Assembly (NCBI GenBank): GCA_001787535.1 | Contig: MFXP01000009.1 | Coordinates: forward strand, 1-64,000 | Source of the DNA: Candidatus Peribacteria bacterium RIFCSPHIGHO2_01_FULL_51_35 | GTDB taxonomy: Bacteria; Patescibacteriota; Gracilibacteria; Peribacterales; Peribacteraceae | Reading direction: 5' to 3' | Length of the DNA stretch: 64,000 bases | Shown here: in pieces, positions 1-64,000 of the stretch | Numbering within the stretch: the first letter of the stretch is position 1 | Layout of the letters: every line of letters begins with the position of its first letter | Program-made: the position numbers and the translations under genes | Notes under the pieces: generated by a model | The model's input: the letters and a program-made list of their open reading frames with translations, nothing else | What the model was told of the DNA's origin: nothing | Database searches by the model: none

Positions 1-133
1 CGTTCAGAGAGAGAAAGATGGATGTAGTGCATGGAGAGGAGGGTAGTCCTCAGTGGTGCACTTGGTTCTTGAACCTAATCGCCAAAAGAAAGTGGAAAGT
101 CTATGATCCGATTGTAGGTCTCTTCCCATAATC

Positions 134-181
134 GCACCCCCGGAGGCACGTCGGTTGAGACCGACCGTGCCGGAGGGGTGC
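134..181. other. Long stem-loop upstream of rpsP
   Basis: GCACCCC-CGGA-GGCACG-T-CGGT-TGAG-ACCG-A-CGTGCC-GGA-GGGGTGC folds into an extended hairpin with internal loops. Confidence 0.6.
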
Positions 182-293
182 TCTGCGTTATGCCACGCAA
201 AGCGCAGGCCTTTTAGCGTGAAATAAAGGGAAAATCCTTCTCCACAAGCCCTTGCGCACACTGCTCACGTTCTTTAGACTTGTTCGCGCTTTC

Positions 294-716
294 ATGCTTA
301 AAATTCGTCTTCAACGCACCGGCCGAGAAAACACGCCCACGTATCGTATTGTCGTGGCGGAGAAATCCGCACCGGCAAAGGGAAAATTCCTGGAGATCGT
401 CGGGCACTACCTGCCTGCGCGCGACCCCGTGATTTTGGAGCACAGGGAGGAACGGATCACGCATTGGATTTCGAAAGGCGCGATTCCCAGCGATACCGTT
501 GCGCGCATTCTTGCCAAAAAGGGCATGAAGGGTTTGGACAAGTATTTCCAGAAGTACGCAAAGCAGAGACCGAAGGGTGAAGAGCCGGCTGCTCAGGCAG
601 AAGCGCCCAAAGCGGAAATCCCGAAAGCCGAGGCACCGAAAGAAGAAGCACCCAAAGCGGAGGCACCGGCTCCCGAAGCGAAAGAATCGAGTGACACCGA
701 GACGAAAGAAGGCTAG
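294..716 (+). CDS. rpsP: 30S ribosomal protein S16 with Ala/Glu/Lys/Pro-rich C-terminal tail
   Basis: MLKIRLQRTGRENTPTYRIVVAEKSAPAKGKFLEIVGHYLPARDP; start at the internal ATG of ORF 252..716. Confidence 0.95.
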   Translation: MLKIRLQRTGRENTPTYRIVVAEKSAPAKGKFLEIVGHYLPARDPVILEHREERITHWISKGAIPSDTVARILAKKGMKGLDKYFQKYAKQRPKGEEPAAQAEAPKAEIPKAEAPKEEAPKAEAPAPEAKESSDTETKEG

Positions 717-729
717 TCTATGCACCAAC

Positions 730-999
730 ATGCCTGTGACGACCGAAACAGAAGTGCCCGGCTTGGAATTCCTTCGCTACGTCCTGGAAGCGCTGGTGGA
801 AGACCGCGATCAATTGTCGATCGAGTCCAGCATCGATCAACTCGGAATTCTTTTGACCGTGCGCGTCAGTGACCGAGACATGGGTAAATTGATCGGCAAG
901 GGCGGACAAACCGTCAAAGCCTTGCGCACGCTGCTGCGTATTCTCGGCGGCAATGCATCGCAACGCATCAATCTGAAAATTCTGGAACCGGCCGTTTAA
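730..999 (+). CDS. KH-domain RNA-binding protein (KhpA/YlqC-like)
   Basis: VSDRDMGKLIGKGGQTVKALRTLLRILGG KH signature; adjacent to rpsP as is common. Confidence 0.88.
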   Translation: MPVTTETEVPGLEFLRYVLEALVEDRDQLSIESSIDQLGILLTVRVSDRDMGKLIGKGGQTVKALRTLLRILGGNASQRINLKILEPAV

Positions 1000-1032
1000 C
1001 AGTTTCTCCTTTATCCCCATCCCCTTCTCCGT

Positions 1033-1350
1033 ATGCTTCAAGATCTTCTCGAGACCGGCAGCATCGTCGACATCGTTGCGACGTTCATTGCGCTCGCTCT
1101 CATCGCCGCCTCCATCCTCTGCCTCATCTTCATCATTGTTGGAGGCATTTCCTTCATCCTGTCCGCCGGCAACGAGGATAAGATCAAAAAGGCGGTGCAT
1201 ACCATTCGTTTCGCCATCATCGGCTTGCTCGTCACATTCATCGCATTCTTCGCAGTGTCGTGGCTCAGCAAGATCCTCGGCATTCCCTTTGACCTCAACT
1301 TCTCCACCATTATCGATCTGATGCAGGAGATCTTCACGTCCTTGAGCTGA
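1033..1350 (+). CDS. Small two-TM membrane protein (TrbC/VirB2 or pilin-like)
   Basis: IIVGGISFILSAGNEDKIKKAVHTIRFAIIGLLVTFIAFFAV pattern. Confidence 0.55.
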   Translation: MLQDLLETGSIVDIVATFIALALIAASILCLIFIIVGGISFILSAGNEDKIKKAVHTIRFAIIGLLVTFIAFFAVSWLSKILGIPFDLNFSTIIDLMQEIFTSLS

Positions 1351-1368
1351 TCCTCATTCCTGAATTCG

Positions 1369-1398
1369 AAAAGAGGGGCGTTCGCCCCTCTTTTTTGA
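1369..1398 (+). terminator. Rho-independent terminator
   Basis: AAAAGAGGGGCGTTCGCCCCTCTTTTTT. Confidence 0.85.
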
Positions 1399-1418
1399 TA
1401 ACTGATTGAGATCCCCGA

Positions 1419-3104
1419 TTACAGAATCCTGCGTCTCTGGAAGAACAATTGTCCCGCACCCAGCAAGCTTGTAAGGCCAACGAAGATGGCATCCATGCCG
1501 GCACCCGTCGGCGGCATGCCCGTGAAGACGGGGAGGTTTGCGGCGACCACGCGTTCCGTAAGGGAGAGCGAAGCGATGTCCGCACCGCCGACGCTCACGA
1601 CGTTATTGAGACTGACGCCTTGCGGCACGTTCTTCGCGATCGTGACCGTGTAGTGGCGCTGCCACGATTCGCCGACTTCCAGGCGATCGATTTCCCAGAT
1701 CATTTCTCCGTTCGCATGCACCGCATCGTCCGCGCCGTCTTTCAGAGTCATGTAGCGCTCATCGAGGCGATCTTTCACCGTAAGGTTGTTCAGTACTTTG
1801 CCCGTCGTGTTGCGCAAGAGAATGGTGTAGGAGATGGTGTCACCCGGGCGCACTTCGCTGCGATCGGCCGTCTTCCGAAGGAGGACGCTGTTACTTTGCG
1901 GAGTCGGTCGGCTTGCGACGCCGCCTTCTTCCACCTGGACGAGAGCTGTGGCGCGATGTCCTGCGACGAAGACGCTGTTGATAAGGGTGATGCCGAGGGG
2001 CGTATCCTTGCGGAGCCTGCCCGTAACATGGAAGAGGCGTTTTCCGCCGGGGCTCACCGTCATGTCATCGAAGCGCACTTCATTGGCGCCCGTGAACGTT
2101 CCGCCTTCGCTGGCGGACACGAATTCCACGTACGGAGGCAACGCATTCGTAAGATTGACGTGCGTTGCAAGCGCATTGGAGCGGTTCGTAAGCGTGATGT
2201 TATAGGTCACTTCATCGCCCGGCAGTGCGGATTCTCTGTCTGCGCTGACACCGACATTGAAATCGGCGGGAACGGGACCTTGGTGAACAATGGTCGTGTC
2301 GGAAGCGCGCTCATTCACGCCACCGGTATTTGCGGAAACGCGAATGGCGTAGAAGCCGGCCGCATCATCATCAATAACACCGGAAATGGTGTAATCGGCG
2401 GACTGACCCGGCTGCAAGATATCATTGATCCAATCAATGGAACCGTTGCGGCGGAGATAGCCGTCGGATGCGGACAAGAACGAAACGACTTCCGGAAGGT
2501 TCACGCGCAGCGTGTAGGTGCGATCTTGCGTGCCAACGTTCTTCACCCGAATGGAGTACTGCACGGCATCCTTCGACGCAATGGTGTCTTTGCCGTCGGT
2601 GATGGTGACGAGAAGCGTGGATGGAACTGCGTTGCTATCGGTCACACGTGTCGTATCCGTTGCGCGAGCCACGCCATTCACCACCACTTCGGCGGTAAGA
2701 ATGTGATCCGTGGGAGCTCCCGTATGCACCTGGACATTCACGGTGAGCGAGCGAGACGAACTGCCGGAAACGGCAACATCGTCCCAAATGACTTCCGCTC
2801 CCACCAGCGATCCGCCGTTTGAGGCGCTCATAAAGTTCACAAACTGCGGCAAGCGCATTTTGACATCCGCCGTTTGCGAACTGCCGTCCGTGGTGCGGAG
2901 TGTGATGTTATAAATAAGTTCACCCCCGGCCCGCACGGTGTCTCTGCCATCGGCGACACTCACGCTTATGTTGGAAGACTGCGCGGACGTGGAAACGGCA
3001 GTCATGAGGATCATGGCAACCGGCACGAGGTGCACAAGTCCTGTGCGAAGGGCAGCAAGACTGTGGCGCTTCGTGGCCTTCGCTCGGAGAGGGAAGGAAG
3101 ACAT
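1419..3104 (-). CDS. Secreted DUF11-repeat surface protein with C-terminal sorting-like signal (MPPTG...TM...RRR)
   Basis: Signal peptide; repeated 'D.R..V.PGd.i.Y.I.l.N' DUF11-type modules; C-terminus MPPTGAGMDAIFVGLTSLLGAGQLFFQRRRIL. Confidence 0.8.
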   Translation of the reverse strand: MSSFPLRAKATKRHSLAALRTGLVHLVPVAMILMTAVSTSAQSSNISVSVADGRDTVRAGGELIYNITLRTTDGSSQTADVKMRLPQFVNFMSASNGGSLVGAEVIWDDVAVSGSSSRSLTVNVQVHTGAPTDHILTAEVVVNGVARATDTTRVTDSNAVPSTLLVTITDGKDTIASKDAVQYSIRVKNVGTQDRTYTLRVNLPEVVSFLSASDGYLRRNGSIDWINDILQPGQSADYTISGVIDDDAAGFYAIRVSANTGGVNERASDTTIVHQGPVPADFNVGVSADRESALPGDEVTYNITLTNRSNALATHVNLTNALPPYVEFVSASEGGTFTGANEVRFDDMTVSPGGKRLFHVTGRLRKDTPLGITLINSVFVAGHRATALVQVEEGGVASRPTPQSNSVLLRKTADRSEVRPGDTISYTILLRNTTGKVLNNLTVKDRLDERYMTLKDGADDAVHANGEMIWEIDRLEVGESWQRHYTVTIAKNVPQGVSLNNVVSVGGADIASLSLTERVVAANLPVFTGMPPTGAGMDAIFVGLTSLLGAGQLFFQRRRIL

Positions 3105-3221
3105 AAAAAAGGGGTGAAAAAGAATGGAAGTTACATTAGATCTAAAGCATTATCTTGTCAACTATATATAAAATGGCTTAAATGAGTCAAAAGAATGGTT
3201 TTGCGTGGATTTTGATCTTGA

Positions 3222-3298
3222 TGGTGGGCGCCAAGGGATTCGAACCCCTGACCTACGAGGTGTAAGCTCGTCGCTCTAACCAACTGAGCTAGGCGCCC
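3222..3298 (-). tRNA. tRNA-Val(TAC), CCA encoded
   Basis: Cloverleaf on the minus strand; anticodon loop CTTACAC; acceptor GGGCGCC/GGCGCCC + ACCA. Confidence 0.95.
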
Positions 3299-3354
3299 GT
3301 GTTCCAGGTAAAGCCAGTATAGACCATCTCGGAGCTCTTCTATATAATGATCGT

Positions 3355-3570
3355 ATGCAAACCATTCTTCTTACCGCAGAGATCGTAATCGGAGTGTTCC
3401 TCTCACTTTCCATCTTGCTCCAACACAGAGCTTCCGGCCTTTCCGCTACCTTTGGAGGAGCGGGTGCCACCTACGTGCAACGTCGCGGCGCAGAGCGTGT
3501 CATCTACCAAGCGAGTATTGCCCTAAGCATCGCGTTCTTCGCGATTGCCATCGCGATGTGGTACGTATAA
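3355..3570 (+). CDS. secG: Preprotein translocase subunit SecG
   Basis: 71 aa, two TM, ILLQHRASGLSATFGG..YVQRRGAE. Confidence 0.85.
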   Translation: MQTILLTAEIVIGVFLSLSILLQHRASGLSATFGGAGATYVQRRGAERVIYQASIALSIAFFAIAIAMWYV

Positions 3571-3713
3571 GACGAAGCGCATGTGCCAAGGTCGATGTGC
3601 CAAGTTTTTGCTGCCTGAATGCTTAATTTTCCTTAGCACTTGGCACCTGGCACTTCGCACTTTTCTTGTGTGATCCCCTTTCTTCCCACGGATCCTCCGA
3701 TAGAATAGGAAGG

Positions 3714-5927
3714 ATGGCACGACCTTTTCACATGCTTTTCGCCATGTCTAAACCGGAGCGATGGATTCTTTCCATCCTCGTACTTCTATTCGTTGTCAGC
3801 TTTACGGTGCTGCTGCGAAAATTTTACGTGGAGAACACTGCCTTGGTGCCTTCGGCAGGAGGCACATACATAGAAGGCTCCGTGGGAGAATTGCAGCAAC
3901 TGAACCCATGGTTCACCGTCACGAATGACGTGAATCGGGACATCATCTCCCTCGTCTTTGCGGGACTCCTGAAGTTTAACCCGCAAACGAAACAGATAGA
4001 AGAGGACCTCGCAACACTCTCGGTGGGCAACGACGGGACCATCTACACGGTCAAGCTCAAAGAGGATCTCTTCTGGCACGATTCCACAACCGAGAAGCCG
4101 CACCCTGTCATGGCAGATGACATCGTGTTTACGTACAGCGTGCTCAAAGATCCGGCGTTCCCGAATGATCTCCTCAAGCAAAATTACCGCGGTGTGGACA
4201 TCGAAAAGATTGATGACCGGACGGTGCGTTTTAAATTGGATGAACCCTACAGTTTCTTCGCCAGTAACTTAACGCTGGGGCTGCTGCCAAAAAATGCGTT
4301 CGATGGCATTCCCGTGAACAAACTGAACCAAACACTCGATTTTTCGCTCAAACCGATAGGGGCCGGGCCGTACAAACTCAAAAACATCGTGCAGACGGAA
4401 CTCTCCACGGAAGTCACGCTGGAGCGCTTTAAGCGCAATTTTCCGCCGGCCTACCGCCTGGAGCGCGTCGTCTTCCGCATCTTCCCGGATTATCAAACAC
4501 TGCTTGCGGATCTGGGAAATCTGGACGGCGTGCGCCTGGTGCCAAGAGACAAGAACGGCGATCCGATCGTGCCACGTCGCTTTGCGCCCATGACGTATTC
4601 GCTGCCGCAATACGTAGCGCTCTTCCTGAATTTGGAGCGACCGTTCCTGCAAGATCAAAAATTGAGACTGGCGTTGCAGCTCGGCACGGACAAGCAGCAG
4701 ATCGTGGATGCCGTCCGCGAGAAGAACATCGTGGATACTCCCCTGCTGGAAATCGATGTGTCGGACTGGCGCTACCAATTTGATCCGGATGCCGCGCAAG
4801 GTTCACTTTTCGTTTCCAACTGGCACCTGCCGGAAAAACTGCGTTTGCAGAAACTGTTGGAACACACGGAGTCGAACAACGTCGGCATCATGAAGATGAA
4901 GCCGATCGTGTTCCTGGCAACAGGCGCGGTGCTCACCCTTACGGGATCGCTCAAGGAGATAGGTTCCGGAGCGCTTGTGAACGGTATTGCCATCCAACAG
5001 CACCCGACATCATCCGGAGGATGGATCGTCGCACTGCCGACAAAAGGAACGGGCTCCCTTAAACTCGGTGACAATCTTATCCGCATCACACGGGCAAAGA
5101 AGAAAGGCGAGATCATCGATTCCTTCTACCTCTGGCGCACGGCAAACCCCGCGGAATTCAAGCGCGCCGAGGAAGAGCAGAGACTGGTGCAACTCTTCAT
5201 CGCATCACGCGATGAAACATTGCCGAAAGCCGAGCGCGTGACGGTGCAAGATTTCTTCCAGGAGAAAGGGATGCTCAGAATTCGAACGTCTGCGGACCCC
5301 GTGAGCGTGCGTCATAACGATGACGGCGATCTTCTCTCGCTCACGCTTCTTACGAGCCCCACGCCGGGAAAGTACAAAGAGATTGCGGAGATTCTTCGGA
5401 AACAATGGGCGGCCTTGGGCGTGCACGTGGGCGTGGAAGTGCCCGAGACCGAACAGGAATTCGAGGAGCGTCTCCTCAGTCGCGATTACGACATCCTTCT
5501 TTTCGGACAATCCCTCTTGGATAACTTGGACAGCTTCCCGTACTGGCACAGCAGCGGCATTCAAAAGCTCACGGGCAAGAGAGATGACCTTCGCCGCGAT
5601 GCGTATAACCTCTCCGGGTACACATCGTTCAAGGCGGATGCGCTCCTGGAAACCATCCGCAGCACACATAACGAGAAGGAGCGGACCGAAGCATTGAAGG
5701 AGCTCCGGGAGATCCTCAAGCAAGACGTCCCCGCTATTTTCCTGTACGCACCGACGTACACCTACGCGCACCAGCAGAGCATCCAAGGTATCACACTCGG
5801 CTCGCTTTCCTTGCATTCCGATCGCTTTCTATCACTCCATAATTGGTTCATTAAGCAAGACCGAGTTTTCCGCGCCGGAAAAGGCTGGCTTTCGTTCTTT
5901 CCGTGGCTTGGTTCCTTGATTCTGTAG
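3714..5927 (+). CDS. ABC transporter substrate-binding protein, family 5 (oligopeptide-binding type)
   Basis: GGTYIEGSVGELQQLNPWF...DIVFTYSVLKDPAF...GAGPYKL; ORF 3666..5927. Confidence 0.82.
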   Translation: MARPFHMLFAMSKPERWILSILVLLFVVSFTVLLRKFYVENTALVPSAGGTYIEGSVGELQQLNPWFTVTNDVNRDIISLVFAGLLKFNPQTKQIEEDLATLSVGNDGTIYTVKLKEDLFWHDSTTEKPHPVMADDIVFTYSVLKDPAFPNDLLKQNYRGVDIEKIDDRTVRFKLDEPYSFFASNLTLGLLPKNAFDGIPVNKLNQTLDFSLKPIGAGPYKLKNIVQTELSTEVTLERFKRNFPPAYRLERVVFRIFPDYQTLLADLGNLDGVRLVPRDKNGDPIVPRRFAPMTYSLPQYVALFLNLERPFLQDQKLRLALQLGTDKQQIVDAVREKNIVDTPLLEIDVSDWRYQFDPDAAQGSLFVSNWHLPEKLRLQKLLEHTESNNVGIMKMKPIVFLATGAVLTLTGSLKEIGSGALVNGIAIQQHPTSSGGWIVALPTKGTGSLKLGDNLIRITRAKKKGEIIDSFYLWRTANPAEFKRAEEEQRLVQLFIASRDETLPKAERVTVQDFFQEKGMLRIRTSADPVSVRHNDDGDLLSLTLLTSPTPGKYKEIAEILRKQWAALGVHVGVEVPETEQEFEERLLSRDYDILLFGQSLLDNLDSFPYWHSSGIQKLTGKRDDLRRDAYNLSGYTSFKADALLETIRSTHNEKERTEALKELREILKQDVPAIFLYAPTYTYAHQQSIQGITLGSLSLHSDRFLSLHNWFIKQDRVFRAGKGWLSFFPWLGSLIL

Positions 5928-6062
5928 AGGTAGTCGATGCGCAATCACTCCTTTTCTTTTGGCTTCTGTAAGAGCCGCCTGACTTCTGCGTCGTAAGCCA
6001 AGAAGCATTGACCTTCTGCTTCCGTTCGCGTAAGCTACTTTGGCTCTTTCGGGCAACCTCTC

Positions 6063-6506
6063 ATGGAAATTCTCCTCCTTCAAGATGTATCGGGCGTCGG
6101 AAAAAAGAACGATCTCTTGGTCGTTGGAGACGGTTATGCCTTGAACTACCTCCTTCCCCATAGGAAGGCTCTTGTTGCGACGCCAACCGTGCGCAAGCGC
6201 TACGCAGACCAAATCCGCAAGCGTGCGGAGGAGAAGGAACAGGAGCGCGCCCTGCGCGCCAATGCCGCAGCAGCGCTGGCAGGCAAGAGCGTCACCTTCA
6301 CCAAGAAAGTGACGAAGACCGGCAAGCTCTACGCAGCCATCAACGAACAGCAAATTTCCGAGGCCATGAAGACACAGCTTGGCGTGGAGTTCTCGCCCGA
6401 TGCCATCCAGATGGATGAGCACATCAAGGCCACCGGCAACTTCACGGTGAAAATAAAAATAGGAGACGGCCAGCAGGCTCTGGGTGTTGTTGTGAAGGCG
6501 GAGTAA
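6063..6506 (+). CDS. rplI: 50S ribosomal protein L9
   Basis: MEILLLQDVSGVGKKNDLLVVGDGYALNYLLPHRKAL. Confidence 0.95.
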   Translation: MEILLLQDVSGVGKKNDLLVVGDGYALNYLLPHRKALVATPTVRKRYADQIRKRAEEKEQERALRANAAAALAGKSVTFTKKVTKTGKLYAAINEQQISEAMKTQLGVEFSPDAIQMDEHIKATGNFTVKIKIGDGQQALGVVVKAE

Positions 6507-6512
6507 TTATTG

Positions 6513-6590
6513 TGGTGGGCCAGGATGGAGTTGAACCATCGACCGCCGGTTTATAAGTCCGGAGCTCTAACCAGGCTGAGCTACTGGCCC
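6513..6590 (-). tRNA. tRNA-Ile(TAT), CCA encoded
   Basis: Cloverleaf GGGCCAG...CTTATAA...CTGGCCCACCA on the minus strand. Confidence 0.85.
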
Positions 6591-6673
6591 AAGGTACTTC
6601 AAAGAACTTCTCGCATTGTGAACTACATTGGCTTTATTTTAAAGATGAGCGCCGCGTGCATTGATGTAACGCG

Positions 6674-6898
6674 TCACTTCGATCCCTCTGGATCCAGAAT
6701 TCCCGGAGGTACTATCTTTCCAAGCTTCTTTTTATTCTCACGCTGTATCGCTTCATACACTTCCTGTCGATGCACAGGAATATCCTGCGGTGCATTGACT
6801 CCTAAACGCACTTTATCGCCTCGAATATCGACAATTGTCACGACAATGTCATCGCCGATCATAATGGATTCATCCCGGTGTCTGCTGAGAACCAACAT
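6674..6898 (-). CDS. csrA: Carbon storage regulator CsrA
   Basis: MLVLSRHRDESIMIGDDIVVTIVDIRGDKVRLGVNAPQDIPVHRQEVYEAI. Confidence 0.96.
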   Translation of the reverse strand: MLVLSRHRDESIMIGDDIVVTIVDIRGDKVRLGVNAPQDIPVHRQEVYEAIQRENKKKLGKIVPPGILDPEGSK

Positions 6899-6947
6899 AG
6901 CGTAGCAACGATATTCTTACGGGGAAATAAGTCAAATTATTCACGTT

Positions 6948-7661
6948 CTACGGATCAATCTTCCCGAAATTCTGCACCCAATGATCGCCACTGAGGCCAA
7001 TGCCGATTTCGTCGAAATTTGGGCTGAGGATATTCGCTCTGTGCCGCGAGGAGTTCATCCAATTTTTCATGACTTCGGCGGGGGTGTTTTGTCCGTACGC
7101 TATGTTTTCCCCCGTCCAATATCCCCAGGCGCAGTTGCAAGGGGCGACGATGTAGCCCGCCGCTTTTATACGATCGAATGATTCCGCACCGTCGGGATTC
7201 CTGTGGCTGAAAAATCGTCGCTGAGCCATGTCCTCGGCATGCGATTGAGCCGCTTTGTGAAGCAACGGATGAAACCGGAGCAGGCCCAGCCCCGCTCGCG
7301 CACGCTCCGCATTCACCAACGTCAGCACTTCCTCGCGCACCGGACCGAAAACAGTCGCCGATGACGATGACACGGATGCGCCACCCGACGGCAGAAGAAA
7401 CGGCATGCGAGAAGGAGCGGAAGAAGGCGCCTTGCGCACGGGTTTTCGCACGATGATTTTTGCCGCACGCACGTCGCGTCTGGCATTGACCTGCGCAGTC
7501 AACGAAAGAGATGTTTTCTTATGCGGAGTTGCCGCATTCGCTCCTTCGCAGGGAAAGAAAAAAAGTGCGAACATGAAAAGAAGAATCGACGAATGTGCCT
7601 TCATGCATGCATGAAATCTTCCCATTACGAGTGCGTCAATGCATACGCGCAGGACTCGCAT
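6948..7661 (-). CDS. Secreted CAP/SCP-domain protein
   Basis: LTLVNAERARAGLGLLRFHPLLHKAAQSHAEDMAQRRFFSHRNPDG...GENIAYGQ...WMNSSRHRANILSPNFDEIGIG. Confidence 0.9.
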   Translation of the reverse strand: MRVLRVCIDALVMGRFHACMKAHSSILLFMFALFFFPCEGANAATPHKKTSLSLTAQVNARRDVRAAKIIVRKPVRKAPSSAPSRMPFLLPSGGASVSSSSATVFGPVREEVLTLVNAERARAGLGLLRFHPLLHKAAQSHAEDMAQRRFFSHRNPDGAESFDRIKAAGYIVAPCNCAWGYWTGENIAYGQNTPAEVMKNWMNSSRHRANILSPNFDEIGIGLSGDHWVQNFGKIDP

Positions 7662-7671
7662 TGACGGAAAT

Positions 7672-7911
7672 TTATTTGGGTGTTTTTTGCATCACTGTTC
7701 GTATGGTTTGACGGGCGTTGGCGTGGCGGCACGCATGCGCCCAGTCCGCTTTTATGAGGAGAGAACGCCCAAAAGCCAAGTCTACGATGTCTCCATCGTG
7801 AAGCAACGTATCGAACGAACACACTCGACCGTTTACTCGCGCAATTTTGAGGGATCCAAACCGCTTGCCAGCCGCCATGCAGGCGAAATCCAGAACGGAT
7901 GCGGGCTTTTT
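7672..7911 (-). pseudogene. Truncated 3' end (TGS-like C-terminus) of a RelA/SpoT-like gene, homologous to 17893..18132
   Basis: LKKPASVLDFACMAAGKRFGSLKIARVNGRV...HACRHANARQTIRTV matches the C-terminus of the 17893..19320 gene; homology stops just inside an upstream in-frame TGA. Confidence 0.85.
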
Positions 7912-7935
7912 GAGAAGTAATGCCGTTCATAGCTT

Positions 7936-8862
7936 TTAATCAAAAGGCATGAAGTATCCTGCCAGTGTTGCGTCGAAGCCGGAAGTCTCAATGCCTTCAG
8001 CCCTGATAATAGTCCCAATCCGAAGGAGATCACGGACTTCCTGCTGCCATTCCTGCCGAACTCGGGAAACCATTTCCTCGATTTGCTGGTCATTCATTGA
8101 ATACTGGTCGATGGTCTTCGGTTCTGGTTTCCTGTGTATTTTTCGAATGCGCCGTGAGATGGGCTCCGTAAAGTCTTCCAGTCCTGGGGTCGTACGACAA
8201 AAATCTTCCGCCAATTTCAATTTTGCAATGCGCTGCTCAATGGAGTCATCCCGAATACGGGCGACCACTGTCCGAAGGGTCAGAGAGACCCTGCGCGTTC
8301 TCAGAACACGGACTCCTTGGACCAGGTCGCTCTTCCGGGCTTTAATTCCATGTCCCCATTGTGTCCTCGCTTCAGCGTCCAAGATGAGCATACTGTTCGG
8401 CTCTAGCAATAGTGCGGTTTCTGGACTTCTTTGGACGCTTCCACGGTAAAAATCCATCATGCATTGCGACCCCAGACTGAGTGAAGCGACCGTCTCGCCA
8501 AAGCAGCGCTTGTCCCGGTGTCCGGAAATTCCCTGACCCGGAATATATTCATTCACGATCAGTTGGTCGGGTTCTTCGGTAAAATGCTTTTCCTTCACTA
8601 ACCGCTCTGCAATTTCTTTTCCCCACGAAGGAAGGGGTCCAAGGTAGTCACTCGGATTGATCGTATAATTGTCATAATCATAGCGCCAGCCATACTGCTG
8701 CACGCGACGAGTAAGTCCTGTCTCCCATGGCTGGCCGTCGATAACATTGAGGAGTTCATCATGATAGTGCTGAGAAATATACTGTGGCAGATATCGCAGC
8801 CCGGGGATTGCTGGAGGCGCCTCTCTTTCGAAGTCTCCGAAGAGTTCTTGTTGACGGGGCAT
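7936..8862 (-). CDS. AlkB-like 2-oxoglutarate/Fe(II) dioxygenase with ~110 aa C-terminal extension
   Basis: VNEYIPGQGISGHRDKRCFGETVASLSLGS...WGHGIKAR...RRVSLTLR: HxD, distal His, RxxxxxR; the ORF track start at 8916 is less likely. Confidence 0.85.
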   Translation of the reverse strand: MPRQQELFGDFEREAPPAIPGLRYLPQYISQHYHDELLNVIDGQPWETGLTRRVQQYGWRYDYDNYTINPSDYLGPLPSWGKEIAERLVKEKHFTEEPDQLIVNEYIPGQGISGHRDKRCFGETVASLSLGSQCMMDFYRGSVQRSPETALLLEPNSMLILDAEARTQWGHGIKARKSDLVQGVRVLRTRRVSLTLRTVVARIRDDSIEQRIAKLKLAEDFCRTTPGLEDFTEPISRRIRKIHRKPEPKTIDQYSMNDQQIEEMVSRVRQEWQQEVRDLLRIGTIIRAEGIETSGFDATLAGYFMPFD

Positions 8863-8944
8863 ACTGCGGGATAAAGGGATGAATATTCCTTCATGCCATA
8901 GCAAAAGGCAAGTCATTTCCCGATTTGAGGCCCAGGGCAGAATC

Positions 8945-8973
8945 TTGACAGTGCATGTTTATGCACTTATATT
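8945..8973 (+). promoter_or_regulatory. Sigma70-type promoter TTGACA-N17-TATATT with a palindromic operator in the spacer
   Basis: TTGACA at 8945-8950, TATATT at 8968-8973; AGTGCAT-GTTT-ATGCACT at 8950-8967. Confidence 0.75.
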
Positions 8974-9000
8974 CCCATACCTCTTCTTACTCATCTTCCC

Positions 9001-9771
9001 ATGTCCGAAGAAATTTCTAAAAAAGCACCTGAGTTCAGCACCGGAATCTCGAATACCGAGATCCTGATTGGCGGCATACATGATGCACTTATTGAACATA
9101 TTCGCGAGACGGTACAAAGGACAGGAAGCGTGGACATCAATCAAGCTGTGCATGATATTGTCGAAAGAAAAGTAGGTCCCGGCCGAGAAACAAAAGATCT
9201 CAAGGAAGCGCTGAAGAGAGATCTCCTTCAAAGAACACAGCAAACATTCGCTGCGAGACTGGGGGATGCAACACAGAAGGCGGCAGAAAATCCTACCGAT
9301 TCGGGGAAGATCGCTGAAAAGTATGGCATTGAACAACTGCGAAGAATGATCAAGATGCCTGGGGTGGATCCGGTCTCCATTCAATCGGTTGATGTGTATG
9401 GCCACCTCGATTCTGCATGCTTGAAAGCGAAATCGCTCGTCGGTGATAATGTCAAAAAGGGGGACATCTTGGTTCCTTCCTATCGGGGAAACCCCGCAAT
9501 TATCCGATTGGCGGATGGCACACAAGGTGCACACGTCCGCATCTTCGAAATCGGCATGGAAAAGAAAGGTCGGGTTTCACGCATGAAGCTCACGGAATGG
9601 CTGCGCAAAGTCTGCGGGTTTTCAAATGACGGAATTTTTGCGCTCAACGGTCAGACCCCTTATGAAGTTCCGACCCAAGGCGCTCCTCAAAGGATGCGCA
9701 TTTTCCAAGACGAGGAGGCGCAAGGCATGGACATGGTCAATATCCAGGACGGGCATTGGGCGAGGCCATAA
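9001..9771 (+). CDS. Hypothetical protein, first gene of the helicase-MTase operon
   Basis: 256 aa ORF behind a strong promoter; no family recognised. Confidence 0.75.
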   Translation: MSEEISKKAPEFSTGISNTEILIGGIHDALIEHIRETVQRTGSVDINQAVHDIVERKVGPGRETKDLKEALKRDLLQRTQQTFAARLGDATQKAAENPTDSGKIAEKYGIEQLRRMIKMPGVDPVSIQSVDVYGHLDSACLKAKSLVGDNVKKGDILVPSYRGNPAIIRLADGTQGAHVRIFEIGMEKKGRVSRMKLTEWLRKVCGFSNDGIFALNGQTPYEVPTQGAPQRMRIFQDEEAQGMDMVNIQDGHWARP

Positions 9772-9827
9772 TGGCCCGAAGCTTGTATTGACAAATACAT
9801 ACTTTAATGAATAGTATATAATACTGC

Positions 9828-12800
9828 ATGCCAGCAGAACCCCTGCCGCACGGGCAAACAGCTGATGTTGTGATCACTTCACGAGAGCTGATCCATGCCT
9901 TGAAAGTAGCCCGCGCCGAATTTGATGCACAGTACAAAACCGCCAAAATCAATCGAGGAAGGAGGGCGGAACATCTAGAATCCATCAGCACCCTTCACAT
10001 GGAATTGACTGAATTGCTTTCGGATACGAACATCGATTCCAAAGAAGCATCAGATCGCCTTTGTATACAGATCAACCAACGGCTTCGTCGAGTGATAAAC
10101 CGTCATGCAAACCAGAATCTCACGCACTGCATTAACGGAGCAAAAGACAAAGGTGCCTTAGCCCTTCAAAGCCATATTGATGCACTTCCATCTCTGGAAA
10201 GCAGAGCCTCCGCTGCTGAAAATCGTACTCCGATTCATGCAGCTTTACCTGTGATGCGAAATTCGATACAGACTGAGGGTTTGTCCACAGCGAGCTTGGA
10301 TACACATCGCACTGAAGTCGTATCCTCGACATTGAAGGAGGTTACGAATACCACGCCTATTAAAGAGCAAACGTCCGATGAACTACTGAAAGAATTGGAA
10401 TTGGCCGCTCAACCGATTCAAGATGGACAGAAGTATTCAGAATTAGCATACGAATTATACGATAGAATGCTCTGGAGTGTACTCCACTCTCATCGAAACC
10501 TGCTTCAGTGTGGGAAACTAGGTGACCACGAATTAATCGACGTGCGTAGGATAGTGAAAAATATCATGGACAGGCTTGCACTTGTTGGAAATGCTATTGC
10601 AACGGGGAAACTGGTCGTCGACAAAAAGAATTTGCTACGGGAAATCAAAGATAACGTCGAATCAATCACAGCCGGATTGTCATCCTCAAATAGTGAGCAA
10701 GGGAAATCGCGTGCCGTCGCCGATCATAGGGACAGAATCCTCCTTGAATTATGGGAAGCAACGAAGGAAGCCGTGGAAGACATCATCGAAGACGGTACAT
10801 TGCTTGCGGAGAATTCCCCTGCAGGAGCGCGGAAAAGCATCGATGAATTCTCGCCGGAGCATCAAGTTATCATTCGGGAAGAACTCGGCGCGACTCTAGA
10901 ACAAAGAAAATGGCCGACGGAGAGACAGATACACCGTACAATTCATCGATGCCTTGGGGGACGGACCGGCGTACGGGCAAGGGTATGGGGTGATTTGAGG
11001 GCCTCACTCCTGGAACTTTTTCACCAGGTGCGATACGTACCGGGTTTTGCCGAGAGAAATCTCATTTTACTCAAGAATAGGGTTCCGGCCGAACTGTCGC
11101 TGGGATTGCAAGAGAAACTTGCAAAGGAACATGAAATCATAGAAGCCCAATTCTCGCGGATCTTGAAAGCAAAGAATAGACTTCATATCGAAGATGTTGC
11201 TGTCATCGCTGAGATCATCGGTAGGGAAGTCTATGATGGGAATCGAATTTGGAAATCAAAAGGAACGAGCTCTGACTTTCGGGAATCAATCTATAGGCAG
11301 TGGAGGAAATTTGCCGTGAAAAATGGACTCCACAGGCATGAACGAGCAGACGATAGAATGATTCACACTGACGACCCACAGGTGCATCGCATTATCGACG
11401 AGGAACTCATGCCACTGATCGAAGCATCGCAATGGCCTACGGAACGGGAGATCCAATTCACCATTATGCGCATTGAACGTGAATGCCTCGAAGGATGCTT
11501 TGTAGGAAACTTTCCAGGAATACGCTCGTATCTCATTGATCTATTCCGTAAATCGGGAATTCGAGAGCGGCTGTACCTGGCATCGCGCGATCCCCATTCA
11601 GAACCATTTTATATAGGAAAATACAAAGGGCCGGCGGAACTCTCCAGGGCACTCTACACCTCACTGCAAAAAGAACATGGTGAGGTGAGATTATTTCTCG
11701 GGAACTTGGTTCCCACACAATCTGCTTTGACGCAAGATGACATGGAATTGCTTCGCCACACGGTATGGATCCATGTCTATGAGAAAAAAGCCATTTGGAA
11801 GAGCGGAACCGGACGCCCAGATATTGTAAAGCAAGATAATGATTTCGATGTTTTCGTACAACGGCTCTGGGACCGGCTAAAAAAAGATCACGAAACCTAT
11901 GTGGCTGAACGGAGGGAAAGGATGAAAAGCGAAGCGGAAGTTTTGGCATCTCGACAAACACGTACGGCACCTGCTCCTCCTTCGAGGCTCATCGACACGG
12001 AACAACCGATGGAGCTTTCCTTGGCGGAAAAAGCGCCACGAACACAGGAACAGCTACGTGGGAATCCCGTACAGGCTTTGAGCTACTTATGTGCGCTCCA
12101 CATCGCAGAAATTCTTTTACGCTCCTTCGCCGTTTCGTTAATGAAGAAAAGGACCATCCACGTAAGGCTTCCGGACGGAATGACTATGCCGCTGCGCAAC
12201 AGCATCGAATTTGATACTCACTTGCTCTATCACCTGGAAGGGGTGATCAAGACGTACATCGAACAACAGATGCTCGCGAAAGCGACAGACAATGGTACGC
12301 CGGCAGAAAAACTTCGTGCCTACAGCGCTCAGCATCCTGAAGCGGCAATCGAATTGACACAGGCAGTGATTTCCTCATGCCAATCGTATCCGTGCTGCCA
12401 AGGATGTCCGGAGGTTTTGGACGCGCTCCTGACCGACGTGCCACACATGGATGCGTTGCTCGATAAAGTTCCGGAATGTGATTGGAATCTTCCGGGAACA
12501 CTTCGATCGAAAGCATACGCTTCCATTCTCACTGGCCGCGATCCCATGATGCCATTCCTCTCGGAGGAAAGAGAAATAGTCGATACCTTTTTGCGAGCCA
12601 AAGGCATGGCGGCGAGAATCCAAAGAGGTGAATCGCCCGAGCTCCTCATGAATGAACTCGACGCCCAAGGCGCGTTCAAGGAGATCGCCAACATGATTAA
12701 TGCCGAATATCACGCAAATGACGACTTCCGCTCATCGAGGATGGTGCAAGAGGTTGCGCAGACACTATTCGATACGTATGGCGTTCCTACAAGGCCGGAT

Positions 12801-14057
12801 GCATCCGATGTGATGTATGTGATACATGAAGAATCTTTACCGCCAGAAACGATCGAGGCAATGGAAGAGACCATTCGCTGGGTAAAGGACATTCCGATGC
12901 CCGGTGCCAGTGGCCACATGAGCATGTGGGCAATGATCAAGGCACATGCGGATGTCCTCGAAAAATTCCTGGACTCAGGTGGACGTTTCATCACCCGCGA
13001 CCGTGCACTGAACTCCCTCGCTATGGTGAATGCCTGGCGCGAAAAATTAATCGACGTTCGAAGTTACAAAGGCGGTCAACGCCTGCGGCTTAGGCAAGGC
13101 ACGGATCCGGAAGACCTGGTCCGTTCGATTGTGTCTGGGATGATCAATGGCCCGAATGTGAAATTTGGACCCGACATCGATGAAGATCCTTTTTATTTTG
13201 CTCTGCAGAACTATAAGGGAATCAAAGGTGGGATCAAAACAATACGTTCGGCAATCGAAGGAATTTGTCTTGCGGAACGGGAATTGTCGAATATAGAAAT
13301 AGAAATTGGGGAAATCAGCTCACAAATTTCAGCACTGCAGAATTCCATTGCTGAGATCTCAGAACAGGATAGAAACGATCTTCCTCGCGTTACGAATGAA
13401 GAATTGCAGACTAATCTCGTTGATTTCCTTTCTCGACACACCGCACTGTACCTCCATGCGAAAGTCGCTTTGGAGCAACAAAGCGCGCTCATAAAGGCAA
13501 AGGAGGCCGTTTCTGCGAGCAAAAATGAGTTCGACAGCAAGGTCGCAGGAATATCAACGAACCAAACAAAACCAGAGGATCTGCCTGAAGTTGCGGCTCG
13601 CATGCAGTCCGATCTGCGAGTACTGCAAGAACTCGAAAAGCGTCTTTCAACCGAAGGATGCGTTTCAATGCAATATTCAGATTATGAAACAATTATGAGG
13701 GTCTACCAATCAGTACGCAGTGCGGGTGAGGATATCTCCAACCATGCTTTCGAAAATATTACTTCACCTATGCAAGGTGAAACGGTGGATATCGCGAAAC
13801 TAGAAACTGAAGGTACACTCCTGGTAGAGCGATGCCGCATTCAGAAAATGCGCAACGAAATGGACATGTTACAGAAAAACGTTGCGATTCTCACGGCGCA
13901 AAAGCAATCCATTGAAGAAGGAAGCTTCCCTGCGCTCAGGGGAGAAGTTGCCAGGAGAGCCTCACTGGAAGAACAATTACACGCTGCGGAAGAACGTCTA
14001 CGGGAAATCCTTGACCATATGAACGTACCACCTCTTCTGCGCAATTCCCATGATTGA
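9828..14057 (+). CDS. Large 1409 aa protein of unknown function, with internal duplication and C-terminal coiled-coil-like region
   Basis: Uninterrupted ORF; 8-nt overlap with the downstream gene; Cys cluster CQSYPCCQGC. Confidence 0.85.
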   Translation: MPAEPLPHGQTADVVITSRELIHALKVARAEFDAQYKTAKINRGRRAEHLESISTLHMELTELLSDTNIDSKEASDRLCIQINQRLRRVINRHANQNLTHCINGAKDKGALALQSHIDALPSLESRASAAENRTPIHAALPVMRNSIQTEGLSTASLDTHRTEVVSSTLKEVTNTTPIKEQTSDELLKELELAAQPIQDGQKYSELAYELYDRMLWSVLHSHRNLLQCGKLGDHELIDVRRIVKNIMDRLALVGNAIATGKLVVDKKNLLREIKDNVESITAGLSSSNSEQGKSRAVADHRDRILLELWEATKEAVEDIIEDGTLLAENSPAGARKSIDEFSPEHQVIIREELGATLEQRKWPTERQIHRTIHRCLGGRTGVRARVWGDLRASLLELFHQVRYVPGFAERNLILLKNRVPAELSLGLQEKLAKEHEIIEAQFSRILKAKNRLHIEDVAVIAEIIGREVYDGNRIWKSKGTSSDFRESIYRQWRKFAVKNGLHRHERADDRMIHTDDPQVHRIIDEELMPLIEASQWPTEREIQFTIMRIERECLEGCFVGNFPGIRSYLIDLFRKSGIRERLYLASRDPHSEPFYIGKYKGPAELSRALYTSLQKEHGEVRLFLGNLVPTQSALTQDDMELLRHTVWIHVYEKKAIWKSGTGRPDIVKQDNDFDVFVQRLWDRLKKDHETYVAERRERMKSEAEVLASRQTRTAPAPPSRLIDTEQPMELSLAEKAPRTQEQLRGNPVQALSYLCALHIAEILLRSFAVSLMKKRTIHVRLPDGMTMPLRNSIEFDTHLLYHLEGVIKTYIEQQMLAKATDNGTPAEKLRAYSAQHPEAAIELTQAVISSCQSYPCCQGCPEVLDALLTDVPHMDALLDKVPECDWNLPGTLRSKAYASILTGRDPMMPFLSEEREIVDTFLRAKGMAARIQRGESPELLMNELDAQGAFKEIANMINAEYHANDDFRSSRMVQEVAQTLFDTYGVPTRPDASDVMYVIHEESLPPETIEAMEETIRWVKDIPMPGASGHMSMWAMIKAHADVLEKFLDSGGRFITRDRALNSLAMVNAWREKLIDVRSYKGGQRLRLRQGTDPEDLVRSIVSGMINGPNVKFGPDIDEDPFYFALQNYKGIKGGIKTIRSAIEGICLAERELSNIEIEIGEISSQISALQNSIAEISEQDRNDLPRVTNEELQTNLVDFLSRHTALYLHAKVALEQQSALIKAKEAVSASKNEFDSKVAGISTNQTKPEDLPEVAARMQSDLRVLQELEKRLSTEGCVSMQYSDYETIMRVYQSVRSAGEDISNHAFENITSPMQGETVDIAKLETEGTLLVERCRIQKMRNEMDMLQKNVAILTAQKQSIEEGSFPALRGEVARRASLEEQLHAAEERLREILDHMNVPPLLRNSHD

Positions 14058-17000
14058 AAAGGAGCTCATCCGAAGGCAAATCCTCCATGCTACACATGAA
14101 ATTCAAGAAGCAGAGAAATCGAACTGCCCGGACGATCTTGCGATGCGAGCCGTGCGAGTATTTAACCGAATTCGTGGAGTCATTTTTGGCGCTCGCGATT
14201 CCATTGAGCATGTCTCGGAACTTTTTGACATCTGCGAATTGCTCGAAAATGACCCGGATGTTTCATCGTTAGTAGAACCCATTGCATCACTCATTCACGA
14301 CCTCCGCACGGAGGCATTGAATGATGTCCTCCAAGAACATTATGAAAATAAATTGCATGCCCTTGGGCATTTGGAAGTGGAGGAAAGCGAAAAAATCGAA
14401 AGCGAGAGAGCTCTTGCAGTCCTGATGACCCAACTGCTGCCAGCGCTCAAGCGGGAGAAAGAGCCCGTGGACATCCTCTGGCTGCAAGAGAATCATAATG
14501 CATTTTATCGTCGTATTCGCATTCTTCTGGAAGCAATAAATCCATCCGAGCCTGCGGCGGATTGGAGCATCGTTCAGAACATGCTTCCAAAAAACGTCCG
14601 GAATAAGTTTATCCCAAGCGCCGATGCTGATGAACAGGAAAAGCTGAAAGCATTCGTCAATGCGCATTGGCACATCCTGCAGCAAATGGGACCCGAACAT
14701 TTGGCTTCCTACCTCGCACGCCATGGACTTGTAAAAGGCGGCTTTGCCCAAGCACTGCAGGGCATCTCACCATATTTGGAACAATGTACGCGTGTGCAGC
14801 CTACTCCGCAGGATGTGCGACGATATCCGCCTGCACTCCTCGACGACCCGGATGAGCAAACATTGCTCTTCCTAAACATGCGAAACTACGCATATCAACG
14901 CCTCCAAGCAACGGGAATCGACAATAATGACCCTGAGGTGTTTTCGGCGTTATTTGCCCATATCCAACAAGACCTTCACGGGATGATCCCTGAGCCATCG
15001 GAGGCTTTCGATACGTCACCCTTCGTCTCGGTACATGAGAGAACCGTGTCCTTCTATGAAAAAGTATTCGACGTATCCATACCACAGCGCTTACGGGACA
15101 GCATACGGGTAAAGGGCAAGGACCACCGGTTTCCGTCGCTGCGACAACGCATCGCAATGGTGGACTGTGAAGAGCCGGGCACGAGACGCCTCATTCTGTT
15201 CCCACAAGGGACAGGTAAATCGGAGACGTTGTTCCTGATAAAAGAACACACGAAAGCGAAGAAAATGCTTCTCGTTTGCACAGCTGAAATGTTGAAAGAA
15301 ATCCCAGGAAGAATACGGCAGGACGAATGCGAAGAGGGAAGGGTTCCCTGTTATAAGAATGATGAAGAGCCAACCATCGGCATCATTCAGGCTGGGATCA
15401 CGTTCGAAGAACTTCGGAAAGCTCTGGACCAGGAAGTTGTCGCTGTCTCATACACGATGCTGGGAGAAAATTCTGGTTTCGAAGGCGAAACTGTCTTAGA
15501 ACATATCATTGGGCACTCGGATCCTGTGCGTGGCCATTTTGACATGCTCGGAATCGACGAATGCCAGCTCGCGAGCAACGAAAAAGGACAGACTACCCAA
15601 TCGGTGTTCCGGTTGGTCGACGAAATCCCCGATTTGTATGACAAGGGACGGATCATCATGACCTCGGCAACTCCGTTCCCCGGATGGCTCGACGACATGG
15701 TTCCTGCAATGCGTATCCTCGATCGCGAACATTATCGTGATGTCCATTCGGTTCACGCCGCAGTCACCACGTACGACCCACAAGAATTACGCGTAGCACT
15801 GATGCGCGGAATTCTGAATCTTGACCCTCCATTCGATTGGGAGCGGTATGTGAAACCCGCATATTATAAGTTGTCTGAAGGGCAAAAGAGAAAATACCAA
15901 GAAATATTGGAAGAACCTATGGAGCACACGCAAAAAATGCTGCAGTTACAATTGTGTTGCCAAAATCCCACGCTTTTACCTGGGAATTGCGACTCGATTG
16001 AGAATGGCTTCTATGAAAAACTAGCGGAAATGCTTCGGGATGACCTGACAAAGCATCATGCTATATTCTTGCTCCAAGATAAGTATAAACAGGGCATCGC
16101 TCGACCTCACGAAAAGAGGCCTGATGATACATCGACGATCGTTGAATTCTTGAAAAAGGATTTCCCCAAGGTCACATTTGAAATTATCGACGGTGATACG
16201 AGCCAAACTGCACGCCAAAACATTGTTGCCAGGGCAAAGGAAATGGAGCAGCAGAAAAATGGTGAGAGAATGGTTATTTACGTTCATTTGGGAACGACAA
16301 CGCTCGTTGGACAGAACCTCTCTTTTTCTTGCCGGTTGATCGTCCTGAATGGATTCCCGTGGAACATCACCGAACTCTCACAAGGCATCGCTCGATTTGC
16401 TCGGGAAGGGAACGAACCAAATGTCTCAGTAAGCGTCATGCAGCCGGATCCGAGCGAAGAAACTCTCTACCTTGGCATTGAACAGCGCGCACGCCATAAG
16501 TTCGCAGCCATTCAGCGTGCCACTTATGGAGGCACTGTCGCACAACATGATATCGAACATCTTGGTGAAGGTGATATCGGTGATATCGTCAGTGGCAAGA
16601 AACGCTACAAGTATGGTTCGGACATCCTCCGGCACCTTCGGACCTCGATGCAAGAAGTCGCTCTGTGGTTCAAGCCTCAGAGAGACGCAAAACATGGAAG
16701 TAAGGAGTGGAGGCAATTCCTGGAAGAGAAAGGCGAAGTTCTGGCACTGAAGTACACTCGAAAATGGAAGAAGACGACACAATGGAATAATGCCAAATTC
16801 AATGCAGGTTTGATCGAGCACCTTGAAACCGGGGGCATCATTCAGGGTGACCAATATCTCGATGCAGGATGCGGTCCGTTTTCCCTTACACTTGCTCTCG
16901 GTCCCGTGGCGGTCGGCTCCAACGTGCAAAAAAAGCGCATCATCGATAATCTCGATTTGAACCCGCATATGTTCAGGGTGGGAAGAAGGATGCTCTTAGA

Positions 17001-17832
17001 TCAGGAGATCGAAAACGTTCCCCAATGCTTCCACGCTTCGATAACGGACATGTCGCAATGCGTTCCCGATGGGAAATATTCCTTGGTGAATTGCGCCCTG
17101 GCCCTGGATTTAGTCGGAAGGGAGGAAGGAAAGGAGGATGGGATTCTCGGCAATGAAATGGTCCAAACGCTCTGCGAATTTAACCGGGCACTCGTTTTTA
17201 ATGACCAGCATGCCGGAGTTCTCCTCATCACATTGAATGACCGAACAATGAGTTCGGAGGAATTAACAAATATCTGTGAGCAGTTGCCACTCTTCGGATT
17301 CGAGGTTCTCCAGCTATACACGGGTGTTGGCCAATCGATTGACACCGGTACAAAGAATGTCTTCCAAAACCTGGCAATAGCATGCAAAAAAACTTCGCAG
17401 ATCGACCACAATTTGCTGGCAACCCAACTCGATACGACGCGATTCACAATGACTCCTCAGTCCAAAGTAACAAAGTCTAGGGGAACAGGAGTACAAAGTG
17501 GAGGCCGTCAAAATCGCTTTGGAGGAACAGAGCATTCCCACTTTCAAATCAACGGCTTGGATATCGATTGTGTAACGACGACGGGCGAAAAAATCGCAAC
17601 ATTCGTCAGACTTCGAGAGAAGGTTCAGATCGCGAGACAAATTTGTGAGAAATACAAGAGCCTTACCGGCGATAAGGCGCGTGCTGAACTGAAGAAGAAT
17701 GGAATGGAATATTTCGGCATGCCGACGGTGGGCTTGTGCGTTATCATTCAAAAAAGCAATGGACCACTCGTCGTGGACATCATGAATCCGGTATGGGATA
17801 TGAATGACGAAACGAAGGAAAACAGCCAGTAG
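14050..17832 (+). CDS. SNF2-like superfamily 2 helicase fused to a C-terminal SAM-dependent methyltransferase
   Basis: PQGTGKS (I), DECQ (II), SAT (III), VGQNLSFSCRLIVLNGFPWNITELSQGIARFAR (V/VI); MTase motif I YLDAGCGPFSLTLALG, LDLNP, NCALALDLVG. Confidence 0.85.
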   Translation: MIEKELIRRQILHATHEIQEAEKSNCPDDLAMRAVRVFNRIRGVIFGARDSIEHVSELFDICELLENDPDVSSLVEPIASLIHDLRTEALNDVLQEHYENKLHALGHLEVEESEKIESERALAVLMTQLLPALKREKEPVDILWLQENHNAFYRRIRILLEAINPSEPAADWSIVQNMLPKNVRNKFIPSADADEQEKLKAFVNAHWHILQQMGPEHLASYLARHGLVKGGFAQALQGISPYLEQCTRVQPTPQDVRRYPPALLDDPDEQTLLFLNMRNYAYQRLQATGIDNNDPEVFSALFAHIQQDLHGMIPEPSEAFDTSPFVSVHERTVSFYEKVFDVSIPQRLRDSIRVKGKDHRFPSLRQRIAMVDCEEPGTRRLILFPQGTGKSETLFLIKEHTKAKKMLLVCTAEMLKEIPGRIRQDECEEGRVPCYKNDEEPTIGIIQAGITFEELRKALDQEVVAVSYTMLGENSGFEGETVLEHIIGHSDPVRGHFDMLGIDECQLASNEKGQTTQSVFRLVDEIPDLYDKGRIIMTSATPFPGWLDDMVPAMRILDREHYRDVHSVHAAVTTYDPQELRVALMRGILNLDPPFDWERYVKPAYYKLSEGQKRKYQEILEEPMEHTQKMLQLQLCCQNPTLLPGNCDSIENGFYEKLAEMLRDDLTKHHAIFLLQDKYKQGIARPHEKRPDDTSTIVEFLKKDFPKVTFEIIDGDTSQTARQNIVARAKEMEQQKNGERMVIYVHLGTTTLVGQNLSFSCRLIVLNGFPWNITELSQGIARFAREGNEPNVSVSVMQPDPSEETLYLGIEQRARHKFAAIQRATYGGTVAQHDIEHLGEGDIGDIVSGKKRYKYGSDILRHLRTSMQEVALWFKPQRDAKHGSKEWRQFLEEKGEVLALKYTRKWKKTTQWNNAKFNAGLIEHLETGGIIQGDQYLDAGCGPFSLTLALGPVAVGSNVQKKRIIDNLDLNPHMFRVGRRMLLDQEIENVPQCFHASITDMSQCVPDGKYSLVNCALALDLVGREEGKEDGILGNEMVQTLCEFNRALVFNDQHAGVLLITLNDRTMSSEELTNICEQLPLFGFEVLQLYTGVGQSIDTGTKNVFQNLAIACKKTSQIDHNLLATQLDTTRFTMTPQSKVTKSRGTGVQSGGRQNRFGGTEHSHFQINGLDIDCVTTTGEKIATFVRLREKVQIARQICEKYKSLTGDKARAELKKNGMEYFGMPTVGLCVIIQKSNGPLVVDIMNPVWDMNDETKENSQ

Positions 17833-17892
17833 CTTCGCCAAATCCTCGACACACCGGGCCGCCAACCTCGATGGTTTTAAGAATGTCGGGTG

Positions 17893-19320
17893 TCATGCGC
17901 CCGCTTTTTGCGTCACTGTCCGTATTGTTTGACGGGCGCTGGCATGCCGGCAAGCGTGCACCCAGTCCGGTTTTATGAGGAAGGAACGACCGAAAGAGAG
18001 ATCCACGATGTCACCGTCGTGGAGGAGTGCATCGAAGGATGTGATCCGCCCGTTCACACGGGCAATTTTGAGCGCCCCGAACCGTTTTCCCGCCGCCATG
18101 CAGGCAAAATCGAGCACCGAAGCGGGCTTTTTCAAGTGATACAAGCGATTTTTTTCGTCGAAAATGATGAGGTGATCTTCGCGGAAGTACGTGCGCAGCG
18201 CCGCTTCGAATTCTTTGGGGGACCTGGCTTCGGTGCGCAGGCTCTCCAGGTTGCGGAACAGATTCACTCTGGCGGACGGACTGCGGAGTGCGTACTTCCA
18301 ATCTTTGTACGAACCGTGATCCAAACTTCCTTCTTCGCACTCGCGGTGCATTTCTTCGGTGCGGATTTGGATTTCGATGGGTTGCTCGGTAACGCCGGGC
18401 AGCGGATAGACGACGGTGTGGATGGAGCGGTAGCCGTTTTCCTTGGGTGCCCCGATGTAGTCTTTGAGTTTTCCGGGGATGGGATGCATGCGCGCATGCA
18501 CGACGCCCAGTGCTCGGTAGCAATCGCCTCGCGTGGGAACAACGATGCGGAGCGCCAAGCGATCGGTGAGTTCCCCGAATGTTCGCCGCTTCACGACCAT
18601 CTTTCGATACGTGGAATAGAGTCCTTTGATGCGACCGTCCAACGTGCCGGTGATGTCATTCTGCTTGAGAAGTTTCTCCAGATATTTCTGCGTATGGGAG
18701 AGACTTGCGTGGTCCAATTTCGCCGCAGCGGCGAAGGATTTTTGCAGGTGGTTCGCCGTGCGCGGATAGAGATGCAAAAAGCACGCGTCTTCCATTTCGT
18801 AGCGCCATTTTTGGAATCCCAACCGTCCCGCAATGGCCGTATACATATGCAGTGTTTCGCGTGCGATCTGCTTTTGGATGACGTGATCGAACCTGCGCAG
18901 ATGCCGAATGTCATTCACGCGGTGCGCCATGCGCAGGAACATCATGCGCGGTTCATGGACGAAGGCATCCAGCACTCTGTCCAGATCATGCGTGTCGGCA
19001 TCGATGTGCAAGCGCCTGAGCTCATGCATGCTTTTCACAAGTGACCGCTCCTCCTCATTCAATGGAGATTGTGCCAAAAATTCTTCGCCTTTCGGATGCA
19101 CCAGAAGATCATGAAGAATGGCAATGGAAAGCAAGGAAGCATCCTGCGTGAGTTCGCTTAAGACGCCTCCCACTTCGCATCCGTGCGCTGCATAGTTTTC
19201 CCCCGTGCGCCTTTTTCTGTCAGACAGATATTCATGTGCAAACGCACAGGCAGTGCGAAGACGCGACCGCGTGCCCAAGTCAGAAATATTTTTCTGCAGA
19301 GGACGGCACGCATCACTCAT
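17893..19320 (-). CDS. RelA/SpoT-like (p)ppGpp synthetase/hydrolase (HD + RelA + TGS-like)
   Basis: AILHDLL, HRVNDIRHLR, ...KWRYEMED, DITGTLDGRIKGLYSTYRKM, DRLALRIVV, KENGYRSIHT; C-terminal TGS-like region; start set at MSDACRP. Confidence 0.88.
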   Translation of the reverse strand: MSDACRPLQKNISDLGTRSRLRTACAFAHEYLSDRKRRTGENYAAHGCEVGGVLSELTQDASLLSIAILHDLLVHPKGEEFLAQSPLNEEERSLVKSMHELRRLHIDADTHDLDRVLDAFVHEPRMMFLRMAHRVNDIRHLRRFDHVIQKQIARETLHMYTAIAGRLGFQKWRYEMEDACFLHLYPRTANHLQKSFAAAAKLDHASLSHTQKYLEKLLKQNDITGTLDGRIKGLYSTYRKMVVKRRTFGELTDRLALRIVVPTRGDCYRALGVVHARMHPIPGKLKDYIGAPKENGYRSIHTVVYPLPGVTEQPIEIQIRTEEMHRECEEGSLDHGSYKDWKYALRSPSARVNLFRNLESLRTEARSPKEFEAALRTYFREDHLIIFDEKNRLYHLKKPASVLDFACMAAGKRFGALKIARVNGRITSFDALLHDGDIVDLSFGRSFLIKPDWVHACRHASARQTIRTVTQKAGA

Positions 19321-19404
19321 GCATGCAGTATACGAGAGATTGAAAAAAATCCACATGAAAATTTTCCGCTGGATTTTATAAACCAAATGCGTACAATACT
19401 CACC

Positions 19405-19692
19405 ATGGCAAAAACATCCAAGCCATGGCATCAGATCCTTGCACCAGTTGCACTCGTGGTCATTCTTTTCTGTGTCTGGATATGGAAATCCGGGGCAATG
19501 AAGTTCGGGTGCGATACGGGGGGCGAATCCAAAATCCTCAATAACGGTGTCATTGTGTTCAGTTGTGCAGAACCTCGTTTTATCGTGAGTTGTGATGAAC
19601 GCACTCTGTCCTTCTTCAACCAGCATTATATGTGCAGTTCCTTTGATGGAACAAAATATGCGGTCTACGGACAGTACGCAAAGACGCAATAA
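19405..19692 (+). CDS. Small membrane-anchored hypothetical protein
   Basis: One TM segment; TACAAT box 7 nt upstream of ATG. Confidence 0.5.
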   Translation: MAKTSKPWHQILAPVALVVILFCVWIWKSGAMKFGCDTGGESKILNNGVIVFSCAEPRFIVSCDERTLSFFNQHYMCSSFDGTKYAVYGQYAKTQ

Positions 19693-19737
19693 TTCGGATG
19701 AAGAATCGAAGGTAATACCCCGCTTTGATGGAATTGG

Positions 19738-19818
19738 TTTGTAGAGCCGCGCGATTCGCGCGGCTCTACAAACGGACAAACTATTATATGAGTGACTTGC
19801 GATTCGCGCGTCTCTACG
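19738..19818. repeat. GTAGAG-type palindromic repeat plus adjacent half unit
   Basis: TTTGTAGAGCCGCGCGATTCGCGCGGCTCTACAAAC, then GCGATTCGCGCGTCTCTACGG. Confidence 0.85.
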
Positions 19819-21181
19819 GATGCTCTTTCAACTTCTCCACAAACTCCCGTGCTTCTTTTTTTGTGGTGATCTTCTTATTAATCTGAGCATCATGCAAGAG
19901 TTTGAGCACTTCTCCAATCTTTTCTCCCGGAGGAATCCCCAGAATTGCGATGACTTCTTCTCCTGTGATGAGTGGTTTCGGAGGACGAGGATGAGAATCC
20001 AAAAACTGGTGGTAATCCTTCACAATGGCATCGTACAGAGAAAAATCTGCAGGATCCGTTCCTGCAATGTCCAGATAGAAGAGTGCGAGCAATTCCGAAA
20101 ACCACGGGTGAAAGTACCAGTGTGCTTTGCGTTCCTCCGGCATTGCATCCTCTCCGACAAACGAACCCATCATCATATGATGTTGAATGAGCCACAGGAT
20201 CTTCTCCCGTTGCTTCGCTTGCATTTGCAGTCGTCCCAAGGCGGCAGCCGTGAGTTCCGCCGAAACCGTTGCATGGTGATCGAACCGAATGCGGTCTTTG
20301 AGAGAAAATGTCGTTGCTTTGCCGATGTCATGGAACAGCGCTGCCATGCGGACATCGATTCCATCTTCTTCGCGATAGGATCGCACGACCGTAAGCATGT
20401 GTTCCCACACATCTCCTTCATGATGGTAATCCGCAGGCTGCGGAATGCCTTTGCAGGCATGCAGTTCCGGCAAAAAGTACGGAAGGATGTCGAGTTCCCA
20501 TAAGTCTTCGAGTGCACGATCGGGATGAGCACCTGCAAGCATCTTCTCGAGCTCTTCGAGTTTGCGCGTGCCGGAGAGATGTTCGAGCAGCGGTGCCAGT
20601 TCTCGGAGTGCCTGATACGTTTCCGGATGATACTGCCCGCTGAGACGAGCACGGAAGCGGACGACGCGGAGAATGCGCAGGGCATCGTGGCGAATGCGAG
20701 TGGCGGGATCGCCGATGAAACGGATCAATCGTTCGGCAAGATCTTGTGCACCATCAAAAGGATCATAAAGTTCGCGGGAAATGGGATTCCAGTAAAGTGC
20801 ATTCACCGTGATATCGCGCCGCTTTGCATCGTCTTCTCGCTTCCCAAAGACAACGCTTTCGGGATGTCTTCCATCGGATGCTTCATCATCTTCACGAAAC
20901 GTCGTGACTTCGAACAGATGATTTTTCAGCGGCACACGTACGCTGCCGAGCACCGCAGAAGTCATATCGGTCTTCGGAAAAATCTTGGCTACCTGCTCCG
21001 GCAGGGCATCTGTCGCCATATCTATGTCCGTAGGAATGTGTCCAAGGATCATCTCGCGCACGGCTCCACCCACCCACCACGCGTCGAATCCCGCATCATG
21101 CAAACGCTCCACGATGTGGTACGCAGCAGTCCCGAGACTCGATTCGAGTGTGCTATCAATGATGCTCTTTGATAAAGCCAT
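19814..21181 (-). CDS. CCA tRNA nucleotidyltransferase / poly(A) polymerase family with HD domain
   Basis: WWVGGAVREMILGHIPTDIDMATDALPEQV...RRDITVNAL...LRVVRFRARL...HDIGKATTF. Confidence 0.93.
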   Translation of the reverse strand: MALSKSIIDSTLESSLGTAAYHIVERLHDAGFDAWWVGGAVREMILGHIPTDIDMATDALPEQVAKIFPKTDMTSAVLGSVRVPLKNHLFEVTTFREDDEASDGRHPESVVFGKREDDAKRRDITVNALYWNPISRELYDPFDGAQDLAERLIRFIGDPATRIRHDALRILRVVRFRARLSGQYHPETYQALRELAPLLEHLSGTRKLEELEKMLAGAHPDRALEDLWELDILPYFLPELHACKGIPQPADYHHEGDVWEHMLTVVRSYREEDGIDVRMAALFHDIGKATTFSLKDRIRFDHHATVSAELTAAALGRLQMQAKQREKILWLIQHHMMMGSFVGEDAMPEERKAHWYFHPWFSELLALFYLDIAGTDPADFSLYDAIVKDYHQFLDSHPRPPKPLITGEEVIAILGIPPGEKIGEVLKLLHDAQINKKITTKKEAREFVEKLKEHP

Positions 21182-21188
21182 AGCGAAA

Positions 21189-21272
21189 GGTTATATCGTT
21201 CTATTGCTATATTGTTAGGCAGAAATACTCAATGACGCTTGCGGACAATATAACAATATAACCGTATAACAA
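21189..21272. repeat. Intergenic imperfect inverted repeat
   Basis: GGTTATATCGTTCTATTGCTATATTGTT / GACAATATAACAATATAACCGTATAACA. Confidence 0.7.
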
Positions 21273-21307
21273 TTCCTTGCGCTTACTAAATAGATAATAC
21301 TTATCGC

Positions 21308-22132
21308 ATGCTTCAGTTTGCCGTTGCCGGCGTTCCCCTTTCCACTCCAAAGCCAGGCGGAACCGTGGAAGGGTTGAAGCACGCACATTCGCTCGGCATC
21401 GAAGCCATGGAAATGGAATGGGTGCAGAATGTTCCGAAGAATCCTGAGCGTATGGAGGAGATTCGCATCACTGCGAAAGAAGGTGATATGACGCTCACGG
21501 TGCATGCGCCGTATTACATCAATCTGAATTCGCCGGAACCTGCAAAGCTGGCTGCAAGCAAACGAAGGATCCTAGATGCCCTCACGATGTCCGAACTTGC
21601 GGGCGTGCGGTCCGTCTGTGTGCATCCTGCGTTTTATTTGGGACAAGATCCTGCAAAAGTATTCGAGAACCTGCGCCGTGCAACGGAAGATATTTTAAAG
21701 CACAAGAAGTTATTCCCGAACGTGAACCTTGCCTACGAAACCATGGGAAAAACGGCGCAATTTGGCACGCTGGAAGAAGTCCTCAAGCTCAGTAAGGAAT
21801 TTGATCTGTACCCCTGCGTAGATCCCGCGCACATGCACGCCCGCACGAACGGCAAGATCAATTCTACGAAAGAATGGAACGAGATGTTCGACGCTTATGA
21901 GAAGTATCTGGGAAAGAAATCGCTGACGTATGTTCACATGCACTTCTCCGGCATTGCGTACGCCGCGCACGGCGAAAAACATCACTTGCCTTTGAAAGAA
22001 AGCGATGCGAAGTGGATGGATTTCCTGAAAGTCCTCAAAGACAGAAAGATCGGCGGAACAGTTGTTTGTGAGTCGCCGCTTCTGGAGAAAGATACGCTAC
22101 TTATGAAAGAGACATATGATGCTCTGAAATAA
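21308..22132 (+). CDS. Endonuclease IV-like / TIM-barrel sugar phosphate isomerase-epimerase family protein
   Basis: VHAPYYINLNSPEPAK...VCVHPAFYLGQ...LAYETMGKTAQFGTLEEVL...CVDPAHMHARTNG. Confidence 0.85.
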   Translation: MLQFAVAGVPLSTPKPGGTVEGLKHAHSLGIEAMEMEWVQNVPKNPERMEEIRITAKEGDMTLTVHAPYYINLNSPEPAKLAASKRRILDALTMSELAGVRSVCVHPAFYLGQDPAKVFENLRRATEDILKHKKLFPNVNLAYETMGKTAQFGTLEEVLKLSKEFDLYPCVDPAHMHARTNGKINSTKEWNEMFDAYEKYLGKKSLTYVHMHFSGIAYAAHGEKHHLPLKESDAKWMDFLKVLKDRKIGGTVVCESPLLEKDTLLMKETYDALK

Positions 22133-22205
22133 TGACCAATGACACAATGACCAATGACCAGGGAAGGCAATGTAGTTGGTCATTGGTCTCTGGTCATTGG
22201 TCATT
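22131..22205. repeat. Intergenic word-repeat hairpin (AATGACC units)
   Basis: AATGACCAATGACACAATGACCAATGACCA ... TGGTCATTGGTCTCTGGTCATTGGTCATT. Confidence 0.85.
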
Positions 22206-22243
22206 TCTTTAATTACAGTAGTACTATCTCCCTCTCCATACTT

Positions 22244-23251
22244 ATGAATATTGCCATCAATGGTTTCGGCCGCATCGGTCGTCAAGCACTGCGCATCATC
22301 CTAGGCCACCACAAAGACTTGAATGTCGTTCTGATCAATGATCTGACGGACGGGGAAACGCTGGCGCATCTCTTTGAGTTCGATTCCACGTACGGACGTT
22401 TTGATTGCGGTGGAGCCTGTTTTAAGGATGGCATGCTGGCAACGAAATTTGGAAAGATCCGCACAAGCGCATCCAAAGATCCTTCGACGCTGCCCTATAA
22501 AGAGCTCAAGGTGGACGTCGTGTTGGAATGCACGGGCAAGTTCACCAAGCGCGAGGAAGCAGCGCTGCATTTGAAGGCAGGAGCCAAGAAAGTGATCATC
22601 TCCGCTCCGTGCAGTGATCAAGCAGACGGCACGTTTTGCTTGGGCGTAAATGAAGAAACGTATGATCCCAAGACCATGCACGTGATTTCCAATGCTTCCT
22701 GCACCACCAACTCCCTCGCACCCGTTGCAAAGGTGTTGGATGATTCGTTCGGCATTGTGAGTGGTCTGATGACAACGATTCACAGCTATACCAATGACCA
22801 GAGAATCTTGGACTTCCCACACAAGGATTGGCGAAGAGCAAGGTCAGCTGCGGAAAACATCATCCCGACGAGCACGGGTGCGGCCAAAGCCATCGGTCTT
22901 GTGCTGCCGAAACTGGAAGGAAAACTGAATGGCATAGCCGTTCGCGTGCCCACTCCCACCGTGAGTCTTACAGATCTTGTATGTGTCCTTGAAAAGCCTA
23001 CAACAGTCGAAGAAATCAACGGAGCCCTAAGGGAAGCCGAAAAAGGGCGCATGAAGGGAATCCTCGGCGTGGAAGAGAAGCCTCTCGTCAGCAGCGACTA
23101 CCGCGGCGATCCGCGTTCCAGCATCGTCGATGCCCTCAGTACGATGGTCATGGGCGGCACACTCGTAAAAGTCTACACTTGGTACGACAACGAGTGGGGG
23201 TACAGTAATCGACTGGTGGAACTTGCAAAATTCGTCGGGAAGAGCTTATAG
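22244..23251 (+). CDS. gap: Glyceraldehyde-3-phosphate dehydrogenase
   Basis: MNIAINGFGRIGRQALR...SNASCTTNSLAPVAKVL...WYDNEWGYSNRL. Confidence 0.97.
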   Translation: MNIAINGFGRIGRQALRIILGHHKDLNVVLINDLTDGETLAHLFEFDSTYGRFDCGGACFKDGMLATKFGKIRTSASKDPSTLPYKELKVDVVLECTGKFTKREEAALHLKAGAKKVIISAPCSDQADGTFCLGVNEETYDPKTMHVISNASCTTNSLAPVAKVLDDSFGIVSGLMTTIHSYTNDQRILDFPHKDWRRARSAAENIIPTSTGAAKAIGLVLPKLEGKLNGIAVRVPTPTVSLTDLVCVLEKPTTVEEINGALREAEKGRMKGILGVEEKPLVSSDYRGDPRSSIVDALSTMVMGGTLVKVYTWYDNEWGYSNRLVELAKFVGKSL

Positions 23252-23303
23252 TTGCCTTGGATCCATATTTGCATTATTTATTATCTGTTGTATAATAGAA
23301 TTC

Positions 23304-23600
23304 ATGTTCTTCCCCTCCTCTCTCATGACAGATCGAAAGTTCGAACCCAACGAACAGCTGATCATCAAGGATGAAATGGGTAAAAGACGGGTAGCGTCCT
23401 ACGTAACGCAAGTGAAACGAGGTGAGATGACATTGGTCCTTGCCAAGTTTTTTTCTGAGTTGCCTCGTTCTCCTTTGGATAAAGCTCGCGAGAATCCCGC
23501 CACTATAAAAGAGTATGAAGTGGCTGTTCCGATTGAAAATGTGCGTAAAATGCCGGCAGGACCAGCCGTCAAAAACGTTGCGGAGCAATCTGCGTTCTGA
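23304..23600 (+). CDS. Hypothetical protein
   Basis: 98 aa ORF with TATAAT 7 nt upstream of ATG. Confidence 0.5.
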   Translation: MFFPSSLMTDRKFEPNEQLIIKDEMGKRRVASYVTQVKRGEMTLVLAKFFSELPRSPLDKARENPATIKEYEVAVPIENVRKMPAGPAVKNVAEQSAF

Positions 23601-23616
23601 TGCTCACTCATTTTTC

Positions 23617-23856
23617 TTAAAAAGACAGGATTGCGGCTTTCACTTTTGAACGCAAATCTTGCATGGCCGCAGCAATATCATCGCCAACACCGTAGAAGTC
23701 CGAATACTCACCATCGCCCAAATCAAGATAAGCGATTGTTCTTTGGTAAACGTCCTTATACGTGTGAACCGGGAATCCCAAGGCCTTTCCTTCTTCAAAC
23801 AAACCATCACGAGAAAGTCTTTCTATTAGTCCCTGCTCAGATGCATCGGGTGCCAT
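23617..23856 (-). CDS. Hypothetical protein
   Basis: 79 aa ORF directly downstream of dnaK. Confidence 0.45.
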   Translation of the reverse strand: MAPDASEQGLIERLSRDGLFEEGKALGFPVHTYKDVYQRTIAYLDLGDGEYSDFYGVGDDIAAAMQDLRSKVKAAILSF

Positions 23857-23865
23857 GCGGAAAAT

Positions 23866-25785
<1,920 letters not shown>

Positions 25786-25837
25786 TCAAGAGTTTAGAGT
25801 GATAATTTTATCGAGTCAAGAGATCTCGTGCTGATCT

Positions 25838-26077
25838 TTAGCCCTGAGCAGTCAAAAAAACCTTCTCCGAAAGTTTTCTGGGAACGTCTTCGTACTGTTC
25901 GATAAATGCGATCAGTATTCTTTTTGTATGACTGTCCTCGATATGCTCCTTCAAGATGAGCATGAGCGAATACGTCTGCTCGGATTGCGAGATGACATTG
26001 GACAAAATAAAAGCCATCTCCGGCGTGATTCCCAGTTCACAGAATGCCTCCATTTGCAGAGTCAGATTTTGATTCAT
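25838..26077 (-). CDS. Hypothetical protein
   Basis: 79 aa ORF. Confidence 0.4.
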   Translation of the reverse strand: MNQNLTLQMEAFCELGITPEMAFILSNVISQSEQTYSLMLILKEHIEDSHTKRILIAFIEQYEDVPRKLSEKVFLTAQG

Positions 26078-26159
26078 TTCTCCCCATTATAGGGAAATTT
26101 GAGCAAAAAATCAAGGATCGGAGCTGTGCTTTTTCCCTAAAGCATGCGACAATTCGCAT

Positions 26160-27470
26160 ATGTTCTTGGACGAAGCAATCATAGAAGTGCGCGGCGGCAA
26201 CGGCGCGCGCGGCTGCGTGAGTTGGCGCCGCGAAAAGTTCGAGCCCATGGGCGGCCCCGACGGCGGAAATGGCGGCAAAGGCGGCGATGTGATTTTCAAA
26301 GCGGATGAAAATACCGATACCTTGAGTGATTTCGCGAGTCGCAAACGCTTCGAAGCGCCGAAAGGAAGGTTTGGGAGCAGCAACAATAGAAACGGTCATG
26401 GAGGTGATGATCTCTTCCTTCCTGTGCCACCCGGCACGCTGATCTACGAAATCACCGATAAAAAAGAACCTGTGCTTCTGGCGGATCTCTCCATGCACGA
26501 TGATCAAATGATTATTGCGCGCGGAGGACGCGGCGGGTACGGCAACGCGCACTTTAAAAGCTCCACGCGCCAGGCGCCGGACTTTGCGGAACTCGGCGAA
26601 CCGGGGGAGAAGAGGACGCTCAAACTTGAGCTGAAGCTGGTCGCAGACATCGGCATCATCGGGTACCCCAGCGTCGGCAAATCCACGCTGATCTCCGTCG
26701 TCAGTTCCGCAAAACCGAAAATCGCGGATTACCCGTTTACGACATTGATTCCAAACCTGGGCGTCGTGAACGTTGCGGACAGATCATTCATCATCTGCGA
26801 TGTCCCGGGGCTGATTGAAGGCGCAAGCGAAGGCAAAGGACTTGGCCACGAATTCCTCAAGCACATTGAACGCTGCGGGATTCTTCTGCATGTGCTGGAT
26901 GTCTCCCGCGGCGATGCCGATCAATTGATCAAGGATTACAAAGCCATCCGCAAAGAACTGGAGTCACACTCCCCCACGCTCGCCAAAAAGCGCGAACTCG
27001 TGATCTTGAACAAGATCGATCTTTTTGGAAATGATGCGAGCCTGTACGAAAAAGAATTGAAGAAGGCCGGCATTGCCGTGTACAAAAGCATTTCCGCCGC
27101 CACGCGTTTCGGCACGGATGCATTGATGAAGGCACTGCTGCCGATCGCCCTGGAGGAACGCGGCAAGCGGCAAGATTTCTTGGAAGAGGAAGAGCGAAAA
27201 GCGGAAAAAGAAATCACGGTGCTCCGTCCGCACATGGAATCCGAACGCATGGGAGCCTTTCGCCTGGTGAAAGGAAACGGCATGGTGGTGGTGCGCGGCA
27301 AGCGCGTGGAGCAATTTGCGAGCATGACGGATTTCGGGAGTGAAGGCGCCATGCGCCGGTTCCAAGATGTCATCGAACGCATCGGGCTCAAGCGCGCCAT
27401 CAAGCGGGAGAGCGATGAGAACACGCAGATCTACATCGGTGATGTGCGCGTGGATCAATATTTAAACTGA
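26160..27470 (+). CDS. obg: GTPase Obg/CgtA
   Basis: MFLDEAIIEVRGGNGARGCVSWRREKFEPMGGPDGGNGGKGGDV; GYPSVGKSTL; NKIDL. Confidence 0.97.
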   Translation: MFLDEAIIEVRGGNGARGCVSWRREKFEPMGGPDGGNGGKGGDVIFKADENTDTLSDFASRKRFEAPKGRFGSSNNRNGHGGDDLFLPVPPGTLIYEITDKKEPVLLADLSMHDDQMIIARGGRGGYGNAHFKSSTRQAPDFAELGEPGEKRTLKLELKLVADIGIIGYPSVGKSTLISVVSSAKPKIADYPFTTLIPNLGVVNVADRSFIICDVPGLIEGASEGKGLGHEFLKHIERCGILLHVLDVSRGDADQLIKDYKAIRKELESHSPTLAKKRELVILNKIDLFGNDASLYEKELKKAGIAVYKSISAATRFGTDALMKALLPIALEERGKRQDFLEEEERKAEKEITVLRPHMESERMGAFRLVKGNGMVVVRGKRVEQFASMTDFGSEGAMRRFQDVIERIGLKRAIKRESDENTQIYIGDVRVDQYLN

Positions 27471-27621
27471 AAATCCTCATGGACGCCCGTCAATAATAAT
27501 CGTGTCGCATCGCTTTGAATTTTCTCCGAGCCCTCGTGCAAGCGAAAAAGATTTTTGCCGTGCAAATGTGTGCACGGGGAAAGTTTTTGCTAAGGTCACT
27601 CCCTTTCCTTCCCTCGATGGT

Positions 27622-28443
27622 ATGCGACAACTCATTCGACTTCTTGTCATCTTACAAGTCTGCAGTCCCCTCTCCGCACTTGGTGCGACTGCTCCGGATC
27701 CTTCCGAGAAACTATTGGTGAGCCGTGCGGAATTTATTCGACTGGTGATGGACGACACGTACGCAGACGACGTGGATCTGCAAAATTGTTTCCAAAACAT
27801 CGCACCGGATCCACGCAGACCCGTTTCGTACACGCATTTGTTCAAAGATGTCTCCAAAGATGTCGGGTACGGACTGGATCTTTGCCAAGGCATGTTCGTC
27901 GGTATCGTGAACGGAGACCCCGATGGTCTGTTCAGACCCGGAAAGGCCGTGAATTTTGTAGAGGCGGCAAAGATCATCAGCAAAGCGTACGGCATTGCAC
28001 CGCGTCCCAGTTTGCAACCGCAGCCGCGCGTCCCGTGGTACGAACCGTATCGCTACATCCTGGCACGCTGGGAAGCCATTCCACCGAGTGTGAAACGGTT
28101 GGATCAGCCGCTGACGCGCGCAGACGTCCGCTTCATCCTGAAAGCTCTTGCGACGGAAAAACCGGAAGTCGGTTTCCGCTACGAAGGCGGTGCACGACCT
28201 GTTGCATTCAGCCGCGTGCAGAAACCTGTGCGCGAAGGAAACACTCCCATGAGTATCGAAACGTATGAAGCGAAAAAAATACCGGTCACGTTCCTGCGTG
28301 CCACGGAACGTCCACGTCGCAGACGCGTGGAAATGACACCCGTGGAACGCCGCGTTGCTGCGAACACGCCTCTGCATGGCGGCAACTTCCGCATGCGACT
28401 ATTGGGTACAGATGCGCTGCGGTATAGGCATTCGCGGAGGTAA
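27622..28443 (+). CDS. Secreted S-layer homology (SLH)-type protein
   Basis: Signal peptide; LFKDVSKDVGYGLDLCQGMFVGIVNGDPDGLFRPGKAVNFVEAAKIISKAYG. Confidence 0.75.
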   Translation: MRQLIRLLVILQVCSPLSALGATAPDPSEKLLVSRAEFIRLVMDDTYADDVDLQNCFQNIAPDPRRPVSYTHLFKDVSKDVGYGLDLCQGMFVGIVNGDPDGLFRPGKAVNFVEAAKIISKAYGIAPRPSLQPQPRVPWYEPYRYILARWEAIPPSVKRLDQPLTRADVRFILKALATEKPEVGFRYEGGARPVAFSRVQKPVREGNTPMSIETYEAKKIPVTFLRATERPRRRRVEMTPVERRVAANTPLHGGNFRMRLLGTDALRYRHSRR

Positions 28444-28476
28444 TCGCGAAAGAATTTTGTGGAGGAAAAACGATGC

Positions 28477-28872
28477 TTAGGACATCCTTTGAGCCATTCC
28501 ATGCATCATGCCTCTCAAAACCAAACATTCACTATAATGGTTTTTTCGTACTTGAAGATCATTGTCGAGCTCTTGGATGGGTGGCTGTGAAATAACTTGG
28601 CGATCCTTCATAACCACCACACATCCAACCTTCGCGTTAAATTGTGCTACGAATTCTTCTTCTGCCTGTCCATAATGAGGTAGGCCAATGCCAGCCGGAA
28701 CAGCAGTAAGATCAAATTTCCAGTTTCCTGTTTTTTCATCAAGTACTCCCTGGTCTTCCACACAAAATCGGTAGAGATTGTGCATTCGAGTGGATCTGAA
28801 GTATTCGTTAGCCAATAACAGAGCATCGTTTTGAGAAAGATTTTTTTCCGGAGATGGGACTGTTTCGATCAT
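28477..28872 (-). CDS. Hypothetical protein
   Basis: 131 aa ORF in an AT-richer patch. Confidence 0.5.
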   Translation of the reverse strand: MIETVPSPEKNLSQNDALLLANEYFRSTRMHNLYRFCVEDQGVLDEKTGNWKFDLTAVPAGIGLPHYGQAEEEFVAQFNAKVGCVVVMKDRQVISQPPIQELDNDLQVRKNHYSECLVLRGMMHGMAQRMS

Positions 28873-28932
28873 AGAGATGCGAGAAAAGGAAAGTGATTTA
28901 CCTTAGCTTCCGATTAGCCGATGTCAACAATA

Positions 28933-29008
<76 letters not shown>

Positions 29009-29082
29009 AGAAAAATTTAAAATGACCGACGTGATATGCCGAGCGCAGTACTTTTTATCACGCTCTGCTTCGCAGAGCTAGG

Positions 29083-29120
29083 CAACTGACCTGCCTGCCG
29101 GCAGGCAGGGCTACAGCCCC
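29083..29120 (-). repeat. Partial tRNA-Ala 5' copy interrupted by a 20-bp perfect palindrome
   Basis: CAACTGA-[CCTGCCTGCCGGCAGGCAGG]-GCTACAGCCCC versus CAACTGA-GCTACAGCCCC in the intact tRNA. Confidence 0.7.
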
Positions 29121-29171
29121 AAAGTTTCGCTATTTTACAATAAGTCAGAATTTGAGAAAAGCTGCATTCAG

Positions 29172-29789
29172 CTAATTCTTTTTCCTCGATCGCGTCCACT
29201 CCACAATCTTCCCCATCTTCCTCTCGATGGGATCCGCTTTTCGAAGCCGTGATAGTTGAGCTCGCGTGAGGATGGGGAAATGTTTTATGGAATCGATATA
29301 TTTTGGAACGTACCAAAGATCTTCTTCCGCTGTCATCCATCCTTTTTTATCGAGACGCGAAAGATCAATGGGATTCGTGAAGGAACGGAGAGTCTTTTTT
29401 CCATCATTCAAAAAATATTCATGGAAATAGGACATGACGAGTTCGCGAATGGTTTTGTACACGGGTTCCCGGTACCGCAGCACTCCATGATTCGTTTTAC
29501 TGAGTGCGCCCCAGCATGCATCTTCCCGGAATACCGCGACGACGTGATCATCATCACTGGGAAAAGATTTGAGATCCAAAACCCAAGGCTTGCGACCGGA
29601 GAGTCGCAATGCAGCTGCCGCGAGCATGGCTCCTTCCATGCAGTGCGCTTTTCGCTCCCGCAGCACTCGCCGAGGCGAGAGGCACGTATCCGCAAAGTTC
29701 ATGTGGAGTTCGCCAAGGAAATCCTGGATTTTCACGGGAGTGTTGAGTGACCTTAAAATGCGGAATTCTTTTGGATCCAAATCGTACAT
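29172..29789 (-). CDS. Transglutaminase-like protein
   Basis: RERKAHCMEGAMLAAAALRLSGRKPWVLDLKS..DDDHVVAVFRE: Cys/His arrangement of the transglutaminase fold. Confidence 0.5.
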   Translation of the reverse strand: MYDLDPKEFRILRSLNTPVKIQDFLGELHMNFADTCLSPRRVLRERKAHCMEGAMLAAAALRLSGRKPWVLDLKSFPSDDDHVVAVFREDACWGALSKTNHGVLRYREPVYKTIRELVMSYFHEYFLNDGKKTLRSFTNPIDLSRLDKKGWMTAEEDLWYVPKYIDSIKHFPILTRAQLSRLRKADPIERKMGKIVEWTRSRKKN

Positions 29790-29803
29790 GTCAGCAGATT
29801 ACA

Positions 29804-29878
29804 TGGTGGCCCAGGCCAGAGTCGAACTGGCTACGCCTGCCTCTTCAGGGCAGCGCTCTACCGATGAGCTACCGGGCC
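29804..29878 (-). tRNA. tRNA-Phe(GAA), CCA encoded
   Basis: Anticodon arm CTGCC-CTGAAGA-GGCAG; GGCCCGG...CTGGGCCACCA. Confidence 0.94.
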
Positions 29879-29992
29879 ACAGAGCGACAAGATCTTACCA
29901 AGAATCTTATCTATGAGAAGCCTTTTTTAAAGTATTGAAACACTCTAAGCCAGCCTCTACGCTACGATTGTACTCTCCACAACCTTGAGGAT

Positions 29993-30604
29993 ATGAACGC
30001 ACTGCTATCAGCACCGCTGAACATCAAGAATATTCTTCTCCATCCAATCAATTTTTGGCTTGGAGTAAAAACTGGAAAACAAGCGCTGCCGACACTCCTC
30101 CTGGCATCGCTCTTGGGTGCCGGGTTCTGCTTTATATTTATCATGCTCATTATCAATACTATAACAGCGGAAGAATGGCAACGATTCGGAGCGCTGGAGC
30201 AACGGAGCGGATTGCCATTTTTTGTTCTTACTCTCATCGGCCTTTTCCTGGGATATGCACTTTTCTTCGGCATCATTCTTCTGGAGTCCGCAGGACTGCG
30301 TTTTTTCTCGTGGGTGTTTGGTGCCAAAGGCACATGGAAAACGAGCTTCAGGATTGCCGCCTTTGGCGCGACACCGCATCTTCTCTTCGGCTCCATTGCG
30401 CTTCTCTGGAGTCCGCTCATCAGCGGATTACTGTCTCTTGGCACGCTGTTTCTTCAAATACACGGAGTGAGTGTGTTGCATGAAGTGAATCTGATGAAAG
30501 CTGCGCTCATCACTATTCTCGCGCCGCTGATAGTTATGGTAACCCTGTTGTTGGGCGCGTTTCTCTTTGTTTTCACAATCGTTATGATTGCTGCTTTCTC
30601 TTGA
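29993..30604 (+). CDS. Multi-TM membrane protein (Yip1-like)
   Basis: ~5 hydrophobic segments; AFGATPHLLFGSIALLW pattern. Confidence 0.6.
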   Translation: MNALLSAPLNIKNILLHPINFWLGVKTGKQALPTLLLASLLGAGFCFIFIMLIINTITAEEWQRFGALEQRSGLPFFVLTLIGLFLGYALFFGIILLESAGLRFFSWVFGAKGTWKTSFRIAAFGATPHLLFGSIALLWSPLISGLLSLGTLFLQIHGVSVLHEVNLMKAALITILAPLIVMVTLLLGAFLFVFTIVMIAAFS

Positions 30605-30656
30605 AATACTTTTCAATCGCCTCTACAATACATCGCTACTTACTCCCCTCATCTTT

Positions 30657-31193
30657 ATGCACAAACGATACGCACTCATTCTTCTTTCCACGACCATGCT
30701 GGCGGCGTGCCAAGCGCAGATTCTCCCAACAGATGAGGACTCATCTTCTTCCGCGACTTCCTCCGCTGCCGCTTCCGCCACGGATCCCGCAGAGGCCGTT
30801 TGGACGGAGATCCACCTGTGGGCTTCCACGACACTCTGGTCCGATGTGGAAGCAGGTACGAATGACAACGTCATTAACATTGACGAAGATCACATGATTC
30901 CTGCAGGCGCCATCCAGGCAACGTTTGTCACGGCGCCCGTCACGCAGGATGAATACAACGAGATCTTCATGGATGCTGATTCCCGCGATGCACTGGATGC
31001 GAAGCTGACCAAAGAAGGTTGGGTGCGCCATGTGGCGCTTGATGCGGATGGTGCCACAGGAACATCGTGGGGGTACAAAATGGACAGTGCTGAAGGCGTG
31101 CGTTTCTTGGTTATCTCCGCCAACGCAAGCGGCGAAGAATACGAGGCGAAGGTTTCGATAACCCATGCGCTGCCGGCCGACGCAGATCTGTAA
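30657..31193 (+). CDS. Lipoprotein
   Basis: LLSTTMLAACQAQ lipobox; Ser/Ala-rich linker. Confidence 0.65.
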   Translation: MHKRYALILLSTTMLAACQAQILPTDEDSSSSATSSAAASATDPAEAVWTEIHLWASTTLWSDVEAGTNDNVINIDEDHMIPAGAIQATFVTAPVTQDEYNEIFMDADSRDALDAKLTKEGWVRHVALDADGATGTSWGYKMDSAEGVRFLVISANASGEEYEAKVSITHALPADADL

Positions 31194-31210
31194 TCGTGCA
31201 TTCTGATGAT

Positions 31211-31247
31211 CTTAAAGGCCGGTGGGAGTCTCCCATTGGCCTTTTAT
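31211..31247 (+). terminator. Rho-independent terminator
   Basis: AAAGGCCGGTGGGAGTCTCCCATTGGCCTTTT. Confidence 0.85.
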
Positions 31248-31333
31248 AGAGCTATGTTGACCGCAAAATCACCCCTTTACGAGGGATACTTTCTTTGTCA
31301 TCATGGGGCACTGTCTTCCTCTCCCTTTTTCCT

Positions 31334-31822
31334 ATGAAAAACGTCACGCATCTCGCACTGGGCGCATCCCTTATTCTCGGCAGTGTCTTCCCGACTCCTT
31401 TGATGGCGGCTCCCGAGCCTCCACGAGAGGAACCGGCGACGATTTTTACACAAGGCGCAAACCCGGAATGGAATGCCACGCACGTGGATTACCACGGACT
31501 GCGGGAGGATCATCGTGCATACCACAAAGGGAGGGCGGTGGAGCACCAGGAATGGCACGCTCAGTGGAATGGTTTGGAAGGAACAGCCGAGTATGATCAA
31601 GTCCATCGCACGCAGCATGAAACGGTGAATGCCAGGCATCGCAGGGCGCACCGTGCGCTGTTGGAAAGCTACAATGCTACTACGACGGGCGGCGTCTCCA
31701 TGCCTGTCGTCCCTGTTGCCAGTCCCAAGCCCGTTCCGACCCGCGAACGAAAGAGCCGCAGACTCATTGTTGCGGAGCACGAGCAGTGGCTGAGAGAACA
31801 TGCCAAGCCGCTCAAGGAATAA
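31334..31822 (+). CDS. Secreted His-rich hypothetical protein
   Basis: Signal peptide; HVDYHGLREDHRAYHKGRAVEHQEWHAQW...HRTQHETVNARHRRAHRA. Confidence 0.6.
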   Translation: MKNVTHLALGASLILGSVFPTPLMAAPEPPREEPATIFTQGANPEWNATHVDYHGLREDHRAYHKGRAVEHQEWHAQWNGLEGTAEYDQVHRTQHETVNARHRRAHRALLESYNATTTGGVSMPVVPVASPKPVPTRERKSRRLIVAEHEQWLREHAKPLKE

Positions 31823-32090
31823 GAAACGATAGGAACCTGCACAGCGAATGTAAGTTTTATGCGCAAAATGCGTCTTTTGTCGCATGGATCCGACTTCGCC
31901 TCGCTTCGCTCGGCTGCGCCGGACGAGGAATTCCGAGGAGGCATCACTGTTTTCACTATCGATTTTTGCGCCATTTTCTGACGCTGTTTTCGCCAAAGGA
32001 GAATTGGCGCGTTTTATGGAAGGAACCCCGGTGAATTTTGCATTGAATAACATTTGCTTTTTTTATGAAAAATGTTATAATATACATCAA

Positions 32091-33518
32091 ATGCACCAAA
32101 CGCACAAACACCTCCATCTTGCCGGTTTGCTCATACTCTTCCTGCATCTTGCGGTGTTTGCAGGTGTGCGAGGAGATGTGGCACAAAACGCCGCCGTGGT
32201 GTCGGAAAAGAATGCTCCGTCCATGCAACTTTTGGGAGCCGTCGCGAAAGCGGAAAAAACACCTGATACTCCCCTCTTTCGACAGGCAAAGCGCTTACAG
32301 AAACGCGTCCGCAATTTGACGCATGTCACGCCGAGCCTCTCGGTACTGGCGAAAGCCATCACGGAGCGAAAAGAGTTGTTCACCAAAACTCTGTCCGGTG
32401 CGTTGGTCGCCGATGGTCACACGGTCACACCGTGGATGATCACGCTGCATCGGTACCCGACATGGATCGAGCCGAAATTTTCCATGGGCAGCGCATCGTT
32501 CCGCATTGATGAAGATCGCATTCGTTCGCATCTGGAAACAAACGGCATCGACGGTCTCACCGCTCCCACGTCTGCAACCATCCTCAGCACCTTTGAAGAT
32601 GACAGAAAGGTGCAACGCGCGGAAACCGATGAAGTGGCCAAGGCAGGCTACACGTTCGATGCCGAAGCATTCGCATCGGCCATCAAAGAATCGTTTGATG
32701 CCAATGCCACGGAAATCTCCCTGGCTGTCACGCGGACAGCAGGAACCATTGTGAATGCGACCGGACTTGATTTGGGTGAACTCACGCTGCTGGCGGAAGG
32801 ACGCTCAAACTTTGCGGGATCCGTTCCGGGACGCATTGCCAACGTCCGCAAAGGACTCAAGGAGCGCGTGAACAACGTCCTGGTGCCGGCCGGAGAAACG
32901 TTTTCGTTCAACAGCACGCTGGGCGCGGTGACATCGCGGAACGGTTGGTTCGAAGCACTCGGCATTTTCAACGGCGATCAGCTGATACCCGTGACGGGCG
33001 GCGGCATCTGCCAAGTGGCGACGACCGTGTACCGCGCGATTTTGAACGCAGGCCTTCCCTTGGGAAAAAGAAAGGCACACAGTCTCTACGTGCTGTACTA
33101 CGAAAAATACGGCGTGGGATTGGATGCCACGGTCTACCCCGGGCAACAGGATCTGACATTCGTGAACGACACGGGGAACCCCATTCTCATCCAGTCCCAC
33201 TTCGACGGGTTTGAGGCGTATGTGACCATGTACGGAACCCCGGATGGCCGCGCCGTGTCGCTGGAGGGACCGTACTTCGCGGCAAACGCGCCGGAAGATC
33301 TGCGTACGAACAGCGAGCGAACGATCAAAAAGAACGAAATTGCATGGAAGCAGCACATCACGGCTCCGGATGGAACCGTCCAAACGCACACGCTCTTCTC
33401 TCGATACAAGAGCATCCCCAAGAGCATCGTGAAGAAGTACACCGAGCAGACGGTCGTGACGGTGCCGACGGAAAAGACGCATACCGCGGCGCCGGATGAA
33501 GTTTCGATGGCCCGATAA
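32091..33518 (+). CDS. VanW family protein
   Basis: NVLVPAGETFSFNSTLGAVTSRNGW...GGGICQVATTVYRAILNAGLPLGKRKAHSLYVLYY. Confidence 0.9.
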   Translation: MHQTHKHLHLAGLLILFLHLAVFAGVRGDVAQNAAVVSEKNAPSMQLLGAVAKAEKTPDTPLFRQAKRLQKRVRNLTHVTPSLSVLAKAITERKELFTKTLSGALVADGHTVTPWMITLHRYPTWIEPKFSMGSASFRIDEDRIRSHLETNGIDGLTAPTSATILSTFEDDRKVQRAETDEVAKAGYTFDAEAFASAIKESFDANATEISLAVTRTAGTIVNATGLDLGELTLLAEGRSNFAGSVPGRIANVRKGLKERVNNVLVPAGETFSFNSTLGAVTSRNGWFEALGIFNGDQLIPVTGGGICQVATTVYRAILNAGLPLGKRKAHSLYVLYYEKYGVGLDATVYPGQQDLTFVNDTGNPILIQSHFDGFEAYVTMYGTPDGRAVSLEGPYFAANAPEDLRTNSERTIKKNEIAWKQHITAPDGTVQTHTLFSRYKSIPKSIVKKYTEQTVVTVPTEKTHTAAPDEVSMAR

Positions 33519-33623
33519 GCAGAAAGCGTAGAGCAGAAAGCAGAGAACAATTTAATATTTGGCAACTATCCCTTGACAGCTAGGAACGAGAAGAGTAGCC
33601 TTTAGGTACTTTCCTCCTCTTCC

Positions 33624-34490
33624 ATGAAGTCTGCACGCCTCACCATTCTCAACTTCCATAAGACGTTTCCTGATAATGACACTTGTTTGCGCTTTCTCTT
33701 CGATGCACGTTTCCCGAAGCCGAAGTGTACGAAGTGCGGTGAGACTCGTTTCTACAAGCATCCGACCCGCGCTTGTTTCTCCTGCTACAACGGCTGCTCT
33801 CACTTGTGGCCGAAAGAGGGAACGATCTTCGACCATTCTTCCACTGATCTTGTAAAATGGTTCTTCGCTATCTTCCTCATGTCGCAGAGCAGGAATGGAG
33901 TGGCCGCAAAAGAACTGGAAAGGGCTTTGGGGGTGACATACAAGTGCGCTTTCCGCATCGGCCACCAAGTACGGAAGCTGATGAAGGACAACACCTTTTC
34001 GCTCTTTGGAGATATTGAAGCCGATGAAACAGCAGTAGGTGGAAAGAGGAAAGGAAAGAGAGGACGCGGAGCGGAGGGGAAGACAATCGTCTTCGGGCAG
34101 TTACAACGGAAGGGCATGATGAACGCCGCCATCGTGCCGAACGTAAAAGCCGCAACACTCCTGCCGCATTTTCAGAACAATATCGCCAAGGGCAGCAAAC
34201 TGATGACGGATGAATTGAGGAGCTATAAGAAGATTGCTCGGCTCCTCGATATGCAACACGACACGGTAGAGCATGGCGCAAAGCAGTACGTTAAAGGTTC
34301 AACGCACACAAACACCATCGAAGGCTTCTGGAGCCAGCTTAAAAGGTCACTGGACGGCACTCACCACGTTATTTCCCCGAAGATGCTCCACGCTTACGTT
34401 TCGGAGTTTCAGTGGAGGTACAATCATCGGAAGTCGGTGACTCATCTTTTTGATCTTCTCCTTTCACGCGTGTCTTCGCTGCAAGGTTAA
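33624..34490 (+). CDS. IS1595 (ISXO2-like) DDE transposase
   Basis: CPxC zinc ribbon; GDIEADETAVGG; LMTDELRSYKKI; THTNTIEGFWSQLKRSLDGTHH. Confidence 0.95.
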   Translation: MKSARLTILNFHKTFPDNDTCLRFLFDARFPKPKCTKCGETRFYKHPTRACFSCYNGCSHLWPKEGTIFDHSSTDLVKWFFAIFLMSQSRNGVAAKELERALGVTYKCAFRIGHQVRKLMKDNTFSLFGDIEADETAVGGKRKGKRGRGAEGKTIVFGQLQRKGMMNAAIVPNVKAATLLPHFQNNIAKGSKLMTDELRSYKKIARLLDMQHDTVEHGAKQYVKGSTHTNTIEGFWSQLKRSLDGTHHVISPKMLHAYVSEFQWRYNHRKSVTHLFDLLLSRVSSLQG

Positions 34491-34574
34491 GGAGCTTGAA
34501 GAAGCGGTCTTTGTCCGTTGATTCGTTTCTCATGGGGGATATAGTAGCACAAGTATTCAATTCCCATCTTTTCC

Positions 34575-34838
34575 ATGAGTAAACGAAAGAAGAAAGAGAA
34601 ACCAAAGCGTGATTTCGGGGTGGCCGATCCACGTCATTTCTTTTGTGACCGTGCCTTCATTATCCAATCGAAGGAACACTTCCTATTCGCTTTCCAAACA
34701 GGCAGCGTAGTAGAGGGGCAATATGTCTTTACCCCAACACATGCAAAACGCTTAATGCTACGTTTACAAGAGAAGATTGCAAAATGGGAAGAGGAAAACG
34801 GGGCAGCAATTGAAGCTGAATTACCAACAGAAGAATGA
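34575..34838 (+). CDS. DUF3467-like passenger protein
   Basis: DPRHFFCDRAFIIQSKEHFLFAFQTG...VFTPTHAKRLMLRLQEKIAKWEEENG. Confidence 0.65.
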   Translation: MSKRKKKEKPKRDFGVADPRHFFCDRAFIIQSKEHFLFAFQTGSVVEGQYVFTPTHAKRLMLRLQEKIAKWEEENGAAIEAELPTEE

Positions 34839-35182
34839 CAGGGGAAATACTTTCCTCGTGTGTTTGCCCAGCCTGCACGTGTGATGTTGATTCAGCGCGT
34901 ATTGCTTTGGATTATTTGATTGAGCATGGGGGAATTGTTACTAGTATCCTTGCTTTAGTATATGGTTTGGGAAACGGAACTTGTTGGCTTGTTATGAATC
35001 AGTTTCAAAATAATAGGAGATTTGAGGAGCTAGAAAAAAGATCACGTGGGGGTGGTGGTAATGGGATCTCTCCAGATGATTTTAAGGGTGGTACTAGCCA
35101 AAACACCACCCCAACAACTTTTAGTCCTAGTGACGCGAGTGCCCCCTCCAGTAAAACCAGCGAATTGCAATCGCCAGTGTAA
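34835..35182 (+). CDS. Single-TM passenger protein of unknown function
   Basis: ATGA overlap with the preceding gene; IVTSILALVYGLGNGTCWLVM. Confidence 0.6.
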   Translation: MTGEILSSCVCPACTCDVDSARIALDYLIEHGGIVTSILALVYGLGNGTCWLVMNQFQNNRRFEELEKRSRGGGGNGISPDDFKGGTSQNTTPTTFSPSDASAPSSKTSELQSPV

Positions 35183-35240
35183 TCACGGTTGCACACATCG
35201 CACCTGCCCAAAAGCCAATGATGAAGTAGTCAGGATTCAT
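35127..35240 (-). CDS. 37-aa single-TM small protein, tail-to-tail overlap with the previous passenger gene
   Basis: MNPDYFIIGFWAGAMCATVITLAIAIRWFYWRGHSRH*; purine-rich GGGAAGG upstream. Confidence 0.45.
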   Translation of the reverse strand: MNPDYFIIGFWAGAMCATVITLAIAIRWFYWRGHSRH

Positions 35241-35416
35241 AGAGCCTTCCCTGTCACGGTGGTAAAAGAGTAAATCATAAGTTCCTAGCTGTTAAGGGAT
35301 AATCACCTAATATTTTGCTTTTTGCTCTACGCTCTGCGCTTTTCGCTTTTTTGCTTTCTGCTTTTCACGATGGTACAGTTTGCATCGATTACTTTTACTT
35401 TTTTTCACACTGACAC

Positions 35417-36157
35417 ATGCCTTTCGACTCTGCGGAAAAATCCGCTTCCTCCAATAACCCGTGGTTTGTCGTCTCCGTCGGCCTCATTTGTTTGATGGTT
35501 GGCTATGGCGCGGCCTCGCTGAATGTGTTCGGCGGCGGACTCCTGGCCGGGAATCCCACCGTTGCGAACAATCCCCCGAACGCGCCGAATGTTCCTCCTC
35601 CACCGGCGCCTCCGGCAGAAGAAGCCGGCGACGTTCCGGAAGTGACCGCAGAAGATCACATTCGCGGCAATCCGAATGCGGCGGTTACTATCGTTGAATA
35701 TTCCGATTACGAATGCCCGTTCTGCATACGTCATCATCCCACCATGAAACAGGTGACGGAAAAATACGGCGATGACGTCAACTGGGTCTACCGTCATTTC
35801 CCGCTGAGCTTCCACCCCAAAGCGGAACCCGCGGCCCTCGCCTCGGAATGCGTGGCGGAATTGGGCGGCAACGACGCCTTCTGGAAGTTTACGGACACCG
35901 TGTTCGAGGAAGGAAATTACGATTATGCGGCAATTGCAAAAGATTTGGGGCTCAATGCTTCGCAATTCGACTCCTGCCTTTCCGGCGCAAAATACCGTGA
36001 CAAAGTGAATGCACAAATGTCCGGCGGTTCCGCCGCAGGCGTGGACGGCACGCCGGGCAGCATTGTCATCAACAACAAGACGGGCGACACCAGGCTGATT
36101 TCCGGAGCGGTGCCCGCCTCCAGCTTCGAGAGCGTCATCGACGCAATGCTGCAGTAA
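35417..36157 (+). CDS. DsbA-family membrane-anchored thiol-disulfide oxidoreductase
   Basis: N-terminal TM; YSDYECPFCIRHHPTMKQ; GVDGTPGSIV. Confidence 0.92.
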   Translation: MPFDSAEKSASSNNPWFVVSVGLICLMVGYGAASLNVFGGGLLAGNPTVANNPPNAPNVPPPPAPPAEEAGDVPEVTAEDHIRGNPNAAVTIVEYSDYECPFCIRHHPTMKQVTEKYGDDVNWVYRHFPLSFHPKAEPAALASECVAELGGNDAFWKFTDTVFEEGNYDYAAIAKDLGLNASQFDSCLSGAKYRDKVNAQMSGGSAAGVDGTPGSIVINNKTGDTRLISGAVPASSFESVIDAMLQ

Positions 36158-36164
36158 CCATGCT

Positions 36165-36205
36165 CAAAAAGAGATCAATCCGCCGCGGCGGATTGATCTC
36201 TTTTA
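36165..36205 (+). terminator. Strong rho-independent terminator (bidirectional symmetry)
   Basis: AAAAAGAGATCAATCCGCCGCGGCGGATTGATCTCTTTT. Confidence 0.9.
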
Positions 36206-36271
36206 CGTGCGCGGACGTCTTGTCTTTGCATGACCGGACGCTATACTGGATATCCATTCCTTTTCGCATCC

Positions 36272-37180
36272 ATGAAGAAGTATTTTCTTGTTCTGACGAG
36301 CGTCCTGGGCATCCTCACCCTGGCCGCATGCAAACCGGCTCCCGCGCCGGATACCATGGTGGACGAACTGCCCGTGGAAGAACCCGAGGTGATGGAAGAC
36401 ATCACGTACGAAGGAGTTGTGGAGGCCGCCGGCATCAGCATTTACATGGAAGGATCGCATCGTTTGATGCTCCCCGGCGCAGATTTCATCCTGCTCCAGA
36501 GCGAGACGGTGGACTTGAACGGCTACATGAATGAAGAAGTGACGGTGACGGGCGACGTGCGCTCCACCGTGGAAGCCGGAGGACTCATCATGGACGTGGA
36601 ACGCATTCGCCTGATGCGGCAAGCATCGTCTTCCGTCGAGTCCTCCATGGACTCTTCCGAACGTTCCGAAGAAATGGCCTTGAGTTCTCTCTCTTCGGCG
36701 GCATCGTCCCCCACAGCTGTTGCATCGGCATCATCCGTCGCCTCGGCTGCGGCTTCTGTCTCGCCTTCCTCCCTCGCTCCGGATCAATCCGCCGTCATGC
36801 AGGAACGAACTGAAAAAATGGCAAAGGATGATGCGAACGAAGGATGGACGCAGCAGTACTGCTCTTCGCACATCGGCTTCTGCATTCCCGTGCACAAGAA
36901 CTGGTGGTTCAAATCCTTCGGCACCACGACTTCCTATCTCTGGCATGTGGAACTGGGACCCGAGGAATTGCAAAACCTGGGTGACGGCCCCCTCGTCGTC
37001 AATTTGCTTTCCGGCACTCTCAGCGGTGCAGCCGACAAAGAAGTGAAGACGCAGGGCAACTACACCGTGGGGTACCGCGCGTGGACGGACAACCGTCACT
37101 TTGAAATAAGCGCTCCTTCGGAATTGCAGGAGGCCGTCCGACATATTACGGCGGCTCTGGAAGCCTCGGAGACGGAGTAG
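36272..37180 (+). CDS. Lipoprotein with Ser/Ala-rich linker
   Basis: MKKYFLVLTSVLGILTLAACKP lipobox. Confidence 0.7.
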   Translation: MKKYFLVLTSVLGILTLAACKPAPAPDTMVDELPVEEPEVMEDITYEGVVEAAGISIYMEGSHRLMLPGADFILLQSETVDLNGYMNEEVTVTGDVRSTVEAGGLIMDVERIRLMRQASSSVESSMDSSERSEEMALSSLSSAASSPTAVASASSVASAAASVSPSSLAPDQSAVMQERTEKMAKDDANEGWTQQYCSSHIGFCIPVHKNWWFKSFGTTTSYLWHVELGPEELQNLGDGPLVVNLLSGTLSGAADKEVKTQGNYTVGYRAWTDNRHFEISAPSELQEAVRHITAALEASETE

Positions 37181-37214
37181 CAAGACATAAGAAAGTGTCC
37201 TACACTTGCTTGTG

Positions 37215-37805
37215 ATGCCTCTTTTTACGTACGTTGGAGTGACTGGCGACGGCAAAGTCGTTCGCGGAACCGTTCGTGCCTTAAGCGCGCAAGCGGCCAG
37301 GGATTCCTTGAAAGAGATGCAGCTGCAAGCGCAGGAATTGTATGAAACGCCGGAAGGAGCACCCGCGCCTGTGGTTACCATGGAACCGATGGCTGCACAG
37401 CCGGCCGCCCCCGCAAAACCTTCCGCATCTCCCTGGAAGATTGTGGAAGAGCGACCGCAATTCGATGCATCTCCCTCGCCGGTCACCGCCTCGGAACTGA
37501 CGAAGGAACATGTGAAATATTTCCCGCTCACAGACACGCTGCGACTCTACGCAGGATGGCTGCTCTCCTGGTACTTTTTGATTTTCGCATTCGGCTCCTA
37601 CGATTTCACACGCGATCTTCCCATCAAGATTCCACTGGTGTCCGGTCTCTTCCAATCCCCTGTCATCATCAGCTTCGCCTTGGGAGCGTTCCTCTTTTTA
37701 CTCCTCACGGAAATGCATAAACAACTTGGCAAAGGCATGGGGAAAGGACTGGCACTCGCCGCTGTCGGAACGGGAGTATTTGTGTTGTATAGGATGAACA
37801 TGTAA
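37215..37805 (+). CDS. Membrane protein with GspF/PulF N-terminal-like segment
   Basis: MPLFTYVGVTGDGKVVRGTVRALSAQAARDSLKEMQLQAQEL resembles the T2SF N-terminus; then 2-3 TM. Confidence 0.5.
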   Translation: MPLFTYVGVTGDGKVVRGTVRALSAQAARDSLKEMQLQAQELYETPEGAPAPVVTMEPMAAQPAAPAKPSASPWKIVEERPQFDASPSPVTASELTKEHVKYFPLTDTLRLYAGWLLSWYFLIFAFGSYDFTRDLPIKIPLVSGLFQSPVIISFALGAFLFLLLTEMHKQLGKGMGKGLALAAVGTGVFVLYRMNM

Positions 37806-37811
37806 CGAGGA

Positions 37812-37894
37812 ATTAGGTGGTAGGGAGTAGAAGGTAGAACTTTGTCGATACAAAAAATCGGGCTACCCCCTACAACCTACTCCCTATCCCCTAT
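37812..37894. repeat. Intergenic word-repeat hairpin
   Basis: ATTAGGTGGTAGGGAGTAGAAGGTAG / CTACCCCCTACAACCTACTCCCTATCCCCTATT. Confidence 0.8.
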
Positions 37895-38529
37895 TAGAGT
37901 CCAAGCTGCTTTCTTATTTCATCCGCCTGCGACTGCTCTTCCTTCTGTGCGGTCTTTTGAACCATGAGCGATTGCAAGTCTTTCCAGTCCTCCGTGTGCT
38001 TCTGTTCAAGCTTCATGAGTTGCAGCAAGTGTTTGGGCGAAAGCTCACCGAACTTGCGGCGCTCTTCTTCCAAGATCTTCTGCAGTTCATCTATCTGGAA
38101 TTGCGAAAGTTTGGGAACCGCCTGGATGATGCGCCACTTTTCATCGCGTGTGAGGGAGATGCTGCCGCGCAGCAATGTCAAAAATATTTGCTCATCAAAG
38201 GTTGTTTCCGGATGCGCGGGCACTTGGATCTTGTCGTTCGATAATTTTGCGGCGATGGTTCCGAAACGGTAGTCCTTTACTTCGCCAAGGATGCGAATGT
38301 CTTCGTCGTCGTAGCCCATCTCTTTGGTTGCCACCGTGCCCGGAGGCGGCGGAGGCGGTCCTGCATCTTGTGGAGGCGGAGTTGTTCCATCGCCCTGCGC
38401 ACCTTGTCCCGGAGGCGGAGGGGGTGGCGGCGGAGGCGACGCAAATACCTTCGTAGGATCCAGCCCCTCATCGGGAATGGGATCTCCGGGGCGCGGAGGA
38501 TTGCCGCCTATGGTCTGGTCGTCTGCCAT
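37894..38529 (-). CDS. Proline-rich hypothetical protein
   Basis: PPPPPPPPPGQG...PPPPPPG N-terminal; charged helical C-terminal. Confidence 0.6.
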   Translation of the reverse strand: MADDQTIGGNPPRPGDPIPDEGLDPTKVFASPPPPPPPPPGQGAQGDGTTPPPQDAGPPPPPPGTVATKEMGYDDEDIRILGEVKDYRFGTIAAKLSNDKIQVPAHPETTFDEQIFLTLLRGSISLTRDEKWRIIQAVPKLSQFQIDELQKILEEERRKFGELSPKHLLQLMKLEQKHTEDWKDLQSLMVQKTAQKEEQSQADEIRKQLGL

Positions 38530-38608
38530 AAAGTACGACCTAGTCTAGCAGCCAAAAAGCATCTGACAAATGCATTTATTGATATGAAAGGAAGCTTCCA
38601 AGGCGACC

Positions 38609-38995
38609 CTAATCGTCATATCCGAAAAATAAAGGATGCGGACTTTTTAAAGCACATTGCCTTTCACTCTCTGGTTGATAAGGACTGCGAAATATAGAAG
38701 GGAAATCATTACCACCATCATCTTTCAACTCTGTATTCCCATACTTTTTCTTATACCATTCCGTTTCTTCCGCACTGAGAGCAGTGCCAAGCCTTAATCG
38801 GTTCACTGCAATACTATGATTGACTGTTTTGTACCCCTTGCTGGCAGTTTCAAACCCTTCTGCTACAAACGGATACTCCTTCTTAGCTGCACTAAGGCCG
38901 TCGCTCTGAATCATATTTAAATACCGGCGATTTATATAGTCTTGCTCATCGATCCAAACTTCTTTGCCTCCAACCTGCCAGTTAGAAATATTCAT
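38609..38995 (-). CDS. Hypothetical protein
   Basis: 128 aa ORF in an AT-rich patch. Confidence 0.5.
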   Translation of the reverse strand: MNISNWQVGGKEVWIDEQDYINRRYLNMIQSDGLSAAKKEYPFVAEGFETASKGYKTVNHSIAVNRLRLGTALSAEETEWYKKKYGNTELKDDGGNDFPSIFRSPYQPESERQCALKSPHPLFFGYDD

Positions 38996-39102
38996 AAAAT
39001 TTTTAAGAAAAAAATGAGAATGCTTGCAAAGATTAGGTGCTCATTTTTTTGAGTCAACAAAGTGAGATCTCGATTTGCATTTTTCCTTCATGAAAGCCAA
39101 AA

Positions 39103-41154
39103 CTACACCGTTACCTTTTCTTTGATGCCGAGCATTTTTTCCGCAGCGCGGCGCGCACGCACGACAAGTTCGGGGTTCAGCAAGTTCCCGACGGTGAGAT
39201 CCGGAATGCCGCTCTGGCGAAGTCCATAGAGTTCGCCGGGACCGCGCAGTTTCAGATCAATTTCCGCGAGCATGAACCCGGAGTCGTGGTCTTCCATTGC
39301 TTTAAGTCTCGGTGATCTGGCTTGCGATTCGCTCGTCGTAAAAAGAAAGCAATAGCTTTTGAAATCTGATCTCCCGACACGACCGCGCAACTGATGCAGC
39401 TGAGCAAGTCCGAATCGTTCCGCACCTTCTATTACGATGATCGTGGCGTTCGGCACATCGATGCCGACTTCGATCACAGACGTCGAAACAAGAATGTCTG
39501 ATTTCTTGTCTTTGAACGCACGCATTATTTCCTGTTTTTCCTCGGGATGCAAACGCCCATGCAGCATGGTGACTGTCCGATGTGGAAATTCTTTCTGCAG
39601 ACGTTCCATCTCCGCCGTCACATTTTTCGCCTCTTCCAATTCAGCGGATTCGGAGATCAGCGGACAGATAACGAACACTTGCCGCCCGGATTCGATCTGC
39701 GTGTCGATGAATCGTTCCACCATGATGCGATCCTTGGGTGCGACGACTTTGGTTTCGATGGGCTTTCGCTTACCCGGTTTTTCGAGCAAGACGGAGAGAT
39801 CGTGATCTCCAAAGGCCGTGAGCGCGAGCGTGCGCGGAATAGGTGTGGCTGTCATAGAAAGGAAATGCGGGCTGCCTTTCTCCCGCAGACGCTGCCGCTG
39901 CATCACACCGAAACGATGCTGCTCATCGACAATCACCAACCGAAGATCTTTGAAACGAACTTTTTCTTCGATAAGTGCGTGCGTTCCAATGACAATGTCG
40001 ATGGTGCCGGCTGCCACGCGCATACGCACATCATCGGCATCCGACTTCGGCATCGATCCCGTCAAAAGCGCCACTGTGGGCAATCGAAATTGAATTGTTT
40101 CTTGTGTCTTATGTCTTGAGTCTTGCGCCTGAAGAAAGGAATGAAAATGAAGAAGCAATCTCGACACATTCTCCAAGTGCTGCCGCGCCAATACTTCCGT
40201 CGGCACCATCAAGACACACTGGCCGCCATGCGAGAGCGTGTTTGCCATCACGGCAACAGCCACAAGTGTTTTGCCGGAGCCGACATCGCCCTCCAGCAAA
40301 CGTGACATCGGCACATCGCGTTCCATATCTTTCAGAATCTCGTAGATGGAAATCTTCTGGCTTTTTGTCGGCGTGAACTTGAGCGATGCGAACAACGCGC
40401 GAATCAGTTCGATGTTCATCGGCGTCTTCAAACGATCCTGCGTTTCCCCTTGCCACTCTTGTTTGCGCGACAGTGCCTCCGCTTGCACCCGATACATCTC
40501 CTCAAATGCCATACGGTCACGGGCAGCTTTTATCTCTTCGGGCGTTTCGGGAAAATGCAGCGCTGCGATGGCAGCGCTGCGACGCATCAATCCTTCTTCT
40601 TTGATGAGTTCCTCCGGCAATGTTTCCGGCAGGAGCGGTGCAACTTCGCGCACGAGGATCATCTTCTCCCGCAGCCACTTGGTGTTGATGATGTCATGCT
40701 GCGGATAGATGGGGACGAGACGACCGGCATGCACAAGAGGCCGCTCCCCTCCCCGTTCAAATTGCGGGCTCTGCAGCTGCAGCTTGTACCCGTTTTCGAT
40801 TATCTTTCCTGTGAGCACCACTTCATCACCGTCTTTCAGCATCCTTTTAATATGCGGCTGATTGAACCAGATGACATCGGCCGTGGAACCTTCGGTGTCC
40901 GTGATCTTTCCCGTCACCATGGCTTTGCGCCCGCGGGTATACACCAGCTTGAGATGATCGATGATGCCACGAATCGTGACTTTGGTATCCAGTGGCACTC
41001 CGAGGATCGTTTGAATTTGTGTGAGGTCTTCGTGTCCGCGCGGCAAATACAAAAGAAAATCCATCACTGTTCGGATCTCCATATTCTCCAAAGCAGCCAG
41101 ATGGTCTTTCGTGGTGCGGAGGATGCCCTTGAGTGGCGTCTGGAGTTCCATCAC
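39103..41154 (-). CDS. recG: ATP-dependent DNA helicase RecG
   Basis: RLLEGDVGSGKTLVAVAVMAN; DEQHRFGVMQRQRLREKG; SMTATPIPRTLAL; QLHQLRGRVGRSDFKSYC. Confidence 0.97.
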   Translation of the reverse strand: MMELQTPLKGILRTTKDHLAALENMEIRTVMDFLLYLPRGHEDLTQIQTILGVPLDTKVTIRGIIDHLKLVYTRGRKAMVTGKITDTEGSTADVIWFNQPHIKRMLKDGDEVVLTGKIIENGYKLQLQSPQFERGGERPLVHAGRLVPIYPQHDIINTKWLREKMILVREVAPLLPETLPEELIKEEGLMRRSAAIAALHFPETPEEIKAARDRMAFEEMYRVQAEALSRKQEWQGETQDRLKTPMNIELIRALFASLKFTPTKSQKISIYEILKDMERDVPMSRLLEGDVGSGKTLVAVAVMANTLSHGGQCVLMVPTEVLARQHLENVSRLLLHFHSFLQAQDSRHKTQETIQFRLPTVALLTGSMPKSDADDVRMRVAAGTIDIVIGTHALIEEKVRFKDLRLVIVDEQHRFGVMQRQRLREKGSPHFLSMTATPIPRTLALTAFGDHDLSVLLEKPGKRKPIETKVVAPKDRIMVERFIDTQIESGRQVFVICPLISESAELEEAKNVTAEMERLQKEFPHRTVTMLHGRLHPEEKQEIMRAFKDKKSDILVSTSVIEVGIDVPNATIIVIEGAERFGLAQLHQLRGRVGRSDFKSYCFLFTTSESQARSPRLKAMEDHDSGFMLAEIDLKLRGPGELYGLRQSGIPDLTVGNLLNPELVVRARRAAEKMLGIKEKVTV

Positions 41155-41168
41155 AAGAAGGATAGCAA

Positions 41169-41246
41169 AGAAACCAGGGAGACCAATGAAACCAAGGATA
41201 TATAAAAGCCTCTCCTTGGCTTCTTTGGTCTCATTGGTCTCCTCCC
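41169..41246. repeat. Intergenic word-repeat hairpin
   Basis: ACCAGGGAGACCAATGAAACCAAGGA / TCCTTGGCTTCTTTGGTCTCATTGGTCTCCTCCC. Confidence 0.8.
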
Positions 41247-41268
41247 GGAATCACGAAAATCTCACGAT

Positions 41269-42216
41269 CTACCGCTCGAGAAGATCCCTTAACATGGATT
41301 CGCTGGGGAAGCTCGTCATTTCGATGACTTGTCCCGTTCCACTGAGGAGAATGTGCGTGTCTTGCGTTGCAACGCCGAACCGTTGCCGCAAAGCTTTCTC
41401 TGCATCGTAGTTCACTTTGTAGGTGTTGATGACAATGTCCTCGGTCTCGTCGTACCACGCGGATAGTCGTGCATCGTTCGCTCTGCAGTACGGACACCAC
41501 GGTGCGTAGAAGAAGAGGAGCGATTTCCGGCCGTTGCCGATGACTCCTTTTTCATACGGAAGATATTTCCCCTGCACGATCATTGATGATGAACTGTCTG
41601 ATGATACGGCATTGCCGGAGGAAGAAGATGTGGCACCGACGCGAAGTCGGTAAATGATTTCCGCCATCTCCCCGCGCATCAGGAATTGATCGAAACTTCG
41701 CACCGAAGCGGGAATGGCGCCGCGTTCCGCGAGCACATCCACGTACGGCCGATACCAGTCCGGCGCTTCATCGCCGATGATAAACCCATTCGCCCGCACG
41801 ATGATCTTCGCCGCTTCTGCAATGTTGATGTTTTGCTCCGGGTGAAATGTCTCGTCGGGATACCCGCCGATGATTGCAAGCTCGAATGCGTGTCGCAGGT
41901 ACGGGATGTACCATGCGCCGCTTTCGATATCCGAAAACTCAAGTCCTGCCGTCGAAAAGACATCGAATCCGGAAGGATCTGCCTCTGGCGAATACCCGAG
42001 CACCGAACCGATGACGATCTTTGTGAACTCCGCGCGATTGATGAACCGATTCGGCTTGTACGAGCCATCCGCATATCCTTTCACGATGCCTTGCGTCTCC
42101 ATCCACGTGATCGCCTCAGCCTGCGGATGATCTGCGGACACATCGATGAATGCCGCCAGTGCGGGCTCGGCACTCGCAAAAAAAGACGTGAACAAAAGGA
42201 GAAGAGCAATGCGCAT
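41269..42216 (-). CDS. SLH-domain protein with C-terminal thioredoxin-like domain (CPYC)
   Basis: FIDVSADHPQAEAITWMETQGIVKGYADGSYKPNRFINRAEFTKI ... LLFFYAPWCPYCRANDARL. Confidence 0.8.
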   Translation of the reverse strand: MRIALLLLFTSFFASAEPALAAFIDVSADHPQAEAITWMETQGIVKGYADGSYKPNRFINRAEFTKIVIGSVLGYSPEADPSGFDVFSTAGLEFSDIESGAWYIPYLRHAFELAIIGGYPDETFHPEQNINIAEAAKIIVRANGFIIGDEAPDWYRPYVDVLAERGAIPASVRSFDQFLMRGEMAEIIYRLRVGATSSSSGNAVSSDSSSSMIVQGKYLPYEKGVIGNGRKSLLFFYAPWCPYCRANDARLSAWYDETEDIVINTYKVNYDAEKALRQRFGVATQDTHILLSGTGQVIEMTSFPSESMLRDLLER

Positions 42217-42332
42217 GGAACAAAAATGGATTGGAAGCCACAGCGTACCACACAATGCAATTCATTGCAGGGCTCAAAAAGGCATTTTCCGCGGTTCTTA
42301 GAGGGATAAAACCTCCTGTATAGTACGCGGCG

Positions 42333-43448
42333 ATGACACGATCATTTCGATCCTTCGCGCGATGTTTTTTTCTTCTGATGGTGATCCTGCTCGCTTCCTG
42401 TCAGAATCTTGAAACAAAAAGAAAATTATTGCATCAGTTTCCGGAGCAGCAAGCATCCCCCGATGCCGCTGTCCTGACGGATGACGCCGTCATGAAAACT
42501 TTTGTGCAGATGAACGGTCCCGTCGCCACCATGGAAGCGCTCACTGCGGCGTCGCATGCTGCGGGACAAGACTGCCACAACCGAGCACACGAACTGGGGC
42601 GCATGAGCTACGAAGAATTCGGGAGTGAAATTTTCAAACTCGTGCTGCCCGAATGCCACTCCGGTTTTTACCACGGAGCCATCGAGGCGTTCTTCCATAA
42701 GAACGGGACGGACGGACTTCGGGCAAATTTGAGCACGATCTGCATCGACGGCCTCAATGGATTTTTCACGCATCAATGTCTGCACGGCATCGGGCACGGC
42801 CTCATGGCTTGGTCCGATTACGATCTTCCCGCCGCATTGGAGTACTGCAACCTGCTGCCCACCGGGAGCGGACAGAGTTCTTGCCGCACGGGAGCATTTA
42901 TGGAAAATATTGTGGGTTCGTTGGACAACTCACCGGAAGCCAAGCGCCGCGGCCATATTTCCAAATTCGTTTCCGATAATCCGCAGTACCCGTGCACCAT
43001 CGTAAAAGACGAATACAAGAATGATTGTTATTTCCTGCAGACAGACAGGATGGCAACGCTATCGAAGACGGGATTCGAAGGCGTTGCGCGCGAATGCGAG
43101 AAAGCGCCGGACAGGTATCAATCCTCATGCTTCGCCAGTATGGGACGCACCATCGGCGGGCAGATGCGAGGAAAGCCTGCGGAAGCCATTCGCAATTGCC
43201 AATTCGCACAAGCGAACAAACACCGCATCCAGTGCATCTTGGGCGCGGGACAAGATACGTTTTGGGATAAGCACGGCGAAGATCTGGCTCTGGAATTTTG
43301 CGCGTTGGTTCCGGCCGACGAAGGAAAAGAGGATTGCTACGACACCATCATCGGACGTTCGCGCGCAATCCTGACACCGGAAGATCAACCGCACTTCTGC
43401 TCGCGCTTGCCCACAGAGTATCAATCTGCTTGTATGGTTTCCGCATGA
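42333..43448 (+). CDS. Cys/His-rich lipoprotein of unknown function
   Basis: LLASCQN lipobox; HNRAHELG, CHSGFYHGAIEAFF, CLHGIGHGLM; repeated C-x(~10)-C modules. Confidence 0.65.
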   Translation: MTRSFRSFARCFFLLMVILLASCQNLETKRKLLHQFPEQQASPDAAVLTDDAVMKTFVQMNGPVATMEALTAASHAAGQDCHNRAHELGRMSYEEFGSEIFKLVLPECHSGFYHGAIEAFFHKNGTDGLRANLSTICIDGLNGFFTHQCLHGIGHGLMAWSDYDLPAALEYCNLLPTGSGQSSCRTGAFMENIVGSLDNSPEAKRRGHISKFVSDNPQYPCTIVKDEYKNDCYFLQTDRMATLSKTGFEGVARECEKAPDRYQSSCFASMGRTIGGQMRGKPAEAIRNCQFAQANKHRIQCILGAGQDTFWDKHGEDLALEFCALVPADEGKEDCYDTIIGRSRAILTPEDQPHFCSRLPTEYQSACMVSA

Positions 43449-43837
43449 AGAGGAAAACTCTCATCACTGCGACGGTCATCATTATCATTGCAACAGCAGC
43501 AGGCGTGTATGCCGCAAAGGCGCACCTTTCCTTTTTCTCATTCTGGAAACCGATCCAAGTGACGGAAACAATCACGATGGCAGCGGACGCATTTGAACCG
43601 AAAGAAATTTCCGTCTTCAAGAACACCAACGTGTGCTTTAAGAATGAGGATGATGAAGAGCGCTGGCCTGCCAGCAACATCCATCCCACGCATGGCATCT
43701 TCCCGGAATTCGACCCGAAAGAGCCTGTCGCCCCCGGTGACATGTGGTGTTTCCAATTCAAACGCACAGGCATCTGGCGTTTCCATGATCATCTGTTCCC
43801 GGAGCTAACAGGCGTTATCACCGTGCGAGGCAGCTAA
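43445..43837 (+). CDS. Membrane-anchored cupredoxin-like protein
   Basis: ATGA overlap with the upstream gene; AFEPKEISVFKNTNVCFKNED...GDMWCFQFKRTGIWRFHDHLFPELTGVITV. Confidence 0.75.
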   Translation: MKRKTLITATVIIIIATAAGVYAAKAHLSFFSFWKPIQVTETITMAADAFEPKEISVFKNTNVCFKNEDDEERWPASNIHPTHGIFPEFDPKEPVAPGDMWCFQFKRTGIWRFHDHLFPELTGVITVRGS

Positions 43838-44080
43838 AGATTCCAACCATCCTGGGGGAACCTGCACTGATCGCAGGTATTCAGCCGCTCCCGCTTCACC
43901 AAAAACGCGGACAAGCTCATCGCGTGCCGCCAATTGTGTTTTGAACAGTGCAAGCATTGTTTCTTGATCATACAAACTCACTTTCATCTTCTCACTTATT
44001 GCATTGAAAAGCCGAGCTGTATTCAATTTCCCTTCAATCCGAATGGGCTTATTTCCCAAAGAACTCGCTTCAGCATTCAT
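43805..44080 (-). CDS. Hypothetical protein
   Basis: 91 aa ORF. Confidence 0.4.
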   Translation of the reverse strand: MNAEASSLGNKPIRIEGKLNTARLFNAISEKMKVSLYDQETMLALFKTQLAARDELVRVFGEAGAAEYLRSVQVPPGWLESLAASHGDNAC

Positions 44081-44155
44081 ACAATCATAGTGTTACTTTG
44101 CCCGGAAATAATCAAAGTGTCGTAAAAGCTCAAGAAATGCTATAATAGATACGAT

Positions 44156-44542
44156 ATGACCGACTTCTCCAAGCTGATCGGGCAACACAAAAATCTCTCC
44201 GAGGATGCGCAAAAGCAGGCGGGAAAGGCAATCAGTGGTGCTATGAAACCGGAGCACTACGAATTTTTGAAGTTGATTGCGAAACTTATCCAAGAAAACA
44301 AGATCGATGTGTATCGACCCGAAACGTTTTTCACGGATGCATATCAGAAATTGGATGCCGCGAAGAAAGCGAAAGTGGATCTTGCGACGGTGAATATTGC
44401 CGATCTTCTGCGCCACACTGCGGATTTTTACTTGTCCAAGCAAACACCGGACGAGAGCCCGCATTTAATGACAATGATTGATCAGCTTGTTGCAATGAAG
44501 CAACGTGTTGAGAAACAATACGGTGACGTGTATAAATTCTAA
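44156..44542 (+). CDS. Hypothetical protein
   Basis: 128 aa ORF, TATAAT 9 nt before ATG. Confidence 0.6.
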   Translation: MTDFSKLIGQHKNLSEDAQKQAGKAISGAMKPEHYEFLKLIAKLIQENKIDVYRPETFFTDAYQKLDAAKKAKVDLATVNIADLLRHTADFYLSKQTPDESPHLMTMIDQLVAMKQRVEKQYGDVYKF

Positions 44543-44549
44543 TCAGCCT

Positions 44550-44729
44550 ATGACAAAAAAAGTCGCACCACAGGAGTCCTCGAATGAACATCCCGAGCTT
44601 CATGAGTATGGACGAGAGCGCGCAGAAATTCAGCAAAAAACGGCTGACGATCTGGCCATGCTGGCGAAAGAAATCGAACAAAAGAATAAGGTCGATGTGC
44701 TCTATAAAGAAATTGGAACACTCGCATAA
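44550..44729 (+). CDS. Hypothetical small protein
   Basis: Immediately downstream of 44156..44542. Confidence 0.45.
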   Translation: MTKKVAPQESSNEHPELHEYGRERAEIQQKTADDLAMLAKEIEQKNKVDVLYKEIGTLA

Positions 44730-44730
44730 C

Positions 44731-45783
44731 CTACCGAAGCGGAAGATCTCGATCTTCCGCTTCGGAGTGAATCCACTGAATGCGTGTGTCATTTTTCCAC
44801 CACGTAGTTTGCCTTTTCGCATACTGCCGTGTTTTCGCCGCGATGGCTTCTGCCAAAGCGGGCGAATAAATTCGCCCCTTCTTTTGGTGCGTTAACCGCC
44901 GACTTAAGTCGGCGGTTAACGCTTGGTTATTAAGCAGCCAATTTATTGGCTGTTCCTGAATCGATCCCGATTCGATGGCATCCATGATTTCCTTATAGCC
45001 ATGACTCTTCATCCCGGGATCGTTTTTCGTGTATCCCCTCTGCATCAGCTGCTGAACTTCCTCGATCCAGCCAGCTTCGAACATCTGCTTCGTTCGCGTA
45101 TCGATTCGTTTCATGAGTTCTTCACGCGGCCATTCGATGCCGAGAATCAAAAGATCATATTCCGATTTTGATTTTTTCTTGGATACAGATGGTTTTGTTT
45201 TTGTTATTTCGAAGATCTCCATCGCACGGACAACATACAGTTTGTTGTTGGGATGAAATGCAGCTGCCGTTTCCGGATCAACCTCCTGCAACTTTTTGTA
45301 GAGTGATGCGCCGCGATCTTGATCGTATTCTTCCTCCAATCGTTTTCGGAGATCCAGATCTGCAGATGGCTGTAGTTCGAGTCCATCGATCACGACGCTG
45401 ATGTAGAGCATCGATCCCCCAACGAGCATCGGCACGTGTCCCCTGCTCCGAATTTCTTCAATCACTGCTTTCGCTTTTTCCTGATACCACGCAATGGTCA
45501 CGTCTTCTTTCGGATCCAACACATCAAACAGATGATGGGCAATCCCCTGCTTCTCTTCCTCTGTAATTTTCGCGGTGCCGATATTCAGGTGCTTATAGAG
45601 CTGCCTGGAATCCGCATTGATGATTTCGACTGTAGTCCCCTGCTCCTGTAAATACTTGGCAATCGCAATGGATGCCGCTGTTTTACCGCCGGCTGTCGGT
45701 CCCAGGAGGACCAGCAACGGTTTCGCTGCCTGCTGACAAAAAGCCTTGGCTTCTGCGCACAATTTGTAAAGTTCATTAGACAT
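44731..45783 (-). CDS. miaA: tRNA dimethylallyltransferase, with palindrome-encoded insertion
   Basis: LLVLLGPTAGGKTAASIAIAKYL...INADSRQLYKHLNIGTAKI...TRQYAKRQTTW. Confidence 0.95.
   Translation of the reverse strand: MSNELYKLCAEAKAFCQQAAKPLLVLLGPTAGGKTAASIAIAKYLQEQGTTVEIINADSRQLYKHLNIGTAKITEEEKQGIAHHLFDVLDPKEDVTIAWYQEKAKAVIEEIRSRGHVPMLVGGSMLYISVVIDGLELQPSADLDLRKRLEEEYDQDRGASLYKKLQEVDPETAAAFHPNNKLYVVRAMEIFEITKTKPSVSKKKSKSEYDLLILGIEWPREELMKRIDTRTKQMFEAGWIEEVQQLMQRGYTKNDPGMKSHGYKEIMDAIESGSIQEQPINWLLNNQALTADLSRRLTHQKKGRIYSPALAEAIAAKTRQYAKRQTTWWKNDTRIQWIHSEAEDRDLPLR
44860..44973. repeat. Array of four palindromes inside miaA
   Basis: GGGCGAAT-AA-ATTCGCCC; GCGTTAACCGCCGACTTAAGTCGGCGGTTAACGC (34 nt perfect); CAGCCAAT-TT-ATTGGCTG; GAATCG-ATCC-CGATTC. 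Confidence 0.9.
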
Positions 45784-45886
45784 ATTTCTGGTCTCCATTT
45801 CACCATATTCTTTCTCCAGTGCCTACTGCTGAAAAGTGCGAAATTTGCTATCATAGTGATGAACACATTTCCTTCTCTTTCCTCTC

Positions 45887-46534
45887 ATGCATCCACTGAT
45901 CCAGTCCGTCGCAAACAAAATTTCCCGCGGGGCGACTCCCATGAACTTTATCATCCCGACCGTCATTGAAAAGACGCAATTCGGCGAACGCGTGTACGAC
46001 ATCTACTCCCGGCTCTTGGAAGACCGCTTGGTGTTCCTCGGCACTGCCATCAATGATGATGTCGCAAACTCCATCATTGCGCAGCTCCTCTTTCTGGAAA
46101 AGGAAGACGCGAAGAAGGACATCACCCTCTATGTGAACTCCCCCGGAGGCCAAGTGACGTCCACGCTCGCGATGTACGACACCATGCAGTACGTGCAGCC
46201 GGACATTTCGACGGTCTGTCTTGGCATGGCAGCCAGCGGCGGCGCTGTGATTTTGATGGCAGGTGAAAAAGGAAAGCGTTTTGCTCTCACGCACAGCGAA
46301 ATCATGATCCACCAACCTCTTGGTGGAACGGAAGGACAGGCCACAGACATCGCGATTCACGCAGAGCACATCATCAACACGAAGAATCTTTTGAACGAAT
46401 TAATCGCGAAGCACGCAGGCAAGAAGTTGGAACAAGTGAAACTGGACACCGAGCGCGACAAATTCTTGAGCGCAAAGGAAGCATTGGAGTACGGTCTGAT
46501 CGACCGCATCGTGTCGAAGACGGCGAAGAAATAA
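45887..46534 (+). CDS. clpP: ATP-dependent Clp protease proteolytic subunit
   Basis: [67 protein letters not shown]. Confidence 0.97.
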
Positions 46535-46638
46535 TCAAAACGCAGAGCAGCCTTCCATGGCTGCGATGCGTGCACGAACAATCGCGCCCGTGGAAGGGCG
46601 CTCTTGTTTGTGTAATTTTTCTGATATCGTAAACACCC

Positions 46639-47736
46639 ATGTTCCAGCTCTTAAAAGAAACACCTATCGGCCGCCGTGGCGTACTCACAACGCCCAATGG
46701 CGCGATCCAATCCCCTTTCTTTATGCCTGTTGGAACGGCAGGAGCCATGAAGGGAATTACGCATGAAGATCTGGTAACGCTCGGCGCGGAGATTCTTCTC
46801 TGCAATACGTATCACCTGCATCTGCAACCCGGAGAAAAGATTGTGGAGGAAGCAGGTGGCTTGCACTCGTTTGTAGGATGGAACAAACCGATCCTCACGG
46901 ATTCCGGTGGCTTCCAAGTATTTTCCCTTCGGAACATCAGCAAGATTACGGACGAAGGGGTGAACTTCCGCTCACACTTGAACGGTGATCCTCTTTTTCT
47001 TGGACCCGAGGAAGCCATGCGCATTCAACACGCATTGGGTGCGGACATCATCATGTGTTTTGACCACTGTCCTCCCAGCACCGCGCCTCGCAGTGAGATT
47101 GAAAAGGCAGTGGATCGAACAATAAGATGGGCGGCTGAATGTAAAAAACACCATAAACAGCTTTCTTCTGCATCTTCTGAATCCTCTGCATCGTCTGACT
47201 CCTCACCGTTTCTCTTCGGCATCATCCAAGGCGGCCTGGAGCGCGACCTGAGGGAAAAGTGTGCGGAAGAACTCATTGCCATGGGCTTCGATGGCTATGC
47301 TATCGGCGGGCTGGCTGTCGGCGAAACGGAAGATGAGATGTACGACATACTGGATTGCGTGTGCCCGCTGCTGCCCAAAGATAAGCCCAGGTACTTGATG
47401 GGTGTCGGCAGACTGGAGCAACTCAAAACAGCAGTCGCCAAAGGCATCGACATGTTCGACTGTGTTTCACCCATGCGGGAAGCACGACATGGAACGTTGT
47501 ATTTGAGCGACGGCAGCAAGATCCGCATCGATTCCAACCCATACACAACGGATCATTCTGTTATTGATGCCAACTCCCCTTCTCCGCTCAGCCGAACGCA
47601 CTTAAAAAGTTATCTGTCGCATTTGCTCCGCGCCCACGAGCGCCTGGGTGAAACCATCGCGTGCATGCAGAACCTCGGCATAACTCTTGAATGTATGCGA
47701 AATCTCCAAAATGAAATAGAAAAGTTTGCTGGTTAG
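46639..47736 (+). CDS. tgt: Queuine tRNA-ribosyltransferase, with Ser-rich insertion
   Basis: FFMPVGTAGAMKGIT...LTDSGGFQVFSL...GGLAVGE...YLMGVG. Confidence 0.95.
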   Translation: MFQLLKETPIGRRGVLTTPNGAIQSPFFMPVGTAGAMKGITHEDLVTLGAEILLCNTYHLHLQPGEKIVEEAGGLHSFVGWNKPILTDSGGFQVFSLRNISKITDEGVNFRSHLNGDPLFLGPEEAMRIQHALGADIIMCFDHCPPSTAPRSEIEKAVDRTIRWAAECKKHHKQLSSASSESSASSDSSPFLFGIIQGGLERDLREKCAEELIAMGFDGYAIGGLAVGETEDEMYDILDCVCPLLPKDKPRYLMGVGRLEQLKTAVAKGIDMFDCVSPMREARHGTLYLSDGSKIRIDSNPYTTDHSVIDANSPSPLSRTHLKSYLSHLLRAHERLGETIACMQNLGITLECMRNLQNEIEKFAG

Positions 47737-47813
47737 CTCCGTCCCGCATGTGCGGGACTGTTTGCTAGTTACACCAAAACGAGCAAACCAGCTAACAAGC
47801 AAACCAGCAAACT
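47722..47813. repeat. Intergenic word-repeat hairpin with nested GTCCCGCATGTGCGGGAC palindrome
   Basis: GTTTGCTGGTTAGC...GTTTGCTAGTT / GCAAACCAGCTAACAAGCAAACCAGCAAAC. Confidence 0.8.
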
Positions 47814-47814
47814 A

Positions 47815-48126
47815 TTATGCCTTAATCTTAGTGATCTCTATTTCCGTGAAATCTTGGCGGTGCCCATGCACACGGCGGTAACGCTTGCGCTTGTTCGCCT
47901 TCTGCACGCGGATCTTTTTGCCTTGTCCGTGCGAGACGACCTTCGCTTCGACCGTTGCGCCTTTCACAAACGGGAGGCCGATCGTCAGTGCATCTCCATT
48001 GGAAAGAAGCAGGACTTTTTCAAATATGATCTTCTCTCCACTCTTCACATCGTGAAGCGGAACTTTAAGAGCATCTCCTTCCTGCACTTTTTCCTGGAAG
48101 CCGGCGATATCGACAATTGCGAACAT
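47815..48126 (-). CDS. rplU: 50S ribosomal protein L21
   Basis: MFAIVDIAGFQEKVQEGDALKVPLHDVKSGEKIIFEKVLLLSNG. Confidence 0.94.
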   Translation of the reverse strand: MFAIVDIAGFQEKVQEGDALKVPLHDVKSGEKIIFEKVLLLSNGDALTIGLPFVKGATVEAKVVSHGQGKKIRVQKANKRKRYRRVHGHRQDFTEIEITKIKA

Positions 48127-48237
48127 TTGAGCTGACAGAGTGTAGAGAACGGCTCCCCCTCTTGCAAGCGTGCGGAACCGTACAGAAAAGCTCACATTGG
48201 AGCGTTTATGGCAGATCTGATACGATCTCCTCCGCAT

Positions 48238-48312
<75 letters not shown>

Positions 48313-48515
48313 CCTAAAATCGCTCGCAGCGGCTCGCGATCACGTGGCACCGCCACCCGATTCGAACGTCGATAGCTTCCAAGCGAGAAGCGATTTTGCG
48401 TAGGCCGCGTGGAGAGCGAAGCGAACTTTACGCGGCCAACACGTGGCACGTGCACGCGACCGTGCTGCCTTTTGCTGACAAAATCTTCACTTAAAGTCAA
48501 AAATCCTCTAGACTC

Positions 48516-49193
48516 ATGAATCCAATGGATCATCTTTCCGAGAACAGCGGCATACCAAACCAACTACTTGTTCCTAGTTACAGATTTGTTGCTCCAGACT
48601 TGCAGGGTTCAGTTACAGGTAATGTTGAGCAACTTCTAATGCATGGAGATTTGAAAGAAAAACTCACAAGACTTCTAACTGCCAATCCAGAACAGCGAGA
48701 ATTCGACGTTCAACAATTACTTGAGATGAAACTCTCTCAAGCAGAAAGTATTGCGGCTGTTACGATATTGGAAGCTGTAATTGAACGACGATGGAAAGAT
48801 GGCAATTATCTCATGCACTACGATCCATCCTCATTGGATCTCGGTGTGTTTGAAGATTTGCCTATGCAAGATTACGAATGGATGCCTACAAGAGTCCATC
48901 CAGATTCGTTTTGGGGAGGAATCGGAAAACTGCACTTAAATTTTCCTGCTGGTTTGCAGGAGTCAAAAACGGTGCATACACATCCAGGCGCGCGTATCGT
49001 TGTGTCTACTGGTAGAAGGAAATTTACAGCGCCATCAATAGGCGATGATTTCCTGCATTTGGACAATGGGACCATTGTGTTAATGCCCGGGAATCTTCCA
49101 CACAATTTTTGCGCATATGATGATGAAGACTGGAAACCCGTTTCGTTTCATTTACCATATGCAGGGATAGGAAAAGAGGCCATGGAATTTTAA
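48516..49193 (+). CDS. Cupin-like hypothetical protein
   Basis: VHTHPGARIVVSTGRRKFTAP...GTIVLMPGNLPHNFCAYDDEDWKPVSFHLP. Confidence 0.6.
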   Translation: MNPMDHLSENSGIPNQLLVPSYRFVAPDLQGSVTGNVEQLLMHGDLKEKLTRLLTANPEQREFDVQQLLEMKLSQAESIAAVTILEAVIERRWKDGNYLMHYDPSSLDLGVFEDLPMQDYEWMPTRVHPDSFWGGIGKLHLNFPAGLQESKTVHTHPGARIVVSTGRRKFTAPSIGDDFLHLDNGTIVLMPGNLPHNFCAYDDEDWKPVSFHLPYAGIGKEAMEF

Positions 49194-49206
49194 AAATATA
49201 GCGACC

Positions 49207-49425
49207 GTGGATGTGGAACTCAGCAACGGCTTAATTTGCCCGGAAACATTTTCCAATGGTCCCATTGCCCGAGATCTGGGAAACAATGTTCTAAAAAACG
49301 CTTGGCTAAAGGACGACCCCAGTGCAGTAGTGTCGGTTACCGACGGTAGTGTAACTTCCTATGCATATCACAAAGGTTTTCATGCCAACTTACTTTATGA
49401 ATCCATCAGAGATTTTCAGGAGTAA
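49207..49425 (+). CDS. Hypothetical protein
   Basis: 72 aa ORF just downstream of the cupin-like gene. Confidence 0.45.
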   Translation: MDVELSNGLICPETFSNGPIARDLGNNVLKNAWLKDDPSAVVSVTDGSVTSYAYHKGFHANLLYESIRDFQE

Positions 49426-49742
49426 AATTTGACAAAAAATCGTAAAACACACACTATTTTTTTGAATCTGATCAATGAAATTGAACAACGAGTTTTAATC
49501 ATCCAAAAGGGCTAAACCCTATTACAAAACATGTAAGTCTTCGTTAAAGCTGCTCTGTGGCATTTTTGACGACATTTTTCGAGCTATTCTGTGCAAAATG
49601 TCCTAAAATCTTTGGCTTCAAGACGCCTTAAAGTGCTTATTCACTTCAAGGATTGACAAATGCCATTAAGGTAGTAGAGTTAAACCATTTATCGTCACCT
49701 CAACTACGCTCTCCAACCCTTATTTTTCTCTCCCACCGTCGT

Positions 49743-52700
49743 ATGAAGCGCCATCGTTTTCTCGCCAAGGTTCTCTTTATTTCTCTCGTTGCCACTCAAG
49801 TGCACTGGGGAAATTTCCAGAGTGTGCAGATTGCTGCACTCGCGCAAGCGGGCACGCAATGCAATGACGGTGTCGACAACGATGGTGATAATCTCACGGA
49901 TTTCCCAACGGATCCGGGATGCGCGGATGCAGATGACAATGATGAATTTAACATGCCGGTTGCCGCATCCACGCAGTGCAATGATGGAGCGGACAACGAT
50001 GGTGACAACCTGAACGATTTGCAGGATCCCGGGTGCACAGATGCTACGGACAACGATGAGTTCAATGCGCCTGCAGCCCCGCAGTGCAGTGATGGCAACG
50101 ATAACGACGGTGACGGTGTCACTGATTTCCCGGATGAACGCGGATGTGAGAATGCACAAGATAATGATGAAACGGATCCTCAAGCACAAACAACGGCGAA
50201 TGCGACAACCGTGAACTGCACTGCAGACCAGGTGATCTCCTATACTCCTGGTTCCTACACATATCGAAGAGATCCGCAAAAAGCATTGGGTGATCCAGAT
50301 GGGCACATCGTGAGTTTGGGAAACAACGGAACCATCACACTGAAGATGTCTCAGCCTGTCTTGAATAATCCCGGCAGTGGAGTGGATTTTTACGTTGTGG
50401 AACTCACACGACCCTACTGGCCATACTACGAGCAGGCGACTGTCTACGGGAGCGAAGACGGCAGAGTCTACCGACTCATCGGCTTCACCGATAATGGACG
50501 TAGAAACGGCCAAGTGCATGTTCCCATGTCTCTCCCAAACACCCTCGCTTCCGCACAATATTTTCGACTGTCAGATACCAGCCCCAGTTGGTGGCACGAC
50601 GGCTTTGATTTGGATGCCATCTACTCCGCTAACTGCGGCACGCCCCATGTCCCGGAATGTCGCGACGGCGTGGACAATGACAATGATGGTGTTGCCGATC
50701 ATCCCGGAGATTTCAGCTGTGCAAACCCGGATGATGACGATGAAACAAATCCCAAAGCGCAGTGCCAGGACGGTACGGACAATGACGGTGATGGAAAGGT
50801 GGATTTCCCGCAGGATCCCGGTTGTTCCTCCCGACAAGATAATGATGAATTCAATGCTCCGCCCCCGCAGTGTCAGGATGGCATCGATAACGACCAGGAT
50901 GGTGCCACGGATTTCCCGGCGGATTTCAGCTGCAGCAGCCCGACGGATAATGACGAAACCTTCCCCAAGGCGCAGTGTCAGGACAACCTCGATAACGATC
51001 AAGACGGCTTCGTCGATGCGCAGGATCCCGGCTGCCACACGGATGGAAACGCCGGAAATCCGAACAGTTACAACGCGCAGGATAATGATGAAGGACCGAG
51101 GCACGATGCTCAGTTCGTCGCGACGAAAACCGCCGACGTGCAGACCGTGCAACCCGGAGGATTTGTGACGTACACGATTGCGGTACGGAACATAGGACAG
51201 GTGCAGATCTCCGGCATTCGTGTCATCGACACCATTCCGACGGGTCTCACCTTCACGACACAAGGCTCCACGCCCGGTTGTTTCCCGCAAGGAAACCAGG
51301 TCGTCTGCAACGCCCAAACGTACAACCCGGGACAGACGATCAACACCGTCCTCCGCTTCCAAGTGGCGCAGAACGCCCCGTGTGGCGCAGGCAGAAGCAT
51401 CGTGAACACGGCAACCATTCAATTCAACAACGTAACGATTGCACAATCTTCCACCACACAGACACCCATCGATTGTCCGTCGACGCAATGCAGCGACGGC
51501 GTCGACAACGACCAGGATGGTGCCACGGATTTCCCGGCGGATTTCAGCTGCTCGAGTCCGAATGACGATGACGAAACGTTCCCCAAGGCGCAGTGTCAGG
51601 ACAATTTGGATAATGACGGCGACGGTCTGATCGACTTCCCGCAAGACCCGGGATGCACATCCAACCAGGACAATGACGAAGGGCCGGTAAACCGTCCCAT
51701 CTTCGCCATTACGAAGAACGGTCCGAGCACCATCATCCGCGGCGATACGATTCGCTTTCAAATCAACGTGACAAACACCGGAAACGTGAACGCAAACGGA
51801 GTCGTGGTGACGGATCCCATCCCGAGTGGACTGACCTACAACGACGCACAGTCTGATGCCAGCTGTGACGCGCAAGGAGGAGACGTAGTCTGTATCCTCG
51901 GTACGCTCGTGCCAAACCAGTCCAGGCCTCTCACGATTTCCTTTGATGTCCCTCAGATTGCAAATTGCCAGCAATCCCTCACTATCTCAAATACGGCACG
52001 CGTCACAGCAAGCAATGCTTCAGGGCAGACGCAGAGCCAGACAGTCTTCACAACGGTCAACTGCCCTCCACGCACGCCGCAATGCCGCGACGGCGTTGAT
52101 AATGACCAAGACGGTGCAACAGATTTTGCAGGCGGTGATTTCAGTTGTGCGAATCCGGACGATGACGATGAAACGTTCCCGAAGGCGCAGTGTCAGGATA
52201 ATTTGGATAATGACGGGGACGGTTTGATCGACTTCGGTCAGGATCCCGGATGCAGCTCGAAGCAAGACAACGACGAGTTCAACCAAATCCGAGCGAACCT
52301 CGCACTCAGGAAAACGGCAGACCGTACCACGGTGCAGCCCGGCGAGACGATCGTGTACACGCTTCGTGTCCGCAACTTCGGACCGAATGCCGTCTCGAAT
52401 ATCGTTTTGAATGATTCCTTGCCGACGGGTGTTCCGTTCCTCATTACCTTCACCCAGACGGACGGCTTTGCTTGTTCCGTCCAGCCGAGCGACCCGAACC
52501 ACGTGGTGTGCACTCGCTCATCGCCTTTGGCCGCCAACGCCACCGCAACCATCGTCATGCGCGCGACTGTTCTTGCAGGCGCACCTTGCAACGGACAGCC
52601 TCTCATCAACAGGGCACACGTGCAGGCACCGGGAACGGTTGACTCCGATTCGCAGAACAACTTCTCGGAGGCGGCAATAACCTGTGATTCCGATGAAGCG

Positions 52701-55700
52701 GATCTCTCCATCCAAAAGTTCCAAAAATTCGGCACGACCGTCGTCCGCGGCGGCGTGGTGCTCTACGAAGTGGTCGTGCACAATAACGGTCCCGCGACAG
52801 CTGAGAACGTTGTCATCGCCGACATCCTTCCGTTCGATTCCCTTGCGCAAGTTTCATTGACCTTCAATGCCGGACAATCTTCCCAAGATTGCGTGTTGAA
52901 CTTCCAAGGAACCAGCGTCCTCTGCAACAATTTCTTTTTGACGCCGGGGGAGACGCGATCCTTCACCATCGCTTTCAACGTACCGCAAGTTCCCAACAAC
53001 TGTACGCAGAGCTCCATCCAAAACGTGGCAACCGTAAGCACATCAACGACGGATCCGGACAGTTCGGATAACACGAGTAACACCGTCGTGACGACTGCCA
53101 TCTGTTCTTCTTCCAGCTCCAGCTCTTCCAGCTCGTCTTCCAGTTCTTCGGCCACGCCGCAGTGCCGCGACAACATCGATAACGACGGTGATGGCGTTAC
53201 GGATTTCCCGAATGACTTCAGCTGTTCGAATCCGGACGACAACGATGAAACCTTCCCCAAGTCGCAATGTCAGGACGGCATCGATAATGATGGTGACGGC
53301 CTCATCGACTTCGGACCGGATCCCGGCTGTGTCAGCTTCCAAGACAACGATGAAGACAACCTTGCAGCTGCGGATCTCTCCATCGATAAGACCGGTCCTT
53401 CCAGCGTCGTACGCGGAACGCTGCTCACTTACTTCGTCACGGTAACGAATGCAGGACCGAATTCGGCGCATAACATCGTCGTGGGAGACCAAATCCCGCC
53501 TACACTCTTCGGAAGCTTCAATGCCGCCGCCTCTCCTGGCTGCGTGCTGAACGGATCGCAGACGAGCGTGCTGTGCAACAACTTCAGCCTTGCTCCGAAC
53601 GAGAGCAGAACCTTCGCCATCGCGTTCAACGTTCCGACGGCGCCCAACTGCTCGCAATCCGTGGAAATTCAGAACCGTGCAACGGTTTCGACATCCACGA
53701 CGGATCCGGTGAGTTCGAATAACACGAGCCAAACCATCTCGACAACCGTGCACTGCCAAGCCTCCAGTTCCAGCTCTTCCACTTCTTCGTCCAGTTCCAG
53801 CAGCTCCAGCTCTGCAGCCGTTTCGGACTTACAGATGACATTGGAAGGACCGCTGGTTGCCGCCGAAGGCACGACGGTCACGTACACGGCAAAGGTAACG
53901 AACTTGGGTCCCGCGGGCGTCACCGCTCCCTACAGCATCCGCGAAACGTTCCCGAGCGGCTTCCTGTTCGACATCGAACTTTCTGATCCTGATTGCGCCC
54001 TCACGGGACAGAACCAAATCACCTGCACGGGACCGGGCTTGAATGTGGGAGCCACCGAAGAGTTTGATCTCGTCTTCCGGATTCCATTCCAGATTGCATC
54101 GAACCCGAGCTTGCTGAACAGGCTGCTCGGCATTGAAACGGCGCATGCCGTCGGTCTCTGCACGACAACCGTGCAGAACACCGCTGTCATCGTCACAAAC
54201 CCGAATGCGGATCCGAACACCGCCAATAACACGAGCACGGTGAACACGCTCATCACATGCTCCACCGATCTCTCGCTCACGAAAACAGGTCCGAGCTCCG
54301 TAACACGCGGCGGCACCGTGACGTACCCCGTGACCGTGACGAATGTCGGCCCCGGCCAAGCAAGCCAAGTGCGCGTGACGGACGTGATCCCGACGGGACT
54401 CACGTTCCAAAACAGCGACGGCAACTGCTCGGTGAACGGCGCTAACGTCATCTGCGAACTCGGCACGATCCCTGCGGGACAATCGCGCACGGTGAATATC
54501 ACCTTCAATGTGCCGCAGATTCCAAACTGCCAAGCATCCACAACGGTCTTGAACGTCGCCTCGGTGAGCGCCTTCGAAACGGATCCTGTCCTCACCAATA
54601 ACAGCAACGTGACCAATCCGCTCCAGACACTCATCAACTGCTCGCCGAATCCGTTCACCATCGCAAAGACCGATAATGCGACCGAGGTGGCTGCAGGCGG
54701 TACCTTGAACTACCAGATCACAGTGACGAACACATCTGCCCAGACGCAGAGCGTCACAGTGACGGACACGCTGCCGGCGAACACGACCTTCGGTACGGCT
54801 TCCAACGGCGGCGTCCACAATAACGGCACGGTCACGTGGTTCCTTACGATGACGCCGAACCAGCAGCTGACTCTCACGCTCTCCGCGCAAGTAAGCAGCT
54901 CTGCTCCTGCGAACTCCGTCCTCACGAACACCGCAAGCATTCAGAACGGTCCTTCCGCAACGGACACAACGACGGTGCGAAACGCTCTCACCATCACGAA
55001 GACGGACAACCGCACCACGGTGCAAGCCGGTGAAGCCCTCACGTACGTAATCACGCTGACAAACTCGTCCTCGAACACGGTAACCGGTGTGACAGTGACA
55101 GATCAGCTCCCGAACGATGTCACCTTCGTTTCGGCTTCGGATAGCGGCGTGCGCAGCGACCAGACCATCACGTGGTCGAACCTCGCCGTTGCCCCGAACG
55201 GCACGCGCACCCTCACGGTGCAAGTGACGGTGAACAGCAACGTCTCCAACGGCGTCACACTCATCAACACCGCGACCCTCAATAACGTCACGGTGCAAGA
55301 TACGACGCTGGTGCAAGGCACAGGCCGCGACTTCACGATCGACCTCACGGATTCCAAGGATCCTGTGGAACCGGAAGAGCGCTTCAACTACACCGTCCGC
55401 CTGACGAACCTGAACTCCAATGGCATTTCGAACCTCACGGTCACGCAGACATTGGACAATGATGTGGACTTCGTCTCCGCTTCCAATGGCGGCAGCCTCA
55501 ACGGCCGCACCATCACGTGGAACGACATCTCGATTTCCGGCAACGGCACCACAACGCTCACCGTGAGCGTGGAAGTGAGCGACGACGCCGACGACGGAGA
55601 TTTCTTGAATTCCACGGCTTCTGCCGAAAGCAAAAATGACTCGGAAAGCACGCGCGTGGAAGATGATGATGATGACGATGATGATGACATCACATTGGAC

Positions 55701-56573
55701 GTCCGCGATTCAGAAGACCCCGTGCAGCCGGACGATACGTTCTCGTACATTATTCGCATCACGAATAACGACAGCAGCAGCAAGCGCATCGACGTGACAG
55801 GATTCCTGGACGACAATACGGAATTCATCTCCGCTTCGGACAGCGGCAGAGAAACGAACAACGACGAAGAAGTGGAATGGGACAACATCTCCATCTCCGG
55901 CGATTCCAGCAAAACCCTTACGGTGCACGTTCGTGTGACCGATGACGCCGAGGACGGCGACACACTCCGTTTCCGCGTCCGCGCAGAAGACGAGGAGCAG
56001 ACCGAACTGACGGAAGTGGAAGATGACGATGATGACGGAACGAGTGTTGCCACGGTGAACGTGGACAAGAGTTCCGACAGGCAGGAAGTGCAGCCGGGTG
56101 AAACCGTCCGCTACAGCATCACGGTGCGCAACAACTCGAACCGCACCATCACGAGCGTCGTGGTGGAGGACACGTACCCGACATCGGACTTCTTCGTCTC
56201 CAACGTCGGCCAAAATGGCGTAAATAACGGCCGCAGCATCCGCTGGGAAGTCGGCTCGCTGGCACGCAATGAGTCAAAGACATTCACGTACTCTGCGACA
56301 ATCAACGGACGCCACGGCCAGACTTTCCACAACAGCGTGGTCGTCACAGGACGCGGCATGAACCAAGCCGGCGACCAGAACGAAGTGCGCGTCATCGAAC
56401 TGCTCCCGCAAACGGGTACCTTCGGCAGGTTCTTCGGTGGAAGCACCCTCACAGCCTCCACAAGCTCCGCAGACGCTGCGGGCACAGGCACGCTGCCATT
56501 CATCATCTGGACAACCATCCTCAGCATCGGCCTTGCAGGCGGAGGATTGATGGGACGCAGGATGTTCTTCTAG
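49743..56573 (+). CDS. Giant secreted surface protein: 13 Cys/Asp-rich 'CxDGxDNDxDG' modules + multiple DUF11 domains + Ser linkers + LPQTG-like C-terminal anchor
   Basis: Signal peptide; repeated C-D-G-x-D-N-D-G-D-G...D-F-x-x-D-x-x-C...DNDE; DUF11 repeats; LLPQTG...TM...GRRMFF. Confidence 0.92.
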   Translation: MKRHRFLAKVLFISLVATQVHWGNFQSVQIAALAQAGTQCNDGVDNDGDNLTDFPTDPGCADADDNDEFNMPVAASTQCNDGADNDGDNLNDLQDPGCTDATDNDEFNAPAAPQCSDGNDNDGDGVTDFPDERGCENAQDNDETDPQAQTTANATTVNCTADQVISYTPGSYTYRRDPQKALGDPDGHIVSLGNNGTITLKMSQPVLNNPGSGVDFYVVELTRPYWPYYEQATVYGSEDGRVYRLIGFTDNGRRNGQVHVPMSLPNTLASAQYFRLSDTSPSWWHDGFDLDAIYSANCGTPHVPECRDGVDNDNDGVADHPGDFSCANPDDDDETNPKAQCQDGTDNDGDGKVDFPQDPGCSSRQDNDEFNAPPPQCQDGIDNDQDGATDFPADFSCSSPTDNDETFPKAQCQDNLDNDQDGFVDAQDPGCHTDGNAGNPNSYNAQDNDEGPRHDAQFVATKTADVQTVQPGGFVTYTIAVRNIGQVQISGIRVIDTIPTGLTFTTQGSTPGCFPQGNQVVCNAQTYNPGQTINTVLRFQVAQNAPCGAGRSIVNTATIQFNNVTIAQSSTTQTPIDCPSTQCSDGVDNDQDGATDFPADFSCSSPNDDDETFPKAQCQDNLDNDGDGLIDFPQDPGCTSNQDNDEGPVNRPIFAITKNGPSTIIRGDTIRFQINVTNTGNVNANGVVVTDPIPSGLTYNDAQSDASCDAQGGDVVCILGTLVPNQSRPLTISFDVPQIANCQQSLTISNTARVTASNASGQTQSQTVFTTVNCPPRTPQCRDGVDNDQDGATDFAGGDFSCANPDDDDETFPKAQCQDNLDNDGDGLIDFGQDPGCSSKQDNDEFNQIRANLALRKTADRTTVQPGETIVYTLRVRNFGPNAVSNIVLNDSLPTGVPFLITFTQTDGFACSVQPSDPNHVVCTRSSPLAANATATIVMRATVLAGAPCNGQPLINRAHVQAPGTVDSDSQNNFSEAAITCDSDEADLSIQKFQKFGTTVVRGGVVLYEVVVHNNGPATAENVVIADILPFDSLAQVSLTFNAGQSSQDCVLNFQGTSVLCNNFFLTPGETRSFTIAFNVPQVPNNCTQSSIQNVATVSTSTTDPDSSDNTSNTVVTTAICSSSSSSSSSSSSSSSATPQCRDNIDNDGDGVTDFPNDFSCSNPDDNDETFPKSQCQDGIDNDGDGLIDFGPDPGCVSFQDNDEDNLAAADLSIDKTGPSSVVRGTLLTYFVTVTNAGPNSAHNIVVGDQIPPTLFGSFNAAASPGCVLNGSQTSVLCNNFSLAPNESRTFAIAFNVPTAPNCSQSVEIQNRATVSTSTTDPVSSNNTSQTISTTVHCQASSSSSSTSSSSSSSSSSAAVSDLQMTLEGPLVAAEGTTVTYTAKVTNLGPAGVTAPYSIRETFPSGFLFDIELSDPDCALTGQNQITCTGPGLNVGATEEFDLVFRIPFQIASNPSLLNRLLGIETAHAVGLCTTTVQNTAVIVTNPNADPNTANNTSTVNTLITCSTDLSLTKTGPSSVTRGGTVTYPVTVTNVGPGQASQVRVTDVIPTGLTFQNSDGNCSVNGANVICELGTIPAGQSRTVNITFNVPQIPNCQASTTVLNVASVSAFETDPVLTNNSNVTNPLQTLINCSPNPFTIAKTDNATEVAAGGTLNYQITVTNTSAQTQSVTVTDTLPANTTFGTASNGGVHNNGTVTWFLTMTPNQQLTLTLSAQVSSSAPANSVLTNTASIQNGPSATDTTTVRNALTITKTDNRTTVQAGEALTYVITLTNSSSNTVTGVTVTDQLPNDVTFVSASDSGVRSDQTITWSNLAVAPNGTRTLTVQVTVNSNVSNGVTLINTATLNNVTVQDTTLVQGTGRDFTIDLTDSKDPVEPEERFNYTVRLTNLNSNGISNLTVTQTLDNDVDFVSASNGGSLNGRTITWNDISISGNGTTTLTVSVEVSDDADDGDFLNSTASAESKNDSESTRVEDDDDDDDDDITLDVRDSEDPVQPDDTFSYIIRITNNDSSSKRIDVTGFLDDNTEFISASDSGRETNNDEEVEWDNISISGDSSKTLTVHVRVTDDAEDGDTLRFRVRAEDEEQTELTEVEDDDDDGTSVATVNVDKSSDRQEVQPGETVRYSITVRNNSNRTITSVVVEDTYPTSDFFVSNVGQNGVNNGRSIRWEVGSLARNESKTFTYSATINGRHGQTFHNSVVVTGRGMNQAGDQNEVRVIELLPQTGTFGRFFGGSTLTASTSSADAAGTGTLPFIIWTTILSIGLAGGGLMGRRMFF

Positions 56574-56588
56574 GCAATCAACCATCCC

Positions 56589-56615
56589 GTAGCTGCGACG
56601 CGGCGTCGCAGCTAC
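56589..56615. repeat. Palindrome GTAGCTGCGACGCGGCGTCGCAGCTAC
   Basis: Read directly. Confidence 0.8.
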
Positions 56616-56626
56616 GGTTGATCAAG

Positions 56627-56658
56627 AGAAAGACCGCTCGAAAGGGCGGTTTTCTTTT
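56627..56658 (+). terminator. Rho-independent terminator of the giant surface protein gene
   Basis: GAAAGACCGCTCGAAAGGGCGGTTTTCTTTT. Confidence 0.75.
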
Positions 56659-56679
56659 GTTGCAATCTCTGCAGGAATC

Positions 56680-57045
56680 ATGCATTCTTATGAACCTATG
56701 ACCACAAAAGTCGACGAAATATTTGCGGAAATGACTGCCCCGGAACGAAGCGAAGAATTCACTTCACGCTTTGTGACAATTAATTTCTGGGATGCGACAG
56801 CTCGGTATGTCAATGAAATTCGTGACAGAATGGCAAAGGGCAAAGGGGGTCCTGGATTCAAACGAGATGCAGATTACCATGAGTCTCAATACAGGCTTCA
56901 TACAAGCATAGAACTTCTTCCGGATGGTGAACGCCAAGAACTCATAACGCGTTTGACGGATGAATTCCGTCGCAGGCATACAGAATGGGCAGAATCACCA
57001 GAAGGCAAAAGTCACGCAGAAATGATTGCTGATTTTGTGAATTAA
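56680..57045 (+). CDS. Hypothetical protein
   Basis: 121 aa ORF. Confidence 0.5.
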   Translation: MHSYEPMTTKVDEIFAEMTAPERSEEFTSRFVTINFWDATARYVNEIRDRMAKGKGGPGFKRDADYHESQYRLHTSIELLPDGERQELITRLTDEFRRRHTEWAESPEGKSHAEMIADFVN

Positions 57046-57052
57046 TCTCATC

Positions 57053-57220
57053 CGTTTGTAGAGACGCCCCGGCGGGGCGTCTCTACAACGGCGAATTTTT
57101 TAATTATTGCAGCAGTTTGATCGATCGTTTGTAGAGCCGCGCAATTCGCGCGTCTCTACGACGATGATCTTAATTTTCAAATCCGTTTGTAGAGCCGCGA
57201 CATGTCGCGGCTCTACAAAC
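57053..57220. repeat. Cluster of three GTAGAG-type palindromic repeats
   Basis: CGTTTGTAGAGACGCCCCGGCGGGGCGTCTCTACAACG; CGTTTGTAGAGCCGCGCAATTCGCGCGTCTCTACGACG; CGTTTGTAGAGCCGCGACATGTCGCGGCTCTACAAAC. Confidence 0.9.
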
Positions 57221-57323
57221 CAACGTATTCCACTTCCCACAATCGCGGCCAGGTATCTGCTTGCCGGCAGGCAGGCTTGGCCGCGAGTCGCAGGCAAGTA
57301 TGCCTGCTCCTTTTTGATAGTAA

Positions 57324-57872
57324 TTATTCCCCCTCCACAACTATCGACCGGATTTTCTCCGGGAGTTCTTTGAGATTTTTCTCAAAAATCTTCTCTTCTT
57401 CGGCAGAAGGGGCGCTCAAAACCCACGCGGCAAGATCCGCACCGGCAGGCTGTGTACCCACGCCGATGCGAAGGCGGGGGAATTCCTCGCCCAAAACATC
57501 TACGATGGATTTAAGTCCGTTGTGCGTGCCGGGACCCCCGCTTCTGCGGAAACGGATTTCCCCGAGGGGAAGATCGACGTCGTCGCACAAAATGATGATC
57601 TGATTTTTAGGATCCAACTTAAAAAAATCCACGAGCTTGCGGACGGCTTCGCCGGATCTGTTCATGTACGTCTGCGGCTTTACGAGCAGAATCGGTGCCG
57701 TGACAATGCGCCCTTCTTGCATCGCTGATAAAAACTTTTGCTTGTCCTGCCATTCGCCTTCGCCGAATTCTTTGGATAACTGACCGATCGCTCTAAAGCC
57801 AAGATTATGCCGCGTGCGCTCGTGTCCGGATCCCGGATTGCCGAGGCCGATGATCACGAGGGAAGGCTTCAT
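57324..57872 (-). CDS. pth: Peptidyl-tRNA hydrolase
   Basis: LVIIGLGNPGSGHERTRHNLGFRAI...VKPQTYMNRSGEAV...DDVDLPLGEIRFRRSGGPGTHNGLKSI. Confidence 0.96.
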   Translation of the reverse strand: MKPSLVIIGLGNPGSGHERTRHNLGFRAIGQLSKEFGEGEWQDKQKFLSAMQEGRIVTAPILLVKPQTYMNRSGEAVRKLVDFFKLDPKNQIIILCDDVDLPLGEIRFRRSGGPGTHNGLKSIVDVLGEEFPRLRIGVGTQPAGADLAAWVLSAPSAEEEKIFEKNLKELPEKIRSIVVEGE

Positions 57873-57908
57873 CTTGGACACTATAGCGTAGGAGCGTACG
57901 ATAAAACT

Positions 57909-58091
57909 ATGGTGAATCTTCCGACAAACCTCACGCCCGAACAACGCAGAGAATTTGATGAACTCTTGGAAAAACTGGCAGGAGAAAATCCCGAAGCATC
58001 AAAAGTGATTCCGAAAACAAGAAGAAATGCATGCGATGTTCTTAATCCGCAAGAATCACTCAAGTCGGATGAAATTAGAAAAGAGTCTTGA
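57909..58091 (+). CDS. Hypothetical small protein
   Basis: MVNLPTNLTPEQRREFDELLEKLAGENPEA; divergent from pth. Confidence 0.45.
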   Translation: MVNLPTNLTPEQRREFDELLEKLAGENPEASKVIPKTRRNACDVLNPQESLKSDEIRKES

Positions 58092-58464
58092 GTGCTTTTT
58101 CGAACGCACGCACGGCTGACTCCGCATTATGTTCGCTGATCGAAAATCCCGGCTCATGGGCAATGCGGTTCCTGAGCTTGTGAGCATTCCACAACGATTG
58201 GATGTTTTTGAATCGTGCACCGCTTGCTTTTAATTTCTCGCTGAAGCTTCCATGCACGTCCATCCGTTCCAGAGCGGAATCCAGCACTTTTTCCGCTTCC
58301 AGAAGCCGTTTGGAAGGATCTGTGATCGAAAGAACATGCTGCCATTCTTTCTCGGCTCGCTTACGATCAAAAGAACTTAATTTCTTTCTCCTGAGTTTCA
58401 TGAAAACAAACGTACCCAAGAGCCCCAGTATCGCGAGAACAACAATGGTGATGAAGATGCTCAT
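58075..58464 (-). CDS. Single-TM hypothetical protein
   Basis: MSIFITIVVLAILGLLGTFVFMKLRRKK. Confidence 0.6.
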   Translation of the reverse strand: MSIFITIVVLAILGLLGTFVFMKLRRKKLSSFDRKRAEKEWQHVLSITDPSKRLLEAEKVLDSALERMDVHGSFSEKLKASGARFKNIQSLWNAHKLRNRIAHEPGFSISEHNAESAVRAFEKALKTLF

Positions 58465-59057
58465 TTCTTTTTACCGGGAGGAGTACCACCCATCTGCATC
58501 TGCCCTGCGACGAGTCCGGCCAGCAGTTCTTGGACGTGCTTCGCATCTTTCAGATTCTTCGAGTGAAGATACGCTTCCATATTTTTGAGAATCACAGCTT
58601 CCACGCTGCGGGGACGTGACACATGGGTGAGAGAAAACACGGAACCCGTGGAAATCTTTTCGACATTGATGACGCCGTAGCGCAGCATCGTGCCCAGCAC
58701 GCCGTTGATCTCGTAGCTCACGCCTTGGATATCGCTGTAGAGCACGCGCGTGGATTGGCGGTGAAACCAGCCGTGCCATTCCAGGTCGATGATGCCCATG
58801 TTGGTGATGATCCACGCATCCAGGTAGTAATCGAAAAAATAGCGCAGCCACCAGACGATGGAACTCATGCTCCACAGCGCCACGATGTAGAAAATAATAT
58901 TCTGCCCGAAGACCAGGAAAAGCGTTGCCCAAGAGAGCAGGAAGGACAGCGTCGGCCAGAATAAAAACTTGAGTCCGATGAGCCAGTGCTTGTGCACGAT
59001 CACTGCGACGTGTTCGTCTTCTTCCAAGTGCTTTGCGAAGAGAAAGGAATCGAGCAT
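58461..59057 (-). CDS. Bacterial PH-like domain membrane protein
   Basis: Two TM then DAWIITNMGIIDLEWHGWFHRQSTRVLYSDIQGVSYEINGVLGTMLRYGVINVE. Confidence 0.65.
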   Translation of the reverse strand: MLDSFLFAKHLEEDEHVAVIVHKHWLIGLKFLFWPTLSFLLSWATLFLVFGQNIIFYIVALWSMSSIVWWLRYFFDYYLDAWIITNMGIIDLEWHGWFHRQSTRVLYSDIQGVSYEINGVLGTMLRYGVINVEKISTGSVFSLTHVSRPRSVEAVILKNMEAYLHSKNLKDAKHVQELLAGLVAGQMQMGGTPPGKKK

Positions 59058-59077
59058 TGGAGAGAGTGTAGCAAAGA

Positions 59078-59138
59078 AGGATGTTAGGAGTTAGGAATTA
59101 GGAAAAACTGCTCCTAACCTCCTAACATCCTATTTCCT
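59078..59138. repeat. Intergenic word-repeat hairpin (TTAGGAG units)
   Basis: AGGATGTTAGGAGTTAGGAATTAGGA / CTCCTAACCTCCTAACATCCTATTTCCT. Confidence 0.85.
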
Positions 59139-59169
59139 GGCCACAGGAATATTTGCTACAATGCCCCGG

Positions 59170-59796
59170 ATGAAACCACGCAAACACGGACTCCTGTTCC
59201 ACTTCCTCGACGTCGTTTTTAACATCATCGTGATTGTCGCGATTGTGGCCGGCATTCGGACATTCTTGGTGTCGCCGTTCCAAGTGGAAGGAAACTCCAT
59301 GGTGGATACGCTGGAGGACAAGCAGTACATCATCATCAATAAATTGGCGTATTTGCTGGGGCAGCCGGAACGCGGCGACGTGGTGGTGTTCCGCCCGCCG
59401 AATGACCATGAAAAGTACTACGTAAAGCGCGTCATCGGGCTGCCGGGCGACACGGTCTCCATCCGTGGAGGCTACGTCTATTTGCAAAATGAAGGCACGA
59501 AGGAAGCGGTGAAATTGGCCGAGGATACGTACCTGAATGACCGGAATGACGGGCGCACGTTCAGCCATCCGCCCAGCAGCGGCAATACGAAAGTTGTCTC
59601 CTACGAGGTGCCGGAAGGGCATTACTTCCTGCTCGGGGATAATCGCCAGGGCAGTTTGGATTCCCGCAGTTTCGTCGGGGATGATGCAAAACCGTTGCCG
59701 TTTGTTCCGGACAGCGACATCAAGGGGCGAGTGTGGTTCGTCGCGCTTCCCGTCACAAAGATTCATGCATTGGAACCGCCTGAGTACGGGTTTTAA
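59170..59796 (+). CDS. lepB: Signal peptidase I
   Basis: FLVSPFQVEGNSMVDTLEDKQYIIINKLAYLLGQPERGDVVVFRPP...YYVKRVIGLPGDTVSI...LLGDNRQGSLDSRSFV; ORF track start at 59161. Confidence 0.95.
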   Translation: MKPRKHGLLFHFLDVVFNIIVIVAIVAGIRTFLVSPFQVEGNSMVDTLEDKQYIIINKLAYLLGQPERGDVVVFRPPNDHEKYYVKRVIGLPGDTVSIRGGYVYLQNEGTKEAVKLAEDTYLNDRNDGRTFSHPPSSGNTKVVSYEVPEGHYFLLGDNRQGSLDSRSFVGDDAKPLPFVPDSDIKGRVWFVALPVTKIHALEPPEYGF

Positions 59797-59900
59797 GTAA
59801 GGTAGGTTTTGTAGGTCCGGTAGGTAAGGTAGGTGAATTTTTGAGGCATATTTAGCGACACCTCCTTACCAGACCTACCATACTTACCTTACCTACCGGA
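59795..59900. repeat. Intergenic word-repeat hairpin (GGTAGGTAA units)
   Basis: AAGTAAGGTAGGTTTTGTAGGTCCGGTAGGTAAGGTAGGTG / CACCTCCTTACCAGACCTACCATACTTACCTTACCTACCGGA. Confidence 0.9.
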
Positions 59901-59942
59901 CATTTCCTCTTGCTTCAACAGTAAAACCCTCTATACTCCAAA

Positions 59943-59963
59943 TAGCCCGAAGGGGGCTTTTTT
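59943..59963 (+). terminator. Terminator-like hairpin just upstream of secE (possible attenuator)
   Basis: AGCCCGAAGGGGGCTTTTTT between CTATACT and the secE RBS AGGAAGG. Confidence 0.55.
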
Positions 59964-59974
59964 AGGAAGGATCT

Positions 59975-60163
59975 ATGAACAGAATCCAGCTCTACATCAC
60001 CGATGCCATAGAAGAACTGCGCCATGTCCGCTGGCCCACGCGCCAGCAGGCCATTCGTTTGTCCGTGATTGTGTTGGCCTTTACCGCTGCAAGTTCCGCA
60101 TTATTCGGCTTTGTGGACTTTGTGCTGTCCGAAGCGGTTTCTTTCCTCCTTCAATTCTCATAA
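59975..60163 (+). CDS. secE: Preprotein translocase subunit SecE
   Basis: ITDAIEELRHVRWPTRQQAIRLSVIVL; followed by nusG. Confidence 0.92.
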   Translation: MNRIQLYITDAIEELRHVRWPTRQQAIRLSVIVLAFTAASSALFGFVDFVLSEAVSFLLQFS

Positions 60164-60166
60164 ACC

Positions 60167-60712
60167 ATGGGCAAGCAAGATCCACGAGCAGGGAGAAATT
60201 GGTACGTCCTCCACACGTATTCGGGCTACGAAGACAGCGTGAAGCAATCTCTGGAACAACGCGTGGAATCCCTGGGCATGCAGGATTACATCTTCAGCAT
60301 TCAAGTGCCGAAAGAGAAACAATTGGTGTTCAAGAAAAACGAACCCGTGGAAGAAGAGCGCAAGCTGTTCCCGGGCTATGTGCTCGTAGACATGATCGTG
60401 ACGGATGAGAGTTGGTACGTGGTCAGGAATACCCCGAACGTCACGGGCTTCGTCGGCTCCGGCAATATTCCTGTCCCGGTGACGCCGGAGGAATACGGCG
60501 TGATCGAGCGAAGGGTCGGTGAGCAGGAAGCCAAGTTCAAGAGCGATTTCCAAGTGGGGGATTTGGTCGTCATCATCGACGGTCCCTTCAAAAACTACGA
60601 TGGCAGCGTGGAGAGCGTGGATGTGAACAAAGGCAAATTGACGGTTCTGGTGCTCATTTTCGACCGCGAGACGCCTGTGGAATTGGACTTCACGCAAGTA
60701 AAGAAGAAATAA
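60167..60712 (+). CDS. nusG: Transcription termination/antitermination protein NusG
   Basis: RNWYVLHTYSGYEDSVKQSLEQRV...PGYVLVDM...VRNTPNVTGFVG; KOW-like C-terminus. Confidence 0.96.
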   Translation: MGKQDPRAGRNWYVLHTYSGYEDSVKQSLEQRVESLGMQDYIFSIQVPKEKQLVFKKNEPVEEERKLFPGYVLVDMIVTDESWYVVRNTPNVTGFVGSGNIPVPVTPEEYGVIERRVGEQEAKFKSDFQVGDLVVIIDGPFKNYDGSVESVDVNKGKLTVLVLIFDRETPVELDFTQVKKK

Positions 60713-60735
60713 AGAGCTCTCTTTCCTTAATCATT

Positions 60736-60918
60736 ATGAAACCTGAACGTCTCCCAATGCCGCTTACAGTGAGTGTTGCTGATGCCTCCATGGATCCCGA
60801 CGTTGGAAAAGAGCGTGTTTCGCAAGTGCTCGAGCGCCATCGCGCAGCTATGCGGGCACAGGCTTCACTGGAAGCACAAAAGCATGCTTCCAAAGCTGAG
60901 CAGTTTTTAGCCGAATAA
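60736..60918 (+). CDS. Hypothetical small protein
   Basis: 60 aa ORF between nusG and the acylphosphatase gene. Confidence 0.4.
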   Translation: MKPERLPMPLTVSVADASMDPDVGKERVSQVLERHRAAMRAQASLEAQKHASKAEQFLAE

Positions 60919-60927
60919 TACTGTCTC

Positions 60928-61197
60928 TTGTCAGCAAAGGAATTTTCCATTGGCGGCAAAGTCCAAGGAGTCTTCTTCCGCAGGCGTGCAAAAGAGAAGG
61001 CGGATGAGCTCGGCCTCACCGGCTTCGTAGAAAATCGAGAAGATGGATCTGTCTTTATTTTCGCTGAAGGAATGGAGGATGCTCTGCAAGAACTCGAGCA
61101 GTGGTGTCATCACGGACCCCCAGGCGCGAACGTAGAATCAGTGATCGTTAAGAATGCCGAGGAACTCGGCAAGCAATCATTTGAAATTCAGAGATGA
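60928..61197 (+). CDS. Acylphosphatase (TTG start)
   Basis: FSIGGKVQGVFFRRRAKEKADELGLTGFVENREDGSVFIFAEG. Confidence 0.9.
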   Translation: MSAKEFSIGGKVQGVFFRRRAKEKADELGLTGFVENREDGSVFIFAEGMEDALQELEQWCHHGPPGANVESVIVKNAEELGKQSFEIQR

Positions 61198-62517
61198 TTA
61201 TTTTAACGAACGCGCACTTTTCGGAAGCAGCAGAGCAAGCCCGATGAGTTGGACGATTTGCCCTGCGGTAAACCCGACTGCCAGGCTCAGAACACCGTAA
61301 CGCGGTGCCAGCGTAAAGGAAATGGCAATGGCAACGATGCCATTCAAGGCACTCAAACCCGCCGGGATCATGGTGTCTTTGACGGCATAGAAAGCACGCA
61401 GGAGCAGGTGATTCAAGCTTTCGAACGGAATGCTAATGGCATAGAGCCCTAAGCACAGCGAGAAAAGCGCAAGTTCGCGTTCCAGGTTTACGAGATCGGC
61501 AGCAATGGGAGCGACGAGATACAGTAGAGCTGCACCCGGAATGGTGAGCGCCAACAGGAGCAGGGATCCTTTGCGCAGGTAGATCCAGAACCGTTTTCCT
61601 TCTTTCTTTGCCGCTGCTTGGGAGAGGAGTGAGAAGGCGGACTGCGCCAGCGCGATGCCTGCAATGCCGATGACGACGGACTGGAAATTCCTGGCATATG
61701 CATTCACGGTGACGGCGCCGCTGCCAAGGTTCGATGCGATTTTATCGAAAAACAGAAGCTCCACTTGCAGTGCGCCGAGCGCCAGCATGCGCGGGAGCAT
61801 CAACCATCCGAGTTCTTTGATGTCCGGGTGCCACAGCAGGAGACGCGGTCGGTATCCTGCATGGAGCAATGCAACAGCGCGCAGCACCACGTACACGATG
61901 GCACCGCTCAAGGTGCCGAGGATGGGACCGTAGGCTCCGTACATCGGCGTAAGAAGAATGGTTCCGCCGATGGTGCCGAGCGTGTAGAGGATGGGTGTGA
62001 TGCCGTAGACCCAGTACTTCTGCACGGTGATGAGGTATTGTCCAAACGCATTGCCGAACACGAAAAGGAAGTTGGTGAGCAGCGCAATGCGACCGAAGTT
62101 GATGTAGAGCGCTAGTGCCTCGCCTTCAAAATCCGTGAGGTACGGTGCGATGTTCGGGAATGCGAGTGCCATAAGGAGAGCGATCAATCCGAAGGCGAGC
62201 GTGGCAGCACCCGTCACGCCGCTGAGGAGATCGGACATTTGGCGTGGTTTGCGTTCGGCTTTGTAGCGCGCAAGAAGGGGAACCAGCGCCACCGAAAAAC
62301 CCGCCATGATGGATACCTGGAACAAAAGATCACTGGGACGGAACGACGCAATATAGACGTCCACCACCGAAAGATTGGGGAAGGTCTGCGTCAGAACGCG
62401 ATCGCGGATGAGCCCCGCAAGGGATGCACCAAACTGTGTGAGAGCGAGCACAAGGGCTCCTCCCATCAGGCGCTTTTGCGAAAAGACATTCAAAAATTTC
62501 TTTGCTTGCAATTTCAT
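61198..62517 (-). CDS. murJ: Lipid II flippase MurJ/MviN
   Basis: LALTQFGASLAGLIRDRVLTQTF..SVVDVYIASFRPSDLLFQ; ~12-14 TM. Confidence 0.88.
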   Translation of the reverse strand: MKLQAKKFLNVFSQKRLMGGALVLALTQFGASLAGLIRDRVLTQTFPNLSVVDVYIASFRPSDLLFQVSIMAGFSVALVPLLARYKAERKPRQMSDLLSGVTGAATLAFGLIALLMALAFPNIAPYLTDFEGEALALYINFGRIALLTNFLFVFGNAFGQYLITVQKYWVYGITPILYTLGTIGGTILLTPMYGAYGPILGTLSGAIVYVVLRAVALLHAGYRPRLLLWHPDIKELGWLMLPRMLALGALQVELLFFDKIASNLGSGAVTVNAYARNFQSVVIGIAGIALAQSAFSLLSQAAAKKEGKRFWIYLRKGSLLLLALTIPGAALLYLVAPIAADLVNLERELALFSLCLGLYAISIPFESLNHLLLRAFYAVKDTMIPAGLSALNGIVAIAISFTLAPRYGVLSLAVGFTAGQIVQLIGLALLLPKSARSLK

Positions 62518-62593
62518 TGTTTAAAAGAGTAACAGATAAGCGATTCCGATCATCTTGCCAATATTCGATTTTAAAATGAAATAGTGGTCGCAA

Positions 62594-62668
62594 CTGCAGA
62601 GCGCATCTTCGATGCGCGATTATTTGTTCGTTATTCCGATCATCGCGGGTCGAAGACCCGCTCTGCAG
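62594..62668. repeat. Bipartite palindromic element
   Basis: Outer CTGCAGAGCG / CGCTCTGCAG enclosing GCGCATC-TTC-GATGCGC and GCGGGTC-GAA-GACCCGC. Confidence 0.75.
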
Positions 62669-62726
62669 GATGCACAAAATCCATATTCCAGATTTTCGAT
62701 CCTTCCTTCATACTGTTGTCCCTTCT

Positions 62727-64000
62727 ATGAGCCCTATTTCCACCTCATCGCCTACACTGCCGTTCTCCACGATGTCGGATGCGGACGTGCGCGAACAGCT
62801 GAGGAAATATCAAATCGGACTGACGGTGGAAGAAGCACGAAAGATCGAATCGTTACTGGGGCGCGCACCGACGGTGGTCGAGGCCGTGATCTGGGGAATA
62901 CAAGGAAGCGAACATTGCAGTTACAAATCTTCCCGCAGGTTTTTGAAGATGTTCCCAACCACGGGAAAGCATGTGATCCTGGGACCCAAAGAAGACAGCG
63001 GCATTGTCGCCATCACCGACGCGCCTGCCGGCAAGCGCTGGGGGCTGGTGATAAGCCATGAATCGCACAATCACCCATCGCAGATTGTGCCGTTCGAAGG
63101 CGCTGCCACGGGCGTGGGCGGGACAGTGCGCGACGTTGTGTGCATGGGTGCGCGCGTCATCGGGTGCATGGATTTGCTGCGGCTGGGGGATCTCAAAACC
63201 GATGCATCGAAGACCATCGCCAAGGAAGTGGCACGCGGTATTGCAGGCTACGGGAACCCTCTGGGAATCCCCAACCTCGGCGGTGACACGGTGTTTGATT
63301 CCTCGTACAACGCGAACTGCTTGGTGAATGCCGTCGCGATGGGAATCGTGCGCGAAGATGAAGTCATCCACAGCTACGTGCCGGATGAAGCGGCGGATGC
63401 GGGATACGACATCATCATTGTCGGAAAGCCGACGGACAGGAGCGGCTTTGGCGGCGCAGCCTTCGCGAGTATTTCGATGGAGGAAGACAAGCGCGAGCAG
63501 AACACAGGCGCGGTGCAAGAGCCGAATCCGTTCTTGGAACGCCATCTGCTGGCATCCACGTATGCACTGTTCGATTGGCTGGCGCGCGAGAAACACTTGG
63601 ATAAGGTCAGCTTCAAGGACCTCGGCGCAGGCGGCGTTGTCTGTTCCTCTGTGGAACAAGTGGCGGACAAAGGCTTTGGTGCGGACGTGGAACTCACGAA
63701 GGTGCATGTGTCTGTCCAAAATCTTCCGCCGGAAGTTATCGCATGCGCGGAAACGCAGGAACGGTTCTGTTGGATCTGTCACCCGTCGCTCACACAGCAG
63801 ATCTTGACCCACTACAACAAGACCTGGGATCTTCCGAGTGTTGCGGAAAATGCACGTGCCAGCGTCATCGGAAAAGTGAATGGGTCGGGGATCTACCGAC
63901 TCACCCATAAAGGAGAGATCGTCTGCGAAGCAAAAGCCACAGACATCACTCAGGGACTTTTATACACGCGCCCCACGGAATCGAAGAAATCTGATTCCAA
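62727..64000 (+). CDS. purL: Phosphoribosylformylglycinamidine synthase subunit PurL (open at window end, missing from ORF track)
   Basis: IQGSEHCSYKSSRRFLK...VISHESHNHPSQIVPFEGAATGVGGTVRDVVCMGARVIGCMD...NLGGDTVFD; in frame to 64000. Confidence 0.93.
   Translation, partial: MSPISTSSPTLPFSTMSDADVREQLRKYQIGLTVEEARKIESLLGRAPTVVEAVIWGIQGSEHCSYKSSRRFLKMFPTTGKHVILGPKEDSGIVAITDAPAGKRWGLVISHESHNHPSQIVPFEGAATGVGGTVRDVVCMGARVIGCMDLLRLGDLKTDASKTIAKEVARGIAGYGNPLGIPNLGGDTVFDSSYNANCLVNAVAMGIVREDEVIHSYVPDEAADAGYDIIIVGKPTDRSGFGGAAFASISMEEDKREQNTGAVQEPNPFLERHLLASTYALFDWLAREKHLDKVSFKDLGAGGVVCSSVEQVADKGFGADVELTKVHVSVQNLPPEVIACAETQERFCWICHPSLTQQILTHYNKTWDLPSVAENARASVIGKVNGSGIYRLTHKGEIVCEAKATDITQGLLYTRPTESKKSDS

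Follow-up and report, generated by a model that had tools for sequence, protein, structure and literature searches.

The stretch of DNA analyzed here, 64,000 nucleotides in length (the window), lies on contig C9 of an 18-contig, 1.2-Mb genome that is 99% complete. It was compared with genomes of Candidatus Peribacteria and Peregrinibacteria, the nearest of which belong to other genera. On the minus strand, positions 17893 to 19320 hold an intact short RelA/SpoT-type gene (relA) of 475 amino acids, with an HD domain, a synthetase domain, and a C-terminal part (Pfam RelA_SpoT, 3.5e-31; HD_4, 2.9e-17; TIGR00691, 1.5e-90). This gene is in frame and complete, and it matches its orthologues as far as their C-terminal region. 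A second copy of its 3' end, truncated at the 5' side, is found on the same strand at 7684 to 7911, and the interval of about 10 kb between the two copies is filled by four genes. Just downstream of the fragment is a gene for a CAP-domain protein (6948 to 7661, minus strand; Pfam CAP, 2.9e-21), which is probably the native neighbor of the original relA end. Elsewhere in the window, intergenic interspersed palindromes of the TTTGTAGAGCCGCGCG...CGCGCGGCTCTACAAA type, perfect or near-perfect and REP-like, were seen at 19724 to 19776, 57116 to 57159, and 57182 to 57223. An open frame of 2,306 amino acids (49653 to 56573) contains diverged internal repeats (70 to 85%) and, over the portion that was scanned, matches DUF11.

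Region-versus-region comparison of 7684 to 7911 with 17905 to 18132 revealed a direct repeat of 228 bp, gap-free and 79% identical at the DNA level (E value, 3e-51), which was also the top-scoring repeat when the whole window was compared with itself (E value, 1.7e-48). Each copy comprises the C-terminal 76 codons (KKPASV...TQK in one and ...MQK in the other) of the 475-residue gene, and 66 of the 76 residues (87%) are identical between the two tails. The longest exact run shared by the copies is 14 bp, and a k-mer misjoin during assembly is therefore an unlikely source of the repeat. An earlier note on this DNA had described a repeat of the relA 3' end in the same orientation, with mostly synonymous differences, and both observations were borne out (pS, 0.63; pN, 0.08). 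The extent of homology that it gave, 7672 to 7911, had to be shortened to 7684 to 7911; the final codons and the stops differ between the copies (TPK-TAA versus AGA-TGA).

On the gene-5' side, the similarity of the tails ends at GCGGGCTTTTT, 11 bp that are identical in both copies (7901 to 7911 and again 18122 to 18132, plus strand), and on the other side it ends a few codons before the stop. Beyond 7911, no similarity between the two regions was found in the region-versus-region comparison. GCGGGCTTTTT is a possible crossover point; a run of 11 identical base pairs at this border has a probability of about 7% at 79% identity (0.79^11, our own calculation). The in-frame TGA of the fragment, which the note had placed two codons past GCGGGCTTTTT, lies five codons out when the frame is translated. 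At its other end, the fragment has its own TAA stop about 10 bp farther on, followed by an imperfect GTCAATGC/GCATTGAC inverted repeat and then by the CAP gene; the hairpin that the inverted repeat would form is not significant against shuffled sequences (z, -1.3). A weak extension of the strong 76-residue match, with gaps, had made the C terminus of the adjacent AlkB-like protein seem homologous to relA residues 308 to 395 (7681 to 8187), and this match was rejected as spurious.

All 76 codons of the fragment are open, with no frameshift and no stop. Counting by the Nei-Gojobori method with our own script gave a dN of 0.084 and a dS of about 1.4, the latter near saturation, and thus a dN/dS of about 0.06. 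Since so few replacements accompany so many silent changes, both tails appear to have been working gene ends for nearly all of their separation and were evidently under selection until recently. Across 28 relatives, the two tails are equally similar to their counterparts, with a summed difference of 1 residue, and the fragment shows neither acceleration nor extra decay. The next-nearest relative matches only 37 to 39 of the 76 residues in this region, whereas the two tails are 87% identical to each other, which suggests that both come from one genus-level lineage. The simplest reading of these comparisons is that two species' alleles of one gene may have been brought together.

The short RelA/SpoT-type gene is patchily distributed in the family, with orthologues in 26 of 74 genomes (E value, ≤1e-100), in each of which it is single copy. 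Its C terminus is highly variable among the orthologues, and the downstream neighbor differs in nearly every genome; no conserved downstream neighbor was found among the 28 relA loci of relatives. A displaced or second relA tail was likewise found at none of these 28 loci, all of which are from other genera.

Both flanks of the interval look vertically inherited. To the right, the closest genome is syntenic with the window from relA up to the GAPDH gene (AP-endonuclease-type gene, 73%; PolyA-polymerase-type gene, 76%; GAPDH gene, 85%), and to the left, the gene for a solute-binding protein is present in 12 of the 12 relatives tested, with its best match (70%) in the same closest genome. The CAP gene is common in the family, yet it adjoins relA in no relative. 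An empty site with relA directly next to a CAP gene was found nowhere in the family, the nearest arrangement being a weak CAP-like gene (35%) about 5 kb beyond relA in one genome (G204). With a GC content of 48.8%, the interval is slightly AT-rich compared with the host average (mean GC content, 51.5%) but stays within the host range: 4 of the 87 host windows have a GC content this low (z, -1.7), and in tetranucleotide usage, 9 of the 87 deviate as much or more. Composition weakly supports a foreign origin of the interval.

The four genes between the relA copies encode an AlkB-like 2OG-Fe(II) oxygenase of 326 amino acids (7936 to 8916, minus strand; Pfam 2OG-FeII_Oxy_2, 3.4e-24) and, on the plus strand, three further proteins. 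The first, p256 (9001 to 9771; 256 amino acids), is an orphan with no homologue in the 73 other genomes of the family. Next is p1409 (9828 to 14057; 1,409 amino acids), which has no recognized domain and whose gene overlaps by 8 bp that of its partner, p1260 (14050 to 17832; 1,260 amino acids). The latter combines a Snf2-type helicase with a class I methyltransferase domain. Its helicase part matches the profile of a solved Snf2/Rad54 structure (E value, 6.7e-28), with no variation at the Walker A and motif VI positions, and for the methyltransferase part, Methyltransf_11 was found in homologues. Homologues of p1260, about 1,200 to 1,700 amino acids long, occur in 13 other genomes of the 353 in the class and mostly adjoin a large, fast-evolving partner gene. 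The best of them (34% and 29%) are in two genomes of another family, and matches within the same family are weaker. A cargo with apparently foreign affinities thus sits between flanks that appear to be vertically inherited.

A two-gene cassette of this kind, with a large, fast-evolving protein and a Snf2-helicase/methyltransferase of about 1,200 to 1,300 amino acids, was observed in 14 of the 353 class genomes at unrelated chromosomal places (L101 to L113 in the other genomes). In one of these genomes (G019), an AlkB homologue (49%; L113, 7999 to 8598) adjoins the homologous helicase gene. That two genera have an AlkB-like gene adjoining the helicase-methyltransferase gene suggests a functional link. 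PADLOC contains no described system corresponding to the cassette at 9828 to 14057 and 14050 to 17832 beyond a weak Snf2 match, and a literature search for Snf2/methyltransferase defense in Patescibacteria returned nothing. Judging by its domains, we would guess that the cassette has a role in defense or nucleic acid modification. No genes of the interval had matches in viral contigs, and no phage genes were recognized among them.

We consider it slightly favored, at a probability of roughly 55%, that the locus arose by a recent relA-anchored import from a congeneric donor species, with displacement of the old relA tail. The donor would have been a distinct species of the same genus, in which the AlkB, p256, p1409, and helicase-methyltransferase cassette already lay convergent with its own relA, and the donated stretch would have consisted of the 3' part of the donor relA together with this cassette. 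Homologous recombination inside relA would have produced an in-frame join and one complete relA, while the far side would have been joined inside the resident relA at about position 7911, without detectable homology. As a result, the last 76 codons of the resident gene, its stop codon, and its CAP neighbor would have been moved 10 kb away. In its linear form, this route would correspond to homology-facilitated illegitimate recombination, which is rare where it has been measured (PMC5361080). Alternatively, a single Campbell-type crossover by a circle carrying a relA tail would give an identical map; the two routes are inseparable here.

The observations on which this reading is based are the repeat, the silent-site divergence, the absence of decay, the foreign affinity of the cargo, the vertical flanks, and ComEC; from them, we infer the identity of the donor, the direction of displacement, and the route of recombination. 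In keeping with such an import, one border falls inside relA, a gene that donor and recipient would share, and the two alleles come from related lineages. The host genome encodes a member of the ComEC family (PF03772; E value, 6.2e-51), from which a capacity for DNA uptake is predicted, and natural competence and an abundance of islands have both been ascribed to Patescibacteria (PMC12455944). Counting against an import are the rarity of homology-facilitated illegitimate recombination, the weakness of the compositional evidence, the lack of a recognizable donor end at the far junction, and the relA searches of relatives, the whole family, genome contigs, and viral contigs, which yielded no donor contig, no same-genus genome, and no match above 64% identity.

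The direction of displacement depends on the position of the crossover. A crossover at the repeat border facing the gene 5' end would make 17905 to 18132 the incoming tail, whereas one at the 3' border would reverse the roles. The 5' side is favored because both tails are conserved, and a tail carried by an element would stay conserved only if it served as a gene end. The most economical, if unproven, assignment is therefore that the current relA 3' end at 17905 to 18132 is the incoming allele and that 7684 to 7911 is probably the host's own end. This is also the part of the note's interpretation that stands: foreign cargo lies between two copies, one allele completes relA while the other is 5' truncated, and a recent displacement fits the silent sites.

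The note had read this arrangement as att-like, and site-specific integration of that kind found no support. Here, a circular element whose attP carried a replacement relA tail would have recombined at the 11-bp core GCGGGCTTTTT and would now be defective or mobilized in trans. The map is that of e14 at icd, in which the 3' codons of the gene come from the element and a 163-bp piece of icd is displaced (PMC6379469); as there, the gene 3' end is duplicated in direct orientation and the target gene is in frame and complete. The identical 11 bp stand at the gene-5' border, and the genome carries two resolvase-family proteins and one tyrosine recombinase (PF00589 and PF00239 matches) on other contigs. 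When attP bears a replacement gene end, attachment blocks may be up to about 250 bp long (PMC10111431); these, however, are described as blocks of identity, whereas the present repeat is only 79% identical. Furthermore, none of the four genes of the interval has a recombinase match in Pfam, NCBIfam, PADLOC, or PHROGs (the predicted structure of p256, with a mean pLDDT of 41.6, is uninformative on a hidden recombinase fold), displaced ends are absent from all 28 relA loci of relatives, and the 13 homologous cargo loci have no comparable flanking gene-end repeats, their neighbors, where sampled, being ordinary or unidentified genes with no integrases. We regard such an integration as unlikely. 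A relA-anchored import is preferred over it because it needs only DNA uptake and recombination, because ComEC is present, and because a precedent has been proposed in Vibrio.

Somewhat more doubtful is an ancestor with two working tandem relA-type genes, in which arrival of the cassette together with a deletion would have left only the last 76 codons of the downstream copy, the current tail being native. The low dN/dS is equally compatible with two functional paralogues, and the relA-CAP empty site expected of a displaced host end was seen in no relative. However, tandem copies were found neither at the 28 relA loci nor in the 74 family genomes, where the gene is single when present.

It is very improbable that the helicase-methyltransferase gene and its 1,409-residue partner represent an unrecognized mobile element of Peribacteria that has no known recombinase and carries a spare gene end to repair its target. 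Likewise very improbable is that the fragment is a decaying remnant of an ancient tandem duplication of part of relA, its 3' end, with no relation to the cargo: the gene end alone is duplicated, but a free fragment should lose amino acid conservation, and with 76 codons lacking a frameshift or stop and a dN of 0.084 against a dS of about 1.4, it would have been unconstrained for at most roughly 6% of its path.

If a relA-anchored import is correct, recombination between species in an uncultured lineage with a reduced genome would have left its mark in the sequence of this locus, the displaced tail being a record of the earlier allele, and a core signaling gene would have served as the anchor for importing a large uncharacterized helicase-methyltransferase cassette without an integrase. 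The layout is real and already known in principle, and this locus is a new case. For Vibrio T6SS effector-immunity modules and for Rhs loci, imports anchored in a conserved gene have been proposed to leave orphaned 3' ends behind (PMC5361080); as in the reading preferred here, a new 3' end arrives with additional genes and takes over from the resident one, which remains farther downstream. In contrast to those loci, the target here is a housekeeping-type signaling gene, a single event rather than an array is seen, there is no obvious new specificity, and strains from before and after the event are absent. With e14 at icd in Escherichia coli (PMC6379469) and icd-type blocks (PMC10111431), the locus shares a 3' end that, borne by the element, keeps the frame while the original is displaced to the far side; it differs in having no recombinase, no recognized phage genes, a 79% repeat instead of an identity block, and no known second site, occupied or empty. 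Finally, as in the genomic islands of Patescibacteria (PMC12455944), cargo is exchanged within the group and competence genes are present; those islands were predicted by IslandViewer, whereas the one described here is delimited by the duplication of a gene end.

Follow-up and report, generated by a model that had tools for sequence, protein, structure and literature searches.

What kind of system is encoded by a compact set of four genes, flanked mostly by housekeeping genes, in the genome of Candidatus Peribacteria bacterium RIFCSPHIGHO2_01_FULL_51_35? The window analysed here is a 64-kb stretch of DNA from this 1.2-Mb, 99% complete, 18-contig assembly. Within it, a minus-strand gene for a 326-aa AlkB-like 2OG-Fe(II) dioxygenase (7936–8916) diverges from a plus-strand operon encoding a 256-aa orphan protein (9001–9771), a 1409-aa giant protein (9828–14057) and a 1260-aa protein in which an SNF2-type translocase is joined to a methyltransferase (MTase) fold (14050–17832). 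ORF calls place all four genes as an earlier note on this DNA had described them, including the 8-nt overlap between the last two. The 256-aa and 1409-aa proteins, for which that note had recognised no family, have no credible match in Pfam, PADLOC or PHROGs (an NCBIfam scan covered the helicase family only), and no relative of the 256-aa protein was detected in the loci compared. An Rfam scan of the island found nothing, and Pfam detects no nuclease domain in the four proteins. PADLOC revealed no clear defence-island context among ten neighbouring genes, where a mads-type match and one weak Cas3 match were taken as non-specific. Elsewhere in the window, two probable surface proteins consist largely of DUF11 repeats, one of 2306 aa (49653–56573, plus strand) and one of 561 aa (1419–3104, minus strand).

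Sequence analysis of the 1260-aa protein identifies it as an SNF2-type SF2 enzyme with a separate C-terminal class I (Rossmann) MTase, as had been proposed. The approximate helicase core (15127–16659, plus strand) contains motifs I (GTGKS), II (DECQ), III (SAT) and VI (QGIARFAREG). Pfam reports Helicase_C at 8e-5 and Methyltransf_31 at 0.007, while a profile of the family matches SNF2/Rad54 structures best (2e-16 for 1z63), with RapA and SNF2 remodellers among its matches. Every one of the 17 members compared has recognisable motifs II, III and VI, and 16 have the Walker-A GxGK; the remote member L116 reads GSYKT instead. The approximate MTase fold (16837–17409, plus strand) carries a class I SAM-dependent motif I (YLDAGCG) and the acidic residue after strand 2 (NLDLN). 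Its motif IV, NCALALDL, is of the Methyltransf_11/UbiE/Rrp8 type, as it is in all 17 members, and the matches lie in the Methyltransf_31, Methyltransf_11, UbiE and Rrp8-type (Methyltransf_8) families. The motif IV of DNA amino- or C5-MTases (DPPY/NPPY or PCQ; [DNS]PP[YFW]) is absent from 17/17 members, so that DNA-base modification finds no support in the sequence. Motif I is lost in three relatives (L011, L014 and L015); the domain is thus not catalytic throughout the family, and catalysis has probably been lost in part of it. Modification or epigenetic marking of DNA, among the possibilities raised in the earlier note, is as a likely activity not supported by these motifs.

The edges of the island bear a signature of insertion. 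A direct repeat that had been missed in the earlier note brackets it: a relA/spoT-type gene (17893–19779, minus strand, start codon uncertain) lies to the right, and the last 228 nt of this intact gene (17905–18132, minus strand) recur with 79% identity at the outer left edge (7684–7911, minus strand), where the copy has its own stop just beyond. Blastn gives the repeat a sharp boundary at 7911, which is 25 nt past the stop codon of alkB; an apparent continuation of relA homology into the AlkB C-terminus (7681–8187) was rejected as a spurious gapped extension. Most differences between the copies fall on third codon positions (9, 4 and 36 at positions one, two and three), and the codons that differ comprise 32 synonymous and 10 non-synonymous ones. 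This bias indicates that both copies evolved as working gene ends, and one of them probably came from another lineage. The GC3 of all four island genes (0.49–0.53) is below that of most of the window. A terminator-like hairpin lies 3' of the operon (17887–17903, plus strand); hairpins of this kind are no more numerous in the region than expected by chance.

A comparable arrangement occurs in L053, a distant, TGA-recoded Gracilibacteria relative. Its helicase-MTase gene lies directly 3' of cysE and has on its other side a 142-nt copy of the cysE 3' end at 93% identity. The cysE-tail copies, at 2883–3024 and 7146–7287, stand on either side of a solo helicase-MTase gene, and this is an independent second case of the same insertion signature. 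A check of 513 kb yielded only three dispersed direct repeats at E 1e-10, of which two flank members of the helicase-MTase family. The third, in L014 (4647–5108 and 7204–7659), consists of tandem paralogous small genes with 64% protein identity. In L115, a solo helicase-MTase gene (5620–11659) starts 1 nt after the ligA stop codon, with no copy of the ligA tail on its far side. Of the features by which integrative genomic islands are recognised, flanking direct repeats and a displaced 3' end of the target gene are present in the window, and an integrase or transposase is lacking; nor is there a structural or conjugation gene among the four. The relA orthologues of relatives sit in other genera without synteny, and no empty junction was found among them. 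A footprint of this kind could have been left by a circle that integrated through a single crossover, by an integrase supplied in trans, or by homology-facilitated illegitimate recombination, the last described in PMC3240628.

The distribution of the family is patchy. A profile search found strong members in 18 of the 360 class genomes, a count that leaves out matches to the helicase core alone. A phylum-wide sample of 389 genomes, to which a second profile was also applied, added few members; four helicase hits from the phylum search, in G407, G424, G591 and at a second place in G441, match the helicase core only and were left out of the family. Collections of phages, plasmids and viral contigs contained no relatives of the window protein beyond generic helicase cores. 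Some members of the class read TGA as sense. Host family f1 does not form one group on the helicase-MTase gene tree, a scatter that fits transfer or old paralogy.

Within the window's clade the gene does not travel alone. In 11/11 loci, the window included, the same-strand gene immediately upstream encodes a protein of 675–2060 aa that belongs to no known family, two of these giants being truncated where a contig stops. The spacing to the helicase-MTase gene ranges from −41 to +102 nt; the background for proteins of at least 600 aa is 10% of the other genes in these loci. For one giant subfamily, the genomes that have it (7 of 352) are precisely those that carry its partner. Upstream pairing and co-occurrence together define the giant and the helicase-MTase as a unit, one that recurs and is not a conserved single-copy feature of the relatives. 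The large genes beside the solo members L115 and L053 are excluded from the giants, since they are ligA and a gene for a class I tRNA synthetase. In L055, a separate gene for 286 aa (10759–11619), which sits between a 2145-aa giant and the helicase-MTase gene, encodes what in the window is the N-terminal domain of the 1260-aa protein.

The giants themselves evolve fast. That of the window contains two tandem repeats of about 190 aa (10911–11345, residues ~362–506, and 11433–11912, residues ~536–695; plus strand) that are 32% identical at E 2.9e-9. With the giants of L050 and L051 it shares weak similarity, confined to the C-terminal part, and profile comparison with the larger giant subfamily gave nothing significant. 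AlphaFold models reached a pLDDT of 38 for the giant, with only a hint of a mostly helical protein, and of 44 for the helicase-MTase, low values explained by the use of only three sequences. In solo relatives, tandem repeats are found at the N-terminus of the motor protein itself. L053 has three 88-aa repeats (3247–4035) at 84% identity and L052 has nearly identical repeats of about 118 aa (1–1353), both recent duplications; L115 has four of about 78 aa with weak HTH matches (E 0.005–0.02). A variable repeat module, present as part of the motor in some loci and as the upstream giant in others, may therefore be the recognition part of the system, and we infer the same role for the giant in the window.

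The divergent gene was correctly described as AlkB-like: PF13532 matches at E 3e-24, the domain spans residues 74–215, and the HxD...H...R residues are present (HRD, WGHGI, RVSLTLR). Among solved structures, it is closest to the corresponding domains of human ALKBH8 (1e-21) and ALKBH6 (1e-13). AlkB exceeds the Pfam cut-off in only 6 of the 360 class genomes and adjoins the helicase-MTase module in two of these six, the window and L017. The AlkB proteins of these two loci are 49% identical to each other, as against 30–37% to the others, whereas their helicase-MTases share only ~22% identity; AlkB thus gives the impression of a mobile accessory outside the core. Two other AlkB genes of the class (L110, 9076–9741; L112, 2480–3103) adjoin two glycosyltransferase genes in place of the module, identified by Pfam in L110 and as close homologues in L112. 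With AlkB an occasional accessory and the 256-aa protein without a detectable relative in the compared loci, the description of the island as a four-gene system overstates its core.

Expression of the operon may be controlled from the 84-nt gap that separates it from alkB. Of the promoter-like sites in the region the best, TTGACA-17-TATATT (8945–8973, plus strand; a consensus match only), lies in this gap, and its spacer holds a perfect, operator-like palindrome, GTGCAT-GTTT-ATGCAC (8951–8966), that is unique in the 64 kb. Promoter and palindrome together suggest that the operon is under repression.

Does the module belong to a described system? The island is no described PADLOC system, in keeping with the earlier proposal that it is uncharacterised. 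Like BREX with its BrxHI/BrxHII, the island sets an SNF2-type helicase beside very large proteins, and weak BrxH matches (E 1e-3) were obtained, but PglZ, BrxC and BrxX/PglX have no match among the four proteins. DISARM, through DrmD and DrmMI/MII, likewise combines an SNF2-like helicase with an MTase, and one family member has a weak DrmD match; in contrast to DISARM, the island has no DUF1998 protein (DrmB), DrmA or PLD protein (DrmC) and no DNA-MTase motif. These absences, including those of PglZ, BrxC, DUF1998 and PLD noted earlier, hold for all four proteins in both PADLOC and Pfam. The SNF2-type helicase DpdE of the Dpd system is matched at 1e-10 by a single member of the family, which is not that of the window, yet no DpdA-type transglycosylase or other Dpd gene was matched in the island. 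Type I/III restriction-modification combines a nuclease with an N6A MTase, and the island has neither a nuclease domain nor the corresponding motif IV. In ALKBH8 an AlkB domain is joined to a Trm9-like MTase, and the island does place an ALKBH8-like AlkB beside a Methyltransf_11-like domain; here, however, the two are in separate genes, the MTase is fused to an SNF2 motor, and AlkB accompanies two members only. The polyvalent proteins, with phage P1 DarB, resemble the island in having an SNF2-clade motor and an MTase in one polypeptide, very large partners and a mobile context (PMC5512222). By definition, however, the MTase of their dyad is a DNA adenine MTase that precedes the SNF2 module (PMC5512222), while that of the window is C-terminal and lacks the amino-MTase motif IV. 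The island is also without metallopeptidase, ArdC, ART or LPD domains, and polyvalent proteins are encoded by phages or conjugative elements, whereas the family is absent from the phage and plasmid collections searched. By these comparisons the module is somewhat like the helicase-MTase conflict systems but lacks the defining components of BREX, DISARM, type I/III restriction-modification and DarB/polyvalent proteins. A claim to a categorically new system would need a function.

We propose that the island reached the 3' end of relA by horizontal transfer, as a cassette that serves in genetic conflict, probably in a defence-like capacity, through a giant recognition or scaffold protein and an SNF2 translocase; taken as a whole, this explanation has in our judgement an even chance of being right. 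It builds on direct observations, the insertion signature, the gene pairing, the patchy family and the domain content, from which we infer the conflict role, the part played by the giant, the mechanism of the motor and all substrates. The core would be a two-gene complex of the 1409-aa giant, probably its target-recognition or scaffold subunit, and an SNF2-type double-strand DNA translocase with a class I MTase-fold domain. Release of the operator-controlled promoter at 8945 would allow expression, and giant and motor, produced together from the overlapping genes, would assemble. The giant would bind foreign nucleic acid, or a complex sitting on it, whereupon the SNF2 motor would travel along the DNA and strip or remodel the bound material. 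The MTase domain might methylate a substrate other than DNA bases, such as RNA or protein, or might act as a SAM sensor, roles suggested by its erosion in relatives, and AlkB, as an optional accessory, might repair or hydroxylate alkylated nucleic acid. Counted against this explanation are the lack of a nuclease domain, of defence-island context and of an integrase, the mostly housekeeping flanks, the loss of motif I in L011, L014 and L015, and the undetected relation between the window giant and the larger subfamily.

The same evidence can be read in other ways. The module could be a regulatory or repair factor, a RapA-like SNF2 recycler or remodeller with an RNA- or ribosome-modifying MTase, kept as an accessory trait and joined by an ALKBH8-like AlkB acting on RNA. 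RapA and SNF2 remodellers among the profile matches, the UbiE/Rrp8-like MTase and the proximity of AlkB to ALKBH8, which in humans acts on tRNA, would all suit this reading, which we nonetheless regard as rather unlikely: a cellular maintenance factor would not be expected to show patchy spread, an insertion signature, a fast-evolving giant partner and duplicated repeats. We are similarly doubtful that the island is the remnant of a phage or conjugative element whose anti-restriction or establishment module, akin to DarB and the polyvalent proteins, shields or remodels the DNA of that element as it enters. A fusion of SNF2 and MTase with very large partners is typical of such elements (PMC5512222), the DNA helicase family phrog_62 of PHROGs matches at 4e-16 (2e-40 for L017), and the insertion signature suits this reading. 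The relatives in phage, plasmid and viral-contig collections are only generic helicase cores, though, the island contains no structural, integrase or conjugation gene, and its MTase is not of the DNA adenine type and lies on the other side of the helicase.

Two further readings seem far less probable. One holds that the repeated relA tail was left by an ancient tandem duplication of relA, or arose in the assembly, and that the four genes are mere neighbours; it draws on the fragmentation of the assembly into 18 contigs and on a relA comparison limited to relatives from other genera, in which no empty site was seen. An identity of 79% with third-position-biased differences is not an assembly error, the cysE case in L053 is independent, and the pairing of giant and motor recurs in every clade locus, which together make this account very improbable. 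It would be a long shot, too, that the giant guides the SNF2 motor to foreign nucleic acid, where the Rrp8/UbiE-like MTase adds a blocking methyl group while AlkB clears the same mark from the host, a nuclease-free defence by reversible alkylation with its own antidote.

The CPR/Patescibacteria make up a large share of bacterial diversity, and little has been catalogued on how they handle foreign DNA. The patchy but recurrent combination of a giant repeat protein with an SNF2-MTase motor provides a definable new module to test in these organisms, and the recently duplicated, motor-fused repeats of the solo relatives make the idea of a recognition module testable. The mode of insertion seen here at the relA and cysE tails, behind housekeeping genes, with duplication of the tail and without an integrase, may apply to other CPR islands as well.
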